Positions 1 through 47,563 of a stretch of DNA of 47,563 nucleotides are shown here, piece by piece. The notes below the pieces were generated by a model, which was not told the DNA's origin, made no database searches, and saw only the letters and a list, made by a program, of their open reading frames with translations. The DNA comes from a virus. The translations under genes and the position numbers were made by a program. Positions within the stretch are counted from its first letter, which is position 1, and each line of letters opens with the position of its first letter. The stretch is from IMG/VR virus record IMGVR_UViG_3300046714_000550, positions 1 to 47,563 of that record. One strand, given 5' to 3'.

Positions 1-95
1 AGGCCGTGGCGCTCACGATGCTGCGGCAGAACTGCGAGCGCGAGATGCTCTTCTGGCACGATTGCGTGAAGCCCGTGGTGGCGACGCTGAAGTGA
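1..95 (+). CDS. C-terminal fragment (second copy) of the 184-aa zinc-ribbon protein
   Basis: Tail of the gene at 46977-47531, present twice because of the terminal repeat. The frame starts at base 3 and ends with TGA at 93-95. It is not an independent gene: on the circular molecule it is the same coding sequence. The next gene's GTG overlaps its stop. Confidence 0.9.
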   Translation, partial: AVALTMLRQNCEREMLFWHDCVKPVVATLK

Positions 96-127
96 ACAGC
101 CTGCTGGATCGCCGAGGTCCGCGTCGT
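1..127. repeat. 127-bp exact repeat of the window's right end (circle junction)
   Basis: Bases 1-127 are identical to 47437-47563. The gene that ends at 47531 has its last 30 codons repeated here in the same frame, so the two ends join without disturbing coding. This shows a circular or circularly permuted genome of 47,436 bp. The length of 127 equals a common assembler k-mer, so I infer an assembly overlap rather than a biological direct terminal repeat; the sequence alone cannot separate the two. Confidence 0.95.
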
Positions 128-307
128 CCGCGCCGGACGCAGCAGCCTCCGCTGCGCGTCGAGCGCGCGACGTGCCAGCGCTGCGGCCGGCGCGGCTTCA
201 ACCTCTCGGGCCAGCGCCACTGTGGTGCGCGCGGCTGGGCGCGCTACGGTTACCACGTGCACCACGACGACGGCTGGCATCCGGTGCAGCGAGGACCGAA
301 GCGATGA
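92..307 (+). CDS. small arginine-rich protein with Cys pair (71 aa)
   Basis: Unrecognised. The GTG start overlaps the previous stop (GTGA), the coupling seen throughout this genome. The N-terminal third is very rich in Arg and Pro; the middle has C-x2-C followed by another Cys and a His-rich stretch (HVHHDDGWH), which could hold one metal ion or bind nucleic acid. It sits in the + strand block that starts at 46630, so an early host-takeover role is possible but unproven. High GC makes very small genes hard to verify; the overlaps on both sides are the main support. Confidence 0.55.
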   Translation: MNSLLDRRGPRRPRRTQQPPLRVERATCQRCGRRGFNLSGQRHCGARGWARYGYHVHHDDGWHPVQRGPKR

Positions 308-549
308 CGATGCACGAGAAGCTCCGCTGGTATCGCGGCAAGAGCGCGTTCGGGCACCACGAGCTGCTCCTGCTGCACGAGGCCGTGAAGCCGCCGACCT
401 CGGTGGCTGCGATCCGTCTCGTGTCCAACGCCTACGGCATGAGGCTCTGGTGCTGCTTGACGGGCAGCGAGCGCGCCTGTCACCACGAAGCCCTCGACGC
501 CGCGCTCTACTGCATCGAGCAGCGACTCGGCATCACGGAGAAGTGCTGA
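304..549 (+). CDS. hypothetical protein (81 aa)
   Basis: Unrecognised, soluble, mixed composition, with His-rich patches (FGHHELLLLHE, CHHEALDA) and three cysteines. The ATG overlaps the previous stop (ATGA) and its own TGA overlaps the next ATG (TGATG). It looks like a genuine member of a tightly packed early cassette. No domain could be named. Confidence 0.6.
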   Translation: MTMHEKLRWYRGKSAFGHHELLLLHEAVKPPTSVAAIRLVSNAYGMRLWCCLTGSERACHHEALDAALYCIEQRLGITEKC

Positions 550-1010
550 TGAACCTCGCCGACGCCGAGCGCGAGATGGCGGCCTTCGACGCGCACACAC
601 GCGCCCGGATGCGCGAGGCCGCCGGGGACTTCAAGGCGGCCATCCAGCGCTCGCTGCGCAGCCCGCGCCGCACAATCACCGGCCGCGTGCTGCGCTTCGC
701 CTGGAAGCACGAGGGCCGCATCGAGGTCTGCTCGTGCAACGCCAACAACACGCTGCGCGGCGAGCCGGGCAGCGTGAACCTCTCGGAGCGCGAGCTGCGC
801 GAGCGACTCGGCCCGAACCTCGTCGTGCGCCTCGTGCGCAGCCGCTACGGCGTGCGCTGCCTCGAGCACGCCCTGCTGGTCGGCACGCGGCGCCGGGAGC
901 CGGCAACCTTCGTGCGCGTGCGCAGCCTGGCTAGCTGGCTCGACGTGAACCCCGGCCCCATCACGCCCGACAACCTCGGCGCCGACCTGCCTTGGCGCGC
1001 ATGGCCGTGA
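549..1010 (+). CDS. hypothetical protein (153 aa)
   Basis: Unrecognised. The N-terminal 40 residues are helical and charged; the middle has a beta-like stretch (TITGRVLRFAWKHEGRIE) with CSCNAN, followed by a basic region with LVVRLVRSRYGVRCLEHALLV. It is the largest member of this + strand block and starts at the TGATG overlap at 547-551. No catalytic pattern seen. Its length and sensible composition make it the most certain gene in the block. Confidence 0.7.
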   Translation: MNLADAEREMAAFDAHTRARMREAAGDFKAAIQRSLRSPRRTITGRVLRFAWKHEGRIEVCSCNANNTLRGEPGSVNLSERELRERLGPNLVVRLVRSRYGVRCLEHALLVGTRRREPATFVRVRSLASWLDVNPGPITPDNLGADLPWRAWP

Positions 1011-1090
1011 CCACAGCCCTGCTGCTCCTGATCCTGCAGCTCCCCAGCAGCCACAAGCCCCTGCCTTGGCCCTACGCTGTCCAGCTTTGA
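1001..1090 (+). CDS. possible micro-protein with hydrophobic N-terminus (29 aa)
   Basis: The ATG at 1001 overlaps the end of the preceding gene by 10 bases. The product begins MAVTTALLLLILQLPSSHK, a short hydrophobic run like a signal or membrane anchor, followed by a Pro/Trp-containing tail. It is too short to be judged on coding statistics. It could be a small membrane peptide or chance; its place at the end of a coupled cassette is the only support. Confidence 0.3.
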   Translation: MAVTTALLLLILQLPSSHKPLPWPYAVQL

Positions 1091-1195
1091 ACCTGGACAA
1101 CGTGGCATCTCACCTTTCTTCGTTGGCACGGGGAATGCCCTCTTGAAACCCCCGGGGGGCTCGTTCCTACGATCAGCGACCTCGGGAGCGACGGA

Positions 1196-1276
1196 GGGGC
1201 CCCTGCCCGGGCGTAGCCGCCCTCCTCCCCCGCCAATGTTCCACGTGAAACATCCACGCGACCTGTGGGGCCCCTG
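1196..1276. repeat. 10-bp direct repeat GGGGCCCCTG flanking parS
   Basis: GGGGCCCCTG occurs at 1196-1205 and again at 1267-1276, 71 bp apart, on either side of the parS match at 1237-1252. Its first eight bases are a perfect palindrome. In such GC-rich DNA a 10-mer repeat could be chance, but the flanking placement is worth recording. Confidence 0.4.
1237..1252. promoter_or_regulatory. parS: parS-like centromere site (ParB binding site)
   Basis: The 16-mer TGTTCCACGTGAAACA matches the chromosomal parS consensus TGTTNCACGTGAAACA at every fixed position. ParB dimers bind this palindrome, spread as a CTP clamp and recruit ParA/SMC for segregation. The site is in non-coding DNA between two + strand operons. 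The phage encodes no recognisable ParA or ParB, so if the site works it must use host ParB. Under uniform base composition the chance of a 15-base specified match somewhere in 47 kb is about 47,436/4^15, or 4 in 100,000. Confidence 0.75.
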
Positions 1277-1647
1277 ACGTGTCTAGGGGGGTCGATCCCA
1301 CCAGCGGTCACACGCGCTGCACCTCCATCCGGGGTCGGGGCCAGGGCGGGCGGGCGTGGGCGGGCGCGTGCGCGCGTGCGGCGCGCGTTCCGCGCTCCGG
1401 CGGCGCCGGCGGCCACCAGCTCGTCGTCCGGGAGGCCCGTGCGGAGGGTTCACCCCGCCACGCGTGCGGCCCGCTGCCGCGATTGCCGGCGTGCGTCCGG
1501 GCCGGGGCCGGGAGCCCGTAGCAGCGTGCCGTGGGGCGCAGCCGGGGCTGGCCGGCCAGCTCGCGCGAGCCGGGCCGCCGCGACGAGCTGCGCGCCAAGG
1601 GGCGGCGGCGCGAGCTGTCATGGCGCACCAGCTCGCCCTGGTGGTTT

Positions 1648-1665
1648 CCCGGGAAGATCCCGGGA
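1648..1665 (+). promoter_or_regulatory. CCGGGA double site, promoter of the sigma-factor operon (site 1)
   Basis: CCCGGGAAGATCCCGGGA: two CCGGGA half-sites whose starts are 11 bp apart, the same element found upstream of 11748 and 46630. A TAGACT box (4 of 6 to TATAAT) lies at 1698-1703, 32 bp after the second half-site, comparable to the spacing at the other two sites (28 and 30 bp). The first gene of the operon starts at 1788, so here there would be a 5' leader of about 80 nt. The left half-site is embedded in the perfect palindrome TTCCCGGGAA. Confidence 0.55.
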
Positions 1666-1787
1666 CCAGCTCAAGGCCAGCTCGTGGGCGGCCGATGTAG
1701 ACTCCCGACAGCGCGGCCCGCGTGTCCGGCTTGCGCGGCCCGATGGGCGGGCCGGCAGTTGGACACGGGCCGCGCGGGGGTTCTCTG

Positions 1788-2087
1788 GTGAGCAACGCGA
1801 CGCATCTGATCAGGGTGGACATCGGAGCCGGCGAGGGCGCGAGGGATCGCGCGGCCGGCGTGTTGATCGAGCAAGCCGTGGCGCAGTTGAGCGAGAGCGC
1901 GCGGGCCGAGTTTGAGCGCGTGCTGCGCGACTGCGACAGCGGCGGCGGGATGCCGGTGGCGTTCGTCGTCGTCGCGCGCGTGCCGGACGACAAGAGCGCG
2001 ACGCGATTCCTCGCCGCCATGCAAGCGGCGGCGCGCCTCGTCGTGCGGGCGCTCGAAGCGCATCACGAAGCGGGCGGTGGCGCATGA
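1788..2087 (+). CDS. hypothetical protein, first gene of sigma-factor operon (99 aa)
   Basis: Unrecognised alpha/beta-like small protein; residues 40-70 (RVLRDCDSGGGMPVAFVVVA) suggest a strand-loop-helix fold. GTG at 1788 was chosen because a purine-rich GGGG precedes it and the conserved-looking segment follows; in-frame starts at 1722 (GTG) and 1743 (ATG) would add a Gly/Pro-rich leader. Its stop overlaps the next ATG. As the first gene behind the CCGGGA promoter it could be regulatory, but nothing in the sequence shows this. Confidence 0.6.
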   Translation: MSNATHLIRVDIGAGEGARDRAAGVLIEQAVAQLSESARAEFERVLRDCDSGGGMPVAFVVVARVPDDKSATRFLAAMQAAARLVVRALEAHHEAGGGA

Positions 2088-2305
2088 CGACGACGAGCAA
2101 GCGGCGCGACCGGAGGCAGGCAGCGCGGGCGCTGCGCGTGGTCAAGCTTGAGCGGGCGCTCGCGCATCTCGTCGCAACGCGTGGGCAGCCGGGCGGGCTG
2201 CGCGCGTGGGCAGCGGCGCTCGACCTGTTGACGGCGACCGAGAGCGGCCGGCGCGCGTTCGTCCACGCGGCGCAGCGCGCGGCGCGGAAGGGCGGCGCAG
2301 CATGA
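2084..2305 (+). CDS. small basic helical protein (73 aa)
   Basis: Unrecognised. Arg/Ala-rich, predicted almost fully helical, no cysteines, no membrane segment. It overlaps both neighbours by ATGA and lies immediately before the sigma factor, so a partner or regulator of that factor is possible, but an anti-sigma fold is not evident. Composition alone would allow a DNA- or RNA-binding peptide. Confidence 0.55.
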   Translation: MTTTSKRRDRRQAARALRVVKLERALAHLVATRGQPGGLRAWAAALDLLTATESGRRAFVHAAQRAARKGGAA

Positions 2306-2844
2306 GCGGCAAGCATCGAGAGCGAACGGACTACGGCAACGTGGCCGAGGTCTGCCGCCGCGCAGCGTCGCGCGTGCTGAGGCGCGATCCGCACGCGGCC
2401 GAAGATGCCGCGCAAGAGGCGGTGATGAAGCTGTGGCGCTGCGACCGGAGCCGCAAGCGCTGCCGGGGGCTGAGTGTTCCCGTCGCGCAGCGCTACGGGT
2501 TCGCGGTGACGTGCGCGCGGCGCGCAGCATTTGACGAGGCGCGGCGGCGCAGCACGGCGTGGGCTCCCGGGGCGCTGACCGAGGAGCCGCTCGCACCGGA
2601 GGAGCCGGGCGAAGCGGAGCGCTGCGAGGAAGCGAGCGCGGCGCAAGCCGAGGCGCGCCGTCGCCTCGACGTGGCGCTGCGCGCGTTGACGCGCAGCGAG
2701 CGCGGAGTCATCCGGCTGCGCTTCGTGGCGCGCGTGAGCGACGCGTGGATCGCCCGTCACTACGGCATCAGCGAGGGAGCGGCGCGCGTGCGCGTGTGCC
2801 GCGCCGTCGCGAAGATGCGCGCGGCAGATCGGAGCGGCGCATGA
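2302..2844 (+). CDS. ECF-type RNA polymerase sigma factor (180 aa)
   Basis: Likely directs host core RNA polymerase to particular promoters. Region 2 spans about residues 12-80, with the sigma-70-like helix AEDAAQEAVMKLW (33-45) that normally binds core polymerase and the -10 element. A Pro/Glu-rich linker (90-115) follows, then region 4 at about 123-173: LRALTRSERGVIRLRF and the helix-turn-helix WIARHYGISEGAARVRVCRA that normally reads the -35. Having only regions 2 and 4 and being 180 aa long fits extracytoplasmic-function (ECF) sigma factors. The ATG overlaps the previous stop. Targets are unknown; the three CCGGGA promoters or host promoters are candidates. The region 4 signature is clear; region 2 is more diverged. 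Confidence 0.8.
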   Translation: MSGKHRERTDYGNVAEVCRRAASRVLRRDPHAAEDAAQEAVMKLWRCDRSRKRCRGLSVPVAQRYGFAVTCARRAAFDEARRRSTAWAPGALTEEPLAPEEPGEAERCEEASAAQAEARRRLDVALRALTRSERGVIRLRFVARVSDAWIARHYGISEGAARVRVCRAVAKMRAADRSGA

Positions 2845-3044
2845 GCAAGCGCGACGTGGCGCGATTGGAGAAGCTCCGCGAGCGGCTCGCCTTCCTCGAA
2901 GGGCTCACGGTCAGCGAGCGCAACGGGTGGGCTCACGACTGCGCCGGTTGGCAGCGCTGGGAGCAAGGGCGCAGCGAGGCGGCAGCGGCGCTCGCGGAGC
3001 TTGACGGGCTCCTGAGCGGCCCGGCGGAAGGCGGCGCAGCATGA
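2841..3044 (+). CDS. hypothetical coiled-coil protein (67 aa)
   Basis: Unrecognised. The first 22 residues (VARLEKLRERLAFLEGL) form a heptad-like helix, then NGWAHDCAGWQRWEQ with three Trp, then a second helix. It overlaps the sigma-factor stop by ATGA and the next start likewise. The position directly after the sigma factor makes a regulator of it conceivable, without direct evidence. Confidence 0.55.
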   Translation: MSKRDVARLEKLRERLAFLEGLTVSERNGWAHDCAGWQRWEQGRSEAAAALAELDGLLSGPAEGGAA

Positions 3045-3232
3045 CGCCCATCGAGCAAGAGCTGAGGCAGGCGCTGCGCGAGGCGGCCGGCAAGCTCGAC
3101 CGGGCGGCCGGCGCGCTGCGCGAGATAGGCGGCTATCGCGGGCTGGCGTCGTTGCTGGATAGGTGCGCCTCGCGGGCGCTGCAAGCGCTGGAAGATGACG
3201 CGCGCAGCGGCGCGGGAGCGCGCGAGTGGTGA
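3041..3232 (+). CDS. hypothetical helical protein (63 aa)
   Basis: Unrecognised, Ala/Arg/Glu-rich, predicted all-helical (LRQALREAAGKLDRAAGALR), no membrane segment. Starts at an ATGA overlap and ends at 3230-3232. Part of the same coupled run as the sigma factor. Confidence 0.5.
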   Translation: MTPIEQELRQALREAAGKLDRAAGALREIGGYRGLASLLDRCASRALQALEDDARSGAGAREW

Positions 3233-3342
3233 GCGGCCGGAAGATCGGGGCGGCCCGGCCCGTGGCGGGCTTGGCCGCCCCCTTCTCCCGCCCGCTTGGC
3301 CGCGCACGGTGCGCGGCAGGCGACGGCGGCAGGGAGGCGAGC

Positions 3343-3567
3343 ATGGTGAGGCGACAACACTGGGACAGCGAGCCGGCCGGCGACGACGACAGGAGCGGGT
3401 TCGCGGACCCGGGCGGGCGCAGCGCGCTGCGCGCAGCTCGCAAGGGCAACCCGCGCAACCTGCCCTGCCCAACATGCAAGGAGCCCAACAGGCTCACGCC
3501 GGCCGACCGGGCGCGCGGCTATCAGTGCGACGCGTGCGCCGACCGCGACGAGGGGGGCGGGTTCTGA
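3343..3567 (+). CDS. small zinc-ribbon protein (74 aa)
   Basis: Residues 42-65 contain CPTC and, 19 residues later, CDAC, a two-knuckle zinc ribbon of the kind found in many phage nucleic-acid-binding proteins. ATG 3343 is chosen because GGGAGG lies 5 nt upstream; an in-frame GTG at 3229, overlapping the previous stop, would give 112 aa with a low-complexity leader. The N-terminal half is charged and probably disordered. Function unknown. Confidence 0.6.
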   Translation: MVRRQHWDSEPAGDDDRSGFADPGGRSALRAARKGNPRNLPCPTCKEPNRLTPADRARGYQCDACADRDEGGGF

Positions 3568-3683
3568 TGCCACAGCTCAGGGACGGCCGAAACCACGTCC
3601 GCGCCCGGGAGGTCGCGCTCGTGATCTTCTGGCTGGCGCTGGCCGTGGCGCTCGTGCTCCACGGTTGCTCGAGCTCGAGCTAG
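3567..3683 (+). CDS. very small membrane or lipoprotein-like protein (38 aa)
   Basis: TGATG overlap with the zinc-ribbon gene. A charged N-terminus is followed by a strongly hydrophobic segment ALVIFWLALAVALVL and then HGCSSSS. LHGC resembles a lipobox, so it could be a lipoprotein with almost no mature chain or a single-pass membrane peptide. It is the last gene before the operon's terminator. A spanin or superinfection role is possible; nothing decides. Confidence 0.5.
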   Translation: MPQLRDGRNHVRAREVALVIFWLALAVALVLHGCSSSS

Positions 3684-3699
3684 GCCAGGCGCCAGGACA

Positions 3700-3736
3700 C
3701 GCGGGCCCGGCCGGCAGCTCGCCAGCCGGGCCCGCG
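3700..3736. terminator. hairpin terminator between convergent operons
   Basis: Perfect 12-bp stem: left arm 3700-3711 (CGCGGGCCCGGC), loop of 13, right arm 3725-3736. It lies between the + strand operon ending at 3683 and the - strand operon ending at 3742, so it can serve both. Neither side has a clear U-run, so termination may be weak or need Rho. Confidence 0.6.
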
Positions 3737-3741
3737 GTCGT

Positions 3742-3960
3742 TCAAGGGCGCGGCGGCGGAGCGCCAGGCACACACAGGCTGCAGGCGTGCCACGGCCCAC
3801 ACACGCGACCGTCGCGGCCGGTGCGCGCGGTCGCCCCGCACACGCAGACCGCATATCCACCCGGCGTGCCGGCCGGATGAAGCACGGCGTGGGAATGGAC
3901 GCTCGCCAGCTTGCTGCGCACCGAGGCCGCCGCGCGCTGGTCGGGATCGAGGCGGCTCAT
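3742..3960 (-). CDS. small Cys-rich protein, last gene of the recombination operon (72 aa)
   Basis: Unrecognised. The C-terminal half has CVC, a further Cys about 14 residues on, then CSLC, giving enough cysteines for one zinc site. The ATG overlaps the stop of the upstream gene (ATGA). The stop lies just before the shared hairpin at 3700-3736. Confidence 0.6.
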   Translation of the reverse strand: MSRLDPDQRAAASVRSKLASVHSHAVLHPAGTPGGYAVCVCGATARTGRDGRVCGPWHACSLCVPGAPPPRP

Positions 3961-4274
3961 GCGCCGCCCTTCCCGCCGGCCACCGCCCGGGCGGCGTTCT
4001 CTCGAACCTTGCGCGCCGTCTCGGGATTGTCGCAGCCCCAGCCGTAGCTGAGGACATCCCGCAGCGCCTGCTCCAGCTCCGCGCAGCGGGCCAGCGCGGC
4101 GTCGCGCTCCGACAGCAGCGAGGCGTGGCTGCCGTGCCCGTCGCAGGCGAACAGCGCAGGGCCGCTGCCGTCATGCTCCGCAACCAGCCGACAGCCGCAG
4201 TCCGCAGCGCCTTCGCGCTCGCTGTCCTGCAACCAGATCCACGGCCTCGCCGTCGCCTTGTCCGTGCCGCTCAA
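3957..4274 (-). CDS. hypothetical protein, probable TTG start (105 aa)
   Basis: Unrecognised. The frame is open well upstream, but the only sensible start linked to the neighbour is TTG at 4274, which overlaps the stop of the 195-aa gene (TTGA); there is no ATG or GTG near the N-terminus. Residues 25-50 carry CGC and a later Cys/His group (FACDGHGSHAS), possibly metal binding; a helix (LLSERDAALARCAELEQALRDVL) follows. The start codon is the uncertain part. Confidence 0.55.
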   Translation of the reverse strand: MSGTDKATARPWIWLQDSEREGAADCGCRLVAEHDGSGPALFACDGHGSHASLLSERDAALARCAELEQALRDVLSYGWGCDNPETARKVRENAARAVAGGKGGA

Positions 4275-4858
4275 GCCGCACCGCCCTTCGTCAGCACCGA
4301 CTCGATCAGATCGACCAGCCCGGCGCAGTCCTTCCAGTGCAGGTCCAGCTCGCCCTTCGCGGCGAAGCGCAGCGAGTTCTGGCAGCGGCGCAGCATGTCG
4401 CGCAGCTCGTCGTCGCTGGCCGGCGCCTCGGGCGCGCCCTCGATCCCGGCGCGCGTGTCCCAGCCGCCCACGCTGCGCTTGTCGAGGAAGCAACCAGCCG
4501 GCGCGGGCCCGTTGAACCCGTAGCCGCCCCACGTCAGCACGCACCAGTCGGGCCCGCTCAGGTCAACGAGGAACATGCCCGCGTCGCCGTGCGACTCGAT
4601 GCGCAGCGCCTCGCCCATCGAGCGAGGACCGTTCCACGCGCCCAGCGACAGGTTGCCGTCGAGCCGCCCGTGCGCGATGCCGAGGAAGCGCGAGAACGTG
4701 TAGCCGACGTCCTTGTCACGCCCGCGCATCCGCTCGCGCAGCTCACCGAGGAGCGAACCCATGTCGCTCCCCGACCAGTGCAGATACGCGACGGGAGAGA
4801 GTTCGAGGTTCTTGCCTTCCTCGCCGTTGTGAAAGACCACCAAAGCACGATCGCCCAT
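4271..4858 (-). CDS. conserved-looking hypothetical protein (195 aa)
   Basis: Begins with ALVVFHNGEEGKNLELSPV and AYLHWSGS, followed by a helix and FSRFLGIAHGRLDGNLSLG, then SHGDAGMFLVDLSG and WCVLTWGGYGF. The pattern looks like a single alpha/beta domain occupying the first 125 residues with a helical C-terminus. I have seen similar phage hypotheticals with the YLHW element but know no function. The start at 4858 skips an upstream in-frame stretch lacking coding character. A 200-bp gap with a palindrome lies upstream. Confidence 0.7.
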   Translation of the reverse strand: MGDRALVVFHNGEEGKNLELSPVAYLHWSGSDMGSLLGELRERMRGRDKDVGYTFSRFLGIAHGRLDGNLSLGAWNGPRSMGEALRIESHGDAGMFLVDLSGPDWCVLTWGGYGFNGPAPAGCFLDKRSVGGWDTRAGIEGAPEAPASDDELRDMLRRCQNSLRFAAKGELDLHWKDCAGLVDLIESVLTKGGAA

Positions 4859-4950
4859 GATGAAGCACCCCGGCGCGCGCCGGCCGTCGCTCGCAGGACC
4901 CACTCCCGCGCAGCGCGGCACGCTCTCGCGCGCCGCTCAAGGTGTACCAC

Positions 4951-4964
4951 GTTTCCCGGGAAAC
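4951..4964. promoter_or_regulatory. 14-bp perfect palindrome GTTTCCCGGGAAAC, possible operator
   Basis: A perfect palindrome in the 200-bp gap 4859-5060, about 90 bp upstream of the 195-aa gene. Its core TTCCCGGGAA is the same as in the CCGGGA double site at 1646-1655, so it may be a single-dimer version of the same operator. No good -35/-10 pair is visible next to it on the - strand. Confidence 0.5.
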
Positions 4965-5060
4965 GGAATCGCGGCCCCGGCCCGGCTGATGATGGGCGCG
5001 CCGGCGACCGGGGGCGCGCGGTCGATCTCGGGAGAGACAGGGGGCACGCGCCGCGCACGG

Positions 5061-5516
5061 TCAGACGCCACCAGCCGGGCCAGGACCGCGAGGGGGCAGC
5101 GTAGCAGCCCCGTTGCCGGGATCAACACTCGCGGCCTTCCTGCGCGCGTTCCACGCGTCCACACGCGCGTACCAAGGGCCTTCCTTCGCCCGCCGCCGCC
5201 GCTCCCAGCCGCGCCCATGCTCGACGCGCGGACGCGCGAGCTCGGGCAGGCCCATCAGCCAGAACGCCGGGATCAGGTAGCGGTGCTGCCGCTTGCGGTT
5301 GTAGGGGTTCGGCCAGCGCGCCGCCGGAATCCAGCCCTTCGCACACCAGGTCTGCACGGTGGTCTGCGTCACTCCGAACACACGCGCGCACTCGCTGGTC
5401 GTGACCCAGCGCACGCTGTCCCAGCCTAGGCCGTGCTGGCCGGCGCGGAACCTCGACTCCAGCAGCTCGACGCGCGCGGCCAACTGGAACAGGAGCCGCT
5501 GCTCGAGGTCGCTCAC
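5061..5516 (-). CDS. helix-turn-helix DNA-binding protein (151 aa)
   Basis: Residues about 38-85 form a MerR/excisionase-like HTH: VTTSECARVFGVTQTTVQTW, then CAKGWIPAARWPN and a basic wing with RKRQHRYLIP. An N-terminal amphipathic helix (residues 4-22) could dimerise; the C-terminal 55 residues are Arg/Trp-rich. The GTG start at 5516 overlaps the previous stop (GTGTGA). It is a candidate reader of the TTCCCGGGAA operators, the nearest of which is 97 bp downstream of its stop; that link is inference. Confidence 0.75.
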   Translation of the reverse strand: MSDLEQRLLFQLAARVELLESRFRAGQHGLGWDSVRWVTTSECARVFGVTQTTVQTWCAKGWIPAARWPNPYNRKRQHRYLIPAFWLMGLPELARPRVEHGRGWERRRRAKEGPWYARVDAWNARRKAASVDPGNGAATLPPRGPGPAGGV

Positions 5517-5872
5517 ACCATCTCGCGATGCGGCAGCGGGATGTCCTGGTCGTGCGGGCGCCACAGGTGCAGGCAATACTCGTGGACGTTCACGCGCTCG
5601 GCGCGCGGCGGCGAGAGCTGCATGACCCAGTCGTCGTCCTCGAAGAACAGGCCGCGCACCCACTCCATCTCGAACCAGTTGGGGCAGCGCTTCTTGCCCG
5701 ACACGCTCACGTGGTCCCAGCCCATGCCGTCGCCCACGACCACGCGCAGCATGATGTTGTGCGGGCTCTCCAGCAGGAACGCGCCGTGGCGCGTGGTGCG
5801 GTGTCGCGTGCCCATCGGGCCCACGACGACGCGGCCGTTCTCGACAAGGTCGCTGTAGACGGGTCGCAACAT
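5513..5872 (-). CDS. hypothetical protein (119 aa)
   Basis: Unrecognised, mostly beta-like, with DLVENGRVVVGPMGTRH, IMLRVVVGDGMGWDHVSVSG and CPNWFEMEWVRGLFF, and a His-rich C-terminus (NVHEYCLHLWRPHDQD). The ATG at 5872 overlaps the previous stop (TGATG). The sequence is well behaved in composition, so the gene is likely real. Confidence 0.65.
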   Translation of the reverse strand: MLRPVYSDLVENGRVVVGPMGTRHRTTRHGAFLLESPHNIMLRVVVGDGMGWDHVSVSGKKRCPNWFEMEWVRGLFFEDDDWVMQLSPPRAERVNVHEYCLHLWRPHDQDIPLPHREMV

Positions 5873-6957
5873 CAGGCCACCTTTGCGAGCTGGTGCGCGA
5901 TCAGCGCGTGCGCCGCAGCGTCGTAGTTCTTGTCGGTGGGCTTGAGCGCGTCGCTGCTGTCGAGGAAGTGCTGCAGGAAGTCGGCGCGGTCCACGGCCAT
6001 CGCCGGCAACACGTCGAGCGAACGCGCGTAGCAGCACGCATTCCAGAGAGACGTGCCGTTGTAGAGCGAGTCAGCCTCCTTCGTCTCGCCGCTCTCCGGG
6101 TCCCAGTCCTTGACCCAGCTCCACGTCAGCGGCTGGCGCATCGCGTCCATGCCCTTCATGCCGGCCTTGTACAGCTCCAGCACGCGCGCGTCGGTCCAGC
6201 CGCGCCGGATCAGCAGCTCGAAGAAGTTGCACAGCTCGGCGTGCTGCCAACTGCACACCGGCAGGAAGCCGTGGTCCTTGCCGGCCTCGGCGTTCAGCGT
6301 GAGCCAGTCGGGCCCGTGCTTGTCCCAGATGACCTGCACGAGCTGGCTGATGGCGTTGCGCAGCTCGGGGCCGTCGAGCTTGGTGCCGAGACACTCGGCC
6401 AGGTTGCGGCCGTCCCACGCATACCAGCGCTGGTTGTCGCTCTTGCCGCTGTACAGCGAGGGCTCCGCGATCACGCGGGCCATCGCGCACTGGGCGAGGA
6501 ACAGGTCGCTGGGCCAGCCGAAGCGGCGCCACGCCATCAGGTGCCGCAGCGGCCGGTAGTCGTGCATCGGGTCCCACTGGAACGCGGGGATCGAGGTCGC
6601 GCACGGCGGCAGGCCGCCGCCCATGCAGACCTGCGTGATGAGCGGGAAGTTGATCGGGCGCGCCAGCGAGGTCTTGGCGTTGGCGAGCAACGCCGGGCCG
6701 ACGTGGGCCCAGCCGTCGAGGCACTCGGCCACGATGGCGTGAACGGAGCCGGGCGAGGCGTGCTGCTCGGTGCTGCCTCCCGCGTCGTGCCAGGGCTTGA
6801 GCGGGCCCAGCAGCCGCGCTCCGAGGAAGTGGTCATCGAGCGCCTTGAGATGCGCGTCCCACGGCGGCGCGCTCGACCGGAACAGGATCTCGCCCGCGCC
6901 CGTCTGGTCGTCGTAGTTGAAGGTCTCGAACGCGCCCGCCACGGTGATCTTGGTCAT
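5872..6957 (-). CDS. hypothetical protein, Trp-rich (361 aa)
   Basis: Not recognised. Soluble and rich in Trp, His and Leu, with segments such as FQWDPMHDYRPLRHLMAW, CSWQHAELCNFFELLIRRGW and NGTSLWNACCYARSL; mixed alpha/beta with a helical second half. No membrane segment, signal peptide or named catalytic motif. It is the largest unknown of the - strand accessory operon; ATG overlaps the upstream stop (ATGA). An enzyme acting on host metabolism or defence is possible but unsupported. Confidence 0.7.
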   Translation of the reverse strand: MTKITVAGAFETFNYDDQTGAGEILFRSSAPPWDAHLKALDDHFLGARLLGPLKPWHDAGGSTEQHASPGSVHAIVAECLDGWAHVGPALLANAKTSLARPINFPLITQVCMGGGLPPCATSIPAFQWDPMHDYRPLRHLMAWRRFGWPSDLFLAQCAMARVIAEPSLYSGKSDNQRWYAWDGRNLAECLGTKLDGPELRNAISQLVQVIWDKHGPDWLTLNAEAGKDHGFLPVCSWQHAELCNFFELLIRRGWTDARVLELYKAGMKGMDAMRQPLTWSWVKDWDPESGETKEADSLYNGTSLWNACCYARSLDVLPAMAVDRADFLQHFLDSSDALKPTDKNYDAAAHALIAHQLAKVA

Positions 6958-7325
6958 GCTGCCGGCCCCGGTGTTGGTGGATTGCGGAGGGACAGGCGGC
7001 CCTCGCGTGCCAGTTGAACCAGCGCCTCAACATCGAAGTGCGGCCCGTACACGCGCTCGCCGCGATAGGTGAAGTGCTCGCGCACGCGATGCTCGGCCGA
7101 GGTCAACACCAGCTTGAGCGCCGTCTGCACGATCTCGCTGGGGACCATGTGCCGCGAGAGCCGCCACTTCCGCGTGGCCTGCATCTGCATCTCTCCGGTG
7201 ACCACGCAGCGCTCGACGTAGCGGCCCACCATCACCGGCAGGCCGTCGTGGTCGTCCTCGATTTCGAGGCTGTAGTCGAGGTAGCGGACGCGCAGCAGAG
7301 TCTCGCGCATCTCGTCGATGGTCAT
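6954..7325 (-). CDS. hypothetical protein (123 aa)
   Basis: Unrecognised. The N-terminus MTIDEMRETLLRVRYLDYSL is helix then strand; the middle has VGRYVERCVVTGEMQMQATR; the C-terminal half includes FTYRGERVYGPHFDVEALV. AAGGAG lies upstream, 13 nt from ATG 7325 and 7 nt from an in-frame GTG at 7331, so the true start may be two codons earlier. It is preceded by the tRNA-like element. Confidence 0.65.
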   Translation of the reverse strand: MTIDEMRETLLRVRYLDYSLEIEDDHDGLPVMVGRYVERCVVTGEMQMQATRKWRLSRHMVPSEIVQTALKLVLTSAEHRVREHFTYRGERVYGPHFDVEALVQLAREGRLSLRNPPTPGPAA

Positions 7326-7347
7326 GCCCACGGGCGCTCCTTGGAAA

Positions 7348-7430
7348 TGGTGTCGGGCCGGGAGTCGAACCCAGCGGCACATCCGCCTTTAGCGGCGGCG
7401 ACCCCCACCCGTCCGGGACCGGGGCCGACA
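7348..7430 (-). tRNA. tRNA-like element, anticodon GCT by geometry (possibly degenerate)
   Basis: The 83-nt - strand segment ends GGGTTCGACTCCCGGCCCGA followed by CACCA, a classic T-arm with an encoded CCA. The 5' TGTCGG pairs with CCGACA near the 3' end (6 bp; the seventh pair is C-C). A five-pair helix (TCGCC with GGCGG) closes a 9-nt loop GCCGCTAAA centred on GCT, the Ser anticodon, but position 33 would be C instead of U and pair 31-39 would be G-A. The D-arm is poor and the variable region (about 9 nt) is neither short nor Ser-length. It may be a decayed tRNA or a tRNA mimic between two - strand genes. Confidence 0.45.
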
Positions 7431-7438
7431 TCAGGGGA

Positions 7439-7939
7439 TCAGTTGCAGGAACCCCACGGCAGCGGGACGTACTCGTGCGCCAGCACGTCGGCGTCAGCCT
7501 TGCACGCGGCCACCGCCTGGCCCAGCGTGTTGCCGTGGCCGGTGCTCGGGATGTCAGTCGGCACGATCACATCTCCGTTGGCCGTGTGGTGCGTGACGCC
7601 GTAGCAGCCGTGCGTGCCGGCCGTGGCCGACTGGTTGCCGCCCGGCAAGCCGTCGAGCACGGAAGGCGCGCCGGACACGATCACCACGCCGGCCAGCGAG
7701 ACAGCGACCTCGTCGCCCAGCATGAACAGGTCGCACGGCACGCCGGCCACGGCCAGCGTGGCGTGCTCGAGCAACTGGCCGTTGACCTCGACGGCCTTCC
7801 CGTCCACCAGGACGGGCGCGAAGGTTACCTCGACCTTCGCCTTGCGCGGCAGGACTCCGTCGTCGTCATGGCCCGTGCCGAGAGACTGCGCCATGCCCGC
7901 GCAGCAGAGCAAGAGCAACGCTCCGAGAACCTTGAACAT
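7439..7939 (-). CDS. secreted hypothetical protein with signal peptide (166 aa)
   Basis: MFKVLGALLLLCCAGMAQS is a typical signal peptide with probable cleavage after AQS; the adjacent cysteines raise the possibility of a lipoprotein, although LLLC is a poor lipobox. The mature part is beta-rich (KVEVTFAPVLVDGKAVEVNG, ATLAVAGVPCDLFMLGDEV), with C-terminal Cys and His residues. An excellent AGGAGG sits 5 nt before the ATG, suggesting strong expression. It may act in the periplasm or at the cell surface, for example in superinfection control; function unknown. Confidence 0.75.
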   Translation of the reverse strand: MFKVLGALLLLCCAGMAQSLGTGHDDDGVLPRKAKVEVTFAPVLVDGKAVEVNGQLLEHATLAVAGVPCDLFMLGDEVAVSLAGVVIVSGAPSVLDGLPGGNQSATAGTHGCYGVTHHTANGDVIVPTDIPSTGHGNTLGQAVAACKADADVLAHEYVPLPWGSCN

Positions 7940-7958
7940 GGAAACCTCCTCTGCCGGC

Positions 7959-8162
7959 TCAGGGTGCCGGCGACCCGATGTTGATGAGGCGCATCTCGCC
8001 GCACTCGATGGTGCCCGGCGGGCACAGCGGGTCGATGGTGACCTTGATCGGCACGCCGAACAGGAACAGCGTCTCGACGCGCTTGTCGAAGGCCGCGAGC
8101 GCGTCGGCCAGGCGCGCCTCGTTGGGCAGGCGCACCGTTGGCGGCAGGCTGTAGAACGTCAC
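7959..8162 (-). CDS. hypothetical protein (67 aa)
   Basis: Unrecognised. The GTG at 8162 overlaps the stop of the 43-aa membrane gene (GTGA). It contains LADALAAFDKRVETLFLFGV, then PIKVTIDPLCPPGTIECGEM with two cysteines that could form a disulfide. No signal peptide. Confidence 0.55.
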   Translation of the reverse strand: MTFYSLPPTVRLPNEARLADALAAFDKRVETLFLFGVPIKVTIDPLCPPGTIECGEMRLINIGSPAP

Positions 8163-8290
8163 TGGTGCTCGTCCCTGCTGCTGCAGATCCTCTCGACCCA
8201 GTGCCACGCCGCATCGACTCCCAGCACGACGCCGACGAGGATCAGCACGCACCCCAGCAGCGCGCCGCACACCCTGAGCAGCTCAAGCAT
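8159..8290 (-). CDS. single-pass membrane peptide (43 aa)
   Basis: ATG 8290 overlaps the preceding gene's stop. The chain begins MLELLRVCGALLGCVLILVG and continues hydrophobic to about residue 28 (VVLGVD), then a short charged tail (WVERICSSRDEHQ). It is one transmembrane segment with N-in topology by charge. Size and shape would suit a small holin or antiholin, but it sits in the recombination operon, away from other lysis candidates. Confidence 0.55.
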   Translation of the reverse strand: MLELLRVCGALLGCVLILVGVVLGVDAAWHWVERICSSRDEHQ

Positions 8291-8513
8291 CGGGCGCCTC
8301 CTTCGCGCGATCACCAAGAACATCGCGCACGTACGTGTCGAGATACAACCCGAGGACCTCGCACACCACCTGGTCGCGTCCGCGCACGGTGCTGCGCTCG
8401 CGGCCCGCGCGTGCGACACGCGACAGCTTCTTCATCAGCGCGGCCGGCAGCATGAACTCCGCGCGCACCAGCTCGCGGCCAGCGATCCCGTCGTAGTCAC
8501 GCACCCGCGGCAT
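8283..8513 (-). CDS. possible ribbon-helix-helix DNA-binding protein (76 aa)
   Basis: The pattern strand (RELVRAEFMLPAALMKKL) then helices (RVARAGRERSTVRGRDQVV, CEVLGLYLDTYVRDVL) resembles MetJ/Arc-type repressors. ATG 8513 has GGGAG five bases upstream and lies inside the end of the annealing-protein gene. It may regulate this operon; the assignment rests on overall shape, not on an invariant motif. Confidence 0.5.
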   Translation of the reverse strand: MPRVRDYDGIAGRELVRAEFMLPAALMKKLSRVARAGRERSTVRGRDQVVCEVLGLYLDTYVRDVLGDRAKEAPDA

Positions 8514-9645
8514 GGTCGCTCCCGTCTGCCTTGCGAGGCCAGCGCACGCCGTCGCAGTCGGGCGCCATCACCACGGCCATCTGGCAGCACCAGTCGGGCG
8601 CGCGGGGGTTCCGCTTGTTGGGTCGCATGTCGTGCATCGGGCCTCCACACTTCGGGCACCACGGATCATCGTCTGGGCGGGGGCCGCGAGGGAAGCGGTT
8701 GTCGGGCCCGCGCTCCTTCTTGATGTTGTGGATGGTCGCGCCCTGCTCGGCCTGGATGGCCGCGCGCTCCTGCTCGAACTCCTCCAGCTTCTGCAGGTCG
8801 ACCTCGACGCCCTGCCCCGCCACGTGGTCGGCGGCCTTCTGCGCCGTCGTGCGCCGGGCGCCGGGCTTGCGCTCGGCGGGCGGCTTGACCGGCTGCGCCG
8901 GCGCCGCGCGCTCGGCCTCGATGACGCCCTCGCCGTTCGAGACGCGCATCACGGGCCGAAGCGGCTGCCGCCCGCCCGGCGCGCCTCCGACCACGCGCTC
9001 GGTGTTCGGCTCCACCGCGGTCGGCGGGCCAGCGGCCGGGCCGGAGGATTGAGCGGCACGTGTCCCGCCCCCGCCGTTGCCGCGCGGGGCCTCCGACCCG
9101 ACCTTCGTTGTTTCGATGAACTCGCCCGTCTCGTGGTTCACGGCCACGGGCTGGGCCTTCGGGATCGAGAGGACCTCGCTCTCGTCGGACCAGCCGAGGC
9201 CGCAGTAGGACAGCGTCACGCGGCGCTTGGCCTTGGTCTCGCACTTCATCATCGCGTTGGCCAGCGCCTCGCCGGTCAGCTTGCCAATGTCGATGGCCGC
9301 GATGGACTCATCGAAACGGCCGTCGGGGCCCGTGGCGCGGGCAACGATCGACAGCAGCCCGGTCTCTGGGGAGAACTCCCGGCTCACGATGGCCAGCGAG
9401 AGGCTGCGCTGCGCACGGAGCTGGTCGCTGCACGTGCGGTTCGCGTAGAGCCGCAGCTTGCCGTTCAGCACGATGTAGTCGAAGGGCTTGGTGAGCGGGT
9501 TGAGCTTGAGGGACTCGCACACGCGCCGGTAGTAGGTGAGGCGCATCGGCCCGGTCAGCTTGGACAGGTCGCCCTCGACCAGAACCTGCTCCATCGTGGC
9601 GATGGGCAGCGGGTCGGCCTTGGCAACAGCTTCGGTCTCGGTCAT
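8497..9645 (-). CDS. RecT/Bet-like single-strand annealing protein with C-terminal zinc ribbon (382 aa)
   Basis: Probably coats and anneals single-stranded DNA in phage recombination. The region at about 35-160 matches the Bet/RecT layout: ESLKLNPLTKPFDYIVLNGK (45-63, cf. the GLNPWTKE element of lambda Bet), LRLYANRTCSDQLR, and ALANAMMKCETKAKRRVTLS followed by YCGLGWSDESEV (127-158), a signature I associate with this family. A long Pro/Gly/Glu-rich linker (170-325) leads to C330, C333, C353, C354 and C364, a likely zinc ribbon. SD GGAG precedes ATG 9645. It lies in one operon with the PD-(D/E)XK exonuclease, the usual exonuclease plus annealase pair. Confidence 0.75.
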   Translation of the reverse strand: MTETEAVAKADPLPIATMEQVLVEGDLSKLTGPMRLTYYRRVCESLKLNPLTKPFDYIVLNGKLRLYANRTCSDQLRAQRSLSLAIVSREFSPETGLLSIVARATGPDGRFDESIAAIDIGKLTGEALANAMMKCETKAKRRVTLSYCGLGWSDESEVLSIPKAQPVAVNHETGEFIETTKVGSEAPRGNGGGGTRAAQSSGPAAGPPTAVEPNTERVVGGAPGGRQPLRPVMRVSNGEGVIEAERAAPAQPVKPPAERKPGARRTTAQKAADHVAGQGVEVDLQKLEEFEQERAAIQAEQGATIHNIKKERGPDNRFPRGPRPDDDPWCPKCGGPMHDMRPNKRNPRAPDWCCQMAVVMAPDCDGVRWPRKADGSDHAAGA

Positions 9646-9839
9646 GTCTTTTTCTCCAGCAGTTCTCTGAGGCGGATGATTTCGACGGCCAGCTTGTCGC
9701 GGCCTTGGAAACAGGGATCGCAACCGCAGCCGACGTGGCGCGGCGCTGGTATCTCGTCTCCATCGCCGCGCGGCGCTGGCACGTACGGCGAGCGCGGGTC
9801 GTACCAGCACAGGTGGGCGCGGACCTCGTCGTAGGTCAC
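9642..9839 (-). CDS. hypothetical protein (65 aa)
   Basis: Unrecognised. GTG 9839 overlaps the upstream stop (GTGA), and its own stop overlaps the annealing-protein ATG. It contains HVGCGCDPCFQGRDKLAVEI with three closely spaced cysteines and a C-terminal Leu/Lys helix (IRLRELLEKKT). It sits between the exonuclease and annealase genes. Confidence 0.55.
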   Translation of the reverse strand: MTYDEVRAHLCWYDPRSPYVPAPRGDGDEIPAPRHVGCGCDPCFQGRDKLAVEIIRLRELLEKKT

Positions 9840-10012
9840 TCGCCGCCCCCGGGGGGCTTGCGGCCCCACGTGTTCGGCGGCAGCTCTTCCTTGAGGACTC
9901 GCTGGATCAGCAGCAGGACCTCGGTGTGAATGTCGTCCTTGCGCAGCATCTTCTTGGCGATCAGGGCGCCGGTGATCTTGCCGGCCAACGTGCGGATCGG
10001 GGATTGCGTCAC
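9836..10012 (-). CDS. hypothetical protein (58 aa)
   Basis: Unrecognised, basic and helical (IRTLAGKITGALIAKKMLRK, HTEVLLLIQRVLKEEL). GTG 10012 overlaps the exonuclease stop. Its C-terminus (GRKPPGGGE) is nearly the same as that of the exonuclease (GRKPPGGSE), and the next gene start has a similar GTGA context, suggesting a local duplication of the junction. Confidence 0.55.
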   Translation of the reverse strand: MTQSPIRTLAGKITGALIAKKMLRKDDIHTEVLLLIQRVLKEELPPNTWGRKPPGGGE

Positions 10013-10851
10013 TCGCTGCCTCCCGGGGGCTTGCGACCCCACTCCCGCTCGCACGCGTTGCGGAAGCCGCAGCCCTTGCACCACCAGCCGTACCGCGGCG
10101 CGCCGATGCCGGCCTTGAAGATCGCGTCCTTGCGGTCCTTCTTGATCTGCAGCAGCTTGAGGAAGCCGTCGCGCGCGGGGTCGGTCAGCGCGACCGGCAG
10201 GACCTGGACTTCCTTCTTCTTCAGCCAGCGCCCCGAGCCGCTCGCGTAGCGCGCGATGTGGAACTCGAAGCCGTCGAGCTGGATGCCCTGCGCGCGCAGC
10301 CCGAGGTCGTAGGCCAGCGGGTCGAGCGCGGCGGCCACGTCGTCCTCCGACCAGCCGCCGGACTTGCCGGTGGCCTTGTTGTCGATGGTCACCAGGCCGC
10401 CGTTGGCGGGCGTCTGGAGGCCGGTCTCCGCGAGCACGTCCACGAAGCCGAGGAAGCTCCAGTCCTGGCCCTCGAAGGCGACCTCGACCTTCTTCTGCAC
10501 GGCCACCGGCTGGATGTGCTGCATGACGTTGGCGTGGAACACTTCGGCGGCCTGCGCGATGTGGTCGACCGCGCTGTCCTCATCGATGCCGTCCCAGCGC
10601 GTCTCCTCGTCGCGGTTGCGAGCGCGGAAGTCGTTGACCACCAGCTCGACCACGTCGCCGGCCGGCAGGTTCTCGTGCGACTTGATCTTCTGCTGGTAGT
10701 CCACCGTGGCGCCGGTGTCGATCGCGGAGCCGGCGTGCAGGGCCCAGCTCGGCATCTCGTTGTTGCCCAGCACGTAGTGCTGGAAGAAGCTGTACTCGCA
10801 GCGGTCCAGCGACCCGATCTGCGACTTGGAAAGATGGTTGGTGTCGTTCAT
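10009..10851 (-). CDS. PD-(D/E)XK exonuclease with Cas4/AddB-type Fe-S cluster (280 aa)
   Basis: Likely resects DNA ends to feed the neighbouring annealing protein. Visible active-site elements: GSAID near 42-45, the acidic residue in FVDVL (D138), TIDNK (D157, K159) and a downstream helix with DPLAYDL (Y181). C18 at the N-terminus and C258, C261 and C267 at the C-terminus (WWCKGCGFRNAC) form the 1+3 cysteine arrangement that binds [4Fe-4S] in Cas4, AddB and related RecB-family nucleases. The length fits the family. The ATG overlaps the upstream stop. Confidence 0.8.
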   Translation of the reverse strand: MNDTNHLSKSQIGSLDRCEYSFFQHYVLGNNEMPSWALHAGSAIDTGATVDYQQKIKSHENLPAGDVVELVVNDFRARNRDEETRWDGIDEDSAVDHIAQAAEVFHANVMQHIQPVAVQKKVEVAFEGQDWSFLGFVDVLAETGLQTPANGGLVTIDNKATGKSGGWSEDDVAAALDPLAYDLGLRAQGIQLDGFEFHIARYASGSGRWLKKKEVQVLPVALTDPARDGFLKLLQIKKDRKDAIFKAGIGAPRYGWWCKGCGFRNACEREWGRKPPGGSE

Positions 10852-11147
10852 GGGCGTCCTAGACAGGTTGGGCAGCGATGGTCTGGCGCGATCATTCCCC
10901 GGCCATCGCACGTGGGGCACGCATCGTTGGACTCTTCGGCGCAGTCGCGGCACAGACCGTCGTAGGACAGGTCCTTCTTGCTGGTCGGCTCGTCGCAGTT
11001 CTCGCAGTTGCTCCAGTCCCCGAGGTCGGTGCAGCTCTCGCACTCGGTCCCCGGGTCGGCTTGGTCCTCGTCAATCTCGAACGTCCCGCCGCAGCGCGGG
11101 CACGTGAGGATGACGGTGCGGACGGGCGCGCTGTCGTTGTCGGTCAC
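10848..11147 (-). CDS. multi-zinc-ribbon protein (99 aa)
   Basis: Contains CPRC, CESC, CENC, CRDC, CPTC and CPTC, i.e. six CxxC knuckles, enough for three zinc sites, spaced somewhat like the DnaJ cysteine-rich domain though not CxxCxGxG throughout (only CPTCDGRG fits). The GTG at 11147 has GGAGGA 6 nt upstream. It could be a nucleic-acid-binding or chaperone-adaptor protein; no specific role is visible. Confidence 0.65.
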   Translation of the reverse strand: MTDNDSAPVRTVILTCPRCGGTFEIDEDQADPGTECESCTDLGDWSNCENCDEPTSKKDLSYDGLCRDCAEESNDACPTCDGRGMIAPDHRCPTCLGRP

Positions 11148-11374
11148 GGGCGCTCCTCCAGCTCGCGGCAGCGCAGCAGCGCCGTGGCCGCCGAGAAGAT
11201 GGTGTTGCGCTCTTCAGCCGCACGCTTCTCCTCGGGCGTGGTCTTGTCGCTGATGTACTCGTGCACGCTGCTGCACGCGCGCTCCGCTTCGTGCAGGGAG
11301 ATGACGCCCTCCTCGGCCAGCGCCGCGAACCTGTCGGCGATGCTGCGCGCCTGCCTCTCGTGTTTCGCGGTCAC
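11144..11374 (-). CDS. hypothetical helical protein (76 aa)
   Basis: Unrecognised, all-helical and charged (ARSIADRFAALAEEGVISLH, PEEKRAAEERNTIFSAATAL). The GTG start overlaps the upstream stop (GTGA) and its own stop overlaps the next GTG. Second gene of the recombination operon. Confidence 0.55.
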   Translation of the reverse strand: MTAKHERQARSIADRFAALAEEGVISLHEAERACSSVHEYISDKTTPEEKRAAEERNTIFSAATALLRCRELEERP

Positions 11375-11748
11375 TTCTCGCCTCTCTTTCTCGGTGGTTG
11401 ACTCGGGCCGATCAGAACCCAGCGCGGCATCCCCACGGCCTCCATGCTCGGGCGCAGTCGCTCGAGGTCGCCGCCGTGCAGGGCCATGATGAGGTCGAGC
11501 TTGGAGACGAACACGCCGCGGTGGCCCAGCCGGATCGTGGGCACGCCGATGCGCTTGCAGAACGCCGAGGCCTCGGTGGGGCTCGTGCCGAACGCGGCGC
11601 CCAGCTCGCGCCGGTCGAGCAGCATGGCGCGGATGTCCCCGGCCGTGATCGCCGCCAGCGCGACGGAGATGGTCTCGGGCGTGAGGTCCTTCAGCAACCG
11701 CCGGTAGAACTCGGCCGGGCCGCGGGCGGGCTGCTTGTCGCTGGGCAT
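11371..11748 (-). CDS. HTH-type protein, first gene of the recombination operon (125 aa)
   Basis: Residues about 46-90 look like an excisionase/MerR-type HTH with a wing: RRELGAAFGTSPTEASAFCK and RIGVPTIRLGHRGVFVSKLD. The N-terminal 40 residues are helical. The ATG is only 7 nt from a -10-like box and has no Shine-Dalgarno, so it is probably read from a leaderless message. Lying first behind a CCGGGA double site, it is a candidate autoregulator. Confidence 0.65.
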   Translation of the reverse strand: MPSDKQPARGPAEFYRRLLKDLTPETISVALAAITAGDIRAMLLDRRELGAAFGTSPTEASAFCKRIGVPTIRLGHRGVFVSKLDLIMALHGGDLERLRPSMEAVGMPRWVLIGPSQPPRKRGEK

Positions 11749-11755
11749 TCCGCGG

Positions 11756-11807
11756 AGGGTAGCGGCGCCCGTTCCCGGGTCAACAGTTTTCCCGGAATGA
11801 TCCCGGA
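11756..11807 (-). promoter_or_regulatory. promoter of the recombination operon with CCGGGA double site (site 2)
   Basis: On the - strand: CCGGGA-N5-CCGGGA (11790-11806, starts 11 bp apart), 6 nt, TTGACC (11783-11778), 16 nt, TACCCT (11761-11756), then 7 nt to the ATG at 11748. The direct repeats just upstream of -35 suit an activator bound on one face of the helix. A further TTCCCGGG half-site overlaps the spacer. The layout nearly duplicates the promoter at 46569-46622. Confidence 0.65.
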
Positions 11808-11811
11808 AAGG

Positions 11812-11958
11812 CTACTTCGGGCGCTTCCCGGCGTGCCGGGCGGCAGCTTCCTGCTTGCGGACCTGCTTGATCCCGCCGGCATTGGCCGCGGTGCAGACCG
11901 CATAGGGGTTCTTGGCGCCCTTGACTTCCTTCACGCAGCGCTTGAATGCAGCGGGCAT
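11812..11958 (-). CDS. small conserved phage protein, NPYAVC type (48 aa)
   Basis: MPAAFKRCVKEVKG followed by AKNPYAVCTAANAG and a basic helical tail. The VKxVKG..KNPYAVC element recurs in small phage proteins of unknown function often found near virion genes (recalled, not checked). AAGGAG lies 6 nt upstream of the ATG. Last gene of the long late operon; its stop is followed directly by the next operon's promoter. Confidence 0.75.
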   Translation of the reverse strand: MPAAFKRCVKEVKGAKNPYAVCTAANAGGIKQVRKQEAAARHAGKRPK

Positions 11959-11961
11959 GGA

Positions 11962-12348
11962 CTACTCCTTGCTGACCGTTCCGGCCGAGGCCGGCGGCGG
12001 GATGATTCCGAACGTGGCCAGGTGGCCGAGGCCGTGCAGCGACTCGATCACACCGCTCTGCGGGTCAGCAACGACCGAGCCGACCTTGCGGCCGTTCTTG
12101 CTGCCCAGCGAGAGCGCCGTGCTGCCCGTCATCAGCAGCAGCGGGATCTTCGCCCACAGCGGCAGGAAGTCGAGCAGCCCGCTGTCCTTGACGGCGCTGG
12201 CCGTATCGGACGAGACGCCGGGCACGAGCGCCGTGCCGCCGTCGGGAGTGTTCACGACCACGCACGAGCAGACGAGGCCGATCAGCGCGAAGCCGATCAT
12301 CCCCACCACGCAGAGCAGCAGGAACTTGAGAGAGCCATTCTTGCTCAC
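11962..12348 (-). CDS. membrane protein, lysis candidate (128 aa)
   Basis: Two hydrophobic segments: residues about 8-33 (FLLLCVVGMIGFALIGLVCS) and 58-80 (LLDFLPLWAKIPLLLMTGS). The cysteines at the end of the first segment (LVCSC) could alternatively be a lipoprotein site. The GTG start overlaps the neighbour (GTGA), with GGAGG upstream. As a two-pass protein at the end of the late operon, next to another membrane protein, it is a holin candidate; no holin family is certain. Confidence 0.65.
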   Translation of the reverse strand: MSKNGSLKFLLLCVVGMIGFALIGLVCSCVVVNTPDGGTALVPGVSSDTASAVKDSGLLDFLPLWAKIPLLLMTGSTALSLGSKNGRKVGSVVADPQSGVIESLHGLGHLATFGIIPPPASAGTVSKE

Positions 12349-12674
12349 GATTGCTTACCTCCATTGACACGGGGCAGCTCGGGAACGTTCAGCGTCGGGT
12401 TGGAGCCCTTGAGCTCGGCCAGGAACAGCCGCATGTCGGCGCGCGAGACGAGGTCGGAACGTTCGAGCAGGATCAGGCGCGCGAGCACGCCCTCGACGGT
12501 GCCGCGCAGCCCGTCCAGCGCGATGGCCTGCGCGGAGAGCAGCTCCAGCGCGCGCTTCATGTCTCGCTGCGTGATGGTCAGGAACCTCGTGAGGCTGATG
12601 GCACCGCCGACGAGCAGCGTGAGAGTCCCGAGCTGGACCCACGATCCCATGCCGATCCTCGTCACCTCATCCAT
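12345..12674 (-). CDS. membrane-anchored coiled-coil protein, holin or spanin candidate (109 aa)
   Basis: One hydrophobic segment near the N-terminus (WVQLGTLTLLVGGAISLTRF, residues 11-30), then a long amphipathic helix region (MKRALELLSAQAIALDGLRG, VEGVLARLILLERSDLV). This N-in anchor with a periplasmic coiled coil is the plan of an inner-membrane spanin, or of the single-TM phage holin-like proteins. ATG 12674 overlaps the giant gene's stop (TGATG). Confidence 0.6.
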   Translation of the reverse strand: MDEVTRIGMGSWVQLGTLTLLVGGAISLTRFLTITQRDMKRALELLSAQAIALDGLRGTVEGVLARLILLERSDLVSRADMRLFLAELKGSNPTLNVPELPRVNGGKQS

Positions 12675-15600
12675 CAGCGCGCTCCAGCGGTCTCGCGGGA
12701 CATGATCTTCGACCATTCAGCACGGATTTTCAGCGCCGCCGGCTTGTCCTGAGCGGCCAGTGCCTTGAACCGCGACTTGAACTCCGCGGCGCTGTCCCCG
12801 AACAGCAGGCCCAAGGAATCGCGGCGCTCGCCGGCATCGGGCTGCTCGGCGTCCCTCCAGGCGAAGTAGCCGCGGACGCGCTCACTCAGCGACGCACCCG
12901 CGAGGTCCTTCACTTCCCGCGACAGGTGCGACATGCGCTCCAGCCGGCCGATCTCGTGCGGGCTGGTCTGCTTGAGGAAGGGGTTGTCGGCCAGCAGTTG
13001 AGCCTGCTGTCGGATGAGGAACGAGCGCTGCTCCGCGGGCAGGCCCGGCGTCCCGAGCTGCACGGCGTTGTCGCGGTAGCGGCGCGAGATGTCGTCACGC
13101 TCACCCTCGCGCGAGGCGCGGGCCTGCTCGCGGCGGTAGGGGTCGTACACGTCCTTGCGCGAGCCTGGCAGCGCCTCCTGCGAAGCGAACTCGGGCGCGG
13201 TCATGTGGGTCACGTAGCCGGGCTTGTCGGCGTAGCTGACCTGGCGCCGGCCCTCGGAATCCTCGGGGGCGTTGAGGAACTCCATCGCGCGTGCCCACTG
13301 AGCCGGGCGCACCGAGGACTTGAGCTTGCGCGAGGCGTCGTCCCACGCGATGCCGGCGCGGGCCCACAGGTCGTCCGTGGTCCAGTCGTCCGGCAGCGGG
13401 TTGCTCGGGTCGAGGCCCAGCGCGGAGTACCCGACCTGGCCCAGCAGGATCGCCTGCGACGCGGCCGGGATGTAGGGGAAGCCCATCGTGCCCGGCGCCG
13501 GGAACGGCACCATCAGGTCGGCCGCGAAGCGCTTGGCCTTGTCGCCGAAGCTGTTGCCCTCCGCGTCCCACGTCTCGTCGTGCAGCACGTCGCCGGCCCG
13601 GATGCCGATGGCCGAGGCGAGGTCGCGGTGGAACACGTGGCCGGCCGCGCTCACCGTGAGGCCCATGGCCAGCCAGCGCGCGAGCCGCGCCGGGTCCTTC
13701 TCGTTCGTGGCCGCGTCCACAAAGGACATGGCCGCGCGCAGCGGGTACTGGTTGAGCTGGAAGAACAGGCGGCCGAAGCTGTTGTTGAAGGCGCGTGGCG
13801 TGAAGGCGACACCGTGCAGGAACTGGGTCTTGGCCACGGTCGCGCGGCCGTGCAGCAGCGCGCGCTGCTCCAGCTCGGCGTCGATCTGCGCCTTGTCGAG
13901 CTGGCGCGTCTGGTGCAGCTTGCTGCCGTCGAGCATGTCGAGCAGTTGCGCGCCGCCGGGCAGCTCGGAGCCGTCCGCGCGGTAGAGCTTGCCGCGCGCC
14001 TGCGTGATGAGCTCGCTGGCCGGGATGCCCTGCGACCCGTACAGGTGGCTGATGAAGTCCTGGCTGTAGCGCTTCGCCCGCTCGTAGCCGGCGATGCCGG
14101 CGCTGCCGCGCAGGAAGCGCTCGGTCGCCTCCCAGCCGGCGAACGAGCCGCGCTCGAAGGTCTGCAGGCCCTTCTGCGCCGCGGTGCCGGCGATGCTGCC
14201 GCGCCCTTCGAGGATCGCGCCCTGGTGCTCGATGATGCCGAGCTGGTTGAGCAGGCGCAGGGTCTCGACGTTGCCGCCGCCGGTCATCTGCGCGGTCATG
14301 CGCGCCATGGCCTCGGCCGCGGGCTTGAGGCCGACGGTGCTGGCGAGCATGAACGATCCGCCCGCGAGGTTGTTCACCACCGGCTTGATCTGCCCGAGGC
14401 CCAGCGTGGTGTTGTAGGCCCACGTGCGCATGACCTTCGTGAGCGTGTTGTCAAGCAGCCAGAAGCCCTGCCTGTCGGCGAGCTTCATGTGGTTCATCCA
14501 GTCGACCGCCTCCTCCAGCCGGCCCTGCTGGCCGTAGCTGGCGGCGCCCTCGAGCAAGCCGCCGCGGTGGACCTGCATCCGCCCGATGTTCGCGGCCGTG
14601 AGCGGCACCTCGATCGCAGGCGAGCCCTCGCGCGCCTCCTTGATCCAGATGCTGCGGTCGCCGATCTGCACCGGCTTGGCGAGCTTGAAGTGGTAGAAGC
14701 CGCCGTCGCGCGGGTCGGAGGCCTTGATGGGCTGGCCGTCGATGTCGGTGATGCGCGGCGCGGCCTTGGCGGCGACCCACGCGTAGAGCCGGTCGCGGTG
14801 CTTCTCGGTCTGGCTCGACTGCGCGATGCCGTTCAGCGCGTCGGCCACGGCCTGGCCGTTCTTGTTGTTGACGATGGTGCCATCCACCACGCCGGTCGAG
14901 AAGTTGCGGCCGATGCTGCGCAGCAGGCTGGTCTTGTCGCCGTACACGACCTGCGTGAGCGGGCTCTTCTCGTTGAGCAGCTCGTCCAGCGCGATCTTGC
15001 GCATCATGCCCGGGAAATACTGCCGGCCCACGGAGACGAGGTCGGGCACGTAGCCCTGCGCGCCCTTGCGCGCCTGCTCGAAGCGCGACCAGACCTTCGC
15101 GCTGATCGGGTCGGAGAAGTACCGCGCGAGCTTGCGGTAGGGCATCAGGTTCCCGGAGTCGTCCAGGAACAGGTGCGACGTGTACATGAACTTCGAGATC
15201 GAGGCCGAGACGTCGCGCCCGTAGACCTGCTTGTAGCGGGTGCGCACGTGGTCAAACATCTTCTGGTAGACGCTGACGGCCGCGGCCCAGTCGCGGCCAG
15301 CGCCGGGGCGCCAGCGGTTGAGCTGCTCGATCTTGTCGGCGCGGAAGCGTGCGGCCTGCTCGGGCGTCCACTCCTCGCCGTCGTTGATGCGGCGCCCGCC
15401 GTCGGCCAGGTCGAAGGCCCACAGCTCGGGCGTCGAGAGCTGGTTGCGCTTCAGCCCGAACCAGCTCTTGTTCAGGCCCTCGATGCCGGACTCGCCGAAG
15501 TCGGAGACGCGCGAGAGCTTCTCCTCGGCGTTCTTCTGGGCCGCGAGCATCCCGTGGTACTCGCGCTTGCTGCGCACGTCCCACTGGAACGCGGTGTCGA

Positions 15601-18600
15601 AGAACTCGGCGCTGATGTTCGAGAGCGGGTCGCCCAGCCAGCTCCGCACGCTGGTCATGCCGGTCTTGATGTTGCCGGCGGCGCGGCGCAGCGAGCGCGG
15701 CGGCCGCTCGCCGGGGTGAGCCTGCTCCCACGCGTCCAGCTTCTGCCGGCGCGTCTGCTCCATGTTCACGAGCCGCTGGCGCGTGAGCAGTTGGAGCTGG
15801 TCGTCCTTGCGGCCACCGAAGATCAGGGCTGGATCGCGGAAGGCCCGCAGGGTCGCGCGCAGCATGGAGTCGCTCTGCGGCGCCACGAGGGCCGGCGCGC
15901 CGTGCACCTGGTCGGCCGCGTCGAGCATCCGCGCGTTGACCATCTGCGCCTTGGCCAGAAACTGCGCCTTGCTGAGTTGCGGCGCGAGCGCCTCGTGCGC
16001 GTGGTCAAGGTCCGATCCGGACTCCATCGCCAGCGCGAGCTGGATCTCGTCCTCGCGCAGCCCGCCCGCGCGCAGCCGGTCGAGCGCCTCGGGCAGCACC
16101 TCGGCCTTGAACTGGCGCGCGAGGTCGGGCCGCTCGCTGGTGATGTTCTTCCACTTCCATGCGTCGGCGGCCTTGCCCTCGTCGCCGCCGTAGGCGCGCG
16201 TCTGCGCGCGGCGCTCGCGGCGGCCGCCCATGAACACCATGCCGCGCTCGCCGCGGCGCAACTCCGGGTCGGTGTAGTCCTTCGCGTCCGTGCCCTTGTC
16301 GGAAGTCGCCGGCATGACGTAGGTGTCCACGTCCATCCGCCCGCTGCCGGACACCTTGATGACCGTGCTGCGCGGGTTCTTCTTGCCGAAGTGCAGGACG
16401 GCCTCGGGCGCGCCGGCGTCCAGCGTCTGCTGGAGCGCGTCGGCCAGGAACTTCGGCTGCACGCGGACCCTCTCGCCGCCGGGCAGCTCGATGGTGGTGC
16501 CGACCGGGATGTAGCTGCTCCTGCCGCCAGCGGCCGCATCGCCGATCTTCTGCAGCGAGCGCAGGCGCCCGATCAGCTCGCCCAGCTTGGCGGCCGGCAC
16601 ACGCACGACCTGGCCGCCCTTGAGGTCGCGCTCCGAGCTCTTGATGACCTCGCCAGTCGGCGGGAACTCGCCGTCGAGCTTCTCGACAATCGAGCCGCCC
16701 TTGCCGCGGATGTTGTAGACGCCGGGCTTCACCTTGAGGCCGTGCTCGCCCTTCACGATCGTCATGCGCTTGCCGTCGGTGGTGACGAGCGTGTTCTCGT
16801 CCTGCACGTAGGTTCCCGTGAAGGCGTAGCGGCCCTCTTCCTTGGAGACGGACGGGCGGGAGATTTCCACCGGGCCCTTCTTCTCCTGCGCGACGACCGG
16901 CGTGCTGACGTGGATGTCCTTGACGCCGTCCTCGAGCAGCTTGCTCGCAGCGCGCTGGCGCGTGCCCGCCTTCGGGCCGCTGGCCTGCACGACGCTCTGC
17001 AGGAAGTCCGCCCCGAGCTCACCCTGAAGCGGATGACCGCGCATCGAGCCGCCCGGCCCGAGGAGATCGAACAGCGCCTCGTTCTCGTCGTCCGTGAGCT
17101 TGCGTCCGAGCGTGGCCTCCATCTGCGCGACGTTGACGCCGTGGCCTTGATCGCGGTCGACGTCCGGCTCCAGCCGCGCCTTGCCAAGCTGCTCGCGCAT
17201 CGCCGCGCCCGCGGCAGCCTTGGCCTCGGGCAGCATCGGCTTCTTGCCGAACTTCTTGTCGTGCTCCTTCTGCAGATCGCCGGCCAAGCTCGAACCGTAC
17301 TGCTGGTCGGCGATCTTCTGCTTCTCGATCCGCGCCCGCGACTGCTGCTCGCGGTTCGCGCGCTTGTCGGCCGCCGATCCCGGCTTCGGCGGCGCGCCAG
17401 GCTCCCAGTCCTCGGTGGGGACGCCCTCCGGGAACGCGCGCCGGAACTCCGCGATCTTGTCCAGCACGACCCGCTCGGCGGCGCCACGCGCGTCCTCGGC
17501 TCTCGTCCTGGCCTGCGAGGTCTTGTTGTTCGGATTGGCCATGAAGGCCGACCGCGCCGCGTCCTCGGCGGTGCGCGCCTGCCGTGCAACCTCGCGCAGA
17601 GCCGCGATCTCCTCGCGCCCAGCCGCGGCCAGCGCCGCGGGGTTCTCATCGCCAGCGTAGGGTGAGTCAGGGAGGATCTCGGGAGCAGCCGCCGGCTGCC
17701 GCAGCTTCTTGATGTCCTTGTTCTGCGCGGCGAGTCGCTGGTCCTTCCTCGCCTGCAGGATGTCCTCGTCCGACTGCCCCGCCGCGGCCGGCTGCGACAC
17801 CGGCTTGCCCATGAGCTTCTCGTGCTCGGCGTCGGCCTCGTTGTCGAGCTTGGCCGTGTGCTCGTACACGTCGCGGATGTACTGCTCCACGATCTCCGGG
17901 CCCGCGTGCTTCTTCAGGTCGGGGAAGTTCTTGGTGTACTCGTCGAAGATGTGGTTCGCGGCCTCGGCGAGATTCTCGTCGCCGTGCGAGCGGTCGTCGT
18001 TGAGCTCGAAGCGCGCGTCCTCCAGGTTCTTCCAGCCGGGCGCCCACTCCTCGATGATCTGGTCGGCCTGCTTCGCGCGCGCGGACTCGTTGGTCTCGCG
18101 TCCTTGGGCGCCTGCTGCGGCGATGACCCTCTCTGCGTCCTCGTCCGTGAACTCCTTGCCGGCGCGCAGCGCGGTGCTCTCGGCGTTGCCCACCGCGACC
18201 ACGTCCGGCTCGGCCCCGGGCTTGTCGGCTTCGCGCTCGGCGTCGGTGATCCGCTCGGCCGTGATCGGGTCCGTGCCCTTGGGCACGGGCGGCCGGCCCT
18301 GCGTGAGCTTCCCGGACGCCACGCGCTTCTCGCGCTGCTGCAGCTCCGCGTTCAGCTTGCGCGTGGCCTTGTCGTAGCCGGCCCGCGCCCGCTTCTGCGC
18401 TGACGGGTCGCCCACGTCCGCGGCCTTGTCGTACAGGTCGAGCGCCGCGAGCTGGCCCTTGCGCAGCGCGATCTCCTTGCGCGCGAGGGACTTGCTGGTC
18501 TTGTCCGACTTGGGATTGTCGAGGATGCCCTGCGCGAAGCGGCTGGCGCCCTCGGCCTCGGTGCGTGCGCGCTTGGGGTCGAGCTGCTGGCGCGGCTCGA

Positions 18601-21592
18601 CGCCCAGCTCGGCGACCTTGGACTGCGGCACCGGCGTCCGCGAGGTCCGGGCCTGCTGCAGCTCGCGCCAGAGGTCCTCGGCGGCCGTGACCGCGGCCGT
18701 GTCCACGGGCTGCTGCTTGGCCACGCGGCGGTAGCGCTCGAAGGCCTTGGCCACGTGGTCGGCGTTGACCAGGACGTGGCCAGCGGGCACGCGGCCAGCC
18801 TTGGCGCCCTTGGGCGCGGGTGCCTCGGCCGGCTCGCCAGCAGGCGCCTCCGGGCCGCCGACGGGCGGCCGCTCGCGGTAGGGCCCCGGGGGTCCGCTGG
18901 TGCCCGGGGGCATCGGGCCGCCCTGGTTCTCCTCGCCCTGCTCGGGGCCCTCGGGCTGGCGCGGCGAGGTCACCATGGGCTGCACGGCGCCCTCGGTCAG
19001 CGTGCCCTCGCGCTGGCGGCGGCGCATCTCCTCGACCGGCATGGTGGGCACGCCGGTCCCCGGCAGGCCCTCCTTCTCGGGCAGGAACGGCCCGTGAACG
19101 CCCGGAAGGCCGAGGCCGATGGGGCCCGGCTCCTGCGGCGGCCCTGTCTCTCCCGGCTGCGGCCGCGGATAGGGCGGCGCGAACTCGCTGCCGATCCGCG
19201 GCCTGCCCATGTTGGCGAGCTGCTGGATGTCCTCCGGCCAGTTGCGAACGTCGTGGCCGTACAGGTGCGTGAGCAGGCCCCAGCCCTTCTCGGTGAGGTC
19301 GCCGTCCGGGCCCTGCACCAGCCCGCGGCGGATGCCGGGATCGAGCTTGCCGAAGCCCTCGCGGTCGATGGCCTTCTGCGCGTCCATCTCCCGCTCGGCG
19401 CGCTGCTCGTCCGCTGTGCGCATGGACACGTCGACGTTGCGCTGGATCACGCGCTCGCGCTCGACGTGGTAGGCGCCGGGCGCCTGTCCCTCGGGCAGCG
19501 CCGGCACCTTGGCGCTGCCGTAGGCGAGCACCTTGATGTGCTCGGGCCAGTCGTGCCAGTCGGAGCCGTAGAGCCGGGACAGGAGCTGGTGGCCCTGCTC
19601 GTGCAGACCGCCGGTGCGCGGGTCGATGATGGCGTCGCGCGCCTGCTGGTACGTGAGGCGGCCGAAGTCGCGCCGCTCGCGGCCGATCTTCAGCTTGCGC
19701 TGGAGCAACTCCTTCTGCACGGTCTCGACGCCGCTGGGCGCGCCCGGGCCCACGAGGCCGGGCAGTCCCAGCTCGCGGCGCGCGTCGTCGGCGGCCATGT
19801 GGTCCTCGGGGCTGGCGTTGGCCGGCGGATTCGTGATGCGCTGGAACTCGGCCTGCTCGGCGGGCACCTGGCTGGCCTGCAGCCGCTTGAGCTCCTTGAG
19901 CGCAGCAGCGCGATCGGCGGCCTGCTGGCTCTCCTGCGGGGACACCTTGCGCAGATCCTTGAGCGGCACGCGCTTCACGCCGCCGTCCGGCATGACCACG
20001 TCGGCCGCGGGGTTGCGCGCCTGATCCCACGCCAGCGACTTGATCGTCACCACCTGGGTCTGCGGCGGCTCGTGCTGCACGTCCGTGACATCGCCGCCGG
20101 GCCCGCGCGTGATCGTGCGCTTGGCGGGCCGCGTGACCAGCTTGGCCTCGGCGTCGATGAGCGAGTGCTCGGTGAGCATCGTCTGCAGCAGCGGCACCTG
20201 GCCGACGAGTCGCGCGCGCTGCGCCATGACCTCGTTCAACTGCGCGTGCAGGTCAGGGTCGTCCTTGTACTGCTCGAGCGTCGCGCGCAGCGCCTTCTCG
20301 CGGCCGTTGAGCGCGGCGAGCTGCGTGTTGACCTCGTGCAGTTTCTGCCCGGCCTCCGACACGCGCTGGCTGCGGGCCATGTTCGCGTCGGAGATGTCCT
20401 TGAGGTCCGGGTTGCTGTGGATCGCAACCACCTTGTCGCGCGACGCGCGCCAGTTGCTCAGGTCCTGCCGCGCCTGCGCGAGCTGCGTGCTGGTCGAGAG
20501 GACGTTCTCGCGCTGGCCGCTGCGCTTGGCGTCCTCGTGCGCGGCCTCCGCGTCCTTGACGGCGTTGTAGCGCGCCGTGGCCCCCTGCTCGTAGACGCGC
20601 TCTCCGCGCAGCGGCGAGTGAATCGCGCCGACCAGGCCGAAGGTGATCGCGCCCTTGGCCGCGGACTCGGCCGCCTGCTGCGCGTTGCCGCCCTCAAGCG
20701 CCGTCTCCGTCGCGCCGAAGGCCGCGCCCGTGCCGGCCGACAGCAGGCCGCGCACGCCGCGCTCGATCAGCGGCGAGGCCGACGAGCCCTCGAACAGCGA
20801 GCGCGTGATCGCGTTCGCGCCGACGCCGGTGGCGCCCAGCGCGCCGAAGGTGAGCGCGCCCTTGAGCGCGTTGCCTGCGCGCGACTGGCCGGGCCCGGGC
20901 GCCTCCGCGCCGGACACGAGGCCGCCGGCCACGGCCTGCTCGCCGATGCCGGTGAGCGTCGGGCTCGCGCGCAGGATGCGCCCGATCGCCGGCACCGCCT
21001 TGCCGGCCCGCCCCGCGATGGCGCCGAGGCCCTTCTCCGCGAAGCCGAGCGGTCCCTCGATCTGGCCGTACAGGTGCAGCGTGTCGGAGAGCGCCTGCCC
21101 CACGAGGCCCTCGTCGCCGCGCGCGGTCTGCTCCAGCTCGCGCTGCCCAGCCTTGCCGTGCAGGATGGCCATGGGGCTCACCAGGCCCAGCGTGAGGCCC
21201 TTGGCGATGGGGTCGAGCGCCTGCGACTGGACTTCGGCCAGGTACGGCCCGAGCGCTCCCTTCGCGTACAGGCCCTGCTCGAACGCTCGCTGGCCGCCGC
21301 CCTCTTCCTGCGACTGCCTGAGCGCCTCGCCGCGCGCCTTGGTCAGCCCGCCGACCCACGGGTAGCGCTTGGCCTTGAGCGCCTGCCACTGGCCTTCCGC
21401 CTGCGGGTACTTGTCGAGGAAGTTCAGCTCCATCTGCTGCGCGGCGCCGAACGATGGAGAGACGAGCCCGGGCGTCTTGCGCGCCCCCGCCACCGGGCCG
21501 GCGCGGTACAGGTCCAGTCGGCCGGCCTCGATGTCCGGGTTGACGGCGTCCCACGCTGCGACGAGGTGGTCGAGGTCCGTGGGGCCGGGCAT
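12674..21592 (-). CDS. giant virion protein with LPD38-like C-terminus and clamp-like segment (2972 aa)
   Basis: Probably packaged in the capsid and ejected with the DNA. Layout: residues 1-180 mixed; 185-340 Gly/Ala-rich amphipathic stretches that may cross membranes; 345-640 coiled coils; a duplicated module (about 640-697 and 743-800; RLYGSDWHDWPEHI and HLYGHDVRNWPEDI); 804-930 Pro/Gly-rich linker; 960-1480 charged helices; 1580-1765 a segment like the bacterial beta clamp (LVTTDGKR, VQPKFLADAL, YVMP); 1850-2590 helical, including YFPGMMRKIALDELL; about 2590-2760 FFQLNQYPLRAAMSF and following, resembling large polyvalent-protein domain 38 of giant phage proteins. No T7/N4-type RNA polymerase motifs seen. 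The start is at a TGATG overlap. Confidence 0.85.
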   Translation of the reverse strand: MPGPTDLDHLVAAWDAVNPDIEAGRLDLYRAGPVAGARKTPGLVSPSFGAAQQMELNFLDKYPQAEGQWQALKAKRYPWVGGLTKARGEALRQSQEEGGGQRAFEQGLYAKGALGPYLAEVQSQALDPIAKGLTLGLVSPMAILHGKAGQRELEQTARGDEGLVGQALSDTLHLYGQIEGPLGFAEKGLGAIAGRAGKAVPAIGRILRASPTLTGIGEQAVAGGLVSGAEAPGPGQSRAGNALKGALTFGALGATGVGANAITRSLFEGSSASPLIERGVRGLLSAGTGAAFGATETALEGGNAQQAAESAAKGAITFGLVGAIHSPLRGERVYEQGATARYNAVKDAEAAHEDAKRSGQRENVLSTSTQLAQARQDLSNWRASRDKVVAIHSNPDLKDISDANMARSQRVSEAGQKLHEVNTQLAALNGREKALRATLEQYKDDPDLHAQLNEVMAQRARLVGQVPLLQTMLTEHSLIDAEAKLVTRPAKRTITRGPGGDVTDVQHEPPQTQVVTIKSLAWDQARNPAADVVMPDGGVKRVPLKDLRKVSPQESQQAADRAAALKELKRLQASQVPAEQAEFQRITNPPANASPEDHMAADDARRELGLPGLVGPGAPSGVETVQKELLQRKLKIGRERRDFGRLTYQQARDAIIDPRTGGLHEQGHQLLSRLYGSDWHDWPEHIKVLAYGSAKVPALPEGQAPGAYHVERERVIQRNVDVSMRTADEQRAEREMDAQKAIDREGFGKLDPGIRRGLVQGPDGDLTEKGWGLLTHLYGHDVRNWPEDIQQLANMGRPRIGSEFAPPYPRPQPGETGPPQEPGPIGLGLPGVHGPFLPEKEGLPGTGVPTMPVEEMRRRQREGTLTEGAVQPMVTSPRQPEGPEQGEENQGGPMPPGTSGPPGPYRERPPVGGPEAPAGEPAEAPAPKGAKAGRVPAGHVLVNADHVAKAFERYRRVAKQQPVDTAAVTAAEDLWRELQQARTSRTPVPQSKVAELGVEPRQQLDPKRARTEAEGASRFAQGILDNPKSDKTSKSLARKEIALRKGQLAALDLYDKAADVGDPSAQKRARAGYDKATRKLNAELQQREKRVASGKLTQGRPPVPKGTDPITAERITDAEREADKPGAEPDVVAVGNAESTALRAGKEFTDEDAERVIAAAGAQGRETNESARAKQADQIIEEWAPGWKNLEDARFELNDDRSHGDENLAEAANHIFDEYTKNFPDLKKHAGPEIVEQYIRDVYEHTAKLDNEADAEHEKLMGKPVSQPAAAGQSDEDILQARKDQRLAAQNKDIKKLRQPAAAPEILPDSPYAGDENPAALAAAGREEIAALREVARQARTAEDAARSAFMANPNNKTSQARTRAEDARGAAERVVLDKIAEFRRAFPEGVPTEDWEPGAPPKPGSAADKRANREQQSRARIEKQKIADQQYGSSLAGDLQKEHDKKFGKKPMLPEAKAAAGAAMREQLGKARLEPDVDRDQGHGVNVAQMEATLGRKLTDDENEALFDLLGPGGSMRGHPLQGELGADFLQSVVQASGPKAGTRQRAASKLLEDGVKDIHVSTPVVAQEKKGPVEISRPSVSKEEGRYAFTGTYVQDENTLVTTDGKRMTIVKGEHGLKVKPGVYNIRGKGGSIVEKLDGEFPPTGEVIKSSERDLKGGQVVRVPAAKLGELIGRLRSLQKIGDAAAGGRSSYIPVGTTIELPGGERVRVQPKFLADALQQTLDAGAPEAVLHFGKKNPRSTVIKVSGSGRMDVDTYVMPATSDKGTDAKDYTDPELRRGERGMVFMGGRRERRAQTRAYGGDEGKAADAWKWKNITSERPDLARQFKAEVLPEALDRLRAGGLREDEIQLALAMESGSDLDHAHEALAPQLSKAQFLAKAQMVNARMLDAADQVHGAPALVAPQSDSMLRATLRAFRDPALIFGGRKDDQLQLLTRQRLVNMEQTRRQKLDAWEQAHPGERPPRSLRRAAGNIKTGMTSVRSWLGDPLSNISAEFFDTAFQWDVRSKREYHGMLAAQKNAEEKLSRVSDFGESGIEGLNKSWFGLKRNQLSTPELWAFDLADGGRRINDGEEWTPEQAARFRADKIEQLNRWRPGAGRDWAAAVSVYQKMFDHVRTRYKQVYGRDVSASISKFMYTSHLFLDDSGNLMPYRKLARYFSDPISAKVWSRFEQARKGAQGYVPDLVSVGRQYFPGMMRKIALDELLNEKSPLTQVVYGDKTSLLRSIGRNFSTGVVDGTIVNNKNGQAVADALNGIAQSSQTEKHRDRLYAWVAAKAAPRITDIDGQPIKASDPRDGGFYHFKLAKPVQIGDRSIWIKEAREGSPAIEVPLTAANIGRMQVHRGGLLEGAASYGQQGRLEEAVDWMNHMKLADRQGFWLLDNTLTKVMRTWAYNTTLGLGQIKPVVNNLAGGSFMLASTVGLKPAAEAMARMTAQMTGGGNVETLRLLNQLGIIEHQGAILEGRGSIAGTAAQKGLQTFERGSFAGWEATERFLRGSAGIAGYERAKRYSQDFISHLYGSQGIPASELITQARGKLYRADGSELPGGAQLLDMLDGSKLHQTRQLDKAQIDAELEQRALLHGRATVAKTQFLHGVAFTPRAFNNSFGRLFFQLNQYPLRAAMSFVDAATNEKDPARLARWLAMGLTVSAAGHVFHRDLASAIGIRAGDVLHDETWDAEGNSFGDKAKRFAADLMVPFPAPGTMGFPYIPAASQAILLGQVGYSALGLDPSNPLPDDWTTDDLWARAGIAWDDASRKLKSSVRPAQWARAMEFLNAPEDSEGRRQVSYADKPGYVTHMTAPEFASQEALPGSRKDVYDPYRREQARASREGERDDISRRYRDNAVQLGTPGLPAEQRSFLIRQQAQLLADNPFLKQTSPHEIGRLERMSHLSREVKDLAGASLSERVRGYFAWRDAEQPDAGERRDSLGLLFGDSAAEFKSRFKALAAQDKPAALKIRAEWSKIMSRETAGAR

Positions 21593-23208
21593 CAGTAATC
21601 GCCGAAGTTGAGCTGGCTGTCGCTCTTCACATCCTTCGCGGGCGTGTGCTCCTCACCCGGCAGCCGCCCCGGGCCGAGGTCCTGCGGGGCTGGCGTCATC
21701 GGCGTCACCGAGCGGCCGATGACGGACTGGATCGCCATGGCCGCCGCCGTCGGCGGATCGATCATCCGCTTGCCGCCCTCGCGGCCGCCCTCGATGCCCT
21801 GGTTCCCTTCGCCGAGGTAGTAGGCGTAGGCGTCCATGACCGCGCTGTGCAGTTGCGGGTTGTCGCCGAACACCTGATCGATCGCCGCGTCGGCCACGTG
21901 CTTCTGCTCTTCGTGCGTCGGGCCGTCCGCGCCGCCAACCGAGAGCGCCTCGACGTGCTTCCGATATCCGGTGAGCTGCTGCACCATGCCGGAGGCGCGC
22001 TTGTTGAAGGCCGCGCGCTGCTGCTGGTCCATCTGGTTCTGCTGGCGCGAGGCGGCCATGCGGTTCGTCACGCCGCGCTGGCGCTGCGTGGCCGCGGCCG
22101 CAGCCTCGCGGTCCTTCGCGGCGCGGTCGCTGCGCGCGCCGGCCTCCGCGTTCCGCTGGTAGCTCTGCCGCAGGCCCTCCTGCTTGAGTCCGTAGTTCGC
22201 GTCGAACTCGCGCTGCTTCTCCTGCTGGTCGGCCTCGTTCTTCTGCCCGGTGATCGCGTTGCGCTGCTCCGCGATCTTGCTGTTCGCGGCCTGCAGGATG
22301 TGGCCCGCAAGCTCCTTGTGGCCAGCCGCCGAATACTCCGTGGCGATGGCGGGCCACTGGCTCGGGTCCGTCGAGCTCATGCGCTCGTGCAGGTCCATGA
22401 TCTGGTCCTGCGTGAGCTGCGGCGTGGCCAGCGGCTTGTTGGCCTCCTGGACTTCGTTGGCGATGTCGCGCATCTGCTGCGGCTGCACGCCGATCGCGTA
22501 CATGCGCTGCGCCATGCGCCGGCCCAGATCGGTGTTGCCGGACGCGAGCGCGTCGCGGTAGCTCGACTCCATGCCCGAGAGCGTGAGCCCGCGGTTCTGC
22601 TCCTTCGCGGCCTCGACTGCCGAGAGCGCGGCCTGCGCCTCCTGCGGCGAGCTGCCGCGGCGCACGGGCCGCGTGATGCGGATGCCGCCGCGGTCGGCGT
22701 AGGCGAGTTGGTACGGATTGCGCCGGTTCAGCTCGTCCACCATCTCCTGCAGGCCGCCGAGAGGCTCGCCGGCGCCGGACACGAAGCCGGTGTTCGGGTT
22801 CCACGGCTGCGGCTGGTAGCCACCAGCGCGCTCGATCTCCTCCGGGTTGTACAGCCGGTGCTCGATGCCCTGGCTGTCGCGGATGTGCGCGGTCGCGCCG
22901 AAGTTCCCGGTGAGGTCGCGGCCGCTCATCCAGCGCACCGGCGTGGACAGGTCGCGGCGCGCCGGCTGCGCCGGGCCCAGAGGCTGCTGGTCCGGCGTCG
23001 GCGGTTCGGCCCACGAGCGCGAGGGCGGCGAGTCGAGCGGGCCGTCGGGCTGGCCGCCCGGCTGCGGCGGGTTCAACTGCAGCGCCGGGTTGCCCATCCT
23101 GCTGAACGCCTGCTGGATGCGCGCCTGGTAGTTGAGCGGCGCGGCCGGCTGAAACGAAAGCGGCCCCGGGTCCAGCAGCGCCGGGTCGTAGCCCGGGTCG
23201 GGAGGCAT
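21592..23208 (-). CDS. internal virion or ejection protein candidate (538 aa)
   Basis: The N-terminal 100 residues are Pro-rich; residues 190-460 are strongly helical and Gln/Arg/Ala-rich (EANKPLATPQLTQDQIMDLH, coiled coil around AKDREAAAAATQRQRG); the C-terminus includes VADAAIDQVFGDNPQLHSAV. The composition and the place just upstream of the 2972-aa gene match podovirus internal core proteins that form the ejection channel. The ATG overlaps the upstream stop (TAATG). No enzymatic motif. Confidence 0.65.
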   Translation of the reverse strand: MPPDPGYDPALLDPGPLSFQPAAPLNYQARIQQAFSRMGNPALQLNPPQPGGQPDGPLDSPPSRSWAEPPTPDQQPLGPAQPARRDLSTPVRWMSGRDLTGNFGATAHIRDSQGIEHRLYNPEEIERAGGYQPQPWNPNTGFVSGAGEPLGGLQEMVDELNRRNPYQLAYADRGGIRITRPVRRGSSPQEAQAALSAVEAAKEQNRGLTLSGMESSYRDALASGNTDLGRRMAQRMYAIGVQPQQMRDIANEVQEANKPLATPQLTQDQIMDLHERMSSTDPSQWPAIATEYSAAGHKELAGHILQAANSKIAEQRNAITGQKNEADQQEKQREFDANYGLKQEGLRQSYQRNAEAGARSDRAAKDREAAAAATQRQRGVTNRMAASRQQNQMDQQQRAAFNKRASGMVQQLTGYRKHVEALSVGGADGPTHEEQKHVADAAIDQVFGDNPQLHSAVMDAYAYYLGEGNQGIEGGREGGKRMIDPPTAAAMAIQSVIGRSVTPMTPAPQDLGPGRLPGEEHTPAKDVKSDSQLNFGDY

Positions 23209-24041
23209 TACACGCCCGCCAGACCGGCACCCAGCGGCGCGCTGATGCTCGTCGTCGTCCCGCCCGGGCCCATCGTGATGCCGAGCTTGGCGGCCTGCGA
23301 GGCGTCGATGCCGAGCAACTGGATCAGCGCCTGCATGGCCGCCTGCAGCGCGTTCTGCTGGAGGCCCGTGAAGCCCTGCAGCGCGCCGGCCTTCATCGCG
23401 GACTTCTGCCCGACCGCGCCGGTCCACGTGTTGAGCGCGCCCATCTTCATGTTGGAGTTGATGCTCGCGCGCTCGCGCTCCTGCTCCGCAGCGCCAATCG
23501 AGGCCTGCGTGCGGACATTGCCGGCCTGCCCGATGAGCTGCTGCTCCGGGAGGACCGAGGCCAGGTCGCCGAGGCCCGAGCGGTTGCCGCCAGCGCCGCC
23601 CGCGGACATGAGCTGCGTGCGCAGGTCACGAGCGCCCGACTCGGCCGTGCGCAGGCCGGGCGCACCGAGGATGTCGGCCGAGGCCACCGGCATTCCCGAG
23701 GGATTGCTCGCGGTGCTGATCTGCTCGAGCAGCTTGAGCGGCTTGGCGTAGTCGCCCTCGATCTGGCCGCCGACCTGGCTCCACCAGTCGCTGAAGCTCT
23801 GGCCGCCCATGGCGAGCAGCTTCTTGTAGGCGTCGGAGTTGGTGCCCAGCGCGGTGTTGCCGCCACCAGCGCCGCTGGAGAAGAGCGAGCCGAGCGGGCT
23901 GTTCTTGAGGCCAGCGAGCATGTCCGAGATCGAACTGCCGGTCTTGAATCCGGCGTTCGTGGCGCCGAGCTTGTTCAGTGGGGTGTAGGCCGGCGACGTC
24001 CAACTGCCCGCGTCCGTCAGCTCGCTCTGGAACTGGCTCAT
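23208..24041 (-). CDS. small internal virion protein candidate (277 aa)
   Basis: Gly/Ala/Ser/Gln-rich with amphipathic helices and a hydrophobic C-terminus (QNALQAAMQALIQLLGIDAS). Similar low-complexity proteins precede the large ejection proteins in P22- and T7-like phages. Strong SD GGAGG 5 nt before ATG 24041. Role inferred from composition and order only. Confidence 0.6.
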   Translation of the reverse strand: MSQFQSELTDAGSWTSPAYTPLNKLGATNAGFKTGSSISDMLAGLKNSPLGSLFSSGAGGGNTALGTNSDAYKKLLAMGGQSFSDWWSQVGGQIEGDYAKPLKLLEQISTASNPSGMPVASADILGAPGLRTAESGARDLRTQLMSAGGAGGNRSGLGDLASVLPEQQLIGQAGNVRTQASIGAAEQERERASINSNMKMGALNTWTGAVGQKSAMKAGALQGFTGLQQNALQAAMQALIQLLGIDASQAAKLGITMGPGGTTTSISAPLGAGLAGV

Positions 24042-24060
24042 AACGGCCTCCGCGGAAAGT

Positions 24061-24387
24061 CTAGCTCTTCTCTGCGCCGAACAGGTTGAAGGACAGGTTG
24101 GCCGAGTCGCCGCGCACGGAGACCACGTCTCCCGCCCCCAGCGTCATGCCGAACCGCAGGGCCTTGGAGTCGTTGGCGGCGATGGCCACGTCGAAGGCGA
24201 GGTACTGCTCGTTGCTGATCGAGGCCCCGCCGGGGCGCGCGGCCACGCGGTAGTGCGCCGCGGCCCCGCGGTTGGCAACGACCAGCGACGAGATGATCGC
24301 CGCGTGGTTGTCCGGCACGGTGTAGAGGTCGAGCAACGTCGCGCCGTCCGAGCCGACCTGGCCGAGAATCTTGAACTCGTCAGTCAC
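24061..24387 (-). CDS. small beta-sandwich virion protein (108 aa)
   Basis: Almost entirely beta: LYTVPDNHAAIISSLVVANR, YRVAARPGGASISNEQYLAF, ALRFGMTLGAGDVVSVRGDS. This LYTVP / GAGDVVxV pattern is common in small phage tail- or fibre-associated proteins of unknown detailed function (recalled). The GTG start overlaps the upstream gene by 8 bases. Confidence 0.65.
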   Translation of the reverse strand: MTDEFKILGQVGSDGATLLDLYTVPDNHAAIISSLVVANRGAAAHYRVAARPGGASISNEQYLAFDVAIAANDSKALRFGMTLGAGDVVSVRGDSANLSFNLFGAEKS

Positions 24388-24727
24388 CGAAACCTCCGAA
24401 GCCGCCGCCCGGCTGCAGCATCTCGCACGTGCCGCACGTGCACGTACAGTGACCCGGCGCGCCGGGGTCGCCCTTGGGGCCCTCGGGCCCGGCCTTGGTG
24501 CCGTGATCCTCGACCAGCTTCTGCACCATGTCGAGCAGGTCGAGCGAGCCCTCGATCACGCCGCGGATGTCGTGCCGATGCGACTGCAGCACCGTGGAGA
24601 GGTGCCGGTCCACGACGGCCGGCTCGCGGTCGCGCGTGGTGATGTGCGCCTGCAGCTTGGCGCGCAACTGGTCGATCCTGCGCCGCTGGCGCTCGGCCTT
24701 GTCGCGGAAGGCGCTGGGGTTAGCCAC
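24380..24727 (-). CDS. coiled-coil protein with short collagen-like run and Cys cluster (115 aa)
   Basis: Residues 1-75 are helical (AERQRRRIDQLRAKLQAHIT, IEGSLDLLDMVQKLVEDHG). Residues about 79-92 are GPEGPKGDPGAPGH, four Gly-x-y triplets of collagen type, followed by CTCTCGTC and a Gly-rich end. Collagen-like triplets are common in phage fibres and spikes, so a trimeric virion appendage is likely. The GTG start overlaps the nozzle-protein stop. Confidence 0.6.
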   Translation of the reverse strand: MANPSAFRDKAERQRRRIDQLRAKLQAHITTRDREPAVVDRHLSTVLQSHRHDIRGVIEGSLDLLDMVQKLVEDHGTKAGPEGPKGDPGAPGHCTCTCGTCEMLQPGGGFGGFGD

Positions 24728-27700
24728 CGTAGGCGCCCTGCCCGTCGATGACGTTCGCCAGGAGCTTGCCGCGCGTCATGGTCACGGGCGCGTAGGCGCC
24801 CTTCCACGCGAGCATGAACATGAAGCCGATCCCGCGTCCGCGGAAGCCGCCGACCGAGGAGCGCAGAGACTCCGGGTTGCTGACCGGCAGGTTCACGAAC
24901 AGGCTCACGGGCCAGCGCACGTTGTAGTCGAAGATGATGTCCACGGTGCCGACGGCGCTGAAGCCGGCGACGACGACCTTGGACGCGGCGCGCTGCAGGT
25001 TCATGCGCTGCAGCTCGGCGAGCTGGTCGCCGTCACCGGGCTTGATGAGCCCGCTCGTCCAGTGCCCGTCGATGGTGCCGACGCGCCAGAGGTCACCGCC
25101 AGCGCCAGGACTGGCCGGGATGTCCTTCGGCATCAGAACCACGTGCACGTTGGTGCCGTCGCTGTACGCGAAGCGGATGCGCGCGCGGAACCGCGGAGCG
25201 CCCGAGTTGAACAACTCCGTGAAGTAGACCCCGCGCAGCAGATCGTTGGCGAGTTGCTCGGTGAGCGACGCGCCGATCATTCCGGAGTACGGCGCCGGCA
25301 GCGAGGCGGTGAGCAGCGAGAGCTTGTAGTCGTCGTTGGCCACGAAGGCCGTGCCCACCGAGATGATCGAGCCGTTCGTGAGGTTGGTGACCCCGCTGAC
25401 GAGCGCGTTGCCTGCGAGGTTGGGGCAGAAGTAGTCGATGCCGTCGGCCGAGGTCAGATCGAGCCGCCACAGCCGGCTGTCGCGGATGGCCCACATCTCG
25501 ATGTTCGGGCTGTTGAAGCGCCCGATGGAGGCCACGTCGTCCCAGCGGTAGTCGGTCCAGAAGGCCCAGTCCATGAGGTCGGCGAAGAGCACCAGCGTGG
25601 GCTCGTTGGAGTCGGCGCGCGTGGGGAACAGGAACACCGCGCGCAGCGGAGCGTAATACTCCATGCGCCAGCGCTCGCGGTCGGCGGTGTCAAGCGAGAA
25701 CGGGTACACCACGCGGGTCTGGTCGGTGTACTTGGAGGGCTCGGGCGAGAGCGCGTCCGACGCCTCTTCGCCGTCGATGGGCGCGCTGACGCGCAGCACT
25801 TCCATGCCCGACATCATGAACACCGAGCTGTCGCCCGCGAAGCAGAGGCCTTTCTCGGGCACCGAGCAGATGGCCCGGTGGCCGACCGCGCCAGTCTCCA
25901 ACTGCGTCAGCTCGAAGCTGAACGGCAGGCCCTGCGTCGCCTGCTCGAGATCGAACACGTCCCACTCCCGGCAGATGCCGATGTAGACCGCGTTCTCCTT
26001 GAACACGTAGAGCCGGTCGGCGTCGCAGTACATCGCTGTGATCGGCGCGTTGCTGCTGCCGAGCTCGACGTAGTAGAAGAACGGCACGCTGGTCGGGCGG
26101 CCCTGGTAGCTCACGTAGATGCGGTGCGGGGCCCACGAGAAGCCCGCATAGAACGCGCGGCCCTGGTAGGCCGCGACCATCGTGGCCCCGTTGGGCACGC
26201 GGCTGGCGAGGCCGCCGATGTGCGGCTGCGTGATCTGGTCGTCGGTCTTGGTCCCGATCAGCAGCGTGGTCTTGCCGCCCGTCGCTGCGTCGCCGGACGA
26301 GACCGGGAACTGCCCCTCCAGGAAGAAGATCGAGCCGTTCAGCGTGGTGCGGTAGACGCGGATGTGAGAGACGCGCGGGTCGGCCGGCAGCGGGACGTTG
26401 TGCAGCCGGATGTTGTAGGACTTGGGCTGCCCGTTGTGGCCGATCGTCGGGTGACTCGGCGGCTGCGTGCCGCGCATGACCAGCACCAGGCCCGAGACCT
26501 TGGGCTCGCCGGTGAACGCGTCGTCGGGGTTGCCGGCAACCGCGAACACGCCGTAGGTCGGCACGCGCATGGGCAGGCCGTTGGCCCACGTGAAGGCGCG
26601 CCCTGGCTGGCTCTCGTTCTGCAGCTCGTCGGACCAGTACGTGACGAAGAAGCCCCAGCCGACGTACTCCGTGCCGATGCCCGGCGAGAACTGCGCCGAG
26701 GGCGGCATGGGTCCGGTGCCCCACTCCGGCGCCGGCATCTCGCCGATCCACTTCAGGCCCTGCGCCGCATCGACGCGCTCCACGCCGAGGATGGTGGGCG
26801 AGCGCGGGAACGTGGTCTCGTAGGCCACGTCGAACTCGATCGGCCACTTGAGCGTGTCGAGGTTCTCGACCGTGGCCTTCTCGGCCGGCGTGAGATCGCG
26901 CGCCCAGATTTCCGGGACTGCGTAGAGCGGGCGCTCGATGAAGGCCGTGCCGACGACCTGGCCGTCCTCGTCGATCATCACGGGCTCGGAGGACGGCGAG
27001 ACCAGCAGCGTGCGGCCAGCAACGGCAGCGCGGCCCACGAGCGAGCTGGCCGAGAAGTGCTGGCGCAGGGACTCGATGCGCTTGAGCGAGCCGTCGCCCG
27101 CGCTGTCGTAGCGCAGCACCGAGGTCTTGGTCGCCACGATCACGTCCGTGTTGCCCGAGCGGCCGACGTGCGCGAGGACGCCCAGCAGCGTCTCGGGGCT
27201 GGGCTGCACGTTGTCCGGCTCGACGTGCCCCGCGATCTTGGTCAGCAGCACGCTGGTGAAGTCGTCGCCGCCGTAGAGGCTGTCCAGTCGCCCGGTGTTG
27301 ATCTGGCGCACCGCGCGCAACCGGTCGGGGAACATCCGGCCGTTGGGCAGGCCGTTGTAGGTGAAGGGCACGTTGCGGTGGACGGGGATCGTGTCCACGC
27401 CCGCGCTGACGGAGTTGATCTGCACCGCGGCCTGCGTGCGGCCCGACGTGATCTCGATGGGGATGACGGCGTCCAGCCCCATGTGCAGGCCGCCGACCGG
27501 GTCGCTGATGAGGTGGCCGCCGTCGATGTCCGCGAGCCAGGCCGAGCGCAGCCGGCCGCGCACGAGCGCGAGCGCGTCGCGCGGCACGAGCGCCTGCCAC
27601 GCCGCCGTGTCGTTCAGCATCGAGCTCAGGAATCCCAGCGCCTCCGCGGAGCCGAGGTTCTTGCTGAACATGAACGCCCCGTCGATCGAGCCCTTGGCGC

Positions 27701-30674
27701 CGTTGCTCACCATGCCCGAGGCCACGGCCATCGAGCTCGGGTCGTTGCGCGTGTCGCCATTGGTGCCCAGCGGCCAGCAGCCGCCCGGGTAGGCGTCGGG
27801 GTCGAGCGGGCTGGGATAGACCGGGCCGCCGAGCCACCACTCGCCGCCCTGCGGCTGCAGCTTGCCGCCGAGGCAGAACACGTAGCGGCCGACGCCGAAG
27901 AGCGCGCTGGCCGCCCAGCTCATTCCGCAGTTGGTGGACTTGCGCGCCTGCCCGGTGAAGGTGGGCACGCACTCGAAGATGGCCGACGGGTCGGTCACGT
28001 CCCAGACGCGCAGCGTCTGCTTGCCCACGATCGTGTCGGTGGTGTTGGTGGGCTGGCTGATCTGGTAGCCGGCCAGGATCGCGTAGACGTGGCCCTCGAG
28101 CTGCTTGGGCGACGAGAGCGCGTTGCCGCCCGCGTCGCAGAGCGTGACGTAGGGGTAGGCGTTGTCGTCCACCGGGTCGAGCGCGGCGTTGAGGAAGTTG
28201 TAGTCGTCGTCCTGGTCGTAGGGGATGTGCTGCGTGATCGCGCCCGCGGTCTTGTCGGCCGAGCAGCGGAAGAACTTGCTGTTGCCGCGCTGCTGCTTGC
28301 TGATCGACTTGTCGGTGTCGCTCGACCCATCGAGCTGGTACTTGCTGAACGCCGAGCCGAAGCCGAAGTCGCTGCGCACCACGTAGCGGGTGACGAGGTC
28401 GTCGTTGACCGGCGTGGCCGTGGCCGCGCCGTTGAGCTGATGCGCGACGAGGTCGATGCGAGCAATCTCCAGGTCCTGCCGGCCCGGCGGCTTGAAGATC
28501 GGGCCGGAGGCCGGCGGCGCACCGGCGGGCGCACTGTTGGCCCAGATGCTGTCGGGGTGATCGAAGCCCTCGGTGAAGCCCTGCGTGAAGCCCAGCGGGT
28601 CGTCGCCGTAGGTCGGGCTCGACCAGGCCGTCGAGGTCTTGCCCTCGCGGTTGGGCGAGAACAGTTGCGCGAGCGTGTGCACCTCGCCCTGCTGCGGGAT
28701 GGCCACGGCCGGGACCGGGATGTCGCCAGTGCCGGTGCCGGCGATGCTGGCGGGCTCCGTCTCGGGCGCCGTGGTCGGCCGGTACAGCACGAGCACCGAC
28801 ATCTCCAGCGGCGGCAGCAGCAGGTCGAAGGCGGTCTTGGGCTCGCCGTTGGCGTCGAGGCTCTGCCCGCCGCGGTCGCGCCAGAGCTGCGAGGCTGCGA
28901 GCGTGAAGGCCGGCGTGCCGCCGTTGAAGCGCGCGCTGCCCGAGCTCATGCCGATGTTGCCGGGCGCGATCGTGGCGCCGTTGTTCACGGGTTCGAGCGG
29001 ATGGAAGTCCTGCCGGAAGTTGAAGCTGCCGGCGTAGCCCGTGCTCTTGAAGCCGGTCTCGGCGTTCGCGTTTCCGATGAGGTAGAGCGGCGGGAAGATG
29101 TCGCCGCTCTCGGAGTCGAGGCGCCAGATGTTCACCGTGCCGGTGTAGGGCGTGACGGTCGCATCCTGCGACGCGTCCCAGGCCGCGCCGCCGGCCTTGC
29201 GCTTGATCGTGCGCGAGTCCGGGTTCCCGAGGCCCGAGCAGCCGGCGAGCAGCACGCCGTCGTCCGGCGTGGAGCCGCCGTCCGTGGCGCCGCTGAACTT
29301 GAAGGCGCCCGCGAACATGCGCAGCTCGCTGTACGCACCGGGGAAGGCGCACGTCACGCCGGCCATGCCGCCGCGGTTGACGGACTGGCCGCAGCCGTAG
29401 CCGTAGACGCCGCGCTGGTTGCTGGCCTTGGGCAGCCCGCCGACGTAGAGCGTGCGGCCGCGCCACGCGGGCGCGTTCTTCTTGCCCGCGATCTCGAACA
29501 GGCCCGACAGCTCCTGCAGGCCCATCGTCGGCGCGGCGTTGGCGGCCGGCAGCGGCTGGCTGCTGACCTCGCCGTAGAGCGCGCTGGAGCTGTCCACGCC
29601 GATCTCCAGCCGCGAGCTGCTGGCCGCGGTGAAGTCGCGCTCGATGGCGACGGTGATCGTGTGCGGCAGCGTCGGGTCGATGGCCGCGGCGACGGCATTG
29701 GTGCCCTGAGTGCCCCAGCCGGCGAACACGAACATGCGGTTCATGCCGTTCACGTTGAAGCCGGTCGTGGCGTCGATGCCTGGGTCGCTGTACTCCCAGA
29801 GCAGCATCAGGTGCCACTGGAGCGTGAACGGCGACCAGACGTACATCACGTACAGGTCGCCCGGGTCGCAGTAGCCGTTGCCGACGTTGGTGCTCGTGGC
29901 GAAGGGCGCGGGGAAGCGCAGCGCACCGGCGCCGCTGGGCGCGCCGTGGAAGTTGGTGAAGTAGCTGTTCAGCCAGGACGGCACGCCGGCAGCAACCTGC
30001 GTCGTCCACGTTTTCTGGCTGTTGTTGAGGTGCCACATCGGGAACTCGCGCAGCGGCCCCGTGCCCAGCACGCACGCCACCTTGGGGCGCACCTTGAGCG
30101 CGTCGGCCGTGGCCACCGCGCTCGTGTTGCCCGGCACCCACGGGTACATCTTGCCGGCCGTCGTGTCGTAGCGGTTGCTCGCGGCCGGCGGCTTCCAGAG
30201 CTTGGCGTCGGCCTGCTCGAAGCCGAGCGCCGCCAGGCCGCGCTTGTAGATCGTGTAGTTTCCGAAGCCGCCGCTTGGCGCGACGACCTCGGCCGATTCG
30301 TTCGGGCGCTGGTGCAGGCCGTTGTAGTCCAGCGAGTACGGGATGTCCGTCTCGCCGATCTGGTCGAGCTCGACGCCCTTCACGCGGATCTGGAACGTGA
30401 CCTTCGTGCGGTTGGTGCCGACGGTGTCGGCCCAGAACTTCGAGAGGTTCACCGGCAGCTTGGTGGAGAGGATGCCGGTGTCGGTGCCGGCGAGCTGCAC
30501 GGAGCGGTTGAACACCGGGCTCTTCGTCGCCTTCGCGTAGCCGCGGCGCGAGTCCAGCAACTGCCGCCCGAGGTTCGCGTTGCGCGCGGAGTTGGCGCGC
30601 GTGGCCTCGAGCTGCTCCACGTCGTTGCGGGTGTTCATGCCCGCGAAGCGCTGAATGGGGATGGGGACGATCAC
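24720..30674 (-). CDS. very long tail nozzle / stabilisation-like protein (1984 aa)
   Basis: Beta-rich throughout with no membrane segment. The N-terminus begins VIVPIPIQRFAGMN, like the opening of P22 gp10/T7 gp12-type nozzle proteins. The C-terminal 700 residues have propeller-like repeats, e.g. HRIYVSYQGRPTSVPFFYYV, DADRLYVFKENAVYIG and GLCFAGDSSVFMMSGMEVLR. Between them lie about 1000 extra residues, including two lectin-like beta-sandwich candidates (near FVFAGWGTQGTN and SIDGAFMFSKNLGSAEALGF). P22 gp10 and T7 gp12 are about 470 and 790 aa, so this is a greatly expanded version, perhaps with receptor-binding inserts. GTG start at the neighbour's stop. Confidence 0.65.
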   Translation of the reverse strand: MIVPIPIQRFAGMNTRNDVEQLEATRANSARNANLGRQLLDSRRGYAKATKSPVFNRSVQLAGTDTGILSTKLPVNLSKFWADTVGTNRTKVTFQIRVKGVELDQIGETDIPYSLDYNGLHQRPNESAEVVAPSGGFGNYTIYKRGLAALGFEQADAKLWKPPAASNRYDTTAGKMYPWVPGNTSAVATADALKVRPKVACVLGTGPLREFPMWHLNNSQKTWTTQVAAGVPSWLNSYFTNFHGAPSGAGALRFPAPFATSTNVGNGYCDPGDLYVMYVWSPFTLQWHLMLLWEYSDPGIDATTGFNVNGMNRMFVFAGWGTQGTNAVAAAIDPTLPHTITVAIERDFTAASSSRLEIGVDSSSALYGEVSSQPLPAANAAPTMGLQELSGLFEIAGKKNAPAWRGRTLYVGGLPKASNQRGVYGYGCGQSVNRGGMAGVTCAFPGAYSELRMFAGAFKFSGATDGGSTPDDGVLLAGCSGLGNPDSRTIKRKAGGAAWDASQDATVTPYTGTVNIWRLDSESGDIFPPLYLIGNANAETGFKSTGYAGSFNFRQDFHPLEPVNNGATIAPGNIGMSSGSARFNGGTPAFTLAASQLWRDRGGQSLDANGEPKTAFDLLLPPLEMSVLVLYRPTTAPETEPASIAGTGTGDIPVPAVAIPQQGEVHTLAQLFSPNREGKTSTAWSSPTYGDDPLGFTQGFTEGFDHPDSIWANSAPAGAPPASGPIFKPPGRQDLEIARIDLVAHQLNGAATATPVNDDLVTRYVVRSDFGFGSAFSKYQLDGSSDTDKSISKQQRGNSKFFRCSADKTAGAITQHIPYDQDDDYNFLNAALDPVDDNAYPYVTLCDAGGNALSSPKQLEGHVYAILAGYQISQPTNTTDTIVGKQTLRVWDVTDPSAIFECVPTFTGQARKSTNCGMSWAASALFGVGRYVFCLGGKLQPQGGEWWLGGPVYPSPLDPDAYPGGCWPLGTNGDTRNDPSSMAVASGMVSNGAKGSIDGAFMFSKNLGSAEALGFLSSMLNDTAAWQALVPRDALALVRGRLRSAWLADIDGGHLISDPVGGLHMGLDAVIPIEITSGRTQAAVQINSVSAGVDTIPVHRNVPFTYNGLPNGRMFPDRLRAVRQINTGRLDSLYGGDDFTSVLLTKIAGHVEPDNVQPSPETLLGVLAHVGRSGNTDVIVATKTSVLRYDSAGDGSLKRIESLRQHFSASSLVGRAAVAGRTLLVSPSSEPVMIDEDGQVVGTAFIERPLYAVPEIWARDLTPAEKATVENLDTLKWPIEFDVAYETTFPRSPTILGVERVDAAQGLKWIGEMPAPEWGTGPMPPSAQFSPGIGTEYVGWGFFVTYWSDELQNESQPGRAFTWANGLPMRVPTYGVFAVAGNPDDAFTGEPKVSGLVLVMRGTQPPSHPTIGHNGQPKSYNIRLHNVPLPADPRVSHIRVYRTTLNGSIFFLEGQFPVSSGDAATGGKTTLLIGTKTDDQITQPHIGGLASRVPNGATMVAAYQGRAFYAGFSWAPHRIYVSYQGRPTSVPFFYYVELGSSNAPITAMYCDADRLYVFKENAVYIGICREWDVFDLEQATQGLPFSFELTQLETGAVGHRAICSVPEKGLCFAGDSSVFMMSGMEVLRVSAPIDGEEASDALSPEPSKYTDQTRVVYPFSLDTADRERWRMEYYAPLRAVFLFPTRADSNEPTLVLFADLMDWAFWTDYRWDDVASIGRFNSPNIEMWAIRDSRLWRLDLTSADGIDYFCPNLAGNALVSGVTNLTNGSIISVGTAFVANDDYKLSLLTASLPAPYSGMIGASLTEQLANDLLRGVYFTELFNSGAPRFRARIRFAYSDGTNVHVVLMPKDIPASPGAGGDLWRVGTIDGHWTSGLIKPGDGDQLAELQRMNLQRAASKVVVAGFSAVGTVDIIFDYNVRWPVSLFVNLPVSNPESLRSSVGGFRGRGIGFMFMLAWKGAYAPVTMTRGKLLANVIDGQGAYGG

Positions 30675-31447
30675 GTCCAGCCGCCCGGGACCACGCCTCC
30701 GCGCTCCTCGGCCTGCACGTCCTGCACGTAGACCGGCTCGTCGCTGATCGAGCCGCCGCTGTGCGCGCGCAGCGTGGCCTCGGCCTCCTTCATCGAGCCG
30801 TCGAGCATTCCGTAGCCCTTCTCGTTGCTGTCGGCGAGGTACATGGCGCGCAGCGCGTGCTTGCGCACGTACTCCCACGCGAACACCGGCAGCGCCGGCT
30901 CGAAGAGCGGGTTGGTCGTCTTGGTCAGCCGGGCCGGCATGACGAACACGCCCAGGCGGCCGCCCAGCGCGCTGTCGTAGTCGGGCGGGTTCTCGATGGT
31001 GATGGTGATGTCGCCCTCGGTGCCGCTCGCGCCGCCGTGGCCAGCAACGAGACGCACGTGCGCGATGGGCCAGGGCTTGGTGCTCGCCGGCGCCGAGTCG
31101 GTCATGGCCTCGATGAAGTTCTGCAGCTTGTACGGGAACCACGTCTGGCCGTCGCGGCTCAGGATGTACAGCGAGTGGAAGCGCCCGAGGTTGGCGATGC
31201 CCTGCAGCGAGAGCGATCCCGGCGCGATGTCCGCGTAGAGCGCATAGTCCTTCTTGCCGTTGACGACGTTGAAGAACCATTCCATGAACAGGTTGGGCTC
31301 GCGCTGCTGAATCAGGATCTTGGCGGTCTCCTGGATCGCGTCGCTCAGGAAGGCCGCGTACTCCTCGGTGTCGCGGACCATCTTCTGCCCGGACTTGAGC
31401 GGGCTGGCGTGGATCTTGAGGTAGGTGACGAGGTCGCCGAAGTTCAC
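30671..31447 (-). CDS. neck / tail connector protein candidate (258 aa)
   Basis: Begins NFGDLVTYLKIHAS and continues helix-rich, then beta (VRLVAGHGGASGTEGDITIT). GTG 31447 overlaps the previous stop. The order coat, 187 aa, 249 aa, 258 aa, nozzle places it in the head-to-tail connector set, comparable to P22 gp4/gp26 positions. No motif names it; the role comes from position. Confidence 0.55.
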   Translation of the reverse strand: MNFGDLVTYLKIHASPLKSGQKMVRDTEEYAAFLSDAIQETAKILIQQREPNLFMEWFFNVVNGKKDYALYADIAPGSLSLQGIANLGRFHSLYILSRDGQTWFPYKLQNFIEAMTDSAPASTKPWPIAHVRLVAGHGGASGTEGDITITIENPPDYDSALGGRLGVFVMPARLTKTTNPLFEPALPVFAWEYVRKHALRAMYLADSNEKGYGMLDGSMKEAEATLRAHSGGSISDEPVYVQDVQAEERGGVVPGGWT

Positions 31448-32193
31448 GCTGCGCTGCCCTCCGCGGGCCCGAGCAGCGAGTCGGGCAGGTCGAAGCTGGT
31501 GGGCGCGGCCACGATCACGGCCTGCATCTCGGCCTGGAAGCGGCCGGCGGCCCAGTCGTGCAGCATCTGGTTGCGCTCGTCCTCGGTGAGCAGCATCAGC
31601 GTGTACGAGAGCAGCGCGTTCCACGCGATCGGCGGCAGGCCCACGAACTCGTTGGGCGGATCGGCGCCGGTCAGCTCCGACGGGTAGCAGTAGAAGTACG
31701 GGGTGAGCTTGTGCTCGACGCCCGCGTTGTTGAAGAACTGCAGGATGATCTGGGTGTTGCCGGTCTCGTGCCCGATGGTGCGGCAGATCAGGAAGGGCGC
31801 GTCCCCCATGACCTTCGCTCCGCCGCGCGACTGATAGCTCGCGGTGTAGGCCACGCGGTTGACGCTCAGGATCGGCACGAACTTGCCCACGTCGGTCTCG
31901 CCCAGGCCCCACTGGACGAAGGCGACCTTGATGACCGAGTAGGGGATCGTGAGCGAGTTGCCAACGACCAGCACGCCGTTGGTGGTGATCTGGTCGATCT
32001 CGGTGGTGATGAAGTACGGCGCCCACGGCGAGGTGAGCATCCGCGTGACGATCTCGCGGATCGCGGCGTTGAGCTGCACGATGATCTTCGCGTCGGTCCA
32101 CTCGCCGTTCTGCGCGGCGCTGGCGCTGGACGTGCGCGTCTTTTGGCGCAGCCAGTCGAGGCACTTCAGCGTGGACAGCCGGGTGAAGGTCAT
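31444..32193 (-). CDS. head-tail adaptor-like protein (249 aa)
   Basis: The helix LNAAIREIVTRMLTS with the following PWAPYFITTEIDQITT resembles the adaptor (gp4/gp6-like) proteins that dock on the portal ring of short-tailed phages. The middle is beta; the C-terminal helices (PIAWNALLSYTLMLLTEDER, WAAGRFQAEMQAVI) are typical. ATG overlaps the upstream stop (ATGA). Assignment from pattern and position. Confidence 0.6.
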   Translation of the reverse strand: MTFTRLSTLKCLDWLRQKTRTSSASAAQNGEWTDAKIIVQLNAAIREIVTRMLTSPWAPYFITTEIDQITTNGVLVVGNSLTIPYSVIKVAFVQWGLGETDVGKFVPILSVNRVAYTASYQSRGGAKVMGDAPFLICRTIGHETGNTQIILQFFNNAGVEHKLTPYFYCYPSELTGADPPNEFVGLPPIAWNALLSYTLMLLTEDERNQMLHDWAAGRFQAEMQAVIVAAPTSFDLPDSLLGPAEGSAA

Positions 32194-32753
32194 CGGGGCT
32201 CACCGCGAATCTGCCGCACCACGTTGCGGTAGTTGGGCAGCTTCGGGTCGGGAACCTTGCGGTTCTGGCTGGGCTGGAAGCGGTAGGGCGCCTGGTAGTC
32301 GATGACCTGGTTGCCGACGCCGACGACCTTGCCGACGGCCACCGTCCTGAACGTCTCGGCCACCGCCTCGCGCACGATCTCCGAGAGCTTCACGCGCGCG
32401 ATGCGGCGGCGCTCGATGTGCCGCTCATCGACGGCCCGGATGCGGTCGGCCACGGACTGGTGCCGCTGGTCGTTGCGCGCAACGCACGAGACCAGCAGCG
32501 AGCCGACAGAGAGCGGGTTGAGCGGCTCGCCGCCGGGCGCCGCCAGCACGGTCCCGAGCTCGTAGTGGCAGCGCGCGCCGCAGCAGCCGGGCATCCCGCG
32601 CAGCGCGTGGTGCGTGGGGCACGTGCTGTCGCGCTTCATCACCACGACCCAGCGCTGGATGCGCTGCGCGAACACCAGCCAGAGGCTCTTGTCGTAGGCC
32701 TGCAGCCGGCGCTGGACGCCGCCGTAGGGATGCCGGTCGTTGGGGATCAGCAC
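32190..32753 (-). CDS. hypothetical protein between coat and adaptor genes (187 aa)
   Basis: Unrecognised; basic, with cysteine/histidine groups (CPTHHALRGMPGCCGARCHY) that may bind zinc. GTG 32753 is preferred because GGAG lies 6 nt upstream; another GTG at 32765 would add four residues. It is the first gene after the terminator behind the coat gene, so its level may be set by read-through. Confidence 0.55.
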   Translation of the reverse strand: MLIPNDRHPYGGVQRRLQAYDKSLWLVFAQRIQRWVVVMKRDSTCPTHHALRGMPGCCGARCHYELGTVLAAPGGEPLNPLSVGSLLVSCVARNDQRHQSVADRIRAVDERHIERRRIARVKLSEIVREAVAETFRTVAVGKVVGVGNQVIDYQAPYRFQPSQNRKVPDPKLPNYRNVVRQIRGEPR

Positions 32754-32772
32754 GCGCGACTCCACAAGGACA

Positions 32773-32812
32773 CCGGCCGCGGTTGCAGGCCTAGCTGTGC
32801 AACCGCGGCCGG
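32773..32812 (-). terminator. strong hairpin terminator after the coat gene
   Basis: Perfect 15-bp stem: left arm 32773-32787 (CCGGCCGCGGTTGCA), 10-nt loop, right arm 32798-32812. It starts 20 bp after the coat gene's stop on the - strand. A short T-containing stretch (TGTCCTTG) follows but no long U-run. This matches the common arrangement in which a partial terminator after the coat gene lowers expression of the genes beyond it. Confidence 0.8.
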
Positions 32813-32831
32813 CGTCATCCCAGGACTCCGA

Positions 32832-34160
32832 TCAGCTCAGGGTGAGGCTCTCGTTCTTGAAGCTCTTGCGCGGCGCGTCCGTCACCATGTTGCCCATGAT
32901 GTACAGGACGGCCTCCAGCGAGAACTTCCGGTTGGTGCTCGGCCGCAGGACCGTGCCCTGGCCGCCGTCCCACCACTTGAAGTCCGTGACCAGCGCCGTG
33001 TAGATGCTCGACAGGTCGAGCCCGTACACGGTGCCCGTCTTGCTGACGGTGCCCTGCGTGTCGATGTCCACCGGGCAGAACTTGTCGACCACGATCGGCA
33101 CGCGGCCGTCGAAGAAGAGGAAGTCGTGCGCGTCCGGGTGGTGGTCCTCGAGCTTCCCGCTGATGTAGCCGGGCATCAGCAGGTTGCTGTTCACGAGGCG
33201 CCGCGGGTTGTCCGTGGCGAGCCCGTCGTACAGGTTCCGGCGCACGATGCGGTTCATCAGCAGGCAGTTCACGTCGCCGTTGCTGTCGTCGTGGGTGTTG
33301 TCCAGGTTGGTCTGGATCATGGTCTCGTTCAGCAGCGTGCTGGTGTCCTCGATGGACTGCCACCACGTGTTGCCCGAGCGGTTGACGCCCTGGAAGAGCG
33401 CGCCCTCCAGCGGCGGGTTGGACGAGTCGATGAGGCCGCCGAGGCCCATCATCTCGAAGCCCTGCGTGGCCGTGCGGACACCCGCACGCGTCAGCACCGA
33501 GTTGTCGAGGATGTTCACGCCGACGTTCATCGACAGCACGCCCGAGCCGTCCGGGTTGCGCTGCACCGAGATGACCACGAGGCCGGCGTTGGTCAGCGCC
33601 GCGCCCGAGAGGCCGGTGCTCCAGTTGTCGAGCTTCTGGCCCTCGAAGAACGGCCGGTGGTAGCTCACCGGGACGTTGGCCGGCGAGGCCGCGGTGACGG
33701 CCGCCGTCACGCGCGCGAGCGTGCCGCTGCCGTTGCCGTAGGTCTCGCGGTCGAGGTCCTCGGCCACGTCCTGCACGAGACCGGCCATCTCGAAGTCGAT
33801 CGCGGAGAAGAAGGCCCCGCGGTCGTTCTTCGAGCTGTCGATCACGTCCTGCGCGATCTCCAGCGCGCCCATCACGAGCTTGGGCTGCACGATGCCGTTC
33901 TCGATGCCCTGCTGCCCGGCCTCGATCAGCGTCGGGATCGCGCCCGCGTTGGCCGGGGACGAGATGGCCACCGCGCCGACGCCCGTGTTCCGCGACTTGC
34001 GAACGGGGAAGATCATGCGGCGGCCGGCGAAGTCCACGATCTTGCGGCGCAGCAGCGCCCAGGTCGTGGACATGCTGTTGAGCTGGTCGATCCAGCTCGA
34101 CAGGTAGTACTCCTTCAGGAACTTGTCGTAGGAAGCGAGGGTCTGCGGGGTGCTGACCAT
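32832..34160 (-). CDS. major capsid protein, HK97-like (442 aa)
   Basis: The N-terminal arm (LASYDKFLKEYYLSSWIDQL), then KIVDFAGRRMIFPVRKSRNT and ALEIAQDVIDSSKNDRGAFF, an acidic helix with FEMAGLVQDVAEDLDRETYG, beta-rich P-domain segments and a C-terminal DFKWWDGGQGTVLRPSTNRK are consistent with phage coat proteins of the HK97 fold. The length of 442 aa fits. It follows the scaffold gene and is followed by the strong hairpin, as expected for the most abundant product. SD is weak (GGAA, 8 nt). Confidence 0.8.
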   Translation of the reverse strand: MVSTPQTLASYDKFLKEYYLSSWIDQLNSMSTTWALLRRKIVDFAGRRMIFPVRKSRNTGVGAVAISSPANAGAIPTLIEAGQQGIENGIVQPKLVMGALEIAQDVIDSSKNDRGAFFSAIDFEMAGLVQDVAEDLDRETYGNGSGTLARVTAAVTAASPANVPVSYHRPFFEGQKLDNWSTGLSGAALTNAGLVVISVQRNPDGSGVLSMNVGVNILDNSVLTRAGVRTATQGFEMMGLGGLIDSSNPPLEGALFQGVNRSGNTWWQSIEDTSTLLNETMIQTNLDNTHDDSNGDVNCLLMNRIVRRNLYDGLATDNPRRLVNSNLLMPGYISGKLEDHHPDAHDFLFFDGRVPIVVDKFCPVDIDTQGTVSKTGTVYGLDLSSIYTALVTDFKWWDGGQGTVLRPSTNRKFSLEAVLYIMGNMVTDAPRKSFKNESLTLS

Positions 34161-34202
34161 TGGGGTTGTTCCGGTGTCTGGTTGAGGGAGCGGTCCAGAC
34201 GA

Positions 34203-35216
34203 TCAGGCGCGACCGGCTTCGATCTCGTCCAGCATTCGCAGGCCGTACTTCTTGCGCTCATCGGGGTCCTTCCAGTTGATGCGTGGCAACGGCACGCCGA
34301 CCTGCGGCGTGGAGCTGCCCGCGCCCAGCGGCACGGACCTGCGCGAAGCGGCCAACGCCCCGGCGGCCTCCGCGGCCTTGCGGCCGGCGGGGGTCTGCGC
34401 GGGCGGCAGCTCGGTTGCGAGGCGCTTCGCAGCGTCGTTGAGACGCTTCTCGGCCTCGGGCTTCCAGTTGGCCGTGCCGATGCGCGGATCTCGGAAGAGG
34501 TCCGAACGGATCGACTCGACGAACTGGCCAGCAAGCTGCGGCCTGCCCTTGAACACTGGCGACTTCTCGGCCAGTCCGCGCAGATGGTCGTCCACCATCT
34601 GCACGTTCCGCTGGACTCGATCGGACTCCAGGCGCGCCTCGAGGTCGGCCAGGCGCGCGTTGTGGCGCGCCAGCTCGGGTCCGTAGACCTTGCTCGGGGT
34701 CACGTCGGGATCGATGTCCTCCGGCGGTTCCGCGGGTCCAGCCATCGGGAGCCGCTGCGCACCGGCGATCTGCGTGACCGAATCGAGCGTGCGCCGGAAC
34801 TCGTCGCGCAGCATGGCCATCTCGGCCTGGTGCTGACGATCCCGCTCTTCGAGAAGAGCGCGCACGTCCGTGGTCTCGCTGCCGGCCGCCGGCGAACCCG
34901 GCTGCCCATGCTCGGGCGTTGCTCGGCCCTGCTCGGGCTCCGCTCCCTCGCCCATCTCTCCCGGGATCACGGAGCCACCGTCACCGCCGCCCTGTTCGGG
35001 CAGCTCGGGTCGCTCCTCGGTCACCGGACTGTTCTGACTCACCTGCACGCGCCGATCGAGCTCGCTGAGAACCTCGTGCACTGTCCGAGGCTGGTTGCGA
35101 GCGATGACGTCCTCCGGGTGCCCCGGGCGGATGATCACGGGCCTGCCTCCGTTGTGCAGGACGCGATCACCGACGTGGACCTGTTCGGGCGAGATATCTG
35201 CGGCGCCGGCTGGCAT
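34203..35216 (-). CDS. capsid scaffolding protein (337 aa)
   Basis: Acidic N-terminal half with Pro/Glu/Gly-rich disorder, a central coiled coil (VRALLEERDRQHQAEMAMLR, HNARLADLEARLESDRVQRN) and a basic C-terminal end (DPDERKKYGLRMLDEIEAG), the usual plan of podovirus scaffolds, which bind coat protein through a basic C-terminus. It lies between portal and coat. ATG 35216 is chosen for its GGAG 6 nt upstream; ATG 35228 would add four residues. A 6-bp hairpin (34176-34200) lies between it and the coat gene. Confidence 0.75.
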   Translation of the reverse strand: MPAGAADISPEQVHVGDRVLHNGGRPVIIRPGHPEDVIARNQPRTVHEVLSELDRRVQVSQNSPVTEERPELPEQGGGDGGSVIPGEMGEGAEPEQGRATPEHGQPGSPAAGSETTDVRALLEERDRQHQAEMAMLRDEFRRTLDSVTQIAGAQRLPMAGPAEPPEDIDPDVTPSKVYGPELARHNARLADLEARLESDRVQRNVQMVDDHLRGLAEKSPVFKGRPQLAGQFVESIRSDLFRDPRIGTANWKPEAEKRLNDAAKRLATELPPAQTPAGRKAAEAAGALAASRRSVPLGAGSSTPQVGVPLPRINWKDPDERKKYGLRMLDEIEAGRA

Positions 35217-35252
35217 GTCGTTCTCCATGAAGGGCTTGCGCCCCGTGCGGTT

Positions 35253-37532
35253 TCAATACCCCTCTGATCCTTCGCCGTCTCCGCCGTCGCTCATCGACTG
35301 CTTCCGGTTCGCGCCCTGACCCTGCGGGGTGTTCATGTCGGGCGACCTGTTTCCGTTGCTCATGCCCTTCCCGGGCCCGGCCTGGCCGCCGCCTGCGCCG
35401 CCCATCAGGCCTGCGGCCGCCATGCCGCCCGAGAGCATCATCGCCGCCGGGCCGACCGGGTTGGCGGGGTTCACGCCCATCATGGCCATGTGCTGCGGCT
35501 GCGCGTGCATGGCGATGTGGAGCTGGAAGGCCACGGCCACGAGCGGGTCCTTGGCGACCGCCGCGCGGTACTCGTCGCCCTTCATGAACTGGAGGTGCTC
35601 CTCGATGTGCGCCGCGTGGTCCTCGAACCACTCGACCTTCGACTGGATGCCCTGCACGAGCATGTCGTTCTCGGCCTGCGCCCAGCGGCGGTCCTGCTCC
35701 TCGCTGCGGCCGAAGTCGTCGCCGACCCCCAGCTCCATCATCTGCAGCAGCACGCGGCGGTGCGCCGGGATCTGCGGGATGTAGAGCCCGAGCTGCACCA
35801 GCGACGTGACCAGCGCCTGCATCGCGGCCTTGCTCTTCGGGAGTCCTGAGCCTGCCTGCACGCGCACGTCGATGTTGTGGCCGATGTCCGCGCCCTTGAA
35901 GGCGAAGCTCTCGATCTGCTTGTCCTTGCCGACGACGCTGACGATGCGCTCGACGTTCCAGTATTGCGCGCAGCGCAGCAGGATCTGGCGCCCGAGCTGC
36001 TGCTCGAAGGTCTCCCAGTTGAGCGTGAGCGGCCCGAGGTCGGTCGCGTCCTGCTCCTGCAGCAGCGAGATGCCGATGCCCGAGCGCACGTTGGTCGGCG
36101 TCTGCCCGCGCGAGGGGCCGTGCTGGTTGGACACGAAGTCCACCATCTGCAGCAGGTACTCGATGAGCTGCGCCACGAACGCCGGCAGGTCCGGCATGGC
36201 CATGATCTCGGGGCGCCCGCCGCCGAGGTTGTTGTAGTAGACCTTCTCGCCGGGCTCGCTGGTGAGCTTGTTCGCGCCGATCGCGCACGAGTGCGGAATC
36301 AGGATCTTCGGCCGCGCCATGAGGCGCTGGTTCTCGATCACGTTGCTGGTGACGCGGTTGATCTCGCGCTGGATCGGCGCGAGGTTGCTGACCACGCTGA
36401 TCGGCCAGAAGCGGCCGCCCTCGATCGAGCGCGCCTGCACGAAGGGATGCCAGTCGCGGTCGAGCTCGGCGCCCGGCGCGTTGAGGATGTCGATGGGCTG
36501 CAGCTCGCAGAAGCCCTGGCATTGAGTGAGCAGCCCGCCCTTGGGCCACATCTTGCCGGCGAAGTAGTTGCCCGGCTTGAGCCACATCTCGTTCACGCGC
36601 GCGCCCTCGGTGGGCGTACCCGGCGCGAGCCCGGCCTGCAGCGAGCCGGCGGCGGACAGGTTGTTCATCTGCGCTTCGATCGTGCCGTACTCGTCGTCGC
36701 GCTCGTTGGTGACGTACTGGCCCCACGTCGGAAACTTCCCGCGGACCCAGTCGAGGCTGCGGCGCCGCGTGTGGATGAGCCACGTGATCTCGCGGAAGGT
36801 GCGCGCCTGCGGGTCCACGAGGATCTGCTCGGGGTAGCACATCTCGACTTCGACGCGGCCCGGCTGGTAGGTCAGCGGCTTGCCCGTGTCCGCGTTGACC
36901 ATCGGCGTGCCGGCGTTGGGCGTGCCCTCGGGCCACGTGAGCGGCTGGCCGCTCTCGTCGTCCACGGCTTCGAGCTGCGGGCCGGCGCCCGGGTTCCAGA
37001 GCACCTTGGCGAAGCAGCTCGCCTTGACCAGCGACACGATGCAGATTTGCAGGCGCAGCGCCGGGAGGTCCAGGTCCTGGTTGACGTAGTCGAGGATGCG
37101 CTCGGCCGCGCGCGCGGCGTTCTTGTCGGAGTTCTCGTTGCTCGCGGGCACGACCACGGCCTGCGGCCGCGTCTTGAGGATCATCGAGGCCATCGTCTGC
37201 ACCACCGGCAGCACGACGTTGATGACGATGCGCACGCGGTACTTCGGGACCGCGGTTTCCTGGATCAGTCGCCGCAGCGTGTCGGACCACGTCGCGTACT
37301 GGTTGCCCACGTAGAGGGCGTGCAGGATCGCCCACTCCCGGTGCTGCGGATAGAAGATGGTCGTGGCCATCATCTGGCACTGGCGCACCGCGCCCGCGAG
37401 CTGCGCCATGAGCGGCGGGATGTCCACCGGCGGCTTGGCCGGCATGTCCTCGGCGAGCTGGCCGCGGCCGAAGCTGCGCGTGCCCATCATGGGCGCGGCG
37501 GTGCTCGGCGGGAGCCGGCCCATCACGGGCAC
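35253..37532 (-). CDS. portal protein (759 aa)
   Basis: The dodecameric ring at the capsid vertex through which DNA passes. Supporting elements: LYVGNQYATWS near the N-terminus, VLPVVQTMASMILKTRPQA, many Trp/Pro-rich wing and stem segments (WLIHTRRRSLDWVRGKFPTW), a long helix at about residues 430-470 (FVAQLIEYLLQMVDFVSNQH) and helical crown segments toward the C-terminus, then a Met/Gly-rich tail. The length is close to P22-type portals (about 725 aa). Position between terminase and scaffold agrees. Start GTG 37532 or ATG 37523. Confidence 0.8.
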   Translation of the reverse strand: MPVMGRLPPSTAAPMMGTRSFGRGQLAEDMPAKPPVDIPPLMAQLAGAVRQCQMMATTIFYPQHREWAILHALYVGNQYATWSDTLRRLIQETAVPKYRVRIVINVVLPVVQTMASMILKTRPQAVVVPASNENSDKNAARAAERILDYVNQDLDLPALRLQICIVSLVKASCFAKVLWNPGAGPQLEAVDDESGQPLTWPEGTPNAGTPMVNADTGKPLTYQPGRVEVEMCYPEQILVDPQARTFREITWLIHTRRRSLDWVRGKFPTWGQYVTNERDDEYGTIEAQMNNLSAAGSLQAGLAPGTPTEGARVNEMWLKPGNYFAGKMWPKGGLLTQCQGFCELQPIDILNAPGAELDRDWHPFVQARSIEGGRFWPISVVSNLAPIQREINRVTSNVIENQRLMARPKILIPHSCAIGANKLTSEPGEKVYYNNLGGGRPEIMAMPDLPAFVAQLIEYLLQMVDFVSNQHGPSRGQTPTNVRSGIGISLLQEQDATDLGPLTLNWETFEQQLGRQILLRCAQYWNVERIVSVVGKDKQIESFAFKGADIGHNIDVRVQAGSGLPKSKAAMQALVTSLVQLGLYIPQIPAHRRVLLQMMELGVGDDFGRSEEQDRRWAQAENDMLVQGIQSKVEWFEDHAAHIEEHLQFMKGDEYRAAVAKDPLVAVAFQLHIAMHAQPQHMAMMGVNPANPVGPAAMMLSGGMAAAGLMGGAGGGQAGPGKGMSNGNRSPDMNTPQGQGANRKQSMSDGGDGEGSEGY

Positions 37533-37535
37533 GGG

Positions 37536-37724
37536 CTACTTCTCGCCGCGGCCGAGACCCGGCCGGTCCTTGCTCGCGTTGCCGGTCTGCAGGTCGATCT
37601 TCACATCCTGCCGCTCGATGGCGACCTTGCCGTTGTCGGTGTACTCGTCCTTGAGCTTGTTGACGCCGGCCGCGGTCTTGGCGAGACCCTCGCAGCCGTC
37701 GGTGCCGAAGGTGGGATTGCTCAC
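37536..37724 (-). CDS. hypothetical protein (62 aa)
   Basis: Unrecognised, hydrophilic and charged (TAAGVNKLKDEYTDNGKVAI), one cysteine. Good SD GGAGGA 6 nt before the GTG, which overlaps the upstream stop. It lies directly upstream of the portal gene; minor virion or assembly factor by position only. Confidence 0.55.
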   Translation of the reverse strand: MSNPTFGTDGCEGLAKTAAGVNKLKDEYTDNGKVAIERQDVKIDLQTGNASKDRPGLGRGEK

Positions 37725-38203
37725 GAGGTTCCTCCGCGGATGTTCTTGAGGGCCATGTCCACGAGATGCTGCGCGCCCGTGGGCAGCACGTCCACGCCGT
37801 TGTCGGCGCGCCGCAGGCGTTCGAGCTCGGCCTCGCGCTCGTCGTCCATCACGTCGGCCGGCGCGTCCATGTCCATCGGCGGCGCGACGCCGGGCTGCGT
37901 CGAGCGCTGCAGCAGCGCCGAGAAGAGCGCGCTGTTCTGGCTGCGCACGTCCTCCATCAACCCGAGCATGACCTTGTCGCGCGCGGTCTGATCGGAGCGG
38001 AGCTGCTCGGCGTGCGCCATGTGGTACTGCGTGCTGGCTTCGAGGTCGGTGCGGAAGTCAGCGCGCTCGCGCGCCAGCTCGTGCAGCACGAACTCGAGAT
38101 CCGGTGAAGCTCGGACTGGGCCTGTCCGCCGCGCCGCGAGCGCACCCACCACGGCTGCCGAGAGTCCCGCGATCAGCAGACAGACCCAGTCCAGAGGATT
38201 CAT
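37721..38203 (-). CDS. membrane-anchored coiled-coil protein (160 aa)
   Basis: A transmembrane segment at residues 4-24 (LDWVCLLIAGLSAAVVGALA), then a helical stretch (LEFVLHELARERADFRTDLE, RSDQTARDKVMLGLMEDVRS) and a Pro/Asp-rich middle. Inner-membrane spanins have this plan, but it sits among head genes; it may instead be a virion protein. The ATG overlaps the upstream stop. Confidence 0.6.
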   Translation of the reverse strand: MNPLDWVCLLIAGLSAAVVGALAARRTGPVRASPDLEFVLHELARERADFRTDLEASTQYHMAHAEQLRSDQTARDKVMLGLMEDVRSQNSALFSALLQRSTQPGVAPPMDMDAPADVMDDEREAELERLRRADNGVDVLPTGAQHLVDMALKNIRGGTS

Positions 38204-38568
38204 CCGGCGCGCTCCACGAGGATGTCCCAGCCGCCGACGCTGCTGGGGTCCGTGGCGATCACGGTCAGGCCCTGGCGGAAGAGCATCCCGCGCAGGCGCT
38301 CGAACCACGCATAGCCCTGGCCAGCGGCGGCGCCGCCGTTCAGCGAGCCGTTCGTGCCGGACGAGACCGTGTACTTCGCGGCCGAGCCGCCGCCTGTGGC
38401 CGCGGCATCGAACATCTGCAGGATGGCGAAGGTCGAGATCGTGCCCTTGAAGCGGGCCGCGACGCCCCAGATGCGGCAGGGGAACGCCGCCTTCTGGGTC
38501 TCGGCGATCGTGCCGGCCGCGATCGAGACCACCGTGAGGTAGCGAGGATTGGGAAGAGAGCCGCTCAT
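38200..38568 (-). CDS. small beta-rich virion protein, paralogue 3 of the AAxGQGY family (122 aa)
   Basis: Contains GAAAGQGYAWFERLRGMLF followed by RQGLTVIAT, matching similar lines in the 118-aa protein and in the N-terminus of the 619-aa protein. A domain of this size next to portal and terminase fits a capsid decoration or head-fibre protein. Very good SD (GGGAGG, 4 nt). Confidence 0.6.
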   Translation of the reverse strand: MSGSLPNPRYLTVVSIAAGTIAETQKAAFPCRIWGVAARFKGTISTFAILQMFDAAATGGGSAAKYTVSSGTNGSLNGGAAAGQGYAWFERLRGMLFRQGLTVIATDPSSVGGWDILVERAG

Positions 38569-38581
38569 GTTGCCTCCCTTC

Positions 38582-38938
38582 CTACAACTGCTCGATCAGC
38601 GCGGAGACCGCACCGTCGAGGTTGGTGCCGGGCGGGGTTCCGTTCACGGTGGTCAGCGCGGCCGTGAGGCCCGCGTTGAACTGCAGGCCGTAGACCTCGA
38701 TCGGCACGACGTAGCCCTGGCCCGCGGCGGCCGCGAGGCCCGAGGTGAACGTGCCAAGCAGCCGGCCGCTGCCGTCGGCGACCGCTCCGTCCCGGAAGGT
38801 GACGGCGATTTGGCCGGCATTCTTGCCGGCGAACTGGATGACCACGTCCCAGATCCGGCCGCCGCCGGTCTGCAGCACGACCTCCGTGGTGATCGACTGC
38901 AGGACCTGCTTGAGATTTCTTGCATTGGGCCAGCCCAT
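38582..38938 (-). CDS. small beta-rich virion protein, paralogue 2 of the AAxGQGY family (118 aa)
   Basis: Contains LAAAAGQGYVVPIEVYGLQF followed by NAGLTAALT; shares this line with the 122-aa protein and the first 115 residues of the 619-aa protein. Likely a decoration-type virion domain present in three adjacent copies. SD AAGGA lies close to ATG 38938. Confidence 0.6.
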   Translation of the reverse strand: MGWPNARNLKQVLQSITTEVVLQTGGGRIWDVVIQFAGKNAGQIAVTFRDGAVADGSGRLLGTFTSGLAAAAGQGYVVPIEVYGLQFNAGLTAALTTVNGTPPGTNLDGAVSALIEQL

Positions 38939-38962
38939 GTCCTTTTGAACTCCAGGTAAGGG

Positions 38963-40822
38963 TCAGGTGATCGAAGCGACGATCGCGCCGGCTCCGGCCG
39001 GCTGGATGCGAATGCTGTTTGCGCCGTCGAATCCGACGGTCACTGTACCCACGTTTGCGCCGGTTGCTCCAACGGGCACGTGGGGCAGGTTCTTCACGAC
39101 GATGTCCCAGTTGGTCGAGGTCGTCACGTGCAGCGGCGTTCCGCCGCCGAAGTTGAAGCCCGAGAGCTTGGTCTTGCTGGCGTCGATCGTGATGCGGTTG
39201 ACCCGCACTTCGCTGGTGAACACCCAACCCTCTGAGCCCGGCGTCGTCACGATCGAGCACCGGAAACGGGTCATGTCGTTGGCCGCGGCCTTGAGCACGG
39301 TGCAGTAGCTGCTCGTGCTGTCGCGGTGCGTCACGTACTCGAAGGTCTGCGGCAGGCGGTCCAGCGGCGGCGTCTGGTCGAGGAACTGGAAGTAGCGGCC
39401 GACGTCGAGGATCGCCCACGTGTGCGCGCCGAGGCCGCCGAAGATACCCACGTCCACGAAGGTCGGCTGGAAGCCGATGGCGCCCGTGGGGTTCACGGTC
39501 TGGTAGAGCGTCTGCAGCTTGGCGGTCAGCGGCGGGATGATGATGAGCGCGTCGTCGTCGCCGAAGAAGATCAGCGTGGGCGTCCACATGCCGGACGCGG
39601 CGAGCGAGCGGTCGAAGTCGATCGTGGCCCCGGGGATGTCCGCGGCCGACGGCGCCGGGATCAGCACCGGCGAGAGCTGCGTCATCGGCCCGGTCTCAGC
39701 GTAGGTCGCCGGGTCCAGCGCGAGGATCGCGCTCGCGCGCCACGCGAGGCCGATGGCCGAGATGTTGTCGCCGCCCGGCCACGGGCCGCCCATCTGGTCG
39801 AGGCGCTGCTGCTGGCTGCGCCACTGGCTGCTGGTCGCGGTGCCTGGGTCCGGGTCGCAGAGCGTGTTGTTCGGATCGCCGGTGTGCAGCGGGATCGACT
39901 GGCCGAGGTTGGTGTTGTTGTGCTGCTTGCGCTGCCAGACGAGCATCTCCCAGTCCGGCGCGACGGGGCAGATGGTGCGCGCCATCAGGCCCGCGGGATC
40001 GCGGTGCGTGGCCGCGAAGCGCGAGACCTGCTGGCCGCCGAGCGAGAAGCCGACGAGGTTGATGTCGTCGGGGTTCGCGTTGAGCTTGGCAAGGCACCAG
40101 GTCAGGACGGCCTCGAGGTTGTCCACGCTGTTGTCGTTGGGCCACGTGTCGTTGAGCATCGAGGTCGGCGACACGTACAGGAAGCAACGGCGACCGCACT
40201 CCTCGTCAATCGTGGTCTCGACAGCGTTCGTGATCGGATCGTTCTTGAGCTGGTGGTGCGCGAGGATCAGGCGCGTCTTGCCCTTGCTCGTCCAGCCCGA
40301 CGGGAACTGCAGGTAGAAGTTCTCGGTGTCGGCGACTCCTGACCAGACCGCGGCGTTGAGCGTCTGCGTCGGCACGACTCCGAACTTCGCCAGTCCGTTG
40401 AACGGGTGCGGCGTGCTCTTGCCCAGCAACTGGCGCACGCGGTTGAGCGTCAGCGCGAGCAGCACCATCAGGTTGCTCGTGCGCTGCACTTCTTCGAGCA
40501 GGATCGTCCCGGTCAGGCCAGCGTCGGGCACGATCACGAGACCGTCGGGGTACTCCTTCCCGTACATCTCGATGACCTGCATGTGGCCCTGGCCGGTCGC
40601 GGCCGCGGCTTGCACGGGCAGCGTGTCCGTGTCGATGCCGGAGCCGACGGGCCGCAGGTGGATCACGCCGCCGGCGAAGTTGCCGGGCACGTCGATCATC
40701 AGGCGCTTCACGTGCACGCGCGCGCCCGAGATGAACGTGCCCGCAGCCGCGCCCGTCACGATCAGGAACTGGTTGGCGTCGGGGAACGCCACTTCGCGCA
40801 GGAACGGGAGCGGTGCGGACAC
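38963..40822 (-). CDS. virion-region protein with alpha/beta-hydrolase domain (619 aa)
   Basis: Residues 1-115 are paralogue 1 of the AAxGQGY domain (QAAAATGQGHMQVIEMYGKE, then GLVIVPDAG). From about 140 to 490 there is an alpha/beta hydrolase: a strand with LILAHH (185-190), the nucleophile elbow NLVGFSLGGQQV (S260 in GFSLG), the acid in LIFFGDDDALIIIPP (D422-D424) and the histidine in GGLGAHTWA (H467), in the correct order. The C-terminal 130 residues are beta-rich. An esterase or depolymerase carried on the virion is the simplest reading; the substrate is unknown. GTG start with CGGAGC 6 nt upstream. Confidence 0.75.
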   Translation of the reverse strand: MSAPLPFLREVAFPDANQFLIVTGAAAGTFISGARVHVKRLMIDVPGNFAGGVIHLRPVGSGIDTDTLPVQAAAATGQGHMQVIEMYGKEYPDGLVIVPDAGLTGTILLEEVQRTSNLMVLLALTLNRVRQLLGKSTPHPFNGLAKFGVVPTQTLNAAVWSGVADTENFYLQFPSGWTSKGKTRLILAHHQLKNDPITNAVETTIDEECGRRCFLYVSPTSMLNDTWPNDNSVDNLEAVLTWCLAKLNANPDDINLVGFSLGGQQVSRFAATHRDPAGLMARTICPVAPDWEMLVWQRKQHNNTNLGQSIPLHTGDPNNTLCDPDPGTATSSQWRSQQQRLDQMGGPWPGGDNISAIGLAWRASAILALDPATYAETGPMTQLSPVLIPAPSAADIPGATIDFDRSLAASGMWTPTLIFFGDDDALIIIPPLTAKLQTLYQTVNPTGAIGFQPTFVDVGIFGGLGAHTWAILDVGRYFQFLDQTPPLDRLPQTFEYVTHRDSTSSYCTVLKAAANDMTRFRCSIVTTPGSEGWVFTSEVRVNRITIDASKTKLSGFNFGGGTPLHVTTSTNWDIVVKNLPHVPVGATGANVGTVTVGFDGANSIRIQPAGAGAIVASIT

Positions 40823-40837
40823 GTCGAGCTCCGTCGA

Positions 40838-41008
40838 TCAGGACCCCGTCGAGCCCTCGGAGCTGCGGATGTGGCCCTGGCCCTTGCTGCCCGGGAAGCT
40901 CGTGCTGCTGTTGCTGGCGGGCCCGGTGCCGGCGATCTTGTCCGTGCCCTTGTCGCCGAACTTCACCGACTCCTTGCTGCCGCCCACGTCTGCGTCCATG
41001 CCGGTCAT
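40838..41008 (-). CDS. small hydrophilic protein (56 aa)
   Basis: Not recognised. Gly/Ser/Lys-rich, likely disordered (SKESVKFGDKGTDKIAGTGP, SNSSTSFPGSKGQGHIRSSE). Supported by SD GAGGAG 8 nt before ATG 41008 and by filling the gap between terminase and the hydrolase gene. A minor virion protein by position. Confidence 0.55.
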   Translation of the reverse strand: MTGMDADVGGSKESVKFGDKGTDKIAGTGPASNSSTSFPGSKGQGHIRSSEGSTGS

Positions 41009-41020
41009 GCTCGTGTCTCC

Positions 41021-42652
41021 TCAGTCGAAGTCGTCGTCCCAGGCATCGAGGGAGGCGGCCTCTAGGTGATCTTGGATCTGGTGGCCGATGCCTTGTGCGT
41101 CGTCCATGAGAACGTCCCCGATCCTCGTCGGCAAGGACGCAAGCGCGCCCGGCGGCGACCCGACCTGATAACAGCCCTGCAAGGCCAGCGCGAGGGCCAT
41201 GACCCGGTCGTCGTTTCCGGCCACCGCGCCGAGGCCGTGGCTGCTGCGAGGGGCGTCCTCGGTGAGATAGCCGAACAGCCGCAGCTCCTCGACGGTGTCG
41301 CGGTCGTAGAGCTTGAGGATGCGCTCGCCGTCGGCGCCGATGTCGCGCAGCACGTCCTTGAGCTGGTTGCAGGCGAGGCCCTTGGTGCGCGCGTCGGTGT
41401 ACCAGCCGATGTTGGCCATGAGGTGGCCCTCTTCGCTCAACTTGTCCTGCTGCTGGCGCCGGTAGATGTTCGGGTAGCCGAGGCGCTCCAGCACGGCCAG
41501 CGTGCCCATGCCGTGCTGGTTGATCTCGGGCACGATCAGGCCCTTGTTGTAATACGTCGCCAGCGCGACCAGCTCCTCGGCGAAGCGGCCCGGGTCCATG
41601 TGCCCGTGCCAGACGGCGACCTGCTTGAACTCCGTGGCGTCGATGACCTGCGCGCAGGAGTAGTCGCCCAGCGCGGCGCCGCCGGAGACATCGCCGCCGA
41701 CTGCGTAGAAGCGGTCGCGCCGCGGTGCCGCGAAGATCTTGAGCCGGCCCTCGGGCTCGGAGAGCGTCTTGACCCTGGTGCCCGACCAGTAGAGCCGGCC
41801 CTGCCAGATGCGGTTCTTGGTCTCGACGCTCTCGCAGCGCGGGAGCTGCGCCTCGACGTCCTCGCGCGCGAAGAACGGCGAGCCGATCCGCAGGATGAAG
41901 TCGCCGTAGACGCGGATGCGCAGCTCGTCGCCGGTGTAGCGCTTCTTGGCGAGTTCGATCTCCTTGACCGGGATGTAGGGGTTGTCCACGAGGCCCATGG
42001 TGATGAGCTCGAGGAAGTCCTCGTCGGCCTTGGTGTCGAAGAGCAGCTTGTGCAGCCAGCGCAGGCCCTGCAGCGCGGTGAAGCCCATGATGATCTGGCC
42101 ACCGCAGTCGATCGTGCGCGCGTAGCACTCGTTGTAGATGTCCTCGGGGTGCTCCTCGTCCAGCACGATGACCTCGCGCGACGTGCCCTGGTACTTGCTG
42201 CGCCCGGAGTCCGCGGACTTGAAGCCGATCGTGCTGCCATCCCGCTCGTCGCGCCACAGCCGATCGGCGGCGCGCCACGTGATGAGCTTCTTGGCGATGG
42301 CGTCGGGCGGGATGAAGCCGCGGACCTTCTCCTCGGACACGTCGCGCGAGACGTTGGCATCGAGCGCGCTGACCCAGACGTTGATGGGCCGCTTGTAGGT
42401 GATGAGCCGCCCGAACTCGCGCGTCAGCACGGGCGACCAGCCCATGAAGCGCTCGGTGGCGATGCGGTGGATCACGTCGCTCTTGCCGGTGCGGTTGGCG
42501 CCCAGCACGACCACGTGCCGCTTCTGCGATTTCATCGCGCGGAGCTGCTTGGGGTGCGGCTTCCACGAGTAGAACGGATGCGTGCTCTGCATCCGCTCGA
42601 AGAGCTCGGCCGAGATGCCGCGGAGTTGCTGGGCGGCCAGCTCGTCGCTCAC
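41021..42652 (-). CDS. terL: terminase large subunit (543 aa)
   Basis: ATP-driven DNA packaging motor with a headful or site nuclease. Walker A: GANRTGKS at 51-58. Walker B: VIVLDEE at 161-167 (the following His is unusual). Coupling motif near MGFTALQG (189-196). RNase H-like nuclease: D321 in AVGGDVSGG, E376 in LIVPEINQHG and an acid in GNDDRVMALALAL toward the C-terminus. Length is normal. The GTG at 42652 overlaps the upstream stop; the preceding in-frame stretch lacks coding character. Confidence 0.92.
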   Translation of the reverse strand: MSDELAAQQLRGISAELFERMQSTHPFYSWKPHPKQLRAMKSQKRHVVVLGANRTGKSDVIHRIATERFMGWSPVLTREFGRLITYKRPINVWVSALDANVSRDVSEEKVRGFIPPDAIAKKLITWRAADRLWRDERDGSTIGFKSADSGRSKYQGTSREVIVLDEEHPEDIYNECYARTIDCGGQIIMGFTALQGLRWLHKLLFDTKADEDFLELITMGLVDNPYIPVKEIELAKKRYTGDELRIRVYGDFILRIGSPFFAREDVEAQLPRCESVETKNRIWQGRLYWSGTRVKTLSEPEGRLKIFAAPRRDRFYAVGGDVSGGAALGDYSCAQVIDATEFKQVAVWHGHMDPGRFAEELVALATYYNKGLIVPEINQHGMGTLAVLERLGYPNIYRRQQQDKLSEEGHLMANIGWYTDARTKGLACNQLKDVLRDIGADGERILKLYDRDTVEELRLFGYLTEDAPRSSHGLGAVAGNDDRVMALALALQGCYQVGSPPGALASLPTRIGDVLMDDAQGIGHQIQDHLEAASLDAWDDDFD

Positions 42653-42876
42653 GCGTGCTGCGCTTCGCGCGCCTCGCGCTGGGCCCGGTACAGGTCGAAG
42701 GTCTCGTAGCAGGCGGGGCACAGGTCGCGCTTGTCGCGGCTCTTGCGCAGCGCCTTCTTGCGCTTCACCTTGCCGCGCTCGAAGAGCTTGAGCTGCCCGA
42801 ACATCTCCGGGCACCTGGCCTCGTGCTTCCCGCACTGGCCCCGGCACTGACAGCGGTCGTCTCGATCATTGGTCAT
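42649..42876 (-). CDS. small zinc-binding protein next to terminase (75 aa)
   Basis: Cysteine-rich start (CQCRGQCGKHEARC), a basic middle (KVKRKKALRKSRDKRD) and LCPACYETFD. The spacing recalls the zinc knuckles of phage HNH nucleases, but the HNH histidines are absent, so cutting is unlikely. HNH-type proteins often sit beside terminase genes and help packaging. ATG 42876 has GGAG 5 nt upstream; GTG 42882 would overlap the previous stop. Confidence 0.6.
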   Translation of the reverse strand: MTNDRDDRCQCRGQCGKHEARCPEMFGQLKLFERGKVKRKKALRKSRDKRDLCPACYETFDLYRAQREAREAQHA

Positions 42877-42878
42877 GG

Positions 42879-43301
42879 TCACTCCGTTCCGAGCAGCCGC
42901 ACGTGCGGCGGGTCCTTGAGGTGCTGCGTGCGCGCGGGGCTCTTCTCCGCGAGACTCAGCGGAAGGTTCATCTTCTGGGCGAGGGCCTTGAGCAGCTCGT
43001 GCGTGGGCATGTCGGCCAGGTCCTCGTCCACGTTGCGCAGCACGGTCACGAACAGCCCGCGCAGCTTGCCGAGAGCCGTGATGGCCACCATGCGGTCCTT
43101 GGGCTTCGTGGCTCCGTCGCGCAGCGCGGCCACGTAGAGCATGTAGATCGATGCCGCGTAGGAATCGATCAGCTTGGCGCCGAGCAGCAGGCCGATCTGC
43201 TTCTCGATCTCGTCCAGCGCGGCCACGCTGCCCTCCAGGAACGGCGTGCCGCCCTCCTCGGCCTTGTCGTCGGTCGCCCAGTCCTCTCGCTCGCTGCTCA
43301 C
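42879..43301 (-). CDS. candidate terminase small subunit (140 aa)
   Basis: Helical protein with an acidic N-terminus, a central helix pair (ALDEIEKQIGLLLGAKLIDS, KDRMVAITALGKLRGLFVTV) and a C-terminal tail with a basic patch. Position two genes ahead of terL and size are right for TerS, but no clear DNA-binding HTH is visible, so the assignment is positional. The GTG start overlaps the upstream stop. Confidence 0.45.
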   Translation of the reverse strand: MSSEREDWATDDKAEEGGTPFLEGSVAALDEIEKQIGLLLGAKLIDSYAASIYMLYVAALRDGATKPKDRMVAITALGKLRGLFVTVLRNVDEDLADMPTHELLKALAQKMNLPLSLAEKSPARTQHLKDPPHVRLLGTE

Positions 43302-43717
43302 GGCGCGGTGTAGTCCGGGTGCTGGTTGCGCACGTGGTCGCGCAGGTTCTGGAACGTGCGCCGGCAGCCCTCGACCGGGCAGACGCCGTGGTGCACGCGG
43401 CGCTTGGTCTTGGTGATGACGCCGCGCAGGGCGCTGGCCTGCCGCTGCGCGGCCTCCTTGCGCGCGCGCTCGCGGTCGGCCTCTTCGCGGTTGCCCTGGC
43501 TGCAGCGCTGCGCGTGCTCCAGGGCGCGCTTCGTGCGCGCCAGCTCGGACTCCGGGAAGTGGGCGCTCGGCCACGGGCACTTGTGATTCGTGCAGCGGAT
43601 GCTCAGGCCATCGTCGGCCTGCACGCGATCCCACGTGCTTTTCTCGATCCCGTAGACGGTGCCGCAGCCGCCGCAGGTGTGGACGACGAGCGTGCCGGTG
43701 AAGATCTGCGTGGTCAT
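43298..43717 (-). CDS. zinc-ribbon / coiled-coil / C2H2 zinc-finger protein (139 aa)
   Basis: N-terminal ribbon with C15, C18, C42 and C47; helical Arg/Glu/Ala-rich coiled coil (about 55-105); then CPVEGCRRTFQNLRDHVRNQ followed by H133: C113-x4-C118-x9-H128-x4-H133, close to a classical C2H2 finger. Fingers of this kind are rare in bacteria (Ros/MucR is the main example) and appear in some phages. Probably binds DNA; it is near the terminase and replication genes. SD GGAG 5 nt before ATG 43717. Confidence 0.65.
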   Translation of the reverse strand: MTTQIFTGTLVVHTCGGCGTVYGIEKSTWDRVQADDGLSIRCTNHKCPWPSAHFPESELARTKRALEHAQRCSQGNREEADRERARKEAAQRQASALRGVITKTKRRVHHGVCPVEGCRRTFQNLRDHVRNQHPDYTAP

Positions 43718-43965
43718 GGAGACTCCAAGGTAGCGCGCCGCGCTCGGGCGAGGCGCTCGACGTGTTTCTTCCAGGCCTGGTCGGGTGAGAGCCCGCCGGC
43801 CTGCACGGGTTCCGCAAAGTCCGGGTGCTCGTGCAGCAGGCCGTGCTTCCTGAGCAGGCCGAGATGGCTGGTCCTGCGTGCGCGCGCAACCTCAGCCTTG
43901 CGCTCGCGCTCGCGCTGCTGCAGCTCGGCGGCGCGCGCGAAGAGTTCAGCCTGAGAGCGCAGCAC
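43714..43965 (-). CDS. hypothetical basic helical protein (83 aa)
   Basis: Unrecognised; a long charged helix at the N-terminus (ELFARAAELQQRERERKAEV), then RRTSHLGLLRKHGLLHEH and a helix LSPDQAWKKHVERLARARRA. AAGGAG precedes the GTG by 6-7 nt, and the start lies 20 bases inside the loader gene's end. The SPDQAW element resembles SPEQAWTRV in the neighbouring loader, perhaps a shared short motif. Confidence 0.55.
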   Translation of the reverse strand: MLRSQAELFARAAELQQRERERKAEVARARRTSHLGLLRKHGLLHEHPDFAEPVQAGGLSPDQAWKKHVERLARARRATLESP

Positions 43966-44446
43966 GCTGCTCTCCTTCGGGCAGCGAGAGCATCGTGCGC
44001 GCGGTCGCGACGAGCCGGTCGCGCTTCACGAGGAAGGCGCGCGCGAACCCGATCCTCATGTCCTCCGCGCGGCCGGTCTGCAGCGCGTGCCATCCACCGA
44101 CGCTGTCGACAATGCCCCAGAGAAAATCGCCGACCTCCTCGCGCGCCTCGCGGTAGCACTCGGCGTCGTCGTAATGGCCCGGCATCGCCGCGGCCACGCG
44201 CGTCCACGCCTGCTCAGGCGAGAGCTCGGCGCCGGCCGGAAGTTGCGCGCCGACGATCTGCGACATCAGCTCGGCGATGGTCGGGAAGAACTTGCTGTGC
44301 AGGACGTGCTGGCGCGCGGCGAGCTCGAGCTGGTCGATGGGCGCGTGCTGCAGCGCTTCACCGAAGGCCGCGAGCGTCTCGGGTCCGATGTTCGCGTTGG
44401 GGTAGCACGCGGCCAGGTACTTGATGACGTCGTACAGCGATTTCAC
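43946..44446 (-). CDS. G39P-like replicative helicase loader/inhibitor (166 aa)
   Basis: The N-terminal domain has the pattern YDVIKYLAACYPNANIG, ETLAAFGEALQHAPIDQLEL, then RQHVLHSKFFPTIAEL (45-60); the K/S-FFPTIAE element after a helical bundle is typical of SPP1 G39P and related phage proteins that deliver the host DnaB-type helicase to the phage origin. The C-terminal part (70-166) is longer and helical. It directly follows the DUF1376 replication gene (GTGA overlap), which supports the role. Confidence 0.65.
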   Translation of the reverse strand: MKSLYDVIKYLAACYPNANIGPETLAAFGEALQHAPIDQLELAARQHVLHSKFFPTIAELMSQIVGAQLPAGAELSPEQAWTRVAAAMPGHYDDAECYREAREEVGDFLWGIVDSVGGWHALQTGRAEDMRIGFARAFLVKRDRLVATARTMLSLPEGEQRAALSG

Positions 44447-45276
44447 TTGGGCGGCTCCGGCGTGTGTTGGTCGAGCATGGACTTGAACTCCTTGAGCGCC
44501 TGCATCGCGCGCGGCAGCGGCGCGTGGCCGTTGCCGCTGCCCTCGCCGTGCACGCAGCGGTTCCACTGGGAGCGCAGCGTTCCGAGGTTGGCGCCGCGGT
44601 CGGACCAGAACGGGTCGGTCAGGTGAACCTCGGCGCGGCGCAGGGCCTCCTGCACGTTGCCGCCGGCGAGCTTCAGGATCTCGTTGACGTGGGCCCCGTC
44701 CTTGGCGCCCTCGAAGCTGTACTTGGCGCCGTCGCGGTGGCTGGCGAAGAGCCCTGACCAGCCCTGAATGAACTCCGCCCGCGGGGCCTGCTCGGGCAAG
44801 GAGAGACCACCCGCAGGGTGCGTCTCTCCTTGAGGAAGGCCACCCGCAGGGTGAGCCTTCCTCCTACCTGAAGGAGAAGATGAAGAGCTTGGCCGCGGCT
44901 TTCCGGTCGGAACCATCGGCTTAGCAGCGGGTTTTCCTGCCGGAGGACGGCCTCCTTTCCGCCCTTTCTCCGACTGCATGGCCCTGTACTTTTCCTGCTT
45001 CTTGCGGGCTTCGTCGATGAACCCGATGTTCCAGAACGCCCCGTCCCGAAAGCAGAGGTAACCCACGGCTTTCCAGACGTCCGGCCAGTCGGCCTCGGGG
45101 ACGCAGGCGATGCGTCGCAGGCGGTCCTCTTCGGCGGGCAGGCGGCCGTGTCGCCAGGCCGAGCAGGCCAGCGCGAGGAAGGCCCCGCGCTCCTGTGCCG
45201 AGAGGCCGGCGGTGTCGGCCATGAACTGATCGGGGTAGAACTGGAAAGCCGGTGAGGGCTGCTTCGCGCTGGGCAT
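44443..45276 (-). CDS. DUF1376 (YdaU-type) replication protein (277 aa)
   Basis: Residues about 11-95 match DUF1376: FQFYPDQFMADTAGLSAQER, GAFLALACSAWRHGRLPAEE and FRDGAFWNIGFIDEARKKQE. Members act as phage replication initiators or organisers. A basic, Pro/Ser-rich linker (96-165) contains the repeat HPAGGLPQGET / HPAGGLSLPE, which at the DNA level is the tandem hairpin element at 44798-44863. The C-terminal 110 residues are helical. SD GGAG precedes ATG 45276; an in-frame GTG at 45372 is less convincing. Confidence 0.7.
   Translation of the reverse strand: MPSAKQPSPAFQFYPDQFMADTAGLSAQERGAFLALACSAWRHGRLPAEEDRLRRIACVPEADWPDVWKAVGYLCFRDGAFWNIGFIDEARKKQEKYRAMQSEKGRKGGRPPAGKPAAKPMVPTGKPRPSSSSSPSGRRKAHPAGGLPQGETHPAGGLSLPEQAPRAEFIQGWSGLFASHRDGAKYSFEGAKDGAHVNEILKLAGGNVQEALRRAEVHLTDPFWSDRGANLGTLRSQWNRCVHGEGSGNGHAPLPRAMQALKEFKSMLDQHTPEPPK
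44798..44863. repeat. two tandem hairpins with identical tips inside the DUF1376 gene
   Basis: Hairpin 1: 44798-44831; outer arms AAGGAGAGAC and GTCTCTCCTT. Hairpin 2: 44832-44863; outer arms GAGGAAGGC and GCCTTCCTC. Both carry the same upper stem-loop CACCCGCAGGGTG (5 bp, GCA loop) and each has one unpaired base at the same place after that stem. Outer arms differ between the two but stay perfectly paired. The two abut with no gap. They lie over the low-complexity linker of the protein. A replication origin, packaging or RNA-processing element is possible. Confidence 0.85.
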
Positions 45277-45409
45277 CTCGTTCTCCAGGCCGACCCGCTG
45301 CGCCGCGGTCACGGGGATGGCGGCTGGGGAGGGGAGAACGAGAGCCCTCGCGCCGCGGCGCAGCAGCTTCACCGGGAGCTACCCGGCTGCACGGTTTGCG
45401 AGTTGTCTC

Positions 45410-45760
45410 CTACGGTTTTCCCGGATTCAAGTCCAGCTTGCTGCGCCAGACGAACACGCCCTGCGCGAGAGCCCAGACGCCGAAGGTGCCGGGCGGCAGT
45501 CCGGCCTTGCGACCGAACGCGCGCACGGCTGTGCGCACGGTGCGGGCCGCGCGCTCGGGGTCCATGTTGTTCTGCTGCAGCGGCACGCGGAAGCCCTTGC
45601 CGGGAGCCAGCGCCGCGGCCCTGTCGAACAGCGCCTTCCACGCACCGGAGCTGCCGCTGAGTCGCAGGCCCTGCACTCCGTCCATCGGCTCGTCGTCGCC
45701 GATCTGGTCGAGGTCCACGGCCGAGCGCTGCGTGGACCGCAGCTTCCTTGGGCGCGGCAT
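45410..45760 (-). CDS. hypothetical protein (116 aa)
   Basis: Unrecognised. Middle region LFDRAAALAPGKGFRVPLQQ then NNMDPERAARTVRTAVRAFG and a C-terminal VWALAQGVFVWRSKLDLNPG, an alpha/beta mix perhaps built for nucleic acid. The ATG overlaps the GroES stop (TGATG). A 133-bp gap follows before the DUF1376 gene with no clear promoter in it. Confidence 0.65.
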   Translation of the reverse strand: MPRPRKLRSTQRSAVDLDQIGDDEPMDGVQGLRLSGSSGAWKALFDRAAALAPGKGFRVPLQQNNMDPERAARTVRTAVRAFGRKAGLPPGTFGVWALAQGVFVWRSKLDLNPGKP

Positions 45761-46167
45761 CAGCTCTCTCCGGTCTGCGCGGCCGCGACCTGCGAGCGCA
45801 CGGCGACGACCTCGTCCTCGCCCAGCAGCAGCAGGTTGGCCTCCTCGCCGCCGAGCTGCAGGCCGGCGTAGGCGCCGAAGAGCACGACGTCGCCCGGCTG
45901 GAACGGCACGAGCTGCGGCACGCCGTTGCTCGGGTCCATGTCCAGGCGCAGCATCTCAACCTGGGTCGCCTGCCGGCCGCACTCGTTGCCGACGGCGAGC
46001 ACGACACCTTCGTTGGGTTTCTCGCGGGCCTGCACGTCATCGGGCAGGAGCACGCCGCCCTTGCTGGCCTTGGCGGCTTCGACGCGCTGCACCAGCACGC
46101 GCTTGCCGACGGGCCTGATGATCGTGCGCGGCTGCGTGGCCGGCTGCGGTTCAGGGAGTGCGCTCAC
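45760..46167 (-). CDS. groES: phage GroES-like co-chaperonin (135 aa)
   Basis: Residues 18-125 follow the Cpn10 fold: RPVGKRVLVQRVEAAKASKG, the mobile loop ending GGVLLPDD (37-44; VLL in place of the GroEL-binding IVL), EGVVLAVGNECG (53-64), and FQPGDVVLFGAYAGLQLGGE (89-108) then NLLLLGEDEVVAVR. An insertion (65-88) lengthens the roof region. Phage GroES proteins such as T4 gp31 cap host GroEL and enlarge the cage for coat protein. No GroEL is present, so it should work with host GroEL. Extra N- and C-terminal tails. GTG start overlaps the upstream stop. Confidence 0.85.
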   Translation of the reverse strand: MSALPEPQPATQPRTIIRPVGKRVLVQRVEAAKASKGGVLLPDDVQAREKPNEGVVLAVGNECGRQATQVEMLRLDMDPSNGVPQLVPFQPGDVVLFGAYAGLQLGGEEANLLLLGEDEVVAVRSQVAAAQTGES

Positions 46168-46556
46168 AGGTCGTCCTCCGGGGCGTTCTCGTCGGCCTCG
46201 ACCTGCTCGGGGCGCAGCTCGCTGCTGCGCGCGGTGGCCGGCGTGGTGCCGGTCAGCTCCTGCGCCAGCTCGTCGGCCGCGGCCAGCTCGGTGATCGGCG
46301 CGCGGTTGCTGTCGGGCAGCTCGAGCTTGTCGCGCATGGTGCGGTTCTCCTCGCGCAGCCGCTCGTTCTCGGTGCGGAGGTGGGCCAGCTCGCCCTGCAT
46401 CGGCAGCATGGCCTGGGAAGCGAGGCCGTGGACCTCGTAGAGCTTCCGGTAGCGGTCGCCGATCTGCTGCAGAGGCCCCGGGCACTTGTCCGGGTGCTTG
46501 CGCAGCCACAGCAGGTCGGCCTCGATCTGCTTCCTGTCGTTGTCATCGAAGGGCAT
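46164..46556 (-). CDS. coiled-coil protein, first gene of the long - strand operon (130 aa)
   Basis: Residues 50-85 form a clear coiled coil (GELAHLRTENERLREENRTM); before it are helices (RKQIEADLLWLRKHPDKCPG, QIGDRYRKLYEVHGLASQAM), after it an acidic Ala/Glu-rich tail. SD GGAG 6 nt before ATG 46556. It faces the divergent + strand block; a regulator is possible but no HTH is visible. Confidence 0.65.
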   Translation of the reverse strand: MPFDDNDRKQIEADLLWLRKHPDKCPGPLQQIGDRYRKLYEVHGLASQAMLPMQGELAHLRTENERLREENRTMRDKLELPDSNRAPITELAAADELAQELTGTTPATARSSELRPEQVEADENAPEDDL

Positions 46557-46568
46557 CGCGGTCTCCAG

Positions 46569-46629
46569 TCCGGGAAGATTCCGGGAACCGGACTTGTACG
46601 ACCGCGCGGGCCGTCTTACAAGTCGCGGC
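46569..46629 (+). promoter_or_regulatory. divergent-region promoter with CCGGGA double site (site 3)
   Basis: CCGGGA at 46570-46575 and 46581-46586 (11 bp apart), then TTGTAC (46594-46599), 17 nt, TACAAG (46617-46622), then 7 nt to ATG 46630 with no Shine-Dalgarno. ACTTGTA and TACAAGT form a perfect 7-bp inverted repeat that overlaps both boxes, so a second regulator could bind across the promoter. The promoter for the divergent - strand operon must also be near, but I cannot place it. Confidence 0.6.
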
Positions 46630-46977
46630 ATGGGTACTCGCTTCAGGAGCTGGGTGAGCGCGCTGGCTTCGCGCGCAGGGCTGGTTGATCCGTTCGGGCC
46701 GCCGGTGGATCAGCTCGGCGCTCTGCTGCGCAAGATGGCCGAGAAGTCCGAGCAGCAGCCGCGCGCATCCGAGCCCTGGTGGCAGAACGTCGTGATGTTG
46801 AGGTACGTGCCGGAGCGCGGTCGCTACAACGCGCTGGTCTGCGACGGGCCGCGCGAGAACCACCCCGAGTGGATCTGGTGCGCCAGCTTCGAGGCCAACT
46901 CCAAGGGCTATTGGGGCCGCACGCCCGAAGAGGCTGTCGAGAAGGCTCTCGCCGCGCAGCCCGATCGGAGGCCGTGA
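46630..46977 (+). CDS. hypothetical protein, probably leaderless (115 aa)
   Basis: Unrecognised. N-terminal amphipathic region (RFRSWVSALASRAGLVDPFG), then an aromatic-rich domain: WWQNVVMLRYVPERGRYNAL, WIWCASFEANSKGYWGRTPE and a helix EEAVEKALAA, a beta-beta-beta-alpha plan like small single-domain phage proteins. First gene of the + strand early block. No SD; the -10-like box is 7 nt before the ATG. Confidence 0.65.
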   Translation: MGTRFRSWVSALASRAGLVDPFGPPVDQLGALLRKMAEKSEQQPRASEPWWQNVVMLRYVPERGRYNALVCDGPRENHPEWIWCASFEANSKGYWGRTPEEAVEKALAAQPDRRP

Positions 46978-47531
46978 TGGTCTGGGGCAAGCCAGGTCCG
47001 TGCCCGCGCTGCAACGGGAAGCACCAGAAGCGCATCACGCCCGGCAGCGGCTCGGTGCAGCCGTACTGCACGGAATGCCAGAAGGCCTACGCCGCGAACT
47101 ACCGCAGCCTGCACAGCGACGCGATCAAGACCCAGAAGCGCGACCGCCGCAAGCTGGAGCGCGAGACGGCTCCGCTGACGCCGCAGAAGATGCGCCGGCG
47201 CGAGAGGCTGGCCGAGCGCGAGCGCGCGGCCGCCGACCGCAACCACTTCAAGCGCTCGATGCCGAAGCCCGAGGACAACACGTTCATGCCGGTGGCGGAG
47301 ATCCCGAAGGATCGTCGCCAGGCGGCGGGCAAGCGTCCGCAGAACCTGCGCGGCGACCTCGTGCTACCGATGACGCCCGAGCTGGTCTCGCTGCTGGACG
47401 AGCTGCTGCAGTTGCAGCACTTCGGTCTGACGCACGAGGCCGTGGCGCTCACGATGCTGCGGCAGAACTGCGAGCGCGAGATGCTCTTCTGGCACGATTG
47501 CGTGAAGCCCGTGGTGGCGACGCTGAAGTGA
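46977..47531 (+). CDS. zinc-ribbon protein crossing the circle junction (184 aa)
   Basis: CPRC at 9-12 and CTEC at 31-34 form a zinc ribbon of the kind that opens phage HNH proteins (VQPYCTECQKAYAANYRSLH), but no HNH catalytic histidines follow. Residues 45-110 are a basic, Arg/Glu-rich helix; the C-terminus is a helical domain (TPELVSLLDELLQLQHFGLT, EAVALTMLRQNCEREMLFWH) that may dimerise. The ATG overlaps the previous stop. The end of the gene is duplicated at 1-95 by the terminal repeat. Confidence 0.65.
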   Translation: MVWGKPGPCPRCNGKHQKRITPGSGSVQPYCTECQKAYAANYRSLHSDAIKTQKRDRRKLERETAPLTPQKMRRRERLAERERAAADRNHFKRSMPKPEDNTFMPVAEIPKDRRQAAGKRPQNLRGDLVLPMTPELVSLLDELLQLQHFGLTHEAVALTMLRQNCEREMLFWHDCVKPVVATLK

Positions 47532-47563
47532 ACAGCCTGCTGGATCGCCGAGGTCCGCGTCGT
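47437..47563. repeat. right copy of the 127-bp end repeat
   Basis: Identical to bases 1-127. It contains the last 30 codons of the 184-aa gene and the first 12 codons of the next + strand gene (GTG at 47528), which continues at the left end of the window. Confidence 0.95.
47528..47563 (+). CDS. N-terminal fragment (second copy) of the 71-aa protein
   Basis: The first 12 codons of the gene at 92-307, repeated because of the end overlap and cut by the window edge. Not a separate gene. Confidence 0.85.
   Translation, partial: MNSLLDRRGPRR

Follow-up and report, generated by a model that had tools for sequence, protein, structure and literature searches.

Why would a phage in which no partition protein can be detected carry an exact copy of a bacterial chromosomal parS site? 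We addressed this question in a podovirus-like virus record of 47,563 b and 70% G+C, the whole of which we call the window (Table 1). The first 127 bases of the record (1-127) are identical to its last 127 (47437-47563), perhaps an overlap left by the assembly of a circular or permuted molecule. Given these identical ends, the record probably represents the complete genome, circular or permuted, with a length of about 47,436 b. In addition to the genes listed in Table 1, the window encodes an exonuclease, a helicase-loader-like protein and a primosome-like protein. A GroES is also annotated in Pelagibacter phage HTVC023P. Two very long genes on the minus strand, at 12674-21592 (2,972 amino acids) and 24720-30674 (about 1,984 amino acids, with an uncertain start), together make up almost one third of the genome; neither had a match in a PHROG comparison, and they possibly encode internal virion or tail proteins.

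The original prediction was of a perfect chromosomal parS in a phage with neither its own ParAB nor an integrase, and both absences held as far as we searched. The 18 Pfam families matched by the 57 predicted proteins include no ParA, ParB or integrase, and DNA-level family searches of the window found neither ParB_N nor HTH_ParB. Nor was there a Pfam family for a replication initiator or a partition gene among the 57 proteins, in a search to which an RNA-based origin is invisible. No repressor was recognised among the window's proteins, aside from a sub-threshold helix-turn-helix match in the protein encoded at 5061-5516. The window does not fit a phage-plasmid with its own ParABS, of the P1 or RedRock type, as it has no detected ParA or ParB.

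Table 1 Features of the window, with positions in the 47,563-b record.
Feature	Position	Strand	Basis or remark
Predicted gene, no family; last before the gap	549..1010	+	Codon-usage calls
Gap between predicted genes, holds the parS site	1011..1787	.	Codon-usage gene calls
Left flank repeat GGGGCCCCTG	1196..1205	+	Contains one of the genome's two GGGGCCCC
Host-type parS, C variant, proposed ParB loading site: TGTTCCACGTGAAACA	1237..1252	+	Exact pattern match
Right flank repeat GGGGCCCCTG	1267..1276	+	Contains the other GGGGCCCC
Predicted gene, no reliable family; first after the gap	1788..2087	+	T2SSF match below cut-off only
RNA polymerase sigma factor, regions 2 and 4	2302..2844	+	Pfam PF04542, PF04545; phrog_1740
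Major head protein	32832..34160	-	phrog_14242
P22-like portal protein	35253..37532	-	phrog_156; PF16510
Terminase large subunit	41021..42652	-	phrog_2
DUF1376 gene	44443..45372		Family match
GroES co-chaperonin	45760..46167	-	phrog_3188

As predicted, the candidate site TGTTCCACGTGAAACA agrees with the parS consensus TGTTNCACGTGAAACA without a mismatch, every one of the 15 fixed positions carrying the expected base. It is an imperfect palindrome, in which the C at position 5 is not mirrored by the A at position 12. When up to 3 mismatches to TGTTNCACGTGAAACA were allowed, 1237-1252 was the sole site in the window (together with its own reverse complement), a result that was not significant in a shuffle test at that tolerance (mean of 0.39 matches, with two or more matches in 9 of 100 shuffles). 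Markov models of order 0-3, fitted to this genome, put the expected number of exact matches at 3.0e-6 to 3.0e-5 per genome and at 5e-8 to 5e-7 for a stretch of the length of the gap, values that apply to a motif named beforehand and to one genome, not to the many windows and motifs that were read.

The site had also been placed in a gene-free region flanked by a repeat, and we recovered both features. Codon-usage gene calling put the site in the largest gap between predicted genes (777 b), and the two other large gaps in these calls turned out to be occupied by recognised genes, those for the sigma factor and the DUF1376 protein. No promoter-like or terminator-like match was found in the gap, with a promoter scan that covers high-GC promoters poorly, and an Rfam search of the gap returned no family. 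Three stop-free frames of 232, 145 and 125 amino acids cross the parS site, and their G+C by codon position is not coding-like; long open frames are frequent at 70% G+C. The flanking repeat, GGGGCCCCTG, starts at 1196 and at 1267, and its two copies hold the only two occurrences of GGGGCCCC in the whole genome. Among viral parS sites in general, GGGGCCCC was present within 150 b of 5 of 149, compared with 0 of 120 control sites, and the idea that GGGGCCCC goes with parS in general was dropped as weakly supported.

That the 16-mer is a parS of bacterial chromosomes was likewise borne out by bacterial genomes. TGTTCCACGTGAAACA is present in at least 119 bacterial genome stretches, and among the matches listed, parB lies inside the same stretch (within 8 kb) in 34 of 119, a count for which the ParB queries were drawn partly from these very genomes. 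More than one TGTTYCACGTGRAACA per stretch was seen in 57 of the 119, again among the matches listed. All 26 genomes that we picked from those of the 119 stretches and tested encode an HTH_ParB domain. The 80 titles among the matches listed include Pseudomonadota, Actinomycetota, Bacillota and Bacteroidota. In bacteria, TGTTCCACGTGAAACA is a real chromosomal parS. The bacterial copies, identical in sequence to the window's 16-mer, sit in bacterial genomes, in part near parB, whereas the window's copy sits on a phage with no detected parA or parB.

We then looked at relatives of the window. Its portal and head proteins are related at 23-32% identity to those of Arthrobacter phage Jasmine and its kin, Microbacterium phage Shocker, Cellulosimicrobium phage DS1 and uncultured podoviruses, and a related terminase was found in 54 viral contigs, with a TerL identity of 40% or less in all of them. 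None of six named relatives carries parS at up to one mismatch. Among the 48 of these 54 distant relatives whose records we searched, TGTTNCACGTGNAACA was found with up to two mismatches in three, compared with one of 48 for a reversed control; one of the three matches lies inside an 894-amino-acid frame and another just before the terL of its own contig. A further one of these matches, TGTTCCACGTGGAACC, is separated by 31 b from an ATG of the opposite strand and is covered by longer frames too. These counts are neutral on function here, because the DNA of the gap region is common to no compared locus: blastn of window positions 511-3600 against 526 loci gave no match. Against phages, blastn of positions 1-6000 returned one 52-b match only, in two records of one phage, and megablast of positions 6001-30000 returned none. 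A search of viral contigs with the major head protein found no relative. Bacterial genomes, searched with a TerL alignment, likewise yielded no relative and hence no prophage. The parS in the window is a single observation within its own lineage, for which close relatives were not found.

For a broader view we compared 120 parS loci (149 sites) with 120 loci carrying a control palindrome of matched composition, both taken among the matches listed from 2.9 million viral contigs, and judged the contrast by the free base of the motif and by the position of sites relative to frames, not by match numbers. Among the matches listed, the free base of viral parS was T at 102 sites, C at 41, G at 4 and A at 2, compared with 13 T, 31 C, 44 G and 32 A in the control. 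C is far commoner than G or A at this position, which shows that the C variant, which is that of the window, is also selected. Sites outside stop-free frames of at least 100 amino acids made up 63 of 149 for parS and 4 of 120 for the control, and several sites per locus occurred at 19 of 120 parS loci and at 0 of 120 control loci (both among the matches listed). The same frame measure puts the window's own site inside frames of more than 100 amino acids, and so gives that site no help. A terminase lies near the site at 37 of the 120 loci with parS and at 11 of the 120 controls, and the nearest site is upstream of terL at 26 and 2 loci, respectively (among the matches listed), but we discarded these counts as proof, since they are biased by terminase queries that had been drawn in part from parS loci. 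ParB_N was detected in 5 of the 99 parS-bearing viral records tested (of 120), in 4 of them above the cut-off; such records are often fragments, and host DNA may account for some of the 120 loci.

Some contigs are rich in sites. Exact parS occurs five, five and three times in the related viral contigs L024 (2657-3444), L067 (10535-11462) and L078 (240-961), and the five copies in L067 lie at the terminase gene and just 5' of it. At L396 (1501-2627; the record of L036, 68% G+C), three exact parS fall in one predicted frame of 392 amino acids, which is maybe no gene.

The results so far bear on a rival explanation of the window's site, that it is a chance match noticed since many windows were read. 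Random matches are to be expected from 2.9 million contigs, in which the control pattern gave at least 120 matches as well, and the window's distant relatives are mostly without the site. Against this stand the expectations given above, both per genome and per gap-sized stretch, the location of the site in the largest gap between predicted genes and the viral enrichment of the C variant over G and A, a preference that the control palindrome does not have. On this evidence we consider a chance match unlikely.

Conservation of parS could be followed in a marine family of podovirus-like phages. By DNA similarity, 27 of the 120 parS loci could be joined, with best segments mostly at 63-80% identity. 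In six loci (L010, L029, L039, L042, L064 and L099), parS lies in a poorly alignable gap directly 5' of a gene for 481-487 amino acids, identified in L064 as that of the terminase large subunit (phrog_38); in L068, parS lies about 1 kb upstream of this gene. At four loci the site falls in a short frame (L045 at 5333, right after the portal gene; L035 at 1059; L084 at 88; L087 at 8005) that reads V-[S/P]-R-E-T; the codons for V, R, E and T are the same throughout, and the one between is TCA or CCA. The codon identity across these four diverged contigs looks as if the DNA, beyond the protein, had been kept.

Because these loci had been chosen for carrying parS, we retrieved relatives of the L064 terminase whether or not they had parS, and used the best 80 of 600 matching stretches. 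Exact parS was present in 62 of these 80 marine loci (best 80 of 600). Six of the 80 overlap with the parS-selected set (four are the same contigs and two have long exact shared DNA), and with this overlap removed, 56 of 74 marine loci carry exact parS. Among the 75 loci with at least about 170 b of upstream sequence, 52 have an exact TGTTTCACGTGAAACA at 77-152 b 5' of terL, and one more has it with one mismatch. Nine others of the 75 have a site near -1057, eight of them exact and one with one mismatch. Matches with two mismatches in this set are tandem copies of TGTTCCACGTGGAACA only; TGTTCCACGTGGAACA forms a second site 23-24 b from TGTTTCACGTGAAACA, upstream of terL, in a subclade of 11 loci (L371-L376, L378-L381 and L384). 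After thinning at 90% terL identity, a site lies within 400 b in 18 of 28 loci and within the compared stretch in 19 of 28. We used these counts instead of a conservation profile, whose value of 1.0 over the 16-mer arises by construction from the selection of exact sites. No site was found in the compared stretch of 16 of the 80 loci, three of which have less than 130 b upstream and one of which carries an exact site in another part of its record, about 6.6 kb upstream of terL (computed by hand). These siteless loci show that the marine family can dispense with parS at that position. The near all-or-none distribution is as would be expected of a binding site under selection that is occasionally lost or relocated, and orphan parS has been kept against diverged flanks in these other phage families.

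None of 30 whole records had HTH_ParB above the cut-off; they comprised the window, 24 of the viral records studied here and five named phages, and a single weak match fell below that cut-off. By terminase, the closest named phage, at 62%, is HTVC027P of Ca. Pelagibacter, which carries CGTTTCACGTGAAACA, a match to the consensus at 15 of 16 positions, between two genes (L385 at 879; record position 16412). Allowing one mismatch revealed no site in DSL-LC04, HTVC106P or CRP-902; HTVC023P has no canonical site, only TGTTACACATGTAACA. The sequence GGGNCCC occurs within 150 b of marine parS, upstream of 36 of the 62 sites and downstream of 54. Like the window, the marine family is podovirus-like, with a terminase, a portal protein, one or a few parS and no ParB in the records tested. 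It differs from the window in that there is no detectable DNA relation, the site is mostly just 5' of terL and the terminase belongs to phrog_38, whereas that of the window belongs to phrog_2. Together with the control comparison, these observations support the conclusion that, in other phage families, parS sites unaccompanied by a detected parB are non-random and have been conserved.

Conservation of a palindrome might also reflect an operator, read by a phage or host regulator that chances to recognise a similar sequence, with ParB uninvolved. A near-palindrome between genes resembles an operator, GGTTCCACGTGGAACA lies 31 b upstream of an ATG in a terminase-related contig (where longer alternative frames overlap it), and the protein encoded at 5061-5516 in the window has the helix-turn-helix match mentioned above. 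An unrelated regulator would have no need, however, of a palindrome that equals the parS consensus at 16 of 16 positions in 62 of 80 marine loci. The window's site likewise agrees with that consensus at 15 of 15 fixed positions, and the viral free base takes T and C and hardly A or G (among the matches listed). We regard an operator of this kind as decidedly improbable. The placement of the site points the same way: relative to terL, within one family, it is found at -77 to -152 in most loci, near -1057 in others and, in one record, about 6.6 kb upstream, and because this distance is so variable, a position-tolerant loading site fits better than an operator.

Placement is also central to a second explanation that does involve ParB, in which host ParB clamps repress or un-silence nearby phage promoters and replication dilutes ParB, so that the site counts copies and times gene expression. 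This would suit the marine family, in which most sites lie 77-152 b upstream of terL, and the window, in which the sigma-factor gene lies 1 kb downstream of parS; in Pseudomonas aeruginosa, according to the available text of PMC5521831, promoters next to parS3 and parS4 are repressed. A timing switch is harder to reconcile with terL distances that range from 77 b to about 6.6 kb inside one family, with a distance in the window of about 6 kb from parS to terL if the genome is circular, and with a gap that contains no promoter-like match in a scan that is poor on high-GC promoters. Although we think it rather unlikely, such copy-dependent gene timing is the main rival to the positioning, compaction or partition of phage DNA, which we favour.

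Because the 16-mer is a real chromosomal parS and orphan sites in phages are non-random, recruitment of host ParB is the best reading of the site. On balance we think it more likely than not, from the sequence comparisons described here, that TGTTCCACGTGAAACA is a chromosomal-type parS used in trans, which would load host ParB and thereby tie phage DNA to the host machinery. ParB is described in the accessible part of PMC12704722 as a CTP-switched clamp that is loaded at parS and then spreads, and in that of PMC5815017, spreading reaches up to 2 kb around single sites in Caulobacter. By the same steps, ParB-CTP of the host would bind the phage parS after infection, close as a clamp and slide onto the adjoining phage DNA. 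The phage genome would then bear a host segregation complex that none of its own genes encodes. Host ParB binding, clamp loading and a benefit to the phage are what we infer; the likeliest gain is one that tolerates the position of the site, namely tethering of replicating or stalled, non-integrated phage DNA to ParA or the nucleoid and to SMC. The gain could take the form of positioning, of compaction or, if infection is slow, of inheritance by daughter cells. The original prediction had proposed that the phage or its circular prophage form may recruit host ParB, and that it might persist in this way as an episome. The recruitment of ParB stands as the best reading, given the identity of the site to chromosomal parS and the conserved orphan sites elsewhere. 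The episomal part was not supported, with no initiator, partition or integrase family and no recognised repressor in the window; episomal lysogeny is possible.

The nearest precedent, by analogy, is SGI1, a mobile element that mimics the parS of another replicon, binds the ParB of that replicon and gains stability (PMC10954446, in the text available). The parS and ParB in that system are those of a plasmid (IncC) and the carrier is an integrative mobilizable element, whereas the window has a chromosomal-type site on a phage; binding and stability are demonstrated for SGI1 in the same text, whereas the window's site is known from its sequence. SGI1 also lends support to a different use of such a site, as its parS-like copies destabilise the IncC plasmid (PMC10954446, available text). 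Many phage copies of parS might similarly act as a decoy that soaks up ParB and disturbs host segregation or division to the benefit of the phage, and for this a single site per genome would suffice once the phage had replicated. A lytic phage would presumably profit little from a segregation block within one cycle, and we consider a decoy highly improbable.

Extrachromosomal prophages of the RedRock type resemble host ParB recruitment by the window in that non-integrated phage DNA has a centromere. According to the available text of PMC7157519, however, these phages encode their own ParA and ParB, neither of which was detected in the window, and the parS loci of RedRock consist of eight direct repeats of an 8-bp motif, in contrast to the 16-bp chromosomal palindrome studied here. 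In the open-licence literature searched, as far as its texts were available, we met no account of phages that lack parB and yet carry a chromosomal-type parS. A single paper, PMC10197239, contains both the 16-mer and the word phage, and the sites discussed in its available text are chromosomal.

Other phage families carry chromosomal-type parS without a detected ParB, which suggests that they borrow the segregation protein of their hosts. We are evenly divided on whether orphan host-type parS is a widespread phage strategy, gained more than once, in which several tailed-phage families keep one to five sites, often 5' of the terminase genes, and bring host ParB clamps (with SMC, perhaps) onto their DNA during infection for positioning, condensation or copy-counting, with the window as a high-GC example. 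If host ParB is indeed loaded on phage DNA, a core chromosome-segregation protein would join phage biology in several families, and a parS in a metagenomic contig would no longer mark chromosome origins alone. The question of why phages without partition genes keep a centromere would then be directly testable, with HTVC027P and its host as a named phage-host pair.

Follow-up and report, generated by a model that had tools for sequence, protein, structure and literature searches.

A truncated beta sliding clamp embedded in a giant, cysteine-free and probably ejected phage protein

Introduction

Repeated domains make up the six-domain rings of both PCNA and the beta clamp, and phages eject RNA polymerase, ADP-ribosyltransferases and other enzymes together with their DNA. 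The N4-type virion RNA polymerases are cysteine-free according to three papers, whose authors tie this feature to passage through the tail or periplasm (PMC3715699, PMC2784036, PMC3915230). Polyvalent proteins have also been described from phages and conjugative elements (Iyer et al. 2017, PMC5512222), and the terms clamp, DnaN, PCNA and processivity are absent from the main text of that paper. Ejected giants are known, as are polyvalent proteins and short phage clamps; their combination was not found in the literature searched. The initial annotation of the locus treated here likewise knew of no description of a clamp-like segment of this kind, and none appeared among the matches listed for the open-access literature searched, bioRxiv excluded.

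Here we analyse a phage protein of 2972 amino acids, P0001, of which residues ~1577–1764 are a truncated beta sliding clamp, both in their clamp homology and in their truncated architecture. By a slim balance of likelihood, we favour the reading that this truncated clamp, carried in a cysteine-free and probably ejected giant, would dock host clamp-binding proteins.

The virus record and its giant protein

The window, by which we mean the whole stretch of DNA that was analysed, is a virus record of 47,563 bases with a GC content of about 70%. No end repeats were found in it, so that it may be a fragment, and no tRNA was found in it either. Most of its coding-like frames lie on the minus strand, and its recognisable products include the large subunit of the terminase (41021–42847), a P22-like portal (35253–37532), the major head protein (32832–34160), a primosomal-type protein (44443–45372), a PD-(D/E)XK nuclease (10009–11043) and a 2186-aa protein (24720–31280, minus strand) that weakly matches families of internal virion and virion structural proteins. 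Between the portal and terminase genes lies a 619-aa protein (38963–40822, minus strand) with a sub-threshold match to the alpha/beta hydrolases (PF00561, E 2.7e-4). A scan of 23 window proteins, not every one of which was run against both libraries, revealed no recognisable DNA polymerase, and clamp-binding motifs in window proteins showed no clear enrichment (seven matches, with 4.5 expected).

P0001, a presumed ejected virion protein, is encoded at 12674–21592 on the minus strand by an open frame whose GC by codon position (0.71/0.48/0.95) clearly marks it as coding, and it shares its strand and gene cluster with the terminase, portal and capsid genes. Searches with P0001 returned no recognised Pfam domain, including no LPD or other polyvalent domain, no match to a T7-like RNA polymerase domain in Pfam or PHROG, and, by tblastn of the whole protein, nothing among 50,697 phage and 72,556 plasmid records. 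Residues ~645–800 hold a duplicated stretch of ~50 aa, represented by GGLHEQGHQLLSRLYGSDWHDWPE (from 661) and GDLTEKGWGLLTHLYGHDVRNWPE (from 764). The HEQGH at 664, which might be taken for a zincin motif, is probably not one, because the repeat copy at 764 lacks it.

Anatomy of the clamp module

The three motifs on which the initial annotation had based its suggestion of a clamp lie exactly where it placed them, namely LVTTDGKR at 1602–1609 (with D1606), VQPKFLADAL at 1711–1720 and YVMP at 1758–1761; a further clamp landmark, KLDGEFP, had been missed. The sliding-clamp module as a whole, which comprises part of domain II and a shortened domain III, occupies 16301–16864 on the minus strand (residues ~1577–1764), as delimited by an HMM envelope (1577–1782), HHalign and the fold. 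Within it, the domain II remnant (16640–16849, minus strand; residues ~1582–1651) was traced by alignment to E. coli DnaN and to two relatives treated below, a second giant on contig G039 and the short clamp L226; the helix preceding RYAF, the first helix of domain II, is unrecognisable. The remnant includes the TDG loop LVTTDGKRMTIV (16754–16789, minus strand; residues 1602–1613), which corresponds to VATDGHRLAV of E. coli, and the stretch KLDGEFPPTGEVI (16643–16681, minus strand; residues 1638–1650), which lies at the position expected of a clamp landmark in the alignment to E. coli DnaN, where the counterpart is KLVDGRFPDYRRVLP, with P1644 equivalent to P242 and V1649 to V247. The equivalent of domain III, defined by fold comparison, follows at 16301–16627 (minus strand; residues ~1656–1764) and contains the strand and helix ERVRVQPKFLADALQQTLD (16418–16474, minus strand; residues 1707–1725) and the C-terminal clamp strand VDTYVMP (16310–16330, minus strand; residues 1755–1761), in which M1760 equals M362 and P1761 equals P363.

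Judged by the alignment to E. coli DnaN, the module is devoid of domain I, and its domain II has lost much of the second half; still present are the strands of domain II that bear the TDG loop, the DG-x-FP stretch and a domain III of reduced length. The TDG-to-FP spacing amounts to 38 residues, as against ~70 in E. coli DnaN. What remains appears from this alignment to be the part of a clamp that builds the cleft for clamp-binding motifs. No second clamp segment was found among the tiles of P0001 by HHalign with a profile that covers domains II–III only.

Sequence-profile evidence

Similarity to the DnaN family, which the initial annotation had proposed to look for with profiles, is present, with weak direct family scores. 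For the 216-aa segment that holds the module, TIGR00663 (dnaN) is the sole NCBIfam family listed at E up to 10 (E 0.0012; 17.8 bits, far below the curated cut-off of 137.65), and the best PHROG is PHROG 947, a processivity factor (E 0.0023), the others being weak (PHROG 3007, E 0.018; PHROG 6615, E 0.49). Both TIGR00663 and PHROG 947 place the TDG part of the segment at profile positions ~143–182, which is the correct register; Pfam listed nothing for the segment. Neither TIGR00663 nor profile A4 found anything when run against the whole window record, which indicates that the profile methods needed aiming at the segment.

Stronger scores came from HHalign with a profile made of 63 short phage clamps and the G039 copy, with the window left out. 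Against this profile the segment reached a score of 50.8 (probability 94.3%, E 9.8e-8) across 50 columns in the TDG half, compared with a best score of 21.5 for 100 shuffles of the segment. Tiles overlapping clamp segments took ranks 1–7 among 71 tiles of three giants, the ranks of the G039 tiles being partly by construction, since G039 is in the profile. The C-terminal tile 1621–1836, which excludes TDGKR, scored 23.1, while the best unrelated tile reached 18.1 and the best shuffle 21.5, so that this tile and shuffle comparison lends modest support to the C-terminal half alone. An HMM of the 63 short clamps ranked P0001 third among 3,443 sequences (E 0.013, envelope 1577–1782), and a clamp search of 248 ORFs of at least 600 aa from the collected loci gave E below 1 only for G039 copies and P0001 (E 0.00095), although E-values from such small sets differ from database E-values.

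A second giant, a bridging short clamp and the distribution of the module

Because the TDG-to-FP spacing of the module is unusually short, a DNA pattern could be built that full-length DnaN should miss, and this pattern has a single match place within the window. This pattern, the GAC pattern, matched 34 loci in viral contigs, one of which, L092, was judged to be a clamp; it is part of a 2628-aa ORF on the 44,118-base phage contig G039. TIGR00663 aligns to this ORF in three ordered stretches, 136–180 (E 6e-4), 238–263 (E 4.85) and 318–366 (E 0.0013), none of them above the cut-off, and the module in it matches PHROG 3007 (E 2.5e-16) and PHROG 947 (E 2.3e-8); the HMM of 63 short clamps matches the G039 giant with E 7e-26. 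This giant also carries the Pfam domain LPD1 ('large polyvalent protein-associated domain 1'; E 1.8e-10) and a HEWGH motif. When the two whole giants were compared as single sequences, HHalign returned one alignment, of P0001 1583–1762 with G039 1141–1306, at E 0.04 and a probability of just 1.3%, and no similarity between them was detectable outside the clamp module.

A second pattern, the GAT pattern, matched 31 loci in viral contigs, and another pattern matched three in genome contigs; 20 of these 34 second-round loci were dropped unviewed (frame closed within the match, or ORF below 90 aa), and one of the 14 viewed was a clamp. This is L226, a free-standing clamp of 174 aa (record G040, 4991–5512, minus strand), which is the closest relative found and whose TDG-to-FP spacing is nearly as short as that of the window module. 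BLASTP aligns it to P0001 with 31% identity over 1560–1650 (E 7e-7 for the single pair), and HHalign gives 66.6% for P0001 against L226 and 97.2% for L226 against the short-clamp profile. The motif letters of L092 and L226 are not independent evidence, because the search patterns derived from the window's motif; at the level of sequence comparison, their similarity outside those letters is.

Further relatives were sought in several ways. Scans of the viral contigs with the segment, with its C-terminal part or with the capsid protein alone yielded none, and alignment A2 gave 111 pattern matches in viral contigs and 504 in genome contigs, none confirmed. An alignment of capsid proteins led to 142 confirmed loci, the best 80 of which are 23–32% identical over their best segments; 39 capsid relatives (38 of the 80 loci and MW202554) contain no match to P0001, the window segment or clamp profile A5. 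The clamp domain is sporadic. With L226 as the query, a DNA-level search returned nothing and a protein-level search only weak matches in three phage records (E 0.1–0.3). Gordonia phage DumpTruck gp40 was set aside as weak (tblastn E 4; BLASTP 40% over 40 residues, E 0.049), the tblastn match extending beyond the gene end, and two unannotated faecal phage records that match the G039 clamp proved to be ordinary full-length DnaN.

Free-standing short phage clamps

A tblastn search with the G039 module matched 52 records of the phage collection at E up to 0.1, many of them annotated 'DNA polymerase III beta subunit' or 'sliding clamp'. Among viral contigs we considered the best 80 of 138 confirmed loci; one is G039 itself, and the other 79 lie in stop-to-stop ORFs of 95–406 aa, of which three are truncated by the end of a contig. 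With G039, these three ORFs and four of 349–406 aa removed, 72 sequences were left, 63 of them distinct, and the HMM built from these 63 recognises E. coli DnaN at 4e-37. When a profile combining G039 with three short clamps was run against PDB sequences, beta clamps were likewise found, with E down to 8e-23. L226, as well as the G039 copy, matches PHROG 3007.

The labels of these genes are inconsistent: short clamps that GenBank versions call 'DNA polymerase III beta subunit' are 'RusA-like Holliday junction resolvase' in RefSeq, as in Shigella phage EP23 (JN984867/NC_016566) and Klebsiella phage YX3973 (MK327140/NC_054652). PHROG 3007 matches clamp modules and yet bears the RusA label, which looks wrong.

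Fold comparison

The initial annotation had also pointed to structure prediction with a fold search, and the resulting models match the clamp fold, with low model confidence. AlphaFold, run without an alignment on the bare segment 1565–1780, gave a poor model (mean pLDDT 40), and the TDG half of the AlphaFold models has a pLDDT under 50. Foldseek against 350,542 PDB chains nevertheless placed DNA clamps (UL44, PCNA, 9-1-1 and the ASFV clamp) at all of ranks 1–15, with a best E of 0.26, none at or below 0.001, and the first DnaN at rank 39, behind PCNA, 9-1-1 and UL44 entries. VIA-align re-aligned 933 of Foldseek's own top chains and is therefore not an independent search; all 50 of its listed entries are DNA clamps (DnaN, PCNA, UL44, 9-1-1), with Z 7.0–8.2 and rmsd 2.3–4.9 over 83–96 residues, and it superposes model residues 92–200 on E. 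coli DnaN 249–366, which is domain III, and the register agrees with that predicted from the sequence. Since its notes warn that a Z under ~8 can reflect a merely common arrangement, what counts in these model-based comparisons is the uniformity of the clamp-only list, not the Z below 8 alone, and the low-confidence model calls for caution.

Against viral models, Foldseek ranked a PolIII-beta-like phage processivity factor first (probability 0.99) and PCNA second (0.95), the list being mixed below rank 2 and holding no E under 0.001. An AlphaFold job guided by an alignment of three sequences, including two homologues, did not raise the confidence (pLDDT 40.9); Foldseek ranks 1–7 of the guided model are all DnaN (no E at or below 0.001) and its VIA-align matches are clamps only, with a lower Z of 5.3–6.5, in both cases with a guiding alignment that itself held clamps. 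Taken together, the sequence profiles, the bridging homologue and the fold comparison support the earlier proposal of a clamp-derived domain.

Rank 23 of the viral fold list is A0A6J7W9M3 (UniProt/BFVD), a phage protein from outside the window that is named after an LPD domain. It aligns with the clamp model over 109 columns (rmsd 4.0, E 1.6, probability 0.44), and on this model comparison it is possibly a third giant with a clamp piece.

The peptide-binding pocket

Eighteen pocket residues of E. coli DnaN, as listed in PMC11139829, were compared with the three clamps. The G039 copy is identical at 17 of the 18, as against 32/159 elsewhere (p 5e-10), L226 at ten (20/141 elsewhere; one-sided Fisher p 2e-4), and the 63 short clamps at a median of 14 (range 11–16). 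The window copy retains eight, namely R152, T172, G174, R176, P242, V247, M362 and P363, as against 23/150 elsewhere (one-sided Fisher p 0.006). Its subsite I is mostly kept: the first seven of these residues belong there, L155F and L177M are conservative, and R246E and V360Y are changed. Subsite II is eroded by H175K, N320Q, V344P, M364A and R365T, with P363 kept and Y323F conservative. To judge by this alignment, the retained pocket residues lie mostly in the hydrophobic half, and we infer that the window module may bind peptides.

An alternative is that the clamp fold is real but structural or vestigial, a short clamp having been captured as a folding or packing module that binds no peptide. 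The degraded subsite II, the mere eight identities of 18 and the changes at R246, V344 and V360 speak for it; against it, the pocket of the window copy is still more conserved than the rest of the module, and the near-complete pocket of the G039 copy means that one giant at least has kept its pocket. We regard this alternative as unlikely, if by no means negligible.

Cysteine content and probable ejection

P0001 contains no cysteine in its 2972 residues, where 37.8 would be expected from 25 other window proteins (91 cysteines in 7159 residues; a set of our own choosing that omits the 2186-aa protein and P0001 itself). Nor is there any cysteine among the 2628 residues of the G039 giant, against 23.6 expected from 20 other G039 ORFs, whereas cysteine occurs in 61 of the 63 free-standing short clamps and twice in L226. 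In the loci of the capsid relatives, 16 of 19 ORFs longer than 1000 aa, many of them cut by the locus end and some near-duplicates, have at most one cysteine; the exceptions are L009 on the minus strand (13 cysteines; antisense to another giant), L010 (8) and L078 (6). Giant ORFs entirely free of cysteine, of 1201–1735 aa and many of them cut by the locus end, lie downstream of the capsid gene in L034, L035, L036, L037, L039, L044, L060, L068, L074, L081 and L082. They have no clear similarity to P0001, and their presence suggests that cysteine-free ejected giants may be general in the group. The 2186-aa window protein, with 18 cysteines, does not share this feature of P0001.

By analogy with the N4-type polymerases, ejection of P0001 into the cell is probable. 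The initial annotation had treated the giant as a virion protein that is ejected with the genome; the absence of cysteine and the same-strand cluster with the terminase, portal and capsid genes agree with this, while the virion location and the ejection itself are still things that we infer. P0001 could instead not belong to the virion at all, or be a fixed component of it, its lack of cysteine having some other cause, and the absence of any recognised domain in it and the cysteines of the other giant of the window (24720–31280) would suit that explanation. The depth of the cysteine deficit in P0001, the similar composition of most long ORFs of the relatives and the gene order make it distinctly unlikely.

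A proposed role and what it would mean

The docking that we favour would proceed as follows. The giant would enter with the DNA from the virion, and the cleft of its clamp module, chiefly subsite I, would dock QLxLF-like clamp-binding motifs found on host proteins, for example the alpha subunit of Pol III, the clamp loader, and repair polymerases or nucleases. The docked partners would then be either held at the incoming genome, which we slightly favour, or titrated; that no phage polymerase was recognised leans towards recruitment. According to PMC13254535, RecBCD binds the E. coli clamp, which makes capture of a nuclease another possibility. A broader proposition, which in our judgement falls a little short of an even chance, is that tailed phages may deliver a cysteine-purged, ring-incompetent clamp mimic, carried in the particle within an ejected giant protein, that captures host clamp-binding proteins (replicase, loader and repair nucleases such as RecBCD) on the genome as it enters, before phage gene expression.

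The module might also be a working processivity clamp. By oligomerising, or by joining the host clamp, it would encircle DNA and serve the replication of the genome that has entered. PCNA and the beta clamp are themselves assembled from repeated domains, and short phage clamps of similar length occur as genes of their own, which lends this some plausibility. With domain I and much of domain II absent, however, the module should not form a ring, ring formation by about one and a half domains being unlikely; the tiles of P0001 offer no second segment and the window proteins scanned no recognised polymerase, and we consider a working clamp quite improbable. That short DnaN-like motifs merely recur by chance in an unrelated fold is hardly credible, for all the weak direct family scores and the low pLDDT, given the shuffles and the 71-tile control, the bridging L226 and the clamp-only fold list.

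If the docking model is true, an ejected clamp module would extend the range of ejected cargo to the interaction hub of the replisome and would represent virion-borne control over the host proteins that the incoming DNA encounters at the very outset. The module may also serve as a minimal natural clamp-pocket domain for study, and the pairing of a clamp piece with the lack of cysteine offers a simple marker by which further examples could be sought among phage giants whose function is unknown.

Comparison with known systems

The window module has in common with DnaN (TIGR00663) the TDG loop, the FP motif, the C-terminal MP strand and, on the low-confidence model, the fold of domain III, together with eight of the 18 pocket residues; it differs in having neither domain I nor much of domain II, in its shortened domain III and in being embedded in a 2972-aa protein, and in place of three domains per chain the match is confined to residues ~1577–1764. 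The short phage clamps (Shigella phage EP23, 170 aa; Burkholderia phage Bcep781, 193 aa; L226, 174 aa) are, like the module, reduced and pocket-centred, and the module resembles their profile; they are, however, separate small genes, nearly all with cysteine, whereas the module is internal to a cysteine-free giant. Polyvalent proteins (Iyer et al. 2017) share with P0001 a very large and apparently multidomain architecture; the G039 giant fits this type with its LPD1 and HEWGH motif, whereas P0001 carries no Pfam LPD. The N4-type virion RNA polymerases, in the papers cited above, are likewise giant (~3400–3800 aa) and cysteine-free; no RNA polymerase domain matched in P0001, the cargo of which would be a piece of a sliding clamp.

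Follow-up and report, generated by a model that had tools for sequence, protein, structure and literature searches.

Virion-borne alpha/beta-hydrolases are not new and have already been described in print. In phage ArV2, gp24 was detected by mass spectrometry in CsCl-purified virions (11 peptides, 38% coverage) and was reported as a tail fibre protein (PMC4205034). This protein (locus L019, 4155-5642) carries an alpha/beta-hydrolase domain, and the word "esterase" is absent from the main text of that paper. The tailspikes of Moo19 and B2 hydrolyse 4-nitrophenyl acetate (PMC11654681). A review of virion-associated enzymes lists deacetylases on tailspikes, a part of phi11 gp44 with lipase or esterase character and, as predictions, virion lipases in phages of Cellulophaga and Pseudomonas (PMC5380687). 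The available part of a review of decoration proteins names no enzyme among them (PMC7602432), and the accessible portions of the literature on decoration proteins with an esterase, and on PHB depolymerases with phage virions, yielded no capsid-borne esterase. The preliminary description of the locus considered here had called a capsid-borne esterase unusual, which, for virion-borne esterases in general, overstates the case in view of ArV2 gp24, the activity of the Moo19 and B2 tailspikes, and the GDSL esterases of phages Jasmine and Shocker.

The locus lies in a window of 47,563 nucleotides, the whole stretch of viral DNA that we analysed, which is probably a complete phage genome because an exact 127-bp direct terminal repeat is found at both ends (1-127 and 47437-47563). 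Its 619-aa ORF looks like a real gene, because third-position GC reaches 0.94 (the GC content of the record is 70%) and a GGAG precedes the GTG start (Table 1). The gene belongs to a minus-strand run that reads terminase, a possible 56-aa ORF, the 619-aa gene, the 118- and 122-aa proteins, smaller ORFs, portal, a 341-aa protein that by position sits in the scaffold's place, and head protein. The placement in a virion region proposed from the DNA is thus borne out: the gene lies in a structural run between terminase and portal, on one strand, and adjoins the terminase gene with only the possible 56-aa ORF (40838-41008) between them. The translation likewise confirms S260 in G258-FSLG, D422-D424 and H467 at the residues first named for them, and contains a further C-terminal stretch after the hydrolase domain, as had been described.

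Table 1. Features of the 619-aa gene and of its surroundings, with positions in the window.
Feature	Position	Strand	Basis
Gene, 619 aa, GTG start	38963..40822	-	ORF translation
GGAG, Shine-Dalgarno-like, six bases before GTG	40829..40832	-	read from sequence
N-terminal domain, residues 1-111, proposed virion anchor	40490..40822	-	similarity to 118-aa protein
Linker, residues 112-149, with a hydrophobic, probably helical stretch	40376..40489	-	read from sequence only
Alpha/beta-hydrolase domain, residues 150-490	39353..40375	-	Pfam, profiles, hhalign, AF2 model
D225-T-W227-P-N229, matches D-x-W-G-N motif of phage hydrolases	40136..40150	-	alignments A4, A8
GFSLG nucleophile elbow, S260 codon 40043-40045	40037..40051	-	serine aligned in 120/120 MAFFT trials
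D422-D423-D424, candidate acid (D424 in alignment A4)	39551..39559	-	A4; not in A8 or 120 MAFFT trials
H467, candidate catalytic histidine	39422..39424	-	A4, A8; 10/120 MAFFT trials
C-terminal stretch, residues 491-619	38966..39352	-	no family match above cut-off
118-aa protein, relative of N-terminal domain	38582..38938	-	pairwise comparison
122-aa protein, relative of 118-aa protein	38200..38568	-	pairwise comparison
Terminase large subunit	41021..42847	-	phrog_2, E 1.6e-25
P22-like portal protein	35253..37532	-	PF16510, E 1.9e-20
Major head protein	32832..34160	-	phrog_14242, E 1.6e-41

The closest relatives that we found for the hydrolase domain are LucasX gp176, Seahorse gp33 and gp34, Faja gp32, Mellie gp31, CheeseTouch gp32, ArV2 gp24 and Derg gp21, which are, as judged by sequence, esterases encoded in phage structural regions. 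Nine of the ten records that hold phage hydrolases of the matched type are Arthrobacter or Gordonia phages. ArV2 gp24 has the same kind of hydrolase domain behind an N-terminal region and is encoded in a structural gene run. It differs in that ArV2 is a siphovirus, the hydrolase is C-terminal, the N-terminal region has no visible relation to the one described here, and the gene follows the minor tail genes. LucasX gp176, from a Xanthomonas phage, and Seahorse gp33, from an Arthrobacter phage, share the hydrolase, the D-x-W-G-N motif and a serine elbow, which in those proteins ends in SMGG; their hydrolase is C-terminal on a long protein, the gene orders differ from that of this phage, and a much shorter stretch separates serine from acid. 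LucasX gp176 (locus L011, 8213-10702; 829 aa, annotated hypothetical) joins DUF7941 at the N terminus to a C-terminal alpha/beta-hydrolase. Gordonia phage Derg gp21 and its Jabberwocky counterpart also lie within structural genes, but as free-standing proteins of 241 aa that lack both an N-terminal and a C-terminal domain.

Two further systems resemble this one in setting. Jasmine gp19, from a podophage, and Shocker gp30 come from phages with a related portal and are esterases with extensions, encoded shortly downstream of the capsid gene (two genes after it in Jasmine and seven in Shocker). These enzymes are of the GDSL (SGNH) type, unlike the present protein, and comparison of Jasmine gp19 with the hydrolase profile detected no similarity; they are a different type of enzyme, perhaps doing the same job. 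Among the Pfam matches of the 619-aa protein there is no Lipase_GDSL model, which the Jasmine, Shocker and Galaxy proteins do match. Moo19 and B2 are comparable as podophage particles bearing an appendage with measured esterase activity; theirs are tailspikes of Schitoviridae, and the likeness is drawn from the published description. Across the relatives found, we did not see combined the features that mark this protein, namely an N-terminal domain whose relative is a free-standing neighbour, a site between terminase and portal, a longer stretch from serine to acid, and a C-terminal stretch.

The order of the catalytic motifs proves little by itself. Among 5000 shuffles of the hydrolase domain, 6.5% show G-x-S-x-G, D and H in this order, as do 4 of the 45 called ORFs of the window, the 619-aa ORF included; it is the profile match that exceeds chance. 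Pfam Abhydrolase_1 matched the isolated domain with an E value of 8e-5 and 22.9 bits, below the curated cut-off of 25.8. Under a profile built from seven hydrolase domains of phages, with the query left out, the domain scored 19.1 bits, and the highest of 1000 shuffles reached 5.0. With a profile of 13 hydrolase domains, again without the query, the domain scored 34.4 bits; 1135 of 2000 shuffles were reported, the best at 6.4 bits, and 35 of the other 44 called proteins, the best at 0.3 bits. One member of this profile comes from a Blastococcus genome and the others from phages or viral contigs. Three of the 13 (LucasX, Derg and locus L039) had first come to attention through weak matches to the query, and the other members were gathered from there. 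With these three removed, the ten-member profile still gave a clear score of 18.2 bits (best of 2000 shuffles, 4.9), yet about half of that of the full profile. We left our estimates unchanged by this bias, since the Pfam match is independent of the profile.

Comparison of the whole protein with the 13-member family by hhalign gave a probability of 96.4 and an E value of 1.3e-9 over residues 166-289, and the controls, the Jasmine GDSL esterase and the phage's own portal, reached probabilities of 0.15 and 0.19. The homology spans approximately residues 164-289, the first half of the hydrolase, and the match to the profile of the family that includes ArV2 gp24, Seahorse gp33 and LucasX gp176 is confined to that half of the domain. 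The matched parts comprise the strand before HHQ, the D-x-W-x-N motif, the GFSLG elbow and the next strand, which ends in CPV. N229 is invariant in alignment A4, and HHQ stands in what we take to be the place of the oxyanion-hole HG. Homology to alpha/beta-hydrolases is very probable on this evidence; the assignment made in the preliminary description is supported by Pfam, profiles and hhalign, and catalytic activity is a prediction. Searches of NCBIfam and of PDB sequences with the whole protein returned no match at E<=1, and the best phmmer match of the hydrolase domain in the PDB was a feruloyl esterase (E 0.11).

The predicted fold agrees with the sequence evidence at low confidence. AlphaFold2 (AF2) without relatives produced nothing usable (mean pLDDT 32.5). 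When the domain was modeled from an alignment of nine rows, including eight relatives at 13-19% identity, an alpha/beta/alpha order was obtained with a pTM of 0.54 and a mean pLDDT of 50. Averaged in blocks of ten, pLDDT runs from 46 to 81 over the first 140 model residues and from 29 to 37 over residues 201-310; D424 and H467 fall in model residues 194-322, where it is below 50. Foldseek retrieved 664 PDB chains at E<=0.001 with LpqC first, and TM-scores normalized by query length were 0.29-0.44 in the best 50 of the 664. A VIA-align superposition on a ferulic acid esterase gave a Z score of 14.8 and an rmsd of 3.3 over 202 residues, and in BFVD the first two matches were Jabberwocky's protein and a Seahorse esterase. 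The model thus appears to have an alpha/beta-hydrolase arrangement, provided that relatives are supplied; the part that carries D424 and H467 is weakly modeled. This fold is not independent evidence, because the AF2 alignment already contained hydrolases.

Sequence alignment supports the members of the putative triad to different degrees. S260 aligned with the serine of the relatives in every one of 120 MAFFT trials, between which cuts and subsets were varied, and its role as nucleophile is well supported. H467 aligned with all of the relatives' histidines in 10 of the trials and failed to do so in 110, and the acid aligned with an acid of any relative in none of the 120. In alignment A4 (8 sequences), S260, D424 and H467 all occupy invariant columns; in A8, serine and histidine are in register and the acid is out of register, and when each relative was split in two in an attempt to match up the acid region, the acid stayed unaligned. 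The roles of H467 and D424 therefore rest mainly on position and are less certain than that of S260, because the query is longer after the elbow: its serine and acid are 164 residues apart, as against 86 in LucasX (S107 to D193). At approximately 78 residues longer, this spacing is not quite the canonical one that had been claimed.

The relation of the N-terminal domain to its 118-aa neighbour emerges from direct comparison. Residues 1-115 align to the 118-aa protein with a score of 67 (z 7.1), and the 118- and 122-aa proteins align to each other with a z of 8.2; in both cases, 0 of 500 shuffles scored as high. Compared directly, the N-terminal domain and the 122-aa protein match only weakly (score 41, z 2.6, 14 of 500 shuffles as high). 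When 193 segments of the window were ranked against the N-terminal domain, the 118-aa protein came top (67), and two portal segments (48 and 44) exceeded the 122-aa protein (41), so the link to the latter runs via the 118-aa protein. Three consecutive genes thus probably encode a small domain, one of them joined to an enzyme, and in the 619-aa protein this domain may serve as a virion anchor, a role for which this one pairwise similarity is the basis. The N-terminal domain has no PHROG match, and its sole Pfam match, MotA_N (E 0.14), falls short of the cut-off. The preliminary description had called it decoration-like: it is indeed a separate domain with a free-standing relative next door, but no decoration family was matched in Pfam or PHROG. 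A pattern scan with a three-row alignment of the N-terminal domain and the 118- and 122-aa proteins matched 221 stretches, of which none was confirmed. The PDB matches of the corresponding three-protein profile to Ika8 (E 1.4e-5) and Ika4 (E 0.0042), which we take to be designed repeat proteins, were discounted; for Ika8, no single stretch passes alone.

For the 122-aa protein, the sole PHROG match below 0.01 is phrog_28054 (E 0.002), a family of unknown function that we take, by length and position, to be that of Galaxy gp21, a GDSL protein annotated as tail spike or esterase; against Galaxy gp21 directly, the E value is 10. These matches overlap the start of a GDSL domain; we treated them as chance, though a link to the tail is possible. 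At the other end of the 619-aa protein, the C-terminal stretch looks beta-rich, gives a z of 2.2 against the N-terminal domain (17 of 500 shuffles as high) and has no Pfam or PHROG family above cut-off.

The phage is probably of the short-tailed type, as its P22-like portal suggests. The portal matched 16 phage records, 11 of them from phages of actinobacteria, with Arthrobacter phage Jasmine (26.9% over 79%, E 6e-38) and Microbacterium phage Shocker among the matches; Jasmine is reported to have podovirus morphology (PMC5513430). The terminase matched 368 records, of which 224 are Vibrio and Pseudomonas phages, and so points elsewhere than the portal.

The whole protein has no relative in 50,697 phage records at E<=0.01, nor in IMG/VR by peptide patterns. 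With the hydrolase domain alone, the best direct tblastn match in phages was Derg gp21 (E 0.3), and a match to one IMG/VR contig, from 49 candidate stretches, was confirmed at E 8e-6; plasmids yielded no match at E<=1, and patterns retrieved no relative in genome contigs. A phmmer search of 396 genomes of one phylum with the domain returned eight matches at E<=0.01, the best at 3.3e-4. One of them (locus L035) appears to be a distant alpha/beta-hydrolase because the matched stretch spans a G-G-S-Y-G elbow; the other seven, whose matched stretch holds no G-x-S-x-G, were taken as chance. The portal matched two of the same 396 genomes, and on these two contigs the portal and capsid proteins were the only relatives among ORFs of at least 90 aa, one contig being 5283 bases long and ending in the capsid gene. 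Pattern scans of IMG/VR with the head protein and the portal found no relatives. A terminase search found six contigs at 33-38% identity, in whose records the 619-aa protein has no match at E<=10.

We consider it fairly probable that the gene encodes a serine esterase that is anchored on the virion and attacks esters of the host surface during adsorption. Taken separately, presence of the protein in virions is likely, and a host-surface ester as substrate is somewhat better than an even chance. The N-terminal domain would dock the protein on the particle, and a serine alpha/beta-hydrolase with S260 as nucleophile, H467 as base and D424 as the likely acid would take ester-linked groups (acetyl or other acyl) off a host surface glycan or lipid; removal of these esters could expose a receptor or loosen the grip. 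As to its place on the particle, we lean toward a tail appendage over the capsid surface, because ArV2 gp24, the sole relative detected in virions, is a tail protein. The esterases on a virion determine what surface modifications the phage can tolerate or requires. If the 118-aa relative is a tail protein, the enzyme would be one more modular receptor-processing enzyme; if it is a head protein, the enzyme would be displayed on the capsid.

Display on the capsid would make decoration proteins of the N-terminal domain and its two free-standing relatives, with one of the three carrying the esterase on the head surface. Both free-standing proteins (118 and 122 aa) do directly adjoin the gene, before the portal, and decoration proteins can be so small (B2 gp45 is reported at 99 aa; PMC11654681). 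However, neither the N-terminal domain nor its relatives match a decoration family in Pfam or PHROG, the phrog_28054 match of the 122-aa protein would, if that family is taken for that of Galaxy gp21, lead to a tail spike or esterase annotation, and the review cited above, in its available part, mentions no decoration enzyme. We therefore regard capsid display as unlikely, and slightly less likely still the related scenario in which a decoration protein acquired an esterase domain and two plain copies and one enzyme-bearing copy coat the head. It would be of real interest if true: the phage would carry many capsid esterases with which, independently of its tail, it would digest surrounding surface layers that contain esters. 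An enzyme that stays out of the virion and acts late, for instance by changing the host surface against superinfection or by using host stores such as polyester, is improbable in our judgement. It draws on the titling of LpqC, the top PDB fold match, as a PHB depolymerase and on the feruloyl esterase match of the domain, and it is opposed by the relation of the attached domain to a neighbour in the structural run and by the location of the relatives in structural regions, one of them (ArV2 gp24) proven in virions. Stored polyester, which the preliminary description had offered as a substrate, finds no specific support: Pfam Esterase_PHB (PF10503) matches nothing in this genome at E<=0.001, in a search that was positive in 2 of 14 control genomes, and LpqC is one of many alpha/beta-hydrolases in the fold search. 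Least probable of all to us is a role in lysis, as a LysB-like mycolate esterase that acts when infection ends. The nucleophile region weakly matches phrog_102 (endolysin), presumably LysB, at E 0.019 to 0.04 (0.019 on the domain), and the lysin B of CheeseTouch lies four genes from its related esterase; yet the gene here sits between terminase and portal with no lysis gene recognised beside it, its N-terminal domain is related to a small neighbour, and its profile match is to esterases of structural regions.

Several other genes of the window, all on the minus strand, were noted. A 2972-aa ORF (12674-21592), which takes up nearly a fifth of the genome, is possibly an internal virion or ejection protein; it has no PHROG match at E<=0.01, and its sole Pfam match, HR1_TOCA (E 3.4e-4), is sub-threshold. 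A 2186-aa ORF (24720-31280) has weak matches to virion structural and internal virion protein families; its first ~200 residues look out-of-frame, and the true start may lie further in. The 108-aa protein at 24061-24387 matches the tail fibre families phrog_11338 (E 1.2e-5) and phrog_693 and has no clear relation to the 118- and 122-aa proteins. Finally, a PD-(D/E)XK nuclease is encoded at 10009-11043, with matches to PF12705 (E 4.3e-12) and to the exonuclease family phrog_69.

Follow-up and report, generated by a model that had tools for sequence, protein, structure and literature searches.

Two long hairpins that abut within an open reading frame raise the question of what a phage genome might encode at such a site besides the protein. 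The window, that is, the whole 47,563-nt stretch of DNA that was analysed, is an IMG/VR virus record with an exact 127-bp direct terminal repeat (1-127 = 47437-47563) and therefore probably represents a circular, complete genome. The original prediction described two adjacent hairpins of 32-34 nt with identical upper stem-loops, differing but fully paired lower stems and the same unpaired base, which coding needs alone would hardly explain, and favored a lambda-like origin of replication in the linker of the initiator gene. Most of this geometry is borne out (Table 1). The hairpins, 34 and 32 nt long, jointly occupy 44798-44863 without a gap, and the same 13-nt tip, CACCCGCAGGGTG, is found in both (44808-44820 in hairpin A, 44841-44853 in hairpin B), with a tip-to-tip distance of 33 bp and no further copy in the whole 47,563-nt window. 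The triloop reads TGC on the sense strand and, equivalently, GCA on the antisense strand. The lower stems, AAGGAGAGAC/GTCTCTCCTT in A (10 bp) and GAGGAAGGC/GCCTTCCTC in B (9 bp), differ in 5 of the 9 comparable pairs, counted outward from the tip, and all changes are swaps between A-T and G-C that leave every position paired. The two hairpins also agree in the position of the bulge; contrary to the original prediction, however, the unpaired base differs between them, being C in hairpin A (44821) and A in hairpin B (44854).

Table 1. Features of the hairpin locus and its surroundings (positions in the window)
Feature	Position	Strand	Description
Hairpin A	44798-44831, extendable to 44797-44832	(-)	34 nt; second in gene sense
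Hairpin A structure			10-bp lower stem, 1-nt bulge, 5-bp tip, 16 bp total; triloop as in hairpin B
Hairpin B	44832-44863	(-)	32 nt; first in gene sense
Hairpin B structure			9-bp lower stem, 1-nt bulge, 5-bp tip, 14 bp total
Pyrimidine-rich tract AGCTCTTCATCTTCTCCTTCAGG, ~6-nt period (CTTCNN x3); proposed strand-opening tract	44867..44889	(-)
Candidate initiator-binding dyad TTCCGACCGGAA	44901..44912	(-)	5-2-5; weak, tentative
Candidate initiator-binding dyad GGAGGCCGTCCTCC	44942..44955	(-)	weak, tentative
Synonymous-site island, proposed origin	44806..44967	(-)	codons ~104-157, ~160 bp
DUF1376 / YdaU-like putative replication initiator gene	44443..45276	(-)	277 aa
DUF1376 domain, residues 11-71	45064..45246	(-)	predicted winged-helix-like
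Next gene, helicase-loader-like	43946..44458	(-)	phrog_2289 helicase loader, E 5e-6; phrog_9804, E 6e-10

The 101-nt segment containing the hairpins folds with a free energy of -59.8 kcal/mol (z -4.85), none of 200 dinucleotide shuffles being equally stable, and the pair ranks fourth among the 70-nt loci of the genome by fold stability. When the protein was held fixed and codons were drawn from the usage of the phage, 848 of 20,000 recodings (4%) were equally stable (z -1.8); the excess of stability is weaker under this constraint because the peptide HPAGGL by itself favors the tip. The codons of the hairpins are rare, with a codon adaptation index (CAI) of 0.12 over 24 codons, compared to a minimum of 0.28 and a median of 0.81 in six other genes. 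Locally, the signal of codon choice is stronger than that of fold stability. The strongest folds of the genome lie elsewhere, near 3.2-3.8 kb (3231-3300; 3696-3765), and another very stable inverted repeat, a perfect 15-bp stem with a 10-nt loop, is located at 32773-32812.

The very stable RNA fold, along with the fact that transcription of the gene runs through the hairpins and the presence of rare codons and a Shine-Dalgarno-like AGGAGG directly ahead of them, could indicate that the hairpins act in RNA, as an early-mRNA structure with a role in the pace of translation, in mRNA decay or in pausing of RNA polymerase close to the origin. No T run follows either hairpin (the sense strand past hairpin A reads GCCCGAGCAG, and past hairpin B, hairpin A starts directly), hence neither is an intrinsic terminator, and no Rfam 15 family matches above the gathering threshold anywhere in the window. 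A UNCG tetraloop on the mRNA was rejected because it requires a register that breaks the stem, the actual fold being the triloop TGC on five pairs. Translational bypass or frameshifting was rejected as well, given that the reading frame is uninterrupted and no slippery site was noticed. Considering also the loop rule and the fixed position relative to a 6-nt tract that are described below, we regard a role in RNA as quite improbable.

The host gene itself points to replication. The protein matches PF07120 (DUF1376; E 9e-8), and its best PHROG match is phrog_9327, 'primosomal protein' (E 2e-11). The AF2 model of the DUF1376 N-domain is winged-helix-like (pLDDT 92); the top matches in a fold search with this domain were mostly winged-helix proteins, including the plasmid initiators 4pt7 and 4pta, none of them at E <= 0.001, and no relatives of solved structure were found by sequence. 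The hairpins are located in the linker of the gene, which is predicted to be disordered, with pLDDT mostly below 60 across residues ~120-170. The order of this gene and the loader-like gene that follows is that of O and P in lambda. Downstream of other DUF1376 genes, most genes have no PHROGs match, one encodes an HNH endonuclease and one, in L182, likewise matches phrog_9804 (E 2e-4); judged by these matches, a loader is thus not a general partner of DUF1376 genes. Near the replication genes, the phage also encodes a GroES-like co-chaperonin (45760-46167; phrog_3188, E 1e-14).

The composition of synonymous sites sets the linker apart from the rest of the gene. GC3 drops from ~0.95 to ~0.4 at an island with GC3 of 0.33-0.58 and CAI of 0.07-0.36, compared to GC3 of 0.75-1.0 elsewhere in the gene. 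No other internal 30-codon stretch in the 48 likely coding ORFs has GC3 < 0.6; the remaining low values are at ORF starts and probably reflect a start called too early. The island coincides with the disordered linker, reaches well past the hairpins and takes in the tract, and a GC3 minimum is found at the corresponding place in 64 of 77 homologues. In length, the 44806-44967 island is similar to ori-lambda.

Searches of phage records and IMG/VR with the protein, the DNA and the exact pattern of the hairpins found no close homologues, the closest having only ~35-40% identity confined to one domain, and accordingly, covariation was judged on distant relatives only. We compared 132 DUF1376 genes with dissimilar linkers. 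The discovery set consisted of distant DUF1376 genes collected via domain alignments from IMG/VR and a few phage records and reduced to 81, with 602 segments of neighboring ORFs as controls; a further 51 linkers, dissimilar to the discovery set, were gathered as an independent set since the loop pattern described below was noticed post hoc. Many linkers share a layout that, in gene sense, starts with dyad repeats with an 11-bp periodicity (e.g. CAACGACCGTTCAACGACCGTTG, CACGCCCGTG, AACCCGGCGGGTT), continues with a tract of 6-nt period, such as (ACAGAT)n, (CCTAAC)n, (CACAAT)n or (CTTCAT)n, and ends, in many relatives, with one or two hairpins. The linker peptides, for example, DTDTDT, NPNPNP, QSQSQS and SPSPSP, are unrelated among the genes, and therefore the regularity resides in the DNA. 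In 80 discovery linkers, periodicities of 6, 11 and 12 nt exceeded the 95th percentile of the controls in 55, 44 and 51% of the cases, respectively, against 5-11% for lags of 3, 5, 7, 8 and 9 and 20% for lag 4. The independent set gave 88% for 6 nt and 71% for 11 nt, with 6% for lag 5 and 0% for lag 7.

Hairpins in these linkers are both frequent and of a particular kind. Perfect stems of at least 8 bp occur in 27.5% of the linkers and 1.7% of the control segments. In 24 kb of discovery linker sequence, there are 20 hairpins with sense-strand loops of 3-4 nt that begin with T and end with C (TAAC, TGAC, TAGC, TATC, TAC, TTC), or 0.84 per kb compared to 0.02-0.03 per kb elsewhere, and 18 of the 20 are closed by a C-G pair. 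This T..C class is enriched 23-fold over the control, as opposed to 0 to 3-fold for all other types of loop ends, and the complementary G..A loops are not enriched in the linkers. In the independent set, T..C hairpins again are overrepresented (0.65 vs 0.04 per kb, 13.7-fold), all at linker nt 169-206, and T..A loops are frequent too (7 genes). Over both sets, the enrichment is ~20-fold (combined Fisher p 4e-19), with the qualification that some linkers are related, L024 and L032 for instance having a hairpin in common, so that not all events are independent. Relative to the tract start, the hairpin positions are bimodal, with one mode at -60..-20 nt, which corresponds to the dyad repeats, and the other at +20..+60 nt.

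The original prediction made retention of pairing in homologues the touchstone for a folded structure. Where the hairpin exists, pairing is maintained under complete change of the stem sequence, but a hairpin by the strict T..C criterion is present in only about a quarter of the DUF1376 linkers. In 27 loop-aligned linkers, inner pairs 1-5 take all four Watson-Crick types; given that inner pairing was the criterion by which these linkers were selected, the variety of the pairs is the informative part. The near relatives L153 and L160 differ by one compensated pair. In 28 of 30 genes (L024-L267), the T..C loop starts with the third base of a codon despite the differing peptides, which could stem from a peptide constraint (a P-x-G turn), shared descent or avoidance of stop codons.

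Read on the antisense strand, the T..C rule of the sense strand becomes a GN(N)A loop with a C-G closing pair. DNA loops of the GNA and GNNA types closed by G-C pairs form exceptionally stable minihairpins (PMC4686876). The strand-specificity of the loops thus points to a single-stranded DNA hairpin formed, as judged from sequence, on the antisense strand. Two observations speak against a role in RNA: the loops of all relatives obey a single known stable-loop rule, and do so only on the antisense strand, and an mRNA function does not explain why the position of the hairpin is tied to the 6-nt tract.

How do hairpins A and B fit into this layout? The tract preceding them in gene sense is unique in the genome when 3 mismatches are allowed, and it matches the place and the approximate sequence of the homologue tracts GCTCTTCATTCTTCATCTTC, GCTCTTCAATCTTCATCTTC and GCTCCTAACCCTAACCC, the first two of which, from L110 and L113, are very close to it. 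It is only ~50% A+T, and its lag-6 score of 0.58 lies under the 95th percentile of the controls (0.62). Upstream of the tract there are only two dyads, unlike each other, one of which, TTCCGACCGGAA, has a center resembling the CAACGACCGTTG iterons of other phages; the iterons of this phage accordingly are weak. For the purpose of this analysis, we define the DUF1376 post-tract hairpin as a stem of at least 6 bp, with a bulge allowed, that has a sense loop TN(N)C and starts ~20-60 nt past the tract start. Hairpins A and B both fall under this definition: they start ~58 and ~26 nt from the tract start, respectively, the distance in relatives being 19-60 nt with one exception, and L152 carries a T..C-loop hairpin, CCACCCTACGGGTGG, at the corresponding place. 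The distance, the loops and this counterpart lead us to assign A and B to the post-tract element, of which this phage has a duplicated and long version (14 and 16 bp). In their order relative to the tract and in their type of loop, A and B resemble this element rather than iterons.

The competing possibility is that the two hairpins are the iterons, namely, two 13-bp palindromes 33 bp (three 11-bp turns) apart, bound as double-stranded DNA by DUF1376 dimers, with incidental outer stems. Two identical dyads at helical spacing, the similarity of the tip to the iterons AACCCGGCGGGTT / AACCCAGCGGGTT of L061, L124 and L025, and the absence of good iterons elsewhere in the linker of this phage are all compatible with this arrangement. 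However, the iterons of relatives precede the tract in gene sense, whereas hairpins A and B come after it; the T..C loop is common to the post-tract hairpin of L152 and not to iterons; and iterons would have no need for paired 9-10-bp outer stems of differing sequence. We therefore consider the iteron interpretation unlikely.

Exact paired tips also occur in 12 bacterial DNA stretches from several phyla, mostly as tandem arrays, and the hairpin segment consists of rare codons, as might be expected if an in-frame mobile or tandem palindromic repeat, similar to the bacterial CACCCTGCGGGTG arrays and functionless in the phage, had been inserted. Nevertheless, the codon island exceeds the hairpins and covers the tract, the phage has no other copies, and hairpins with like loops and unrelated stems are found at the corresponding place in other DUF1376 genes, which makes such an insertion highly improbable. 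The tip CACCCTGCGGGTG forms these tandem hairpin arrays in bacteria (Anaerolineales, Proteobacteria, Clostridia, Bacteroidales, Syntrophomonas and others, representing several phyla), mostly in apparently non-coding DNA (L009-L020), and is far commoner than the reversed control in the array-bearing genomes. PF07120 had no match in 71 genomes of the class with tandem tip-repeat members and none in control genomes either, so that this comparison carries no information.

Taken together, the gene order of primosomal protein and loader, the GC3 island, the periodicities of the linkers, the enrichment of T..C hairpins and the disordered linker are the reasons why we think that the hairpins probably belong to a theta-replication origin embedded in the linker region of an initiator gene that the phage itself carries. 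Under this model, the winged-helix DUF1376 domain would bind the dyad repeats on the upstream side, and this binding, combined with negative supercoiling, would open the adjacent tract. The downstream hairpin could then extrude on the antisense strand, with a C-GN(N)A-G loop of the exceptionally stable minihairpin kind; the folded strand would resist re-annealing, helping to keep the bubble open, and might mark the site for helicase delivery by the putative loader, the product of the next gene. An inverted arrangement, in which a purine tract (GAAGNN) follows the iteron-hairpins on the + strand, was dropped given that the order of iterons, tract and hairpin is constant in gene sense. The unconvincing iterons, the low periodicity of the tract, the presence of the hairpin in only about a quarter of the linkers, the nearly constant codon position of the loop, the low identity of the nearest homologues, the lack of any report of DUF1376 origin activity in the papers searched and the flat GC skew count against an embedded origin; the skew, which had been proposed as a check over the circle, has no turning point at 44.8 kb of the circular contig.

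An origin within an initiator gene is of a known kind. Ori-lambda lies in gene O and consists of iterons plus an A+T-rich region (PMC5043065, PMC6022878). The phage locus resembles it in the placement of the proposed origin within the initiator linker and in the helicase-loader-like gene directly downstream. A further parallel, dyad-symmetric iterons ahead of a proposed strand-opening tract, is evident in many relatives, and this phage has two tentative dyads and a candidate tract; in lambda, an imperfect palindrome likewise follows the A+T-rich stretch. In contrast to lambda, the initiator domain here is DUF1376, comparable to O by analogy only, the tract is a 6-nt repeat rather than an A+T-rich region, the post-tract hairpins have C-GN(N)A-G loops, and the iterons are weak. 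The lambda-like origin in the initiator linker gains strong comparative support from the dyad repeats, 6-nt tracts and hairpins shared by unrelated phages, the loader-like gene and the island, but the hairpins themselves look like post-tract elements and not like sites at which DUF1376 recognizes iterons. A mechanistic parallel, again by analogy alone, is the promoter of the N4 virion RNA polymerase, a small DNA hairpin, its 3-nt loop stabilized by a sheared G-A pair, that is extruded by supercoiling on one strand only and in which the variable stem bases matter for pairing alone (PMC4496689); there the hairpin is a promoter, and here it would be part of an origin.

Whether this applies to the family at large is a more tentative matter. 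We consider it possible, short of probable, that the DUF1376 proteins make up a widespread family of phage initiators, each encoded by a gene in which an origin of three standard parts is embedded. The third part would be a previously undescribed strand-specific DNA element, a C-GN(N)A-G hairpin formed by the antisense strand upon opening of the tract, with a role in directing the loading of helicase or primers. Within the open-access literature searched, both the layout shared across the family and the strand-specific hairpin appear to be new: these papers contain no report of origin activity for a DUF1376 gene, and among those mentioning DUF1376, none is about an origin, judging by titles and abstracts.

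The DUF1376 family, whose members are common in phages and prophages and to which YdaU of E. coli K-12 belongs, is of unknown function and would thereby gain a testable role. In the Rac prophage, YdaU, a DUF1376 protein, is similarly followed by YdaV, an ATP-binding DnaC-like protein, and the ydaU linker (gene at 1421119-1421976; L187:5120-5977) contains TGTTCAAACA/TGTTTGAACA repeats, a AAAGATACAGAT / AAAGATACAGATAAAGATC tract and a C/G-rich inverted repeat. Rac carries an active origin, oriJ (PMC3945230), the position of which we did not find in the literature searched. The sequence features of the ydaU linker make it a candidate for oriJ, and if the model is correct, they amount to a concrete prediction of where oriJ lies in Rac. 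More generally, if DUF1376 linkers are origins, the sequences of many phage genomes would directly reveal where replication starts, the strand-specific hairpin with its fixed loop rule would be a new, testable origin element, and the odd low-complexity peptides of the linkers, including SPSPSP, QSQSQS and HPAGG, would be by-products of selection at the DNA level. In four genes of the family (L054, L070, L072 and L173), the linker is replaced by a domain with the motif YFIT..DxVKIGYSKNPWxRLSELR, the DNA of which is full of TAGTAGCTACGGTAGC palindromes and perhaps represents a different kind of origin.
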